From Fidelibacterota bacterium (lineage in GTDB: Bacteria; Fidelibacterota; UBA8477), in the NCBI GenBank assembly GCA_021734045.1, contig JAIPJR010000027.1:1-32435 (forward strand): a stretch of 32,435 nt of DNA, given 5' to 3'. The position numbers and the translations under genes were made by a program. Numbering within the stretch: position 1 is the first letter of the stretch; every line of letters begins with the position of its first letter. The notes under the pieces were generated by a model. That model ran no database searches and was not told the DNA's origin. It saw nothing but the letters and a program-made list of their open reading frames with translations. Below, piece after piece: positions 1-32,435 of this stretch.

Positions 1-2
1 TA

Positions 3-707
3 GAGGACATTCTGAACTACATCGGACTGCAGGAGAATATCAACTATACCCGGCAAACCACGGTGGAAAGTGGTGAGCGTCCTGATTACACCTTCTTCCT
101 GCCCAAAGGGAAAAAGGTGAACATGGATGTGAAATTCCCCCTGACCCACTACGAACGTTTTCTCCATAGTGAATCTCCCGATGAGCAGGGTTCTGAAAAA
201 TCAGCCTTCCTGAAAGATGTGAAAAATCATCTGAAAGCGATTTCAAAGCGTGAATACATCAATCCAAGTGATGGCACTGTGGACTATGTCATGATGTTCA
301 TCCCCAACGAGTCGATTTACGGCTTTATCAATAAGGAGGATCCCGAACTGGTTGGTGATGCGCTGAATAATCATATTATGTTGTGTTCGCCCATTACACT
401 CTACGCGGTGCTTTCTCTGCTGCGTCAGGCCACGGAAAATTTTATGGTGGAGCAGAAAGCCAACGAAATCATGACCCAGGTGAGTAATTTCAAGAAACAG
501 TGGGATAAATTTTCCGACCAGATGGACAGTGTGGGGAAGGCATTGGATCAGGCGATCTCGCGTTTCCAGACTTTAACTTCCACCCGTTCCCGCATGCTGG
601 AAAAACCGGTGAATAAAATCATGGAATTGCAGCAAACCACGCGATTGGAAGCGGGTACGGAGCAATTATCATTGGAAAGCGGCTCGAAAAATTCTGATGA
701 GGCCTAA
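3..707 (+). CDS. rmuC: DNA recombination protein RmuC, 3' part (5' end outside window)
   Basis: The reading frame is open from the first bases of the window, so this is the C-terminal 234 residues of a longer gene. The segment GLQENINYTRQ, then SGERPDYTFFLPKG and VNMDVKFPLTHYERFL, is the conserved RmuC core, which has a nuclease-like fold (the D-x-K of DVKFPL is the family hallmark). Further on, MFIPNESIYGF and LCSPITLYAVLSLLRQA are also typical. The last ~80 residues are polar and probably form a coiled-coil tail. RmuC proteins limit inversions between short inverted repeats; the biochemical activity is poorly known. A GTG lies at 63 but is internal, not the start. The gene converges on the MATE gene, with 45 bp between them and no clear terminator. 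Confidence 0.9.
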   Translation, partial: EDILNYIGLQENINYTRQTTVESGERPDYTFFLPKGKKVNMDVKFPLTHYERFLHSESPDEQGSEKSAFLKDVKNHLKAISKREYINPSDGTVDYVMMFIPNESIYGFINKEDPELVGDALNNHIMLCSPITLYAVLSLLRQATENFMVEQKANEIMTQVSNFKKQWDKFSDQMDSVGKALDQAISRFQTLTSTRSRMLEKPVNKIMELQQTTRLEAGTEQLSLESGSKNSDEA

Positions 708-752
708 ATGGGTTATTCACCTTTGCAAAAAATCTATCAGTAACATCCAGTA

Positions 753-2174
753 TCAACGCGTCTGTTGCGGTGCCAGCTTATCGGGGATTCCGTTCTGATT
801 GATTTGGGTGTCATGCTGGAATTGATCACGGGTAAGATGTAGGCGATGCCGTAACCAGAGCGAACCTGTTCCGGCCGCGGCTACAACCGAAATCGCCAAT
901 GCGTACCAGACCCAGATCATGGGTTTATCCATATAAAAAGTAAACACATACGCTAACGGTCCACTTACCAGTGCTACCCGGATGGCGGTGATCATTAATT
1001 GGGGCATTCCGGCACCCAATCCCTGCATACTGCGTCCTGAAATCATCCCCACCGAGATGAGCGGATAAACGAATGTCATGACCCGGATATACTGGGTGGC
1101 GATCTGCTGAATCTCTATATCGGGTGAGAATACCGGGAATACATAGGGAGCGATAATGTAAAAAATGACACCGCTTACCACACCGATGAGAATGGAGCGG
1201 GAGAGACCGTATTTGATAATATCATAGATCAGGTCCAGACGTTTGGCGCCGTAGAACATGCCCACCAGGGTAACCATTCCACCGCCGATGGAAAGAATGG
1301 GGAGGAAGTATAGTTGATCCAGACGCGAGGCAACCTGAAATGCAGCTACGGCAGAGGGCGAAAAATAGATCAGAATAAAATTGAACAATGCCGCACCGGA
1401 TGACATGATAATCATGGATAGGGACGCCGGAATACCAATTCGCAGCACCTCTTTGATGATGTATGTGTTGAATTGAAACACCCTGAAGTTGAACTGGAGA
1501 TAAGATTTCTTTTGCACCAGCATGGTATAGATCAAGGCTAGAGTAACAAAAAACTGGCTCAAAATTGTGGCCAGTGCTGCCCCTTGCACGCCCATATCCA
1601 GCCAGAAAATGAAAATGGGATCCAATATGATGTTCAGTACCGTACCAATGGCCTGAAAAATCATGGGCGTTTTCGTATCCCCTTCACCGGTGAAAATGGA
1701 GCGTAAAAACACGGCGGCGATTGTGAATACAAATCCAATGGCGATGATTCGAAAATAGCCCGTGGCATCGGCCATTAACTCAGGTGGGCAGCCAATGCCG
1801 GATAAAATGGCATCGCCGAATATCAAACCGGCAATGGTAAACACAATTCCGATTCCGCTACCTAGAACGAGTCCGTGTTCGGCAGTATTTTCGGCTTGTT
1901 GTTTGTCGTCAGCTCCAATAAAGCGGGCGATAAGCGCTGTGACACCACTGCCCAATCCGAAGGTGATACCAATGGAGAAAAAGACCAACGGTACATTGAA
2001 AGCCATGGCAGCAATCGCCTCCGGCGAAATTCGTCCGATGAAAATCATATCCGCGATGCTGTAAACTGTCTGGACAATCATTCCCACCATCACCGGGACC
2101 GAAAGCGTCCACAGTGCTTTGTGGGGATTGGCCATGAATGTATCGCGTCGACTTTTTATGGTATGGGCTGACAT
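753..2174 (-). CDS. MATE family multidrug/sodium antiporter
   Basis: This 473-residue polytopic membrane protein has about 12 predicted membrane segments, in the size range of the MATE family (about 450-480). The first half carries LWTLSVPVMVGMIVQTVYSIADMIFIGR and GITFGLGSGVTALIARFIGA. The repeat in the second half is RIGIPASLSMIIMSSGAALFN, the expected internal duplication. Family members export cationic drugs or metabolites in exchange for Na+ or H+; the substrate cannot be read from sequence. It looks closer to the DinF/MepA-like bacterial branch than to NorM, but this is a judgement by eye. The start is ATG at 2174. It is last in the leftward block, 26 bp after the hemolysin III gene, so co-transcription is likely. 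Confidence 0.93.
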   Translation of the reverse strand: MSAHTIKSRRDTFMANPHKALWTLSVPVMVGMIVQTVYSIADMIFIGRISPEAIAAMAFNVPLVFFSIGITFGLGSGVTALIARFIGADDKQQAENTAEHGLVLGSGIGIVFTIAGLIFGDAILSGIGCPPELMADATGYFRIIAIGFVFTIAAVFLRSIFTGEGDTKTPMIFQAIGTVLNIILDPIFIFWLDMGVQGAALATILSQFFVTLALIYTMLVQKKSYLQFNFRVFQFNTYIIKEVLRIGIPASLSMIIMSSGAALFNFILIYFSPSAVAAFQVASRLDQLYFLPILSIGGGMVTLVGMFYGAKRLDLIYDIIKYGLSRSILIGVVSGVIFYIIAPYVFPVFSPDIEIQQIATQYIRVMTFVYPLISVGMISGRSMQGLGAGMPQLMITAIRVALVSGPLAYVFTFYMDKPMIWVWYALAISVVAAAGTGSLWLRHRLHLTRDQFQHDTQINQNGIPDKLAPQQTR

Positions 2175-2200
2175 ATTGAGACGTTTCTGTTTTGAAAAAA

Positions 2201-2869
2201 TCAGGTCAGATAAAGGATAATTCCAATAAAGTGACTGGCGCTGCCTCCCAGTACAAATAAATGCCAGATAGCGTGGTGGTACGGAATTTTATGCCAGAGG
2301 TAGAAAATAACTCCTAGCGTGTAGCTAAGACCACCGATGACCAACCACATCACCAGTCCACCGGGCAGCATGGTCAGCATGGGTTTCACGGCAATAACGA
2401 TGAGCCAGCCCATGCCTACATAAAAGAGCGTTGACAGAATATTGAACCGGCCGGTGAAGAAGATTTTCAGTATCATGCCAGCCAGGGCAAATCCCCAGAT
2501 CACACCGAATAACGACCAGCCCCACGGTCCGCGCATGGGACCCAGAAGCACCGGCGTATAGGTGCCGGCAATGAGGAGGTAAATAGATGTGTGATCCAGG
2601 ATGTGGAAAAAATCCTTCAACCGTCCGGGCGGGAAGGCGTGATACAATGTGGACGCCAGATAAAGCGTAAGCAGACAAAACCCGTAGATACTGAAGCTCA
2701 CAATGCTCCAGGCGGTTCCGGTACGGACTGCCATGACCACCAGAATCACCAGAGCGGCAATGCTTAACAACGCACCAATACCATGGGTGATGCTGTTGGC
2801 GATTTCCTCATTCAATGGCGGATATTGATGTTTCTGCCTGGAGCGGACAGGTTTTGCGAATTTAGGCAT
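2201..2869 (-). CDS. Hemolysin III / TrhA (YqfA) family membrane protein
   Basis: This seven-helix membrane protein belongs to the PAQR/hemolysin III family. Recognisable elements in order are EEIANSITHGIGALLS, the YHAFP histidine motif, DHTSIYLLIAGTYTPVLL, and the final HAIWHLFVLGGSASHF. The conserved Ser/His/Asp/His residues are those proposed to bind a metal in this family. Bacterial homologues (YqfA/TrhA) have been tied to membrane-energetics homeostasis; hemolysis is not a general property. An in-frame TTG at 2896 would add nine residues. I prefer the ATG at 2869 because family members have a short cytosolic tail before EEIANS. It sits between the ABC permease and the MATE gene, all in the same direction. 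Confidence 0.9.
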   Translation of the reverse strand: MPKFAKPVRSRQKHQYPPLNEEIANSITHGIGALLSIAALVILVVMAVRTGTAWSIVSFSIYGFCLLTLYLASTLYHAFPPGRLKDFFHILDHTSIYLLIAGTYTPVLLGPMRGPWGWSLFGVIWGFALAGMILKIFFTGRFNILSTLFYVGMGWLIVIAVKPMLTMLPGGLVMWLVIGGLSYTLGVIFYLWHKIPYHHAIWHLFVLGGSASHFIGIILYLT

Positions 2870-2908
2870 GGGGCTTTCTAAAATCAGTTTTTCCAAGAAG
2901 TTAAAATC

Positions 2909-3700
2909 TTAAACATAGAGTCGCCGATGAAATTTTTCCACCACGATGAGGAAATTAATACTCACCACCACTACAATCCAGATAACACTGATCCAGAGCT
3001 CAGCAGTCCAGGTGTCCAGTAGCAGACCACGACTCACCTGCACCAGGTGATAAAGCGGTGTACACCATGCTATCGTTTGAAAAATGGGGGACCATTGATC
3101 CAGGGGGAAAAAGATGCCGGAAAACAGGAAAAGTGGCGTGAGAAACAGCGTGAAAAAGTAATTATACAGCTCAATTTCTTTGATGAAGGAGGTGAACAGC
3201 AGGCCGATTCCGGCGAACATGAATCCGCCCATGGCCATCACCGGAATAATGAAGAGTGATGTCCAATGATGACCAAAGCCAAAAAAGAGCAGCACGATGT
3301 AAAACGCTCCACCATAAATCATGGCTCGTGTTGTGCCCCATAACAATTCACCCAAGGCCGCATCCCGTGGATTCACCGGTGTAGATAAAATGCCATCGTA
3401 GGTTTTGTCAAAATTCATCTTCACGAAAACATTATAAGTTGTCTCCAATGCCGCTCCCCACATCACTGATGTGGCCAGGAGTCCCGGCGCGATGAATGCC
3501 AGATAGGGGTAACCGTTAATTGTGGCTACATAAGCCCCCAACCCGAACCCCATGCCCACCAGGTAGAGAACCGGCTCGAAAAAATTGGGGATTATGTTAA
3601 GCTTGTAGGTGCGTTTATAAACCGTCAAGTCCCGTTGCCATACCCGGATGGCAGCTTTCAGGGAAACTTCGGGTAACAAATATTGCAGCAGTCGCCTCAA
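2909..3700 (-). CDS. ABC-2 type transporter permease (NodJ/DrrB-like)
   Basis: This 263-residue integral membrane protein has about six hydrophobic segments. A short N-terminal cytosolic helix leads into YKLNIIPNFFEPVLYLVGMGFGLG, and the central region includes FAGIGLLFTSFIKEIELYNYFFTLFLTPLFLFSGIFFPLDQW, both typical of ABC-2 permeases of the NodJ/DrrB group. It would form the membrane part of an exporter with the ATPase encoded immediately upstream. The start is taken as TTG at 3700, which overlaps the TGA of the ATPase gene (TTGA) and has GGGAG eight bases upstream; no ATG lies near the N-terminus. Substrate unknown; homologues move drugs, lipids or glycans outward. Confidence 0.92.
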   Translation of the reverse strand: MRRLLQYLLPEVSLKAAIRVWQRDLTVYKRTYKLNIIPNFFEPVLYLVGMGFGLGAYVATINGYPYLAFIAPGLLATSVMWGAALETTYNVFVKMNFDKTYDGILSTPVNPRDAALGELLWGTTRAMIYGGAFYIVLLFFGFGHHWTSLFIIPVMAMGGFMFAGIGLLFTSFIKEIELYNYFFTLFLTPLFLFSGIFFPLDQWSPIFQTIAWCTPLYHLVQVSRGLLLDTWTAELWISVIWIVVVVSINFLIVVEKFHRRLYV

Positions 3701-4632
3701 TCAATCAACTCCCGTCCCGTGAGCTTCAAAAACACATCCTCAAGCGTCGCCCGCCGGGTCATGATGGTCTTGGTCGGCACATCAGCTTCCTGAATATCCA
3801 GCAACAGTGCCTCGGCTTTGCTGGTGTAAATCAACAGCCTGTCCGACAAATTTTCCGCATCCCCGATGGCATTGGCAAACCGGGAAAGAATCTCGGTTTT
3901 TGCTTCTTCCGTGGCTCGTATCTCTACAACCTGGTAGGGGATATGCTGCTGAATCAATGTCCATGGATTGCCTTCACTGATGATATTCCCCCGGTCCATG
4001 ATCACCAATGTATCGCAAAGCTGTTCGGCTTCGTCCATATAATGGGTGGTCAGAATGAGCGTGACGCCCTGGGCTTTCAAATCATGCAATTTCCCCCAGA
4101 CATGATGCCGTGCCTGGGGATCCAAACCGGTGGTGGGTTCGTCCAATATCAACACACGCGGCCTGTTCATCAATGCCCGTCCGATTTGAAGCCGCCGTTT
4201 CATGCCACCGGACATTTCACGGATACCCACATGGCGTTTTTCTTCCAGTTGGAGGAATTGAATCACCTCATCCGCCCGTTTTTCGGCCGTTTTGCGGGGG
4301 ATGTCAAAATAGCGTGCGAAAACCAGCAAATTTTGCCAGACATCCAATTCATAATCCAAGCTGTCTTCCTGAGAAACCACACCAATCTGGCTTTTCACCG
4401 CCTTCATCTCCCGCATCACATCGTGACCAACCACCGTGAGATTTCCAGATGTGACCGGTGCGGCGCAGTAAATCATTTTCATGGTAGAGGTTTTACCAGC
4501 CCCATTGGGTCCCAGAAAACCGTAGCATATCCCGGCGGGAATGTCAAAATCCACACTATTCACGGCCACAAAACTGCCGAAATGTTTGCGCAGGTTTCGC
4601 GCGGTGATAATGGGTTCAGTAGAGATTTTCAT
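3697..4632 (-). CDS. ABC transporter ATP-binding protein (NodI/DrrA-like)
   Basis: This 311-residue nucleotide-binding subunit has Walker A GPNGAGKTS at about 41-49, signature MSGGM at 140-144, and Walker B LILDEP at 161-166 followed by TTGLDPQARHHVW, then the switch region LTTHYMDEAEQLCD. The DPQARHHVW wording and the ~100-residue C-terminal extension ending in TLEDVFLKLTGREL are characteristic of the NodI/DrrA exporters. It powers the permease encoded four bases downstream in overlap. An AAGGA Shine-Dalgarno precedes ATG 4632. It follows menE by 47 bp in the same direction, so it could share the men transcript, but no functional link to menaquinone is evident. Confidence 0.95.
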   Translation of the reverse strand: MKISTEPIITARNLRKHFGSFVAVNSVDFDIPAGICYGFLGPNGAGKTSTMKMIYCAAPVTSGNLTVVGHDVMREMKAVKSQIGVVSQEDSLDYELDVWQNLLVFARYFDIPRKTAEKRADEVIQFLQLEEKRHVGIREMSGGMKRRLQIGRALMNRPRVLILDEPTTGLDPQARHHVWGKLHDLKAQGVTLILTTHYMDEAEQLCDTLVIMDRGNIISEGNPWTLIQQHIPYQVVEIRATEEAKTEILSRFANAIGDAENLSDRLLIYTSKAEALLLDIQEADVPTKTIMTRRATLEDVFLKLTGRELID

Positions 4633-4679
4633 AAGTCCTTAATAAAGGAAATATTTGGAATAATGCACGCGATAAACAC

Positions 4680-6053
4680 TTACGAGTTTTGTGAAGATCG
4701 CTTAACAGCCAGCGCGGTTAATTTCTTACGGGACGGCTTTAAGCCACTTTGTAATGCCTTTGGAAGCACGGTATAATCCACGGGAATCATATATCCGGGT
4801 AAGACCTGGCGCAACGCGTCCCTAATAACTTCCTTTTTTACGGGACGATCACTGGTGTAAAATGCAAACGGCCGCAACTGAAACACCGCATCAGGAACCG
4901 GAACCACAACGGCAGATTCAATACCCGCTACTTCAACCAACGCACGTTCAATCATCTCCGGCTGAATATTTTCACCGCCCGAAATAAATTGATTATCCAA
5001 TCGGCCCGTTACCTGTAATTGCTTCCCCACCATGTCTCCAACATCCCGCGTGTGGAACCAACCCTGGGCATCTCTTGCTGATTCAAGCCCATGCTCTAGC
5101 AAGTACCCGGCAAATAAGGTCTCTCCGCGCACCAGGATTTCACCGTCAGTTGAAATTTTCACCTCACGATATGGGAGGATCGTGGCACGGGATTTATCGG
5201 CTTGGTCAGGCGTGGTGGTGGCAACTTGTGATGCCATTTCAGATAATCCATAGGAGACAAATACCGGCAGGTTAAGCTTTTCACCGGCATGAATGAGATT
5301 TTGTGGGATGGGACCGCCACCCAGGAGAATCGCACGCAACTGATTACCTAATTTTCCTACCCCGGGCTCGTCCAGTAAGCGCCTGAACTGGGTACTGACC
5401 AGGCTCAGGTGCGTGACTCGATTATTTATCAAATTTTCCGGATTCAAATGGGTTGAAATAACCATGGCTGACCCGGCGATGACACTCCTGAACACGATGC
5501 CCATACCACTCACATGGTATAAGGGTAGGCTGAGTTGCCAGCTATCTCCCGGGTTCAGAGATATATTTTCATTGGACCCCAGAGCGTTGAAGTAGTGATT
5601 CCCCAGTGTGTGAAGCACCGCTTTTGGTTCGCCGGTACTGCCGGAAGTGAAGATAATGCTTACCGGGCGCTGAAGCTGCCATGTGTCGTTGAGTGGGGAG
5701 GGATGTGGGACATCATCAGCCGCTGCCAGCTCTGGTGTGGTAATCCACCGCGCACCCAATCTCTTCGCCTGTTGATGAAGCTCAGCTGCCGGCCAGCGGG
5801 CATTTAACGCGCAGAAAATGACGCCCAGTTCCGTGCAGGCGAGGAAGAGTGCGACATCACGCCAGGAGCCTTGCAGCACCCAAGCCAACACATCGCCTTC
5901 GGCAAATCCATTTTCAGCCAACCAACTTTTTAATCGACCAATTGAATTCGCCAAATCCCGCCAGGTCAAGTGCGTATCGCCAGTGATAATGACAGGGTCG
6001 CCGTGCCTGTTTTCCACATGAGTCCGTAGGGGTGAATCAATAATGTCAGTCAA
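4680..6053 (-). CDS. menE: o-Succinylbenzoate-CoA ligase MenE
   Basis: This 457-residue adenylate-forming enzyme activates o-succinylbenzoate with ATP and joins it to CoA in the menaquinone pathway. The A3 phosphate-binding motif IIFTSGSTGEPKAV is at about 133-146. YGLSEMASQV (A5), GWFHTRDVGDM (A7) and GRLDNQFISGGENIQPEMIE (A8 hinge) follow, as does the A10 lysine region SGLKPSRKKL. The short N-terminal domain and ~450-residue length fit MenE rather than long-chain acyl-CoA synthetases. The start appears to be TTG at 6053, overlapping the menC stop by eight bases; its ribosome binding site is weak (GGAG about ten bases upstream). It is last of the seven men genes. A 27-bp block (5122-5148) is identical to one in the acyl-CoA synthetase gene at 28822-28848. 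Confidence 0.93.
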   Translation of the reverse strand: MTDIIDSPLRTHVENRHGDPVIITGDTHLTWRDLANSIGRLKSWLAENGFAEGDVLAWVLQGSWRDVALFLACTELGVIFCALNARWPAAELHQQAKRLGARWITTPELAAADDVPHPSPLNDTWQLQRPVSIIFTSGSTGEPKAVLHTLGNHYFNALGSNENISLNPGDSWQLSLPLYHVSGMGIVFRSVIAGSAMVISTHLNPENLINNRVTHLSLVSTQFRRLLDEPGVGKLGNQLRAILLGGGPIPQNLIHAGEKLNLPVFVSYGLSEMASQVATTTPDQADKSRATILPYREVKISTDGEILVRGETLFAGYLLEHGLESARDAQGWFHTRDVGDMVGKQLQVTGRLDNQFISGGENIQPEMIERALVEVAGIESAVVVPVPDAVFQLRPFAFYTSDRPVKKEVIRDALRQVLPGYMIPVDYTVLPKALQSGLKPSRKKLTALAVKRSSQNS

Positions 6054-7125
6054 TCTGCACCGGCTCCAAAAGCTGCTGATTTACAGGCCAGGGCAATTCG
6101 TGGAACTCCAGAAACTTACCTGAATAAATCAACCGGGAGGTCAAAACATCCTGCGCCAAGCGGCGGTGAGTATTGAGACCCATGGCCGTATTTTTTGTGC
6201 CCCAGATCCCTGCCATTTCCGCAATCGCGCATGTTCCGATTCCCGACTCGAAAGCACCGGTAAAGATGACCTGCTGTCCGCCTGCCTGCGCCTGTTCGGA
6301 TAGTTGTAGGATGATATCAGGATGCCCCAAAAAGGTCGGTTTTAGGATGAATGCCGATACCGCGTCTGAAATTGAGGGCAATAAATCCTGCCAGGCAGGT
6401 TGGAGAAGGGTTTCATCCAGGGCAATCGCCATACCGGACTGTGAATAAAATGCCGCGATCTCAACCGGATCGTTCACCGGTTCCTCGATATAATCAACCG
6501 TGATGCCTTGAATGGCATTGGCGAAGAAGAGCGCATCATCAAGGGACCACTGCCGGTTGGCGTCCAGTCTTAGTTTCAGACCCGGTGCCAGCGAATGGAT
6601 AGATTTCACCAGCTCCACATCACTTTCCACATCCGGTGAGCCCACTTTGAGTTTCAGGACATCAAACCCGTGGAAATTAAAGCGCTCAATGACATCGGTG
6701 AGTTTTTCATTCTGCGGTAGCAACCCGTTCACCTGAACCGACATGAATTCGCATTCCCCAAAAACCTGGTGCAGATAATAATGGTGTTTCGCCTGCGCTA
6801 TGATGCTCATGAGCGCAGTAGCGAGTCCAAATGCGGTTGAAGCGGGTAAATCCATGGGCAGCCGATTCCGCAATTCCTGGAAGTTTCCGGGGAGTGCGGA
6901 TCGGTGATAAGTAGTGAGGAAATTGTGTGCTGCTGCGGTAGCTTCTTCCAAGGTTTCCAGGCTGAAGCCGGGCAGTGGCGCCAATTCTCCCCAGCCTGTG
7001 AAATCGGAATCGGTAGTGATTTTTACCAGACAACCGGTACGATGCGTGTGGGTACGCTGTTTCAGTTGTATTGGCTGACGAAATTGGAGCCGATAACGAA
7101 ATAAGTCGAAGTGTTTAATTTTCAT
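6046..7125 (-). CDS. menC: o-Succinylbenzoate synthase MenC
   Basis: This enolase-superfamily enzyme dehydrates SHCHC to o-succinylbenzoate. The catalytic frame is intact: KLK at 158-160, the metal ligands D188 (RLDAN), E214 (IEEP) and D237 (LDE), and the second base K262 (ILKPTFLGH). The N-terminal capping domain has GWGELAPLPGFSLETLEE at about 44-61. The length of 359 is normal. ATG 7125 overlaps the menA stop as ATGA, a sign of translational coupling. It lies between menA and menE, consistent with OSB being passed to MenE. Confidence 0.95.
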   Translation of the reverse strand: MKIKHFDLFRYRLQFRQPIQLKQRTHTHRTGCLVKITTDSDFTGWGELAPLPGFSLETLEEATAAAHNFLTTYHRSALPGNFQELRNRLPMDLPASTAFGLATALMSIIAQAKHHYYLHQVFGECEFMSVQVNGLLPQNEKLTDVIERFNFHGFDVLKLKVGSPDVESDVELVKSIHSLAPGLKLRLDANRQWSLDDALFFANAIQGITVDYIEEPVNDPVEIAAFYSQSGMAIALDETLLQPAWQDLLPSISDAVSAFILKPTFLGHPDIILQLSEQAQAGGQQVIFTGAFESGIGTCAIAEMAGIWGTKNTAMGLNTHRRLAQDVLTSRLIYSGKFLEFHELPWPVNQQLLEPVQID

Positions 7126-8006
7126 AACAACCAGCCTGCCATGAACAAAAGTGTGTAAATCAACTGGGTGCGACCGGTGAGTGCCAGCGTATGATTCAAT
7201 TCCCGGCCAGTGGCTCCACCCATGATTCCTCTCACCGCTGGTACGGCAAAAATGACCATTAAAAGCGTCCCCAGTACACCAACGCGTTCCGGCTCCATGT
7301 ACCAGAGCACAAAGGGGATGATCGCTGCTCCGGTTATACTCGCCAGATATTGGTAGCGGCCATAGGTTTTACCCATGCGGACGATGAGTGTTTTCTTACG
7401 GGTGCCACGATCCTCATCAACATCCCGCAGATTATTTACCGTCAGAAGCGCCACGGAGAAGCAGCCTGGCGCCAGACCGGCAATCAGCACAGACGCGTCC
7501 ATGGTAAGCGCTTGGGCGTAGTAGGTGCCAGCCAGGGCAATGGGACCGAAGAACAAAAAGGCAAAAATATCTGCGATTCCAATGTAGGCCAGCGGAAAGG
7601 GCCCCGCTGTATATAGCACACCAAAGAGCAGCGATAGCAATCCGATAATCACAATTGGCCAGCCCGCCCGGTAAACCAGGAATATTCCGGCCAAAAACGC
7701 CACTCCGAATGCCAAACTAATCGCTATGCGCATACCTCTGTCACTAACCAGACCAGCCTGGGTAACTCGCATCGGTCCCAATCGCTGATGGGTGTCCTTC
7801 CCTTTTTTATAATCGAAATAGTCATTGGCCAAATTGGTGCCGATCTGAATCATCAAGGCGCCGATCATGGCCAAAAATGCCGTGAGCCAATGGACACTTT
7901 CATCGGCGAACGCCATGGCGGTGCCCATTACAACGGGTGAAATGGCAGCAGGAAGGGTTTTGGGACGGGCAGCCAGTGCCCAGGCAGAGAGAGAATTTTG
8001 TCGCAT
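7122..8006 (-). CDS. menA: 1,4-Dihydroxy-2-naphthoate polyprenyltransferase MenA
   Basis: This 294-residue membrane prenyltransferase of the UbiA superfamily joins a polyprenyl chain to DHNA to give demethylmenaquinone in the cytoplasmic membrane. The two Asp-rich motifs that bind Mg-diphosphate are visible: NLANDYFDYKKGKDTHQ after the second helix, and NNLRDVDEDRGTRKKT in the middle. The GPMRVTQAGL segment is typical of MenA. About eight to nine hydrophobic helices are present. ATG 8006 has AGGA five bases upstream and follows menB by 16 bp; the gene overlaps menC by four bases. Confidence 0.95.
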   Translation of the reverse strand: MRQNSLSAWALAARPKTLPAAISPVVMGTAMAFADESVHWLTAFLAMIGALMIQIGTNLANDYFDYKKGKDTHQRLGPMRVTQAGLVSDRGMRIAISLAFGVAFLAGIFLVYRAGWPIVIIGLLSLLFGVLYTAGPFPLAYIGIADIFAFLFFGPIALAGTYYAQALTMDASVLIAGLAPGCFSVALLTVNNLRDVDEDRGTRKKTLIVRMGKTYGRYQYLASITGAAIIPFVLWYMEPERVGVLGTLLMVIFAVPAVRGIMGGATGRELNHTLALTGRTQLIYTLLFMAGWLL

Positions 8007-8022
8007 TTTGTCCTATCCGGAA

Positions 8023-8844
8023 TCAGGGACGCTTGGGGAATTTGTTGAAATTGGGCTTGCGCTTTTCAAGAAACGCATTCCGGCCCTCCTGGCCTTCTTC
8101 GCTCATGTAAAACAGCATGGTGGCATTCCCTGCCAGTTCCTGCAGACCCGCTTGGCCGTCGCAATCCGCGTTAAGCGCCGATTTAAGACAGCGAATGGCG
8201 ATGGGGGAGTTGGCCAGAATTTCCCGGCACCACTGCACCGTCTCTTCCTCAAGTTGCTCATAAGGCACAACTTTATTCACCATTCCCATTTCCAGCGCCT
8301 CCTGCGCTGAGTACTGGCGGCAGAGGTACCAGATTTCACGCGCCTTTTTCTGTCCCACCATACGGGCTAAATAGCTGGCGCCATACCCACCGTCGAATGA
8401 GCCCACCCGGGGACCGGTTTGGCCAAAAATGGCATTTTCAGCCGCGATGGTAAGATCACACATCACATGCAGCACATGCCCGCCACCGATGGCATAACCC
8501 GCCACCATGGCTATTACCGGCTTGGGGCATGTACGAATTTGACGCTGAAAATCTAATACATTGAGACGGTGAACACCTTCGCCATCGGCGTAGCCCGCGT
8601 CACCCCGCACGCGCTGATCACCACCGGAACAGAAGGCTTTTTCACCCTCTCCTGTCAGGATAATGACACCGATTTCCATGTCATTCCGGGCATCCTCCAG
8701 CGCTTTACTCATCTCCATTACTGTAAGCGGACGAAAGGCATTGCGCACCTCGGGTCGATTGATTGTGATTTTGGCAATGCCCTCAGCTTTATGATATTTG
8801 ATATCGCTATATTCACCGGCAGTCTGCCAGTTAATCATATTCAT
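8023..8844 (-). CDS. menB: 1,4-Dihydroxy-2-naphthoyl-CoA synthase MenB
   Basis: This crotonase-fold enzyme closes the naphthoquinol ring from OSB-CoA. The oxyanion-hole motif FCSGGDQ is at 71-77. [16 protein letters not shown] and [16 protein letters not shown] (140-155) follow. The glycine of the QTG motif is the type I MenB feature, for which bicarbonate acts as the catalytic base (established for E. coli MenB). The C-terminal half is very close to the E. coli enzyme, including [20 protein letters not shown]. The length of 273 is normal. The start ATG 8844 overlaps the menH stop (ATGA) and has GAGGAG seven bases upstream; a second Met two codons later is an alternative. Confidence 0.97.
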
Positions 8845-9659
8845 AACAATCTCCTCGATGGTTTCACTTCAGTTTCTATAAAAGTTTCCACAGCTTGTAT
8901 AAACTGTTGTGGCGTCTCCCAGTGGGTATTATGACCGACCTGCGGCAGAACACGGACATTGGCGCGACGCAGGCATGTGGCGGCCACTTCCCCGGCAATG
9001 CCACGGTATTTTTCATCGAATTCACCCACAATCAGCAGGACGGGAACTAACAAAGCCCGTGATAAGTCCCAAAGCCCCGGCTGGCGCGCTACAGAGAAAT
9101 AATTCAGTGCTGTGGCCAATGTGTTCGGCGATTGGATTAGCCGGTATTCTTTTAGTGCAGCTAATTTCTCCGGTTGACGCGCCATGGATTGAAACAGAGG
9201 TTGATGATACCAACGATCCAGGAAATCCCGAAAATCCCCGCTCCTCATTGCCTCCGCCCGCTGCTGATCTGTCTCCAGCCTGGTTGTACGCTCTTCTGCT
9301 GTTTTCAGTCCGGGTGAGGCCGATTCTAAAATCAGGGTGGTAAACCAGTCCGGGTATTTCAACGCGGTGTACCACCCAATCCGGCCACCCATACTATATC
9401 CCAACAAAATCGCATCAGTGATGTCCCTGGCCGTTAGTAAATCTACGATGGCTGCGGCAGTTTCATCAAATGCATTCCCCGTCGTAATGCCTGTTAAATC
9501 GGATTCGCCGTGGCCCGGTAAGTCGGGTGCCAAGCAGTAGAAATCACGGCTAAGCGCTCGGGCAATCGGTTCCCAGTCAGCGCCGCAGCCCATAAATCCG
9601 TGTAAAAATAACATCGCTGGCTTATTAGGGTCTCCCCAAGTTTGGCACGCTAATGTCAT
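8841..9659 (-). CDS. menH: 2-Succinyl-6-hydroxy-2,4-cyclohexadiene-1-carboxylate synthase MenH
   Basis: This alpha/beta hydrolase of 272 residues eliminates pyruvate from SEPHCHC to give SHCHC. The oxyanion region [11 protein letters not shown] is near 19-29, the nucleophile elbow GYSMGGR contains S89, and D215 (GEFDEKY) and H243 (VGHNTHWE) complete the triad. The position between menD and menB, with ATGA overlaps on both sides, supports MenH over a generic esterase. On sequence alone it could be any small alpha/beta hydrolase, so the context carries part of this call. Confidence 0.93.
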
Positions 9660-11440
9660 GAGGAAAACCCCTCGTCCAACGCTTCTCGAATCTGCCGGGA
9701 GAGTTGGTGCCGAAACCCCACCTGCAGTTCCCGTTTTGTCTGAATCTCGATGATGGCGGAATGGTTCAGCTTTATCAAATCAGCCAAATGATTCAATTCC
9801 CCGGGATCCCGGATAAGGTGATAATCCAGCCCGTATTGACGAGCGGGCAGCTGAAAATCGTAGCGATGTGGTGTCCCGAAGTAGGGTTCAAACACATTTT
9901 CGTGCTGGGCGATCGGCAGATGGGAAAATATCCCACCACCGTGATTGTTAATAATAACCAGCCTCACCGGAAATTCACACCGGGCCATCAGGTGCAACGA
10001 ATTCAAATCATGCAATGCGGCCAGATCACCGATGACACCAATGACTGATTGTCTGCTTCCGGCCGCGAGTCCAGCCAGAGTAGCAATATTCCCGTCAATT
10101 CCACTGGCGCCACGATTTCCGAAAACCTGCACGCCTTTTCCAAAGTAACCATATCGATCAAAATCCCGGATGGGCATTGAATTTCCCACAAAAACCAAGG
10201 CGCCTGCAGGCAGCCACTGGCTCAGATGATAGGCCGCTGCCGCTTCAAAAATATCGGACGACACCACTTGGTTGAACTGCGCTTCCACCACCCGGGTTGT
10301 TGTTTCACACCATTTATTCTCAAAATAGCTCGGTGTGAGTTCGCGTCCGGAGAGCCGTTGTATCAAGGCTTGCGCAAAGTGACGCGGTACAGCCTGGATG
10401 TGCTGCGTGACAGCCCCGGTCGGATCCAAAGAACGCGACCAGGGGTGAATGTGAATATAATCCCGGGGCTGGCTCGTTTGAATGGCATCCAGTGCCGTTG
10501 GAGAGGTGAGTGTGCCCCCCAAATGCAGTACCACATTGGGCTGCCAGCGCTGAAGGATTTCCGGATGGGTGAAAATGTCATCTGTTATGCGACAGAGTTT
10601 GCCGGCATCCAGCAGTCCTCGGACCGGCGACTGAATGTCCACATATACCGGCCATTGGAGTAGTTCCCCTAATTTCAAATACACATCTGTCTCGGCACGG
10701 TCATTTTCCCGGCCAAGGACAAGCAAACCATGGGTGGCGTGTATCACCTTCCCAACGATGTGGTTGAGTGCGTCTGTCGTGACCGATTCGGTGCCTTCTG
10801 CTTTGGCAAAAGTTTTTGGTGCTGAGTCCAGCCAACTCCCGATAGGGGCAAGCCATGCGGTGAAGTCGGTGTCCGATGGTGTGGACTCCAAGGGTTTTTC
10901 AAACGGGCAATTCAGGTGAACCGGTCCGCAGGTAGTACTGCTGAACAATTTCCCGGCCGCCTCTTCCAGTGTATCAATAAGGTACTGCAGGGGAATCATC
11001 CTGGAGGGGATCGGCAGGGTTCGTTCAAAACGCGTGTAATGGGAGTAAATTCCGGATTGGAGAATCGTTTGATTGGCTCCAGTATTCCAAAGATAGGGAG
11101 GCCGATCGGCCGTGAGCGCCAGAAGGGGTAGATTGTCCTGGGATGCCTCCACGATTGCAGAAAGATAATTGGCGGCAGCGGTTCCCGATGTGCAGATGAG
11201 TGCTGCCGGCTTTCCGGTGGCTCGGGCGTACCCTATGGCAAACCAAGCTGCGCCGCGTTCGTCTATATGAATCGTGGTTCTTGTCTGTGGATGTTCCGCA
11301 GCTGCCAGCGTCAGCGGCGTTGATCGCGAGCCGGGACTTATGACAAATTGCGTAATGCCGTGACGCACCAACGCTTCAATCATGATGGAAGACCATAGGC
11401 TGTTGGTATTGGCGTGATTTAGGTTTCGTGAATCGGTCAT
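9656..11440 (-). CDS. menD: 2-Succinyl-5-enolpyruvyl-6-hydroxy-3-cyclohexene-1-carboxylate synthase MenD
   Basis: This thiamine-diphosphate enzyme adds the succinic semialdehyde unit from 2-oxoglutarate to isochorismate. It has ISPGSRSTPLT at 34-44, the conserved Glu in DERGAAWF (E61), CTSGTAAANY, and the ThDP/Mg site GDLAALHDLNSL at about 471-482 with IINNHGGGIF (496-504). The chosen start is ATG 11440, which overlaps the menF stop (ATGA), giving 594 residues. An in-frame ATG at 11491 would add 17 residues inside the menF C-terminus and is less likely. The C-terminus overlaps menH by four bases. Confidence 0.96.
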   Translation of the reverse strand: MTDSRNLNHANTNSLWSSIMIEALVRHGITQFVISPGSRSTPLTLAAAEHPQTRTTIHIDERGAAWFAIGYARATGKPAALICTSGTAAANYLSAIVEASQDNLPLLALTADRPPYLWNTGANQTILQSGIYSHYTRFERTLPIPSRMIPLQYLIDTLEEAAGKLFSSTTCGPVHLNCPFEKPLESTPSDTDFTAWLAPIGSWLDSAPKTFAKAEGTESVTTDALNHIVGKVIHATHGLLVLGRENDRAETDVYLKLGELLQWPVYVDIQSPVRGLLDAGKLCRITDDIFTHPEILQRWQPNVVLHLGGTLTSPTALDAIQTSQPRDYIHIHPWSRSLDPTGAVTQHIQAVPRHFAQALIQRLSGRELTPSYFENKWCETTTRVVEAQFNQVVSSDIFEAAAAYHLSQWLPAGALVFVGNSMPIRDFDRYGYFGKGVQVFGNRGASGIDGNIATLAGLAAGSRQSVIGVIGDLAALHDLNSLHLMARCEFPVRLVIINNHGGGIFSHLPIAQHENVFEPYFGTPHRYDFQLPARQYGLDYHLIRDPGELNHLADLIKLNHSAIIEIQTKRELQVGFRHQLSRQIREALDEGFSS

Positions 11441-12849
11441 AAACCCAAACTCGCCGTGATTGTTTGAAATTTCTGCCGCATCTCCTGCCATTCCATTTCA
11501 GCATCTGAACCGGTTACAATGCCCACGCCGGCATATAAAAATATCTGACGGACATCGGTGATGAGTGCGGAGCGAATACCCACAGCGAATTCCGCGTCAT
11601 TTCCACGAATCCATCCCACCGGCCCGCCAAACCATCCCCGGCTAAAATCTTCGTAATGGCGTATCGCTTCCAGCGCTTTTGAACGAGGAAATCCACCCAA
11701 AGCCGGTGTGGGGTGCAGTGTCGTAAGAATCTCACCCAGGCCGATTTCGGATTTGAGCGTGCCCCGTATTTGCTGGTACAAATGCTGCACAAAGGGTGTT
11801 TCCACGATACCGGGAGAATCATCGGACTGAATCGTGTCAGCCAATTTTTGGAAGCGTGTTTGGAGCTGATTCATCACGATTTGATGTTCACGGCGATCTT
11901 TTCCGCTGCTCATCAGTTCCTGACCCATCGCCACATTCTCAGGAGAAGACGCACCCCGGGGACGCGTGGCTGCCAGGGCTTCAGATTCCAGTGAATGCTG
12001 TTGCCGCAGGAATAATCGTTCGGGAGATGCGCCCATAAAGACACAATTGGGCTCGAATTCAAAATAGAATCGGTAGGATTTTGAATTTTGGTGGACAAGC
12101 TGATTGAAAATGGCACCGGTAGACAGATTGGATGCCAAATTGAGAACCTCTTTTTTGGCCAGAACAACTTTATCAAATGTCCCGCTACCGATGTCCTGCA
12201 TCGCTTGTTCATGAATTTCCAGCCAGTGCGTATGTTTGGGGAATTCGTCCCGTCCCAGAACCTGAGTTAGTGGTAATTCAGCCGGTGTCATATCCCAATG
12301 CAGGGCTGCAAACGCTTCAAGCAATTCGTCCAGAGCAGGTGAGATTTTTTCCGGTGCAATCGTTTGTACCACGAAGCGCTGTCGGTCGCCTTCGGTTTCC
12401 AGATAAAATTGGGGTGCTACAAACCGGTAAGCACCGAAAGAGCGCCATCCCATTTCCACATCCAAATAGGGATCAAAAGCAACCCCGCCAAACCAGGTAA
12501 GGTACGCAGCGTCCCGGTCAGTAAGCCCATCCAGTATCGCTTTTAAATCACCGGAGGCGTTAACCTGTGGTGCAAGATGCGCCTGCGCTTTACCAATCGC
12601 CGCCACAGCATAATCGCCCTCACGGGCGTACCAGGCGATTTTGGGTAAACTTTTCTGACAGTTAAGCCAGGTGAGTTGGTCAATGGTTTCCCCGTTATTG
12701 GGTTCGAACTTTATCTTGATAATGGTAGGTTTGACCGATTTATCACCCCGATGCAATCTGTCGCGCAGTTCCGCCAAATGTCGGGGAAACAGTTCAGGGA
12801 GTTGATGAAGGTCGGGGATGCGAATCGTACTGGATAATAGGCCTGCCAT
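11437..12849 (-). CDS. menF: Isochorismate synthase MenF
   Basis: This 470-residue chorismate-utilising enzyme is the first committed step of menaquinone synthesis. The C-terminal catalytic domain has FDKVVLAKK (K227 matches the general base K190 of E. coli MenF), GASPERLF (E277, at the same +50 spacing as E. coli E240), ALAATRPRG, LHPTPALGGFP, GWFGGPVGW, and the Mg-binding segment ending GIVTGSDAEMEWQE. The divergent N-terminal ~200 residues are usual. ATG 12849 has no clear Shine-Dalgarno; it is the first gene of the leftward operon and faces purA across a 448-bp gap. EntC/DhbC-type salicylate or siderophore enzymes are the alternative, but the men context settles the role. Confidence 0.95.
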   Translation of the reverse strand: MAGLLSSTIRIPDLHQLPELFPRHLAELRDRLHRGDKSVKPTIIKIKFEPNNGETIDQLTWLNCQKSLPKIAWYAREGDYAVAAIGKAQAHLAPQVNASGDLKAILDGLTDRDAAYLTWFGGVAFDPYLDVEMGWRSFGAYRFVAPQFYLETEGDRQRFVVQTIAPEKISPALDELLEAFAALHWDMTPAELPLTQVLGRDEFPKHTHWLEIHEQAMQDIGSGTFDKVVLAKKEVLNLASNLSTGAIFNQLVHQNSKSYRFYFEFEPNCVFMGASPERLFLRQQHSLESEALAATRPRGASSPENVAMGQELMSSGKDRREHQIVMNQLQTRFQKLADTIQSDDSPGIVETPFVQHLYQQIRGTLKSEIGLGEILTTLHPTPALGGFPRSKALEAIRHYEDFSRGWFGGPVGWIRGNDAEFAVGIRSALITDVRQIFLYAGVGIVTGSDAEMEWQEMRQKFQTITASLGL

Positions 12850-12970
12850 AGCGTGGCGGAAATATACACGCCTTGTGGTAGGAGGGCAGGCAATTTTACG
12901 CTGCCAATCGCCATTTTTCAGCTCGGCCAGATGCCGTCATGCAGGGAGAGTCGTTTCGTGTCTGTGTAAA

Positions 12971-13001
12971 ATGATAGCGTACCTAATATTAATAATATCA
13001 A
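12971..13001 (-). promoter_or_regulatory. Possible menF promoter
   Basis: On the minus strand, TTGATA (13001-12996) and TATCAT (12976-12971) are separated by 19 bp in AT-rich DNA about 120 bp upstream of menF. Each hexamer matches the sigma-70 consensus at five of six bases, but the spacer is long. The assignment is speculative. Confidence 0.25.
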
Positions 13002-13195
13002 TAACTAAAGTGATCGGCTAAAGCGCAATTTAAAATAAACGGGTGGTTTTATAAATATGCATTGCAGAGCATAGACCCCTCGGTTACTTTTGCGGCGAGA
13101 ACACCGAAAAATCAATGATAATTATCGCGTTTCTCCACTCAAAACCCGCCAACTATACCCAAACTGTATCCTGTAAGAAGCTGCCATCGGGGGGC

Positions 13196-13225
13196 TTGAA
13201 ATAGCATGGTTAGGGTGGGTATGTT
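13196..13225 (+). promoter_or_regulatory. Possible purA operon promoter
   Basis: TTGAAA (13196-13201) and TATGTT (13220-13225) are separated by 18 bp. Transcription would begin near 13232, leaving a leader of about 65 nt before the purA ATG. The match is partial and the promoter consensus of this organism is not known. Confidence 0.25.
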
Positions 13226-13258
13226 GCGGACACTGGAATTGATTAAAACAGCTACTGA

Positions 13259-14616
<1,358 letters not shown>

Positions 14617-14617
<1 letters not shown>

Positions 14618-16956
14618 TGGCATTTACATCCGAAATTCTGGATTTCTCCAGTGAGAATACCAGTCGTATTCAAAATCTATTGCGCGAGTTCAACATCGCC
14701 TTGACACCTGAAGAGGCGGTGAAAATTCAAAAACATTTTCTGAAGCGAGCACCTTCACTGGCGGAAGCGATTCTCTTCTCCTTCGAAGGGTCGGAACACT
14801 GCTCCTACAAATCCAGTCGTCCTTATTTGAAACAATTTATCACCGAAGGGCCCCATGTGATTCTGGGTGCCAAAGAGGACGCGGGCATCGTTGCGGTGGC
14901 CACGGACAAATCGGGACGGCGCTACGGCATTGTTATGAGTCATGAATCCCACAACCATCCCAGCCAGATCGTGCCTTATGAAGGTGCTGCCACCGGAATC
15001 GGCGGGAATGTGCGAGACGTGGCTTGTATGGGTGCAGAGGTCATCGCGGTGGCCGATGGTCTGCGCTTTGGCGAGCTGAGCCGGCCGAAAACCAAGTGGA
15101 TACAGGAAGGTGTGGTGGGGGGCATCGCCGGCTATGGCAATCCCATCGGTGTTCCCAATCTGGCAGGCGATGTTTATTACGATGCCGGCTATAATGACAA
15201 TTGTCTTGTGACGGTGGTGACACTGGGCGTGGTACGTGAAGAGGATATCATTCATTCTTACGCGCCAGAGAACGCGGCCGGTTATGATCTGATTTTAGTC
15301 GGGAAACCGACTGACAACAGCGGTTTCGGTGGTGCCAGTTTCGCTTCATTCGAATTGGATGAAGCTGAAAAAGCCCAAAACAAGGGAGCAGTGCAAGAAC
15401 CGAATGCCTTTTTGAAGCGCCATTTGCTAAAAGCCACTTACGGGTTGTTCGATCTGCTCAAATCACGTGGTGATTTGCAGCGGGTAGGTTTTAAAGACCT
15501 GGGTGCCGGCGGAATTGCCACTGCCAGTGTGGAAATGGCGGAAACGGCTGGTTATGGAGCTGAGATTGACATGGCGAAAGTCCACACCAGTATGCCGGAC
15601 TTACACCCTTCAGTGATTTTGTGCGCGGAGACCCAGGAACGATTTATGTGGGTTTGTCCACCGGACCTCACGCCAGTGATTCTGGATCATTACAACGAAA
15701 CATTTAATCTGCCCAATATCAGTGTGGGCGCGCGAGCCAGTCAAATTGGGACAATCCGGGATGATGGACAATTCATTGTCAGGGTTGGCGAAACGGAAAT
15801 TGTGAATGCTCCGGCGCCGGAGGTGACGCGTGGGTTTTTATACCATCGTGAGGTACGAGCGCCTAAGCTTACCTTCACTGAGCCTGAAATCCCAGAACCA
15901 GAAGATTACAATGCGGTACTTCTGAAAATCCTGGCGCATGAAAATGTGGCTTCCCGGGAGGCGATTTTCGAAACCTACGATAAATCGGTGCAAGGCCGGA
16001 CCGTTTTAGAGGCGGGTGAGGCTGACGCGGGCATTATGCAGCCCTTTAACTCGGACGACTTTCCACAGGAAATCCGCGCCACCGGTATTGCCCTCACCGT
16101 CGATCAGAATCCTGCTTACGGCAAGATTGATCCTTACTGGGGTGGTGTAAACGCAGTTGCCGAGTCGCTACGCAATATCGCCGCCACCGGCGCGTTACCG
16201 GAAGCAATCACCGACTGCCTGTGTTATGGCAATCCAGAAAAACCGGAACAGATGTGGGCCTTCGTTGAGGGGACGCGAGGTGTGGCAGAAGCCTGTAAGA
16301 ATTTTCCCTTGGCAAAGTATGATAATGCGCCCTTACCCATTATCGCCGGGAATGTCTCCTTCTACAACGAAACAAAGGATTCCGCCATTCCACCAAGTCC
16401 CATCATCGCCTGTGTGGGTAGTATGCCGGATGCTGGCCGGGCGGTACCAGCTTCATTTCAACAGGCTGGCAGCGTAATTATGCTGGTGGGGGAGCGGCAG
16501 GATGAATGCGGCGGCAGTATTTATTATGCCCTGCGCGGTGAGTTGGGCTGTCAGATTCCCAAACCCGACATGGCGGAACTACAAAAACAGGTTCATGCTA
16601 TGGCGGAGATAATCCAGTCGGGATTGGCGCGAAGTTGTCACGATATCTCCGAAGGCGGTGTGGCAGCAGCGCTCTGTGAAATGACGTTTCAACAGAGCAT
16701 AGGCTGCCGGGTTGACATTCGCGGGAATCTGCGCAGGGATAAGAAATTGTTCAGTGAAACCGGTGGTTTTTTACTGGAAGTACCGCGGGAGAACCTCACG
16801 GATGTACAGGGCATTTTTCAAAAATGGTCTTTCACCAGTGAGCCCATCGGCGAAACGACGGCGGAAGAGACGATTGTTATTGATCACGTGATTGATTTGT
16901 CTGTGGAAACAGCACGATCTGCCTGGCAGAATGGTCTGCGGGAGAAGCTGACATGA
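14617..16956 (+). CDS. purL: Phosphoribosylformylglycinamidine synthase subunit PurL (small type)
   Basis: This 779-residue catalytic subunit converts FGAR, ATP and ammonia to FGAM. At ~780 residues it is the small PurL, which needs separate PurQ and PurS partners, unlike the ~1300-residue single-chain enzyme. The motifs SEHCSYKSSRPYL (about 59-71) and ESHNHPSQIVPYEGAATGIGGNVRD (110-134) are visible, as is the second, structurally duplicated half. The start is ATG 14617, which overlaps the purA stop (TGATG); an adjacent TTG at 14614 is less likely. The protein should pair with the PurQ-PurS fusion encoded two genes downstream. Confidence 0.97.
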
Positions 16957-17993
16957 GCCTTAACTATAAAAGTGCCGGTGTGAATATCGACGCAGGTAAC
17001 GAAGTGGTGGCACGCATCAAGGATGAAGTCAAGGCGACCTTTTCCCCTGCGGTTCTCACCGGAATCGGGAGTTTTGGGTCCTTTTTCGACCTGTCCGATC
17101 TACTCACCGGTTATAAAAATCCTGTTTTGGTGCAGAGTATTGACGGCGTGGGAACCAAGATGATAGTTGCCCGAAAGCTGGGAAAATTTGACACCATCGG
17201 ACACGATTTGGTGAGCGCTTGTGTGAATGACATTATTGTTCACGGCGCCCGGCCACTCACTTTTCTGGATTACATCGCCAATGACCGGTTAAATCCGGAT
17301 ATCGTGGCAGAAATCGTTGGTGGAATGGCTAAGGCTTGTCGGGGAATTGGCGTCTCCCTGGTAGGGGGTGAGACGGCCGAAATGCCCGATACCTACCGAC
17401 GGGGTGAATTGGATTTGGTGGGCGTTGTTACCGGTGTGGTGGATAAAGATAAAATTGTGAATGGCGCAGGAATCTGTCCCGGAGACAAGATTATTGGTGT
17501 GAATTCAAGTGGCCTTCATACAAACGGCTATTCGCTGGCAAGGAAACTTTTCTTCGATGTGGGCGGGTACGCAGCAGCTGATTTTCATCCACGGTTGAAT
17601 GAAACAGTCGGTGCAGCACTCCTCAAACCACACATTAATTACACCGGATTGGTCATGGGTGTTCTGGATGCCGGGATTGCGGTGAAGGGCATGGCTCATA
17701 TCACCGGTGGCGGACTGCCGGAAAACCTTCCCCGGATATTGCCGGAAAACTGCCAGGCAGTGATTCGAAAATCCGCCTGGGAGGTACCGGAAATCTTTAA
17801 CACAATGCAGCAAATTGGTGAAATTCCCGACCACGAAATGTACCGCACCTTCAACATGGGTATCGGGTTGGTTTTCGTGGTGACCCCGGAATTTGCCCAA
17901 ACATTACAAACCTTTATCGCGGATAACAGCGATCTCCGGTCATTTGACCTGGGGTCGATCCAGGAGGGCAGCCCCGGTGTTGAATTCTCCTAG
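16953..17993 (+). CDS. purM: Phosphoribosylformylglycinamidine cyclo-ligase PurM
   Basis: PurM closes the imidazole ring, FGAM to AIR, with ATP. DGVGTK at 64-69, HDLVSACVNDIIVHGARPLTFLDY, and GGETAEMP at 138-145 are conserved AIR synthetase motifs. The C-terminal half includes HITGGGLPENLPR. Its 346 residues match the family. ATG 16953 overlaps the purL stop (ATGA) and has GGGAG eight bases upstream, so translation is likely coupled. It belongs to the same superfamily as PurL. Confidence 0.97.
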   Translation: MSLNYKSAGVNIDAGNEVVARIKDEVKATFSPAVLTGIGSFGSFFDLSDLLTGYKNPVLVQSIDGVGTKMIVARKLGKFDTIGHDLVSACVNDIIVHGARPLTFLDYIANDRLNPDIVAEIVGGMAKACRGIGVSLVGGETAEMPDTYRRGELDLVGVVTGVVDKDKIVNGAGICPGDKIIGVNSSGLHTNGYSLARKLFFDVGGYAAADFHPRLNETVGAALLKPHINYTGLVMGVLDAGIAVKGMAHITGGGLPENLPRILPENCQAVIRKSAWEVPEIFNTMQQIGEIPDHEMYRTFNMGIGLVFVVTPEFAQTLQTFIADNSDLRSFDLGSIQEGSPGVEFS

Positions 17994-18068
17994 GCGACTT
18001 CCAAATCTCCATCCGATGCAGCAAACGACCATGCAGACTGTTGCGCCCCTCACTCAGGACAGATATTC

Positions 18069-19355
18069 ATGAAAAAAATTGCAGTGATTCAATTTCCCGG
18101 CAGTAATTGTGAGCGTGAATCGATTCTGGCACTGAAGCGCAATGGTCTGGAGCCGGTTCCATTTCTCTGGAATCAATCCTACAAACAGCTCGCAGCATGT
18201 GACGGGTTCTTCATCGTGGGTGGATTTTCCTATGAGGACCGCTCCCGCGCGGGTGTTATCGCCTCGCTGGACCCGGTAATCCGGGTGTTGAAGCGTGAAA
18301 GTGAGAAGGGAAAACCGGTGCTGGGAATATGTAATGGGGCGCAGGTACTGGTGGAGACAGGTCTTGTTCCGGGAGCAGAGAATTATCCGCTGGCCATGGC
18401 GCTTGATGCCAATCGCCGTATGCAAAATGGCCAGGTTATCGGTACCGGTTTTTATAACGGGTGGGTTGAGGTGAAAATGACAACAGGGCCGGATCGCTCA
18501 GCTTTTACCCGGGATTTTTCGGCGCATGAGCAAATGCTTATTCCCGTCGCCCATGCTGAAGGCCGGTTTGTCATTCCATCAAATGTTTTAAAGCAGTTAC
18601 ATGATAATGACCAATTACTCTTCAGCTATGTGGATGAACATGGTCAGGCTGTTCCGGATTTCCCCGTGAATCCTAATGGTTCGGTGGAAAACCTGGCCGC
18701 AGTTTGTAATCCGACTGGAAATATAATGGCCATGATGCCCCATCCGGAGCGGACGCAAAATGGCGACAAGATTTTTTCCAGTATGCGGCATTATTTGCAT
18801 AAAGGAAAGCCGGTACTCTCTCCCAAATATTCACTTACCATACCGGCATCAAAACTCACCCCGTACACACCGTCCGCGGGTGCGCAGGAATTATTGGTGG
18901 ATTTAATCATTACGGATAACGAAGCGGTTTCTGTGGAACAGGCGCTGAGGAATTTGGGCTTCTCTGTGAATGTCCACCGCCAGACACATTGGGAACTGGG
19001 CTTCCAATCACCCCCCACCGAATCGGAACAGACCCTGCTGATGGACTCAGGCGAGTTATTCAATTCCAACAAAGAAATTTTAGCTAAAGAAGAATCTAAC
19101 CAGACAACCGGCGTGTACCGGATTTTGGTACGTCACCGGGAAGGCGGCGTGGGAAGCCACAAGTTGAAAGCACTGCGGGATTGGTTTGGCATTACTTCAC
19201 TGAACCGGGTCAGACGTGGCATTCTCTGGACGCTGGAATTGAACGGTGAAAATCACGCGGGAACGCTCAACGACATTTTGAAAACCCATATTTTTTTCAA
19301 CCCTTTTGCCCACGATGCCTATTGGTATGGCAATGAAGGGCCGGGAGAAGTGTAA
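18069..19355 (+). CDS. purQ: PurQ-PurS fusion: FGAM synthetase glutaminase with tandem PurS-like C-terminus
   Basis: Residues 1 to about 245 are a class I glutaminase of the PurQ type: QFPGSNCERE at the N-terminus, the nucleophile C88 in LGICNGAQVL, and H225/E227 in MMPHPERT. This part supplies ammonia to PurL. About 155 residues follow that PurQ lacks. Residues 274-345 and 348-420 each read as a PurS-like beta-alpha-beta unit: a beta strand (ELLVDLIIT; YRILVRHRE), a helix (VSVEQALRNLGF; SHKLKALRDWFG), a strand, and an ending resembling the LxNPxxxxY tail of PurS (FFNPFAHDAYWY in the second). No separate purS is in the cluster. It is 75 bp after purM with GGA near the ATG. I infer that two PurS equivalents are fused; the first repeat is the more divergent. 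Confidence 0.88.
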   Translation: MKKIAVIQFPGSNCERESILALKRNGLEPVPFLWNQSYKQLAACDGFFIVGGFSYEDRSRAGVIASLDPVIRVLKRESEKGKPVLGICNGAQVLVETGLVPGAENYPLAMALDANRRMQNGQVIGTGFYNGWVEVKMTTGPDRSAFTRDFSAHEQMLIPVAHAEGRFVIPSNVLKQLHDNDQLLFSYVDEHGQAVPDFPVNPNGSVENLAAVCNPTGNIMAMMPHPERTQNGDKIFSSMRHYLHKGKPVLSPKYSLTIPASKLTPYTPSAGAQELLVDLIITDNEAVSVEQALRNLGFSVNVHRQTHWELGFQSPPTESEQTLLMDSGELFNSNKEILAKEESNQTTGVYRILVRHREGGVGSHKLKALRDWFGITSLNRVRRGILWTLELNGENHAGTLNDILKTHIFFNPFAHDAYWYGNEGPGEV

Positions 19356-19363
19356 AAAAAGGA

Positions 19364-19417
19364 AAAACGGGCTGGCGTGGGTTTCTCACGACACCGTTTT
19401 GAAGTAAAAAAACGGAG
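19364..19417 (+). promoter_or_regulatory. Possible RNA switch-like structure before purC
   Basis: AAAACGG (19364-19370) can pair with CCGTTTT (19394-19400), enclosing a second stem CGTGGG-TTT-CTCACG (19376-19390). The same CCGTTTT can instead pair with a second AAAACGG at 19409-19415, whose last bases form part of the purC Shine-Dalgarno GGAG (19414-19417). The two foldings exclude each other. The repeat and pairing are seen directly; a regulatory role is an inference. The weak AU-rich outer stem could also be only an intergenic hairpin. Confidence 0.4.
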
Positions 19418-19422
19418 ACTAA

Positions 19423-20394
19423 ATGACCGATTATAAAACGATTATCCAAAAACACATCCACAATTGCCTGGAAGCCACAGATCTGGGCATTGGGGAGAAG
19501 ATAAAGGGAAAGGTTCGGGACAGCTACCGGTTGGATGACAAGATGGTGTTTGTCACCACTGACCGCCAGAGCGCTTTCGATCGCATACTGGCAGCGATTC
19601 CTTTCAAAGGACAGGTGTTGAACCAGACCAGCGCCTGGTGGTTTGAACGCACCAAACACATCATTCCCAATCATGTTCAAAGCATTCCCGACCCCAATGT
19701 GACGGTAGGGACCCGGTGTGAGGTTTTTCCCGTGGAGTTTGTCATGCGTGGCTACATCACTGGTTCCACCAGCACCTCTTTATGGACAGTGTACAATAGC
19801 GGTTCGCGTAATTATTGCGGGAATGCCCTGCCGGAAGGTCTCGTGAAGAATCAGAAACTGGCGGAAAATCTTATCACACCCACCACCAAAGACGCGGTTC
19901 ATGACCGGCCGATTTCCCCGGATGAAATTATTGCCGAAGGACTCATGTCCGCGGAGGACTGGGCATACGCCAGCGCAAAAGCTCAGGAGTTGTTCGCCTT
20001 TGGTCAGGAGGTTGCAAAAAAACATGGATTAATTCTCGTGGATACCAAGTATGAGATGGGAAAGGATGCGGAAGGCAATATTCTGCTCATTGATGAAATT
20101 CACACCCCCGATTCCAGCCGGTACTGGATTGCGGATAGCTATGAAGAGCGTATTGCCAACGGTCAGGAGCCGGAAAATATTGACAAGGAATTTCTACGCC
20201 TATGGTTCAAGGAACATTGTGATCCGTACCATGACGAGGTTCTGCCGTCGGCACCTGCGGAGATGGTGGTGGAATTATCCCGCCGCTATATACAGTTGTA
20301 TGAAATGATCACGGGAGAAACCTTTCAATTCCCGAATATTGATGTACCGATTCAAGAGCGAATTCAAACCAATCTGGCAGGTGTATTATCATGA
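19423..20394 (+). CDS. purC: SAICAR synthetase PurC (long form)
   Basis: PurC joins CAIR with aspartate using ATP. GKVRDSY at 29-35, TDRQSAFDR at 46-54, VEFVMRGYITGSTSTSLW, LVDTKYEMGKD and DEIHTPDSSRYW are family signatures. At 323 residues it is the long form, as in yeast Ade1 and many Bacteroidota, rather than the ~240-residue E. coli/B. subtilis form. GGAG five bases before the ATG gives a clear start. The stop overlaps purE as ATGA. The preceding 67-bp spacer carries the alternative hairpins listed separately. Confidence 0.97.
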   Translation: MTDYKTIIQKHIHNCLEATDLGIGEKIKGKVRDSYRLDDKMVFVTTDRQSAFDRILAAIPFKGQVLNQTSAWWFERTKHIIPNHVQSIPDPNVTVGTRCEVFPVEFVMRGYITGSTSTSLWTVYNSGSRNYCGNALPEGLVKNQKLAENLITPTTKDAVHDRPISPDEIIAEGLMSAEDWAYASAKAQELFAFGQEVAKKHGLILVDTKYEMGKDAEGNILLIDEIHTPDSSRYWIADSYEERIANGQEPENIDKEFLRLWFKEHCDPYHDEVLPSAPAEMVVELSRRYIQLYEMITGETFQFPNIDVPIQERIQTNLAGVLS

Positions 20395-20786
20395 AAAAAG
20401 CAGTTATAATCATGGGCTCAACCGCTGACGAAGCCCATGCGAAAAAGATTACGGATAAACTAGACGAATATGGCATTAGCTGGGAGCAGTACGCCGCTTC
20501 CGCTCACAAGCAGCCGCTGAAAGTGCTGGAAATTCTCCAGACGAATGCTACTGAAAAAGCGCTCGTGTATGTGACAATTGCCGGTCGCTCCAATGCATTG
20601 AGTGGCTTTGTGGCTGCTAATAGTGAATTCCCCACCATCGCCTGTCCACCCTTCGCAGATAAGGTGGATATGCTGGTGAATATTCATTCTACGCTGCAAA
20701 TGCCCAGCAAAGCACCTGTTTTGACCGTGATTGATCCTGGTAATGCCGCCCTGGCGGTGAAACGTATTCTGGATTTGAGTGCCTGA
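20391..20786 (+). CDS. purE: Class II (CO2-dependent) AIR carboxylase PurE
   Basis: This 131-residue PurE carboxylates AIR to CAIR. The N-terminal MGSTADEAHAKKI is the nucleotide-binding loop. Two sites set its class: SAHK at 37-40 (class I has SAHRT) and IAGRSNALSGFVAAN at 63-77 (class I has AGAGGAAHLPG). The SAHK, AGRSN and CPP wording matches the animal AIR carboxylase domain of PAICS and class II bacterial PurE, which use CO2 directly. No purK is present, as expected for class II. It is shorter than E. coli PurE (169) and may lack the C-terminal helix. It overlaps purC and purB at its two ends, so it is translated with them. Confidence 0.9.
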   Translation: MKKAVIIMGSTADEAHAKKITDKLDEYGISWEQYAASAHKQPLKVLEILQTNATEKALVYVTIAGRSNALSGFVAANSEFPTIACPPFADKVDMLVNIHSTLQMPSKAPVLTVIDPGNAALAVKRILDLSA

Positions 20787-22159
20787 TGACTGCATTGAAT
20801 CCATTCAATGCCATCTCACCCCTTGATGGCCGCTATCGCAGTGATGTGTTGCCGCTGGCGGATTATTTCTCCGAAGCAGCACTCATGCGATACCGGCTGC
20901 GGGTGGAGGTGGAATATCTTATCGCATTAAGTCTGGAGACAGAACTCAAGGAGTTACCGGCATTCTCTACAGAAATCCAGGCTGCATTGCGGGGATGCTA
21001 CGAGAATTTCAGTGAAGCTGATGCGAGCGCAATTAAATCGCTGGAAGCCACCACCAATCATGATGTGAAAGCGGTGGAGTATTTCCTGAAAAATCTCATC
21101 TCTCAACACCTGCCGACGGTAAACACCGAGTGGGTTCACTTTGCCCTCACCTCCGAGGATGTGAATAACCTGGCCTATAGCCTCATGTGGCAGGAGGCGG
21201 TGCAGCGAGTGTACCTGCCGGAGCTGGGTAAAGTGATTGGAGCGTTGCGGATTTTGGCGGAAAATCAAGCGGATACGGCGCTGCTGGCCTTGACCCATGG
21301 TCAGCCGGCAACACCCACCACACTGGGGAAGGAGATGGCCGTTTTTATCGCCCGGCTCCAGCGCCAGCGGGATGCTTTGGAAGCACACCGTCTGTTGGGA
21401 AAACTGGCTGGCGCATCCGGAACATGGGGTGCGCACCAGATCGCCTGTCCGGAGGTGGACTGGCCGGAGTTTGCTCGCGGGTTTATCACGCAGTTAGGAC
21501 TTACCCCCAATCTCACCGTTACCCAGATCGAAAGTCATGACAGCCTGGCGGAAAGTTATCACCTTCTAACCCGGGTCAATTCCATTCTCATTGACCTCTG
21601 TCAGGATATGTGGCTCTATATCAGCCGGGAAGTATTCCGGCAAAAGGCGAAAAAAGGGGAGGTTGGCTCCAGCACCATGCCCCACAAGGTCAATCCCATT
21701 CAGTTTGAGAATGCTGAAGGCAACCTGAAGCTGGCCAATAGTTACTTCCATTTTCTGGCGGAGAAATTGCCCGTTTCACGCTGGCAGCGAGACCTTACCG
21801 ACAGTACAACTTTGCGGAATCAGGGGATGCCTTTGGCGCATAGTTTTTTGGCTTTGGGAAACATCCTGAAGGGACTGGACCGGGTCGCTGTGAACCACGC
21901 CCAAATTGCTGCAGAACTGGACAGGCACTGGGAAGTGCTGGCGGAAGCGATTCAAACCGTGTTGCGAAAAAATGGGCATCCCAATCCTTATGAAGCCCTG
22001 AAAGCGTTGACGCGGGGACAGACGATTGATGCGGACGCGATTCGGGCATTTGTGTCATCATTGGAAATGCCCGATGAGGAAAAGGCCAAGTTATCGGCGT
22101 TGACGCCGGCAGACTATACCGGGTTAGCAGGGAAAATCGCCCGGGGAGAAATCGCCTGA
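20786..22159 (+). CDS. purB: Adenylosuccinate lyase PurB
   Basis: PurB acts twice: SAICAR to AICAR, and adenylosuccinate to AMP. The fumarase/aspartase-family signature GSSTMPHKVNPIQFE starts at residue 294, so S295 lines up in number with the catalytic serine of E. coli PurB. NAISPLDGRYRSDV at the N-terminus and LTHGQPATPTTLGKE are also typical. The length of 457 matches the E. coli-type enzyme (456). ATG 20786 overlaps the purE stop (TGATG), and its own stop overlaps purF in the same way. Confidence 0.97.
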   Translation: MTALNPFNAISPLDGRYRSDVLPLADYFSEAALMRYRLRVEVEYLIALSLETELKELPAFSTEIQAALRGCYENFSEADASAIKSLEATTNHDVKAVEYFLKNLISQHLPTVNTEWVHFALTSEDVNNLAYSLMWQEAVQRVYLPELGKVIGALRILAENQADTALLALTHGQPATPTTLGKEMAVFIARLQRQRDALEAHRLLGKLAGASGTWGAHQIACPEVDWPEFARGFITQLGLTPNLTVTQIESHDSLAESYHLLTRVNSILIDLCQDMWLYISREVFRQKAKKGEVGSSTMPHKVNPIQFENAEGNLKLANSYFHFLAEKLPVSRWQRDLTDSTTLRNQGMPLAHSFLALGNILKGLDRVAVNHAQIAAELDRHWEVLAEAIQTVLRKNGHPNPYEALKALTRGQTIDADAIRAFVSSLEMPDEEKAKLSALTPADYTGLAGKIARGEIA

Positions 22160-23667
22160 TGTGTGGGATCGTGGGGATTAAAGCGAACCGGCCGGTAGCT
22201 GCAGAAATATACGACAGCCTGATTCATCTTCAGCACCGGGGACAGGACGCGGCTGGGATTATGACTTATGAGCAGCGCATGCATGCCGCCAAAGGAACCG
22301 GTTTTGTCCGGGACATTTTCACTGAAGAAAATATGCCACGCCTCCTGGGAAATACAGGGATTGGCCACACCCGTTATCCCACCCACGGTGGTTTCAGCCA
22401 CGAGGAGATCCAGCCTTTCTGGACTGAAGTGCCTTATGGAATTGCTCTTGCCCATAACGGCAACCTTGTGAACTACAGTGAATTAGCGGAAGAAATTACA
22501 GATAAGCAGAAACGCTATCTGAACACGCGATCCGACACAGAGGTTATTTTACACCTTTTTTCTGAGGCATTGGGACGCACGAATCCCACCGATTCCAACG
22601 GTGATTTTTTCGAGAGTGTATGTCAGGCGGTGGAAAATGTGATGGACCATGCCAGCGGTGCTTATTCAGCGGTTTCTACCATTGTTGGTAAAGGATTGGT
22701 GGTATTTCGAGACCCCCACGGCATCCGACCATTAGCCAAAGGGGTTCGTAAAAACCCCGATGGATCGCAGGATTACATTTTTTCCTCGGAAACCACCATG
22801 TTTTATGCCCTGGGATACACGCTGGCGGGGAATGTCCTGCCGGGAGAGGTCATTTTCATCAGTGAAGCAGGTCGCTACTACAGCCGTCGCCTGCGGAAAG
22901 CCGAATTCTCACCCTGCATCTTTGAATACGTCTATTTTTCCCGCCCCGACACCATGATGAACGATGTGAGCGTGTACCGCTCCCGCTTGCGAATGGGCCA
23001 GAACCTGGCGGAGGCGTGGCTCCAAAAACATCCGGATGTCATTCCCGATATTGTTATTCCGGCGCCCTCTACCGCCAATACAGCGGCATTATCCATGGCA
23101 CACAAACTGGGTGTCCGCTATTCGGAAGGGTTATATAAAAATCCTTTTATTGGTCGAACCTTCATCATGCCTGGCCAGCAGCAACGGAAAAAATCGGTGC
23201 GGTATAAGCTGGTTCCCCAGGAGATCGAGATTCGGGACAAGAAGGTGATGATCGTGGACGATAGTATTGTGCGGGGTACCACTAGCCGGGAAATCGTGAA
23301 AATGGTGCGTGAATTCGGCGCGAAAGAGGTCTATTTCGTGTCCGCCTGTCCGCCGGTGAAATTTCCCTGCTTTTACGGTGTCGATATGCCCACCAAATCG
23401 GAACTCATCGCTGCGCAGCAGGAGATCTCCGATATTGAAAAATACATGGGCGTTGACATTCTAATGTATCAGGAGCTGTCTGATCTGGAAGAAGCGGTAA
23501 CGCGGAAAGGGGACCATCATATTGACCGGCCGTGTATGGCTTGTCTGGATGGTAACTATATTACCGGCGATGTGGACGATGACAAAATGCGTGAAATGGA
23601 AATCATGCGGGAAAAACATCGCAGCGGAGATGATTTATGGCAATGGTCGAAAAAGTCCTCATCATAG
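22159..23667 (+). CDS. purF: Amidophosphoribosyltransferase PurF
   Basis: PurF makes phosphoribosylamine from PRPP and glutamine, the first step of the pathway. MCGIVGI puts the glutaminase nucleophile at C2 directly after the initiator Met, with no long propeptide. IGHTRYPTHG and AHNGNLVNY are glutaminase motifs, and VMIVDDSIVRGTTS at about 363-376 is the PRPP-binding loop. The length of 502 and the C-terminus resemble the E. coli-type enzyme. Its start overlaps the purB stop (TGATG), and its 3' end overlaps purD by 31 bases. Confidence 0.97.
   Translation: MCGIVGIKANRPVAAEIYDSLIHLQHRGQDAAGIMTYEQRMHAAKGTGFVRDIFTEENMPRLLGNTGIGHTRYPTHGGFSHEEIQPFWTEVPYGIALAHNGNLVNYSELAEEITDKQKRYLNTRSDTEVILHLFSEALGRTNPTDSNGDFFESVCQAVENVMDHASGAYSAVSTIVGKGLVVFRDPHGIRPLAKGVRKNPDGSQDYIFSSETTMFYALGYTLAGNVLPGEVIFISEAGRYYSRRLRKAEFSPCIFEYVYFSRPDTMMNDVSVYRSRLRMGQNLAEAWLQKHPDVIPDIVIPAPSTANTAALSMAHKLGVRYSEGLYKNPFIGRTFIMPGQQQRKKSVRYKLVPQEIEIRDKKVMIVDDSIVRGTTSREIVKMVREFGAKEVYFVSACPPVKFPCFYGVDMPTKSELIAAQQEISDIEKYMGVDILMYQELSDLEEAVTRKGDHHIDRPCMACLDGNYITGDVDDDKMREMEIMREKHRSGDDLWQWSKKSSS
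23626..23629 (+). promoter_or_regulatory. Ribosome binding site of purD inside purF
   Basis: GGAG lies seven bases before the ATG at 23637 and inside the purF coding sequence. It supports that ATG over the next one at 23643 and makes the 31-base overlap with purF credible. Confidence 0.6.
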
Positions 23668-24959
23668 GGTCAGGTGCCCGGGAACATGCCATTGCCCGGG
23701 CATTGCAGCGGTCGCTCCAGGTACCTGAACTGGTTGGCTTGGGAACGAATTTAAATCCGGGTTTAATGCAGTTGTGCGGTGTGTTTGAAGTTGGCAATAT
23801 TACCGATGCGGAAGCAGTTCTGGCCTTCGCTGGCAAGCACAAGGTTACGTTGGCCATCATTGGTCCGGAAGCGCCGCTGGAAGCCGGTGTGGCAGACGCG
23901 CTCTGGCAGGCAGGTATTCCCACTGTGGGACCCCGGCAACAATTAGCGCAAATCGAGACAAGTAAAGCTTTTGCCCGGGAAATGCTTACCAAGTACGCTA
24001 TCCCGGCATGTCCCGGATATAGAGTATTCCAAACCATGGACGGTGTGGCTGATTATCTGACTGAGTTAGGGAACCATTATGTCGTGAAAGCTGACGGTCT
24101 GACGGGTGGGAAAGGCGTTAGGGTCGCCGGAGAACACCTCCATTCCCATGAGGAGGCTTTGGCGTACGCAGTAGCGTTGTTGGACGAAGCCGGGCAGTGT
24201 GTAATTGAGGAGAAACTGGTTGGTGAAGAATTCTCCCTTATGAGTTTTTGCGATGGTAAGACCTTGCGCCACATGCCACCGGTTCAGGATCATAAACGTG
24301 CCTACGAAGGCGATACGGGACCCAATACCGGCGGGATGGGGAGTTACACCGATGCCGGTGGATGCCTGCCATTTCTGACGGAATCTGATATTCAAAAGGC
24401 CCAGCAAATCAATGAGCAGAGTGCCGCAGCATTGGCGGCCGAGTTCGGGCAACCGTATCAGGGGATTTTATACGGTGGCTTCATGGCTACCCGGGAAGGG
24501 GTGAAGTTAATTGAGTACAACGCCCGCTTCGGCGACCCGGAAGCGATGAATGTACTGGCCCTGCTGGAAACCGATTTTCTGGCCGTTTGTCAGGCGATTG
24601 TTCAGCAAAATCTCATGGATTTGGAAGTGACATTTGCACCGCTGGCCACGGTGTGTAAATATGCTGTCCCGCAGGGCTATCCGGAGAAGCCGGTAAAAGG
24701 TGAGCCGGTTGATGTCTCCGCTGTCAAGCAGCCTGAGCAAGTGTATTTCGCCTCCGTGGAAGCGAAGGGCGATATTCTCAGGGAAGCCGGCTCGCGGACG
24801 ATAGCGGTGGTGGGCATTGCGCCGGACCTTTCTTCAGCGGAGAAACAGGCGGAGGAACTGGTTTCGGATATTGAGGGACCCCTGTTCCACCGGCGAGATA
24901 TTGGTACTCGGGAATTGGTGCAAAAGCGAATCGACCACATGCGAGAAATTCGCGGATAG
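23637..24959 (+). CDS. purD: Phosphoribosylamine-glycine ligase PurD
   Basis: PurD makes GAR from phosphoribosylamine, glycine and ATP. GSGAREHA at 11-18 starts the N-terminal domain. The ATP-grasp core has VVKADGLTGGKGVRVA, HKRAYEGDTGPNTGGMGSYTD, and the Mg-binding YNARFGDPEAM. GMGSYTD...LPFLT replaces the common GMGAYSP, a wording I associate with archaeal-type PurD. The length of 440 is slightly above E. coli (429). The start overlaps purF by 31 bases and is backed by GGAG at 23626. Confidence 0.95.
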   Translation: MAMVEKVLIIGSGAREHAIARALQRSLQVPELVGLGTNLNPGLMQLCGVFEVGNITDAEAVLAFAGKHKVTLAIIGPEAPLEAGVADALWQAGIPTVGPRQQLAQIETSKAFAREMLTKYAIPACPGYRVFQTMDGVADYLTELGNHYVVKADGLTGGKGVRVAGEHLHSHEEALAYAVALLDEAGQCVIEEKLVGEEFSLMSFCDGKTLRHMPPVQDHKRAYEGDTGPNTGGMGSYTDAGGCLPFLTESDIQKAQQINEQSAAALAAEFGQPYQGILYGGFMATREGVKLIEYNARFGDPEAMNVLALLETDFLAVCQAIVQQNLMDLEVTFAPLATVCKYAVPQGYPEKPVKGEPVDVSAVKQPEQVYFASVEAKGDILREAGSRTIAVVGIAPDLSSAEKQAEELVSDIEGPLFHRRDIGTRELVQKRIDHMREIRG

Positions 24960-24961
24960 CC

Positions 24962-25570
24962 ATGGCTACCGTCACACCCATCAGGCTGGGCATACTGGGA
25001 TCCACAAAAGGTACGGATTTAGAGGCCATAGTTAGTGCCATTGATGCGGGTGTGCTGGAGGCTACCGTTGAAATTGTCATAAGCAATAAAAGTCAGGCAT
25101 ACATTCTGGAACGCGCGCGCCGACACGGAATCGCCACCCAATTCATCGGTGCGAAGAACAAAACAAGAGAAGCATTTGATCGGGAAGTCACTGCTGTACT
25201 GGAAAACCGCCGTGTGGAGCTGATTCTGCTGGTCGGCTTTATGCGAATTTTGTCACCGGCGTTTTGTGAGCGCTGGCAAAACCGCATTCTTAATGTCCAT
25301 CCTTCACTTTTACCCGCATTTGCCGGTGGAATGAATTTGGATGTGCATCAGGCGGTATTGGATGCGGGTGTCCGTGAGACCGGCTGTACGATTCATTTTG
25401 TAACGCCTGAAGTGGATGCAGGACCCATCGTGATTCAAAAACGGTGCAGCATTGAACCGGGAGAGACAGCGGAATCGTTGAAAGCAAAAGTCCAGGCATT
25501 GGAAGGAGAGGCTTTCATCCAGGCTATTCAGCAATATCAAAATCATCAACTCGACCATCTATTTCGATAA
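24962..25570 (+). CDS. purN: Phosphoribosylglycinamide formyltransferase PurN
   Basis: This is the 10-formyl-THF-dependent GAR formylase. The catalytic N111 and H113 are in LNVHPSLLPAF, with D152 in EVDAGPIVIQ. Upstream, LLVGFMRIL is conserved. The phosphate loop reads GSTKGTDLEAI where many PurN have GSGRGSNLQA, a variant but still Gly- and Ser/Thr-rich. The length of 202 is normal. No formate-dependent PurT is present in the window. The ATG is two bases after the purD stop and has only a weak ribosome binding site. Confidence 0.95.
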   Translation: MATVTPIRLGILGSTKGTDLEAIVSAIDAGVLEATVEIVISNKSQAYILERARRHGIATQFIGAKNKTREAFDREVTAVLENRRVELILLVGFMRILSPAFCERWQNRILNVHPSLLPAFAGGMNLDVHQAVLDAGVRETGCTIHFVTPEVDAGPIVIQKRCSIEPGETAESLKAKVQALEGEAFIQAIQQYQNHQLDHLFR

Positions 25571-25586
25571 AAGAACCAAATTGAGC

Positions 25587-25591
25587 AGGAG
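25587..25591 (+). promoter_or_regulatory. Ribosome binding site of purH
   Basis: AGGAG lies four bases before the ATG at 25596. It decides the purH start against an in-frame TTG at 25581, which would add five residues and would lie upstream of this site. Confidence 0.7.
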
Positions 25592-25595
25592 AACT

Positions 25596-27140
25596 ATGCA
25601 TACAGAACCCATCCGCGTGAAACGCGCGTTGGTGTCCGTCTCGGACAAATCCGGCATCGTGGATTTAGCACGCGCCCTGGCAAATCAGAATGTGGAGATC
25701 ATATCTACCGGCGGAACCGCCAAGGTATTGACCGAAGCGGGAATCACCGTCACCAGTATCAGTGATATCACCGGATTTCCCGAAATCATGGATGGCCGCG
25801 TCAAGACACTCCATCCCAAAGTTCATGGCGGGATTTTGGGGTTGCGGGATGTGCATGCCGACACGGCCAAGGAACAGGGGATTGGTTGGATTGATCTGGT
25901 GGTGTGCAATCTGTATCCCTTTGCCGCCACCATTCAGCATCCGGATGTGACTCTGGATGAAGCGCTGGAAAATATTGATATTGGTGGCCCCTCCATGATC
26001 CGCAGCGCTGCAAAAAATGTGGGCTGGGTGAGCGTGGTGGTGGATCCGAACGATTATCCCGATGTCATCCAAATTTTGGAGCAGGGGGCAGGAATTTCCT
26101 ATGACATGCGGCAGCACCTGTCTGCCAAAGCGTATGCCCACACGGCAGCTTATGACACCGTGATTGCCAATTACTTCAATCCGGAGACCTTTCCGGTAGA
26201 GCGCAGTTTTACCTACAAAAAATCCATGGATTTGCGGTACGGTGAAAATCCCCACCAGCAGGCGGCTGTGTATGAATCGCCCATTCAAGGTGACGGACCC
26301 AATATTCTCATCGCGAAAATTCATCAGGGAAAAAAACTGTCGTATAACAATATCGCCGATGCGGATGCGGCGCTGGCTTGTTTGCAGGAATTTGATGCGC
26401 CAGCCTGTGTGGTGGTGAAACATGCCAATCCCTGTGGCGTGGCGGTGGGAACCGATATCGTGGATGTGTATCAGCGGGCATTCAATGCCGATTCATTATC
26501 CGCTTTTGGCGGTATTATCGCCCTGAATCGAACCTGTTCAGCCGCGGTGGCTGAGGAGATTCGCAAGGTATTTGTCGAAATTGTTTTGGCACCGGCCTAT
26601 GAACCGGAAGCGCTGGACATTCTGGCAAAGAAGAAAAATCTGAGGGTTCTGGAGTTGGGAGAGATTACCCCTCGCGCTGCGGGGCAGGAATTTAAGTTTG
26701 TGAGTGGTGGCCTCCTGATTCAGGACAAGGATGTTCACACCCTCAAGGCGGGTGATTTGAAGGTTGTTACCAACGAAAAACCCGACGAAACAACATTACA
26801 GGAATTGTTGTTCGCCTGGCAGGTGACCAAACATGTGAAGTCCAATGCTATTCTCCTGGCGAAGGATAATACCACGGTTGGCATTGGGGCCGGTCAGGTA
26901 AGCCGGGTGGACGCTACCGATATTGCGGTTCGTAAAGCCGGTGATCGTCTGCAGGGCGCTGTCCTGGCTTCAGATGCGTTTTTCCCGTTCCGGGACAGCA
27001 TTGACAAACTGGCTGGTAGCGGCGTGAAGGCCATCATTCAGCCGGGTGGTTCTATTCGTGATGAGGAGGTCATCGCGGCGTGCAATGAGCATGGAATTGC
27101 CATGGTGTTCACGGGGATTCGATCGTTCAAGCATGGTTAG
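25596..27140 (+). CDS. purH: Bifunctional AICAR formyltransferase/IMP cyclohydrolase PurH
   Basis: PurH carries out the last two steps to IMP. The N-terminal MGS-like IMP cyclohydrolase domain (about 1-195) begins [19 protein letters not shown] and includes [20 protein letters not shown] and [14 protein letters not shown]. The AICAR transformylase domain has [29 protein letters not shown] (the catalytic Lys-His pair), KSNAI, and [11 protein letters not shown]. The length of 514 from ATG 25596 is normal. It is last of the rightward operon and converges on the YwaF-type gene across a 103-bp spacer. Confidence 0.97.
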
Positions 27141-27150
27141 AACTGTCTGC

Positions 27151-27227
27151 CACAGATAAACACAGACAATCACAGACGAGGATGCAGAGAGAAACTGGAA
27201 ACAACAGATTACACAGAATTAGTAATC
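27151..27227. repeat. CACAGA tandem repeat with adjoining hairpin
   Basis: Three exact-register 10-bp units, cacagataaa, cacagacaat and cacagacgag, occupy 27151-27180; further degenerate copies follow (acacagaatt near 27211). Next to them GATTAC (27207-27212) and GTAATC (27222-27227) form a 6-bp stem with a 9-base loop. Intergenic repeats built on CACAGATnnA are common in environmental bacterial genomes; I identify this as one from memory. Its place between convergent genes would suit a transcription-stop or processing role, but no U-tract is present. Confidence 0.55.
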
Positions 27228-27243
27228 CGCGGTCCGAACACAT

Positions 27244-28014
27244 TTATGTTTCTGTCTCAGGAAGTTTGGGGTCATCTGCGGTAATTTCCGGAGCAGTTAG
27301 GCGATCCCGAATCAACCAAGGCAGGTAGTAAATGAGAAATGAGATAATGCCAACAAATTCCAGACTCACAATATACCAGGGCCAGGGACCCAGAAAATCC
27401 AACAGTGATCCGCCAACCGGTTTTTCACAAATGAACAAATAATTTCCGCCCACCACCCAATTGAACCCGGCGATAACGACCAGATACAGATTCGTAATTC
27501 CAAATATCTTCCACACCGATTTTAACCGGGGACGGTATCCATGCACCCAGGTCATGTAAAGCACGGCCAGAATGATACTGCCGTGGCTGACGAAAAACTG
27601 GAAATACCTAAAATGGGGGAATCCATAAATGCCAATATCGGGCGTGAGTAATGCCTGTACAGCGCCACCCAGTCCCCAGAAGTAGTTGATTTCGTACAAC
27701 AGGTAATTTTTGTTCACCAGCATAATTGCGGACAGGACAACACTTACTCCGCACAGATGGAGCGGAAGCGAATTGGCTGGCGACCAGGTGTGGTTCATCA
27801 GTCGCCAGAGATTGAGGCTTAGTTCCTGCGCGATGAGTACGGCCGCCAGTCCGTAACGAATCCGCAGGTCAATGTCCGGGTCACGCCTGAATCCATTGCG
27901 AAAATAGAACAGCCAACTGTAAACCAACGCCAGGCTGATTAATGCGGTAAAATGTGGTGTTGTGAAAAACTGAAACGGTGTACCGGTGTAATTTGTACTA
28001 AACCAATCAACCAT
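27244..28014 (-). CDS. TIGR02206/YwaF family membrane protein
   Basis: This 256-residue protein has about six or seven membrane helices. NSLPLHLCGVSVVLSAIML, YFWGLGGAVQALLTPDIG and PHFRYFQFFVSHGSIILAVLYM are the recognisable blocks of the YwaF (TIGR02206) family, with conserved His and Cys in membrane segments. The function of the family is not established. ATG 28014 is the only reasonable start and lacks a clear ribosome binding site. The 263-bp upstream gap suggests it has its own promoter. Confidence 0.85.
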   Translation of the reverse strand: MVDWFSTNYTGTPFQFFTTPHFTALISLALVYSWLFYFRNGFRRDPDIDLRIRYGLAAVLIAQELSLNLWRLMNHTWSPANSLPLHLCGVSVVLSAIMLVNKNYLLYEINYFWGLGGAVQALLTPDIGIYGFPHFRYFQFFVSHGSIILAVLYMTWVHGYRPRLKSVWKIFGITNLYLVVIAGFNWVVGGNYLFICEKPVGGSLLDFLGPWPWYIVSLEFVGIISFLIYYLPWLIRDRLTAPEITADDPKLPETET

Positions 28015-28104
28015 AATCGGATTCCAATCTCAATTCACCAGGTTAAAATTTCCTCATCGGTTTGTGGCTGTGATAAAAGGCGCATAAAGAATGCAGAATG
28101 CAGC

Positions 28105-28120
28105 AAAACGTAATCGTTTT
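28105..28120. promoter_or_regulatory. Inverted repeat upstream of the YwaF-type gene
   Basis: AAAACG-TAAT-CGTTTT has perfect 6-bp arms and a 4-bp centre, 91 bp upstream of ATG 28014. It could be an operator or a weak AU-rich hairpin at the end of the acyl-CoA synthetase transcript; neither is demonstrated. The rest of the 28015-28277 gap holds three AATCGA copies (28224, 28236, 28257) and a TCCCGT/ACGGGA pair (28171-28176, 28195-28200). Confidence 0.3.
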
Positions 28121-28277
28121 CCAGGCACTGTTATTACCGCCACTACGCCCTAAACGGATGTTTGCATTCATCCCGTCATTTGTCCTCAAAGATTACGGGA
28201 AAAATACACCACAAGCCGATGGAAATCGAACAGATAATCGACTGCTGATATTTTAGAATCGACAGAAAGGATTCGGG

Positions 28278-30053
28278 TTACGCCAGGTATAATGTCTCAA
28301 TTTCGTCTTTGAAGTGTTCCGACACCACCTTACGACGAATTTTCAGACTGGGCGTTAATTCGTCCTGTTCGATGGATAATGGCTGGGGAAGGACGATAAA
28401 TTTTTTCACCTTCTCAAACCGGGCGAAATCCTTTTGCTGCAGGTTTATTTCCGCCTCCATCAAGGAATGAATCTCGGGAAGTTGCACCAGTTCATCCTGA
28501 TTAGCCCAGTCCAATTGCTGCTCACTCGCCCAATTGGTCAGGGCATCAAAATTTGGAATCAGTATCGCACTGATGAATTTGCGTTTATCACCAATCAGGC
28601 ACACATCATCGATGTACTGACTCCGCTTAAGGGCGTTCTCGATGGGTGCCGGTGCCACATTTTTCCCGCCGGCCGTAACCAGGATGTTTTTCTTCCGGTC
28701 GGTGATGTAGATGTATTGGTCGTCATCCATGTAGCCAATATCACCGGTGTGGAGCCAACCTTCGTCATCAATGCTTTCGCGGGTGAGGTCGGGCTTTCCA
28801 TAATATCCCATCATGAGAATGTCTCCGCGCACCAGGATTTCACCGTCATCGGAAATTTTCACTTCAATGCCCGGAATCGGTGGTCCACAAGAGCCGTAAC
28901 GTGTATTTCCCGGTGGCGTAAGCGCGATAATAAGGTGGGTTTCGGTCATGCCATACCCTTCAATGATTGAAAGTCCCATGGCTTCAAAAAACTTCAATGT
29001 CTCCACTGCCAATGGCGCACCACCGGCGACCGGGAATCGAAAACGACCACCCAGCTTTGCCTTAATCTTGCTGAAAACCAGCTTATCAGCCAGCGTGTAC
29101 TGGAGAGTAATCCAGCGCCCGTGTTTTTGAACATGGTATTTGCGTCCCACCCGTTGGGCCCAATAAAACAACTTTTTCTTGATAGCCGATCCACTTTCGA
29201 TCTGCGACAGTACCTTGCTGGATATTTTTTCGTAAAGTCGCGGAACGCTCACCATCACGGTCGGCCGCACCATCTGCAAATCGTCAATGACCGTTTCAAT
29301 ACTTTCCGCATAGGCAATGGCACCTCCCCGGTAGAGTGGACACCAGTGACCGGCCAGTCGCTCGAACAGATGACTTAGCGGCAAAAACGAAAGAAATACA
29401 TCTGTGTGGTACAATGGGAACACTGATTCGGCATTGATGACATCAAAGACAAATCCGTGCTGATTGAGCATAACCCCTTTGGGTTCTCCGGTAGTACCGG
29501 ATGTATAAACCAAGCTTGAGACAGCCTGGGGATCAATCTGGTCCAGCCATTCCAGAAACCGGTCGCCCTGCCGGTCAATTTCCTTTTTACCCAATGCCGT
29601 CAATTCAGAGAAAGCGTGAAAATCTCCTGTGGAGTCGGTGGCATCGAACACGGCGATTTTTTCCAGAGAAGGACAGTCGGACTGAATTTCCAGAATTTTG
29701 TCAAGCTGCTCCTGATTCTCCACAAAAATCGCCCGCACTCGGGCGTCATTGAGGATGTAGGCAATCTGGCGGGGCAACAATGTCTGGTAAATGGGAACGA
29801 CTATGCCGGAAATCGTCATAGCCGAGAAATCGGTGATCGCCCACTCCGGGCAGTTGTTCGACAGAATGGCAATCCGGTCGCCCGATTTGATTCCCCAGCC
29901 GCGTAATCCGGCCGCCAGGGCGTGAATGCGTTGATCCAGTTGCTGATAGGTAATGGTCGTATAATCGCCGGACGATTTTTTGTACATGAGTGCCGGCCGG
30001 TCCGGATAGCGCTGGATGCTGTTCTGAAGAAGATGAAGAATACTGGGTTCCAT
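28278..30053 (-). CDS. Long-chain fatty acid-CoA ligase (AMP-forming)
   Basis: This 591-residue adenylate-forming enzyme is of the long-chain acyl-CoA synthetase (FAA1/FadD15-like) type. The A3 motif YTSGTTGEPKGV is at 183-194, GYGMTET at 366-372, and GWLHTGDIGYMDDDQYIYITDRKKNILVTAGGKNVAPAPIE spans the A7-A8 hinge. FLPLSHLFERLAG and VSVPRLYEKI are typical of the long-chain group. It would activate exogenous or recycled fatty acids. ATG 30053 has GGGGGAGG ten bases upstream. A terminator separates it from the DUF350-like gene, so it probably has its own promoter in 30054-30147. Confidence 0.95.
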   Translation of the reverse strand: MEPSILHLLQNSIQRYPDRPALMYKKSSGDYTTITYQQLDQRIHALAAGLRGWGIKSGDRIAILSNNCPEWAITDFSAMTISGIVVPIYQTLLPRQIAYILNDARVRAIFVENQEQLDKILEIQSDCPSLEKIAVFDATDSTGDFHAFSELTALGKKEIDRQGDRFLEWLDQIDPQAVSSLVYTSGTTGEPKGVMLNQHGFVFDVINAESVFPLYHTDVFLSFLPLSHLFERLAGHWCPLYRGGAIAYAESIETVIDDLQMVRPTVMVSVPRLYEKISSKVLSQIESGSAIKKKLFYWAQRVGRKYHVQKHGRWITLQYTLADKLVFSKIKAKLGGRFRFPVAGGAPLAVETLKFFEAMGLSIIEGYGMTETHLIIALTPPGNTRYGSCGPPIPGIEVKISDDGEILVRGDILMMGYYGKPDLTRESIDDEGWLHTGDIGYMDDDQYIYITDRKKNILVTAGGKNVAPAPIENALKRSQYIDDVCLIGDKRKFISAILIPNFDALTNWASEQQLDWANQDELVQLPEIHSLMEAEINLQQKDFARFEKVKKFIVLPQPLSIEQDELTPSLKIRRKVVSEHFKDEIETLYLA

Positions 30054-30147
30054 GGGTTGTTAACCTCCCCCGTGAGGATTGTGATTATACCTTGATCGTT
30101 GCCAAGACCTTGCCAACTTTCATCGCGATCACATGCAATATTTCACG

Positions 30148-30177
30148 AAAAAAAACCGCCGGTGATTCACCGGCGGT
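30148..30177 (-). terminator. Rho-independent terminator of the DUF350-like gene
   Basis: Read on the minus strand, ACCGCCGGTG (30177-30168) and CACCGGCGGT (30164-30155) form a perfect 10-bp GC-rich stem with a 3-base loop, followed by a run of eight T (30155-30148). It starts about 30 bases after the stop of the gene at 30207 and is the only textbook terminator in the window. Confidence 0.95.
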
Positions 30178-30206
30178 CATCATTCATCAGATGTCAGATA
30201 ATGGGG

Positions 30207-30503
30207 TTAGATTACTTTGTGGACCAGAATCCCGATCATGACAATCAAAGCAATAAACACCAGCGCCACGCTCCAGTTGCCCTTTTTAATCTCTTCCCAT
30301 TCATCAATGTCACTGGAAAACCAGTCAAATACTTTGATGGCGATGGCCACACCGATTGAGAAACCGATGGAGGCGGCAATAGCCCAACCGATTCCTTCGC
30401 CATAACGCACCCAAATGGATTTGGTGAACATGCCACCCTGGGCAAACACGGCTGAAGTCATGAATAAAAAGGTCGCCACATAAGCCGTCATTTTCTTGAT
30501 CAT
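30207..30503 (-). CDS. DUF350-like small membrane protein
   Basis: This 98-residue protein has an N-terminal hydrophobic segment that looks like a signal peptide (about 5-22, ending VFAQ), then two membrane helices (about 37-59 and 78-97). IGFSIGVAIAIKVFDWF followed by EEIKKGNWSVALVFIALIVMIGILV resembles half of a DUF350 protein (the ExxxGNxAvAxxxA pattern). DUF350 function is not well defined. AGGAG eight bases before ATG 30503 and the strong terminator after the stop make this a real gene. It follows the exported protein gene by 51 bp and may be co-transcribed with it. Confidence 0.75.
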   Translation of the reverse strand: MIKKMTAYVATFLFMTSAVFAQGGMFTKSIWVRYGEGIGWAIAASIGFSIGVAIAIKVFDWFSSDIDEWEEIKKGNWSVALVFIALIVMIGILVHKVI

Positions 30504-30554
30504 AGTGTATCTCCTCTGTTTCGTCTTTCGCAGACTTTGCTCATGAATGTTAGT

Positions 30555-31001
30555 TTAATCGGTTATCAGACAGTTATCTGAAAAATAATCCACATCTACC
30601 TGATTATAAAAGAGACTCTCACAACATCCTGCTGGAGCCGCCAGCACCAATTGTTCAGAATCTTTGAAGTTCACCTCTGAAATGACAACAATATAGTCCA
30701 GATTTTTCGAGTACGGATACACACCGCCACCCACCACAAAAGACATGAGAATATCATCCATCTGAGTCGTCCGGCGGCTTCGCATTTTAATGTAAAGTAC
30801 CCGCCCCCAACCCGTAACATTCTGAATGTCAAGGGATCCACGGGGAACATCAAAACCCTGTTGCCGGAAAAGCTCCTGGGCAATGCCGATAACTTCGTAA
30901 TCTGACGACACCTCTACATCAGCCTGCGCCCATGTAGTCAAAGGCAGTAAGAGCATCAATCCTGCTATTAACCACCTGGTCTTCACCGTTCGTGCCCTCA
31001 T
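30555..31001 (-). CDS. Exported protein of unknown function
   Basis: I do not recognise this protein. From ATG 31001 it has 148 residues, with a clear Sec signal peptide: positively charged MRARTVKTRW, a hydrophobic core LIAGLMLLLPL, and probable cleavage after TTWAQA. The mature part (~120 residues) has mixed alpha/beta composition, SDYEVIGIAQELFRQQGFDVP, a beta-rich centre with VLYIKMRSRRTTQMDD, and three cysteines near the end (CC and NCLITD). The Cys pair suggests disulfide bonding or metal binding in the periplasm. In-frame starts at 31016 (ATG) and 31025 (TTG) are possible. Its neighbours are plsX and the DUF350-like gene, which give no functional hint. Confidence 0.7.
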   Translation of the reverse strand: MRARTVKTRWLIAGLMLLLPLTTWAQADVEVSSDYEVIGIAQELFRQQGFDVPRGSLDIQNVTGWGRVLYIKMRSRRTTQMDDILMSFVVGGGVYPYSKNLDYIVVISEVNFKDSEQLVLAAPAGCCESLFYNQVDVDYFSDNCLITD

Positions 31002-31099
31002 ACCCTGAATGTCCATCGTATGCAATTTTTTGGTTTCATTCCGGTCTTGTCACCGGCGGGCAATGTTACGCCCCAATCAAATTATTATCAATTGCTTTT

Positions 31100-32170
31100 T
31101 TAGGTGTCATAGCCCGTGATAAAGAAGTCTCCGGGCCGTGTAATTGTCTCCTCGAAAGTGCGGATAGAGCGTTGCATGGAGCCGGTCAAGTCGTCGCGAA
31201 TCGATTTTGCCGCCAGTTTAACAGCATTCAAAATGGCGTGAGAGGTGGATTTCCCGTGACACTTTAAAACCAGCTTATTCAACCCCAGAATGGGCGCGCC
31301 CCCATACTCCTGGTAATCAGTCAATTTCTTCAAACCACGAATCCCGCTGGACAGCATGATGAGACCGATTTTCCAGATGAATTTCTGTTTGAAGGCCATC
31401 TTGCCCAGCCCCATGACCGTTTCTGCCGAACCTTCCAGCGTTTTGATGGCCACGTTGCCAACCAACCCTTCGGTCACAACCACATCCGCCACGCCCCGCA
31501 AGAGATCATGTCCTTCGATATTCCCGATAAAGTTGATATTGGGCAGATTGGAGAGAATCTGGTAGGTCTCACTATAGCGCGGACCGCCCTTATTGGGTTC
31601 GGTCCCCATATTCAATAGAGCGATGGCCGGATCGGGAATGCCCTTCACTTCACTTGCATAGCTGGAACCCATCAGGGCGAAGTGGACCAGGTTTTCCGGC
31701 TCTACCATCACATTGGCGCCCACGTCCAGCATAAGCGCGAAAATGTCGTGGCGTTTCAGCTCATTCAGCGTGGGGTACACGGCAGCCAGGGCGGTGCGAT
31801 GAACATTCTGAATCCGAGGAATATTGCGAGCAGCCGACAGCACCAACGCACCCGTATTGCCAGCGGAGATGAGTGCCTCTGCTGCCCCCGACTGCACCAG
31901 GCGAGCGGCTTTCACCATAGAGGCATCCGGGAATTCATCCAATGCCTTCTTCGGCGATGCGTCCATGGGGATTGCCTGGGCTGCCGGGACGATTTCGATC
32001 CGGTCGTCGGGGTAGGACTCTTTCTTCAGGTGGGGGAGAATGGCTTCCGGCTGGCCAACCAGGAGGATTCTTACATCCGACTCGTTCACGGCAGCACAAA
32101 CACCTTCTACCACAACTTGCGGTGCAAAATCACCGCCCATGGCGTCAACCGCGAGCGTAATGGGATTCAT
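31100..32170 (-). CDS. plsX: Phosphate acyltransferase PlsX
   Basis: PlsX makes acyl-phosphate from acyl-ACP for phospholipid synthesis at the membrane surface. The N-terminal ITLAVDAMGGDFAPQVVVEG and the SAGNTGALVLSA motif are diagnostic, and DVGANVMVEPENLVHFALMGS and VVTEGLVGNVAIKTLEG also match. The length of 356 is normal. ATG 32170 has GGAGG five bases upstream. In many bacteria plsX precedes fabH; here an unrelated exported protein gene follows instead, and the gene lies 29 bp after an aminopeptidase gene. Confidence 0.97.
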   Translation of the reverse strand: MNPITLAVDAMGGDFAPQVVVEGVCAAVNESDVRILLVGQPEAILPHLKKESYPDDRIEIVPAAQAIPMDASPKKALDEFPDASMVKAARLVQSGAAEALISAGNTGALVLSAARNIPRIQNVHRTALAAVYPTLNELKRHDIFALMLDVGANVMVEPENLVHFALMGSSYASEVKGIPDPAIALLNMGTEPNKGGPRYSETYQILSNLPNINFIGNIEGHDLLRGVADVVVTEGLVGNVAIKTLEGSAETVMGLGKMAFKQKFIWKIGLIMLSSGIRGLKKLTDYQEYGGAPILGLNKLVLKCHGKSTSHAILNAVKLAAKSIRDDLTGSMQRSIRTFEETITRPGDFFITGYDT

Positions 32171-32199
32171 CGTCCCTCCGTCCTGGTTATTCGGTTATA

Positions 32200-32435
32200 T
32201 CAGTTGGCCCAGCGCTTGATTAATTCCGTAACCAGCCGCACACCGGCACCGCTGGGACCGTCCGGAATGTATGACCGCCAGCCCGAGACCCAGCCCGTAC
32301 CGGCAATATCCACGTGGCACCATTTGGTTCCTTCTTTCACGAATTCCTGCAGGAATGCGGCTGCGGCGATGGTTCCGGCTTCCTTGGCTTTGCCCATATT
32401 TTTCACATCAGCAATCTTGGACTTGATATCGTTAG
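32200..32435 (-). CDS. pepA: Leucyl aminopeptidase (M17), C-terminal end (5' part outside window)
   Basis: The frame stays open to the right edge, so this is the last ~78 residues. IKSKIADVKNMGKAKEAGTIAAAAFLQEFV followed by WCHVDIAGTGWVSG and a GASG-like DGPSGAGVRLVTELI is the conserved C-terminus of M17 cytosolic aminopeptidases. The usual GG(R)GGG segment reads GKAKEAG, a moderate variation. The metal-binding catalytic residues lie upstream, outside the window, so activity cannot be judged. It runs in the same direction as plsX, 29 bp away. Confidence 0.88.
   Translation of the reverse strand, partial: NDIKSKIADVKNMGKAKEAGTIAAAAFLQEFVKEGTKWCHVDIAGTGWVSGWRSYIPDGPSGAGVRLVTELIKRWAN

Follow-up and report, generated by a model that had tools for sequence, protein, structure and literature searches.

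The DNA analysed here (hereafter the window, i.e., the whole stretch of 32,435 nucleotides) belongs to a marine bacterium that its named relatives place in Candidatus Marinimicrobia (Neomarinimicrobiota). On the forward strand it harbors a purine biosynthetic operon, whose features are reported in Table 1; the genes from purA to purD were covered by the family scan, and purN and purH were named by the homologous gene order in relatives. The gene referred to as purQSS encodes a chain in which a PurQ domain is followed, after a linker, by a C-terminal extension of about 155 residues. The window purL is devoid of a PurS-like N-terminal domain and is a gene apart from purQSS, with purM in between, so that the extension is not located on the synthetase chain, unlike in large PurL.

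Table 1. Features of the window (positions are those of the whole stretch; res, residues of the purQSS product)
Feature	Position	Strand	Basis
Purine operon purA-purL-purM-purQSS-purC-purE-purB-purF-purD-purN-purH	13298..27140	+	Family scans (purA to purD)
purL, small type, 780 aa, presumed partner	14614..16956	+	NF002290 664.4 bits (over 648); FGAR-AT_linker res 20-66
purQSS, 428 aa	18069..19355	+	ORF with ATG start
PurQ glutaminase domain, res 1-245	18069..18803	+	PF13507, TIGR01737, fold match 3d54_D
Catalytic Cys88	18330..18332	+	Invariant, 26-row alignment
Catalytic His225 and Glu227 (HPE)	18741..18749	+	Invariant, 26-row alignment
Linker, res 246-272	18804..18884	+	Lowest model confidence between domains; poorly conserved
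PurS-like unit 1, res 273-342, motif IITDNEA..SGELFNSNKE	18885..19094	+	hhalign with PurS; secondary structure
Asn332 (unit 1), invariant, aligned with PurS Asn68 (B. subtilis numbering)	19062..19064	+	Alignments
PurS-like unit 2, res 345-420, end THIFFNPFAHDAYWY	19101..19328	+	Unit 1 match; second half of large-PurL N-domain; PurS structures
Asn411 (unit 2), invariant, aligned with PurS Asn68 (B. subtilis numbering)	19299..19301	+	Alignments
purE, only 131 aa	20391..20786	+	TIGR01162 103.8 bits (under cut-off 149.6); AGRSN present
Minus-strand cluster	4680..11491	-	Pfam: TPP enzyme, alpha/beta hydrolase, enoyl-CoA hydratase family, MenC-type enolase, AMP-binding enzyme

Two other features of the window can be mentioned. 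The short PurE presumably resembles class II AIR carboxylase, the vertebrate type; in the window genome PurK was not found above its cut-off, the weak match lying in a frame of 1066 amino acids. The cluster located on the minus strand is one that we take to be devoted to menaquinone synthesis.

The first-pass annotation, based on the letters and their open reading frames, had read the first ~245 residues of the purQSS product as a complete PurQ carrying C88, H225 and E227, and this reading was borne out. PF13507 matches residues 3-231 (E 3.7e-44), and TIGR01737 (PurQ, class I glutaminase) scores 203.5 bits, above its curated cut-off of 177.8; the Cys-His-Glu triad is invariant. The models of large PurL score this part lower (88.7-94.4 bits), and these scores assign the PurQ part to the stand-alone type. 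The whole chain was modelled with AlphaFold2 on a 26-row alignment (pLDDT 88.8, pTM 0.88); in this model the PurQ domain matches T. maritima PurQ (3d54_D) with Z 27.8 and rmsd 1.5 over 204 residues, and the confidence along the linker shows 10-residue block means of 78, 65 and 86.

Since the fold search carried out with the whole protein returned glutaminases throughout, the extension was modelled alone (27 rows, pLDDT 92.0). The resulting model is composed of two homologous beta-alpha-beta-alpha-beta units, the first with strands (E) and helices (H) at E273-279, H284-295, E300-312, H318-326 and E336-338, and the second at E349-356, H360-373, E378-391, H396-404 and E415-419, in agreement with the boundaries (274-345 and 348-420) previously proposed for two PurS-like units. 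When the extension was compared with the PDB using Foldseek, all the matches at E<=1e-3 (18/18) were large PurL from Salmonella and human. A second alignment (VIA-align) gave Z values of 10.2-12.7 for the large-PurL N-domains; the best match (Z 12.7, rmsd 2.4, 134 residues) places residues 1-154 of the extension on residues -6 to 143 of the large-PurL chain. More generally, residues 1-155 align with large-PurL residues ~-7 to 157, i.e., with the N-terminal domain, both units being in register. The next matches are seven PurS entries (Z 4.4-4.8, rmsd 1.9-3.2, 71-76 residues), aligned with unit 2 and including 1vq3, 2yx5, 1gtd and 3d54_B (Z 4.8), followed by the first unrelated fold at Z 3.6. 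The predicted model of the extension has, therefore, the fold of the large-PurL N-domain (PF18076, FGAR-AT_N), with its two PurS-like halves in order, as well as the PurS fold, for which the Z value by itself is modest.

At the sequence level, PF02700 (PurS) scores 12.9-13.5 bits on the window protein (E 0.09-0.13), under its gathering cut-off of 22.2, and a search of the PDB sequences with the profile of the extension family (hmmsearch) retrieved no chain at E<=1. In a Pfam scan of the extension family, PurS was the commonest match (12/27 members, the next one having 3/27) and PF18076 matched one of the 27 members (E 0.21); the NCBIfam scan of the extension returned little. Two relatives pass the PF02700 cut-off, that is, unit 1 of a fused protein from Patescibacteria (L096, 27.1 bits, profile positions 12-75 of 77) and unit 2 of the stand-alone form of a Woesearchaeon (L046, 24.5 bits).

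A profile-profile comparison (hhalign), built on about 55 relatives, gave a probability of 94.3% for unit 1 versus PurS and 67.0% for unit 2 versus the second half of the large-PurL N-domain, with none of 200 column shuffles reaching as high in either case; the reversed-profile controls of these two pairs gave 0.2-0.3% (0.2% for unit 1 and PurS). The direct comparison of unit 2 with PurS is not convincing (7%, with 1/200 shuffles as high), and that of unit 1 with the large-PurL domain, whose profile consists of only four sequences, gave 0.2%. Weak or mixed matches were obtained with the mdPurL and large-PurL profiles, each built on few sequences. For unit 1 versus unit 2 the value is 89.9%; this pair lies outside the shuffle control, which covered the comparisons of unit 1 with PurS and of unit 2 with the large-PurL half and with PurS. 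In forced full-length alignments, an asparagine invariant in 19 PurS sequences (N68, B. subtilis numbering) falls on both N332 and N411, which are in turn invariant among the fused relatives, and relatives with identities down to 39% keep the extension end to end.

Thus, the similarity to PurS that the first-pass annotation anticipated in both profile and predicted fold was found in both; in terms of sequence, homology with PurS beyond chance is secured through unit 1. On the basis of these comparisons and of the predicted model, the extension can be described as a tandem pair of PurS-like units folded like the large-PurL N-terminal domain. One trait of PurS, the free subunit of ~80 amino acids, is not observed, the two tandem units being joined to PurQ.

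The lack of a separate purS, originally noticed for the operon, holds for the whole window assembly (92% complete), in which PF02700 found nothing over its cut-off and TIGR00302 nothing at E<=10; no standalone purS was thus detected elsewhere in the genome. In a survey of 100 genomes of the phylum, the full fusion was found in 16, none of which has PurS (0/16), versus 57 of the 64 genomes with an unfused PurQ (Fisher p 9e-12, related genomes being counted as independent). PurS over the cut-off is also absent from the seven module-carrying genomes outside the phylum (six fused, one split), and the same search was positive in 12 of 14 control genomes. The seven genomes having an unfused PurQ without PurS all belong to one family (f6), in other members of which the PurS match lies within an ORF of about 1000 amino acids. 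The f6 ORFs examined read, from their sequence, as PurL with a tandem PurS-like N-terminus. Such a double N-terminus together with the lack of a separate purS was observed in L116, L117, L118, L120 and L121 (and partially in L119 and L122), and the f6 PurQ is very divergent in the PurQ tree (branch 3.05). A single phylum, therefore, uses three arrangements: a separate PurS, a module on PurL and a module on PurQ.

The PurQ-PurSS fusion is a widespread family. As suggested by the first-pass annotation, PurQ homologues were surveyed, and the extension was found to recur, besides the phylum of the window, in 68/140 genomes of the Legionella order, taken as the one to which a record titled Legionella sp. 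belongs, where PurS was found in none of the 140 genomes, and, among bacteria with tiny genomes, in 23/380 genomes of the Patescibacteria phylum to which a Magasanikbacteria record belongs; the 10 of these 380 genomes with a PurS match are all distinct from the carriers of the extension. In the PurQ tree, the 54 fused proteins fall into a single group (96/97) together with the Woesearchaeal PurQ, separate from the ordinary PurQ of the phylum; the tree does not include the PurQ of other phyla, its root was placed for drawing only and its inner branches are partly unresolved. The Woesearchaeon L046 harbors a purQ of 261 amino acids and, directly downstream, the module as a separate ORF of 153 amino acids homologous to the window extension (E 1.9e-7); this split form might represent either the state existing before the fusion or a later split.

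Some variants were observed among the Patescibacteria. In a Magasanikbacteria sequence (L042:10004-12667, forward strand), the four modules PurQ-PurSS-PurC-PurE lie in one frame of 888-889 codons without a stop. In a subgroup of the Patescibacteria fusions (L101-L113), unit 2 is so diverged that the family profile detects only unit 1, even though the frames still span 409-442 amino acids. Lastly, a 1016-aa ORF (L128, G516:C62) matches PurS twice in tandem, each time (3.3e-9 and 1.3e-7) above the Pfam cut-off.

Because of the predicted fold, the profile matches, the shared asparagine, the mutual exclusivity with purS and the split Woesearchaeal ORFs, it is very probable that the product of the window gene is a PurQ, the glutaminase subunit of FGAM synthetase, with a double-PurS domain covalently attached to its C-terminal end, which would serve as the PurS pair of the small PurL. 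Counted against this reading are the score of the extension under the PF02700 cut-off, the failure of the family profile to match PDB sequences and the low value of unit 2 versus PurS. The extension might in principle be a regulatory domain that binds a ligand and has a similar, ferredoxin-like topology (PII or ACT type), with PurS being absent for another reason, and PII/GlnK and other folds do appear in its match list (Z 2.4-2.7); however, the large-PurL N-domains and PurS rank first with nothing else close, PurS is the commonest Pfam match of the extension and its exclusivity with the fusion is strict, which makes a regulatory domain very improbable. Similarly, a separate purS could lie in the missing 8% of the window assembly, so that the extension would be an addition rather than a replacement; however, neither the fused genomes of the phylum nor those of the Legionella order contain a purS, in spite of a search that succeeds in most controls. 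Such a hidden gene is, therefore, extremely improbable, and an assembly gap as the cause of the absent purS was rejected on the basis of the phylum survey.

A different issue, compatible with the double-PurS reading, is the source of the module, which may derive from the N-domain of large PurL through a permutation or split of the single-chain enzyme rather than from an independent duplication of PurS. The best fold matches, with both units in register, and the value of unit 2 with the second half of that domain rather than with PurS speak for such a descent; the values of unit 1, high with PurS and negligible with the four-sequence large-PurL profile, and the stand-alone type of the PurQ part speak against it, so that it can be entertained as a possible but somewhat doubtful origin. 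The earlier proposal that the units arose by tandem duplication stands as far as their mutual homology is concerned (90%), and an independent PurS origin was not favored over a shared descent with the large-PurL N-domain (unit 2: 67% versus 7% with PurS).

As regards the history of the fusion, the order purL-purM-purQSS-purC is common to Marinimicrobia, Magasanikbacteria, Doudnabacteria and the Legionella record, which suggests that the gene might have been transferred together with its neighbors. We tentatively propose that PurQ-PurSS is a separate and ancient form of FGAM synthetase with a permuted architecture, which had a single origin and then spread, at least partly with a whole purine operon, between Marinimicrobia, relatives of Legionella and Patescibacteria, the Woesearchaeal split form preserving the step that preceded the fusion. 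If this were the case, PurQ-PurSS would be a living intermediate that illustrates the assembly of double-PurS modules and perhaps also of large PurL.

If the double-PurS reading is correct, one PurQSS chain would bind one small PurL, with the fused pair sitting between PurQ and PurL, at the place occupied by the free PurS homodimer or by the large-PurL N-domain, where it may support docking, the coupling of the glutaminase and the transfer of ammonia to the FGAR/ATP site. The small-type FGAM synthetase contains PurL, PurQ and PurS in the ratio 1:1:2 (PMC10912719), which the fusion, by its anatomy, would make automatic, and the loss of PurS impairs the enzyme (PMC3815217). The large-PurL N-domain, which corresponds to the PurS dimer (PMC3815217; PMC10927867), buries 1919 A2 against the glutaminase and 1033 A2 against the synthetase (PMC3815217); a module fused to PurQ would be in keeping with this larger contact on the glutaminase side. 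On PurQ, the double-PurS module takes up a third position, besides the free form and the one on PurL, all of them in one phylum, and the three placements fit the idea of PurS as a bridge between two catalytic subunits. Moreover, the two PurS copies now differ in sequence, so that patterns of conservation can reveal, and mutations can test, the distinct role of each position; a homodimer does not permit this. There is also a practical aspect: the curated family models scanned name the window protein only as PurQ, and as a consequence the carrier genomes seem to lack purS and their purine pathway seems broken, which affects the auxotrophy calls for uncultured bacteria, Patescibacteria and the Legionella order.

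No paper on a PurQ-PurS fusion was found in the open literature, subscription papers being outside the scope of the search, so that a prior description is possible. The nearest analogue of PurQ-PurSS is the mdPurL of some archaea (PMC3261824). Both in mdPurL and in the family f6 a double-PurS or PurS-like module is carried by a catalytic subunit and a separate purS is usually lacking, as in PurQSS; however, it is located at the N-terminus of PurL (as in the f6 ORFs of about 1000 amino acids L116, L117 and L120) and not at the C-terminus of PurQ. The Woesearchaeal module is homologous to the extension and lies downstream of purQ, but it is not fused. The PurLQS complex (T. maritima, 3d54; B. 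subtilis) performs the same three functions, and its PurQ and PurS chains individually match in fold; in that complex PurS is a free homodimer of chains of ~80 amino acids each, whereas in PurQSS both copies are arranged in tandem behind PurQ, on the same chain, and their sequences have diverged. Finally, the large PurL, or FGAR-AT (Salmonella 1t3t, human PFAS), contains the same kind of double-PurS module, which is the best fold match of the extension. The view of the fusion as a solution different from large PurL is, therefore, correct for the point of attachment, i.e., the C-terminus of the glutaminase rather than the N-terminus of the synthetase, and not for the module itself, which is the same. 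The order PurSS-PurL-PurQ on one chain of large PurL becomes here PurQ-PurSS on one chain and PurL on another, that is, an arrangement both permuted and split.
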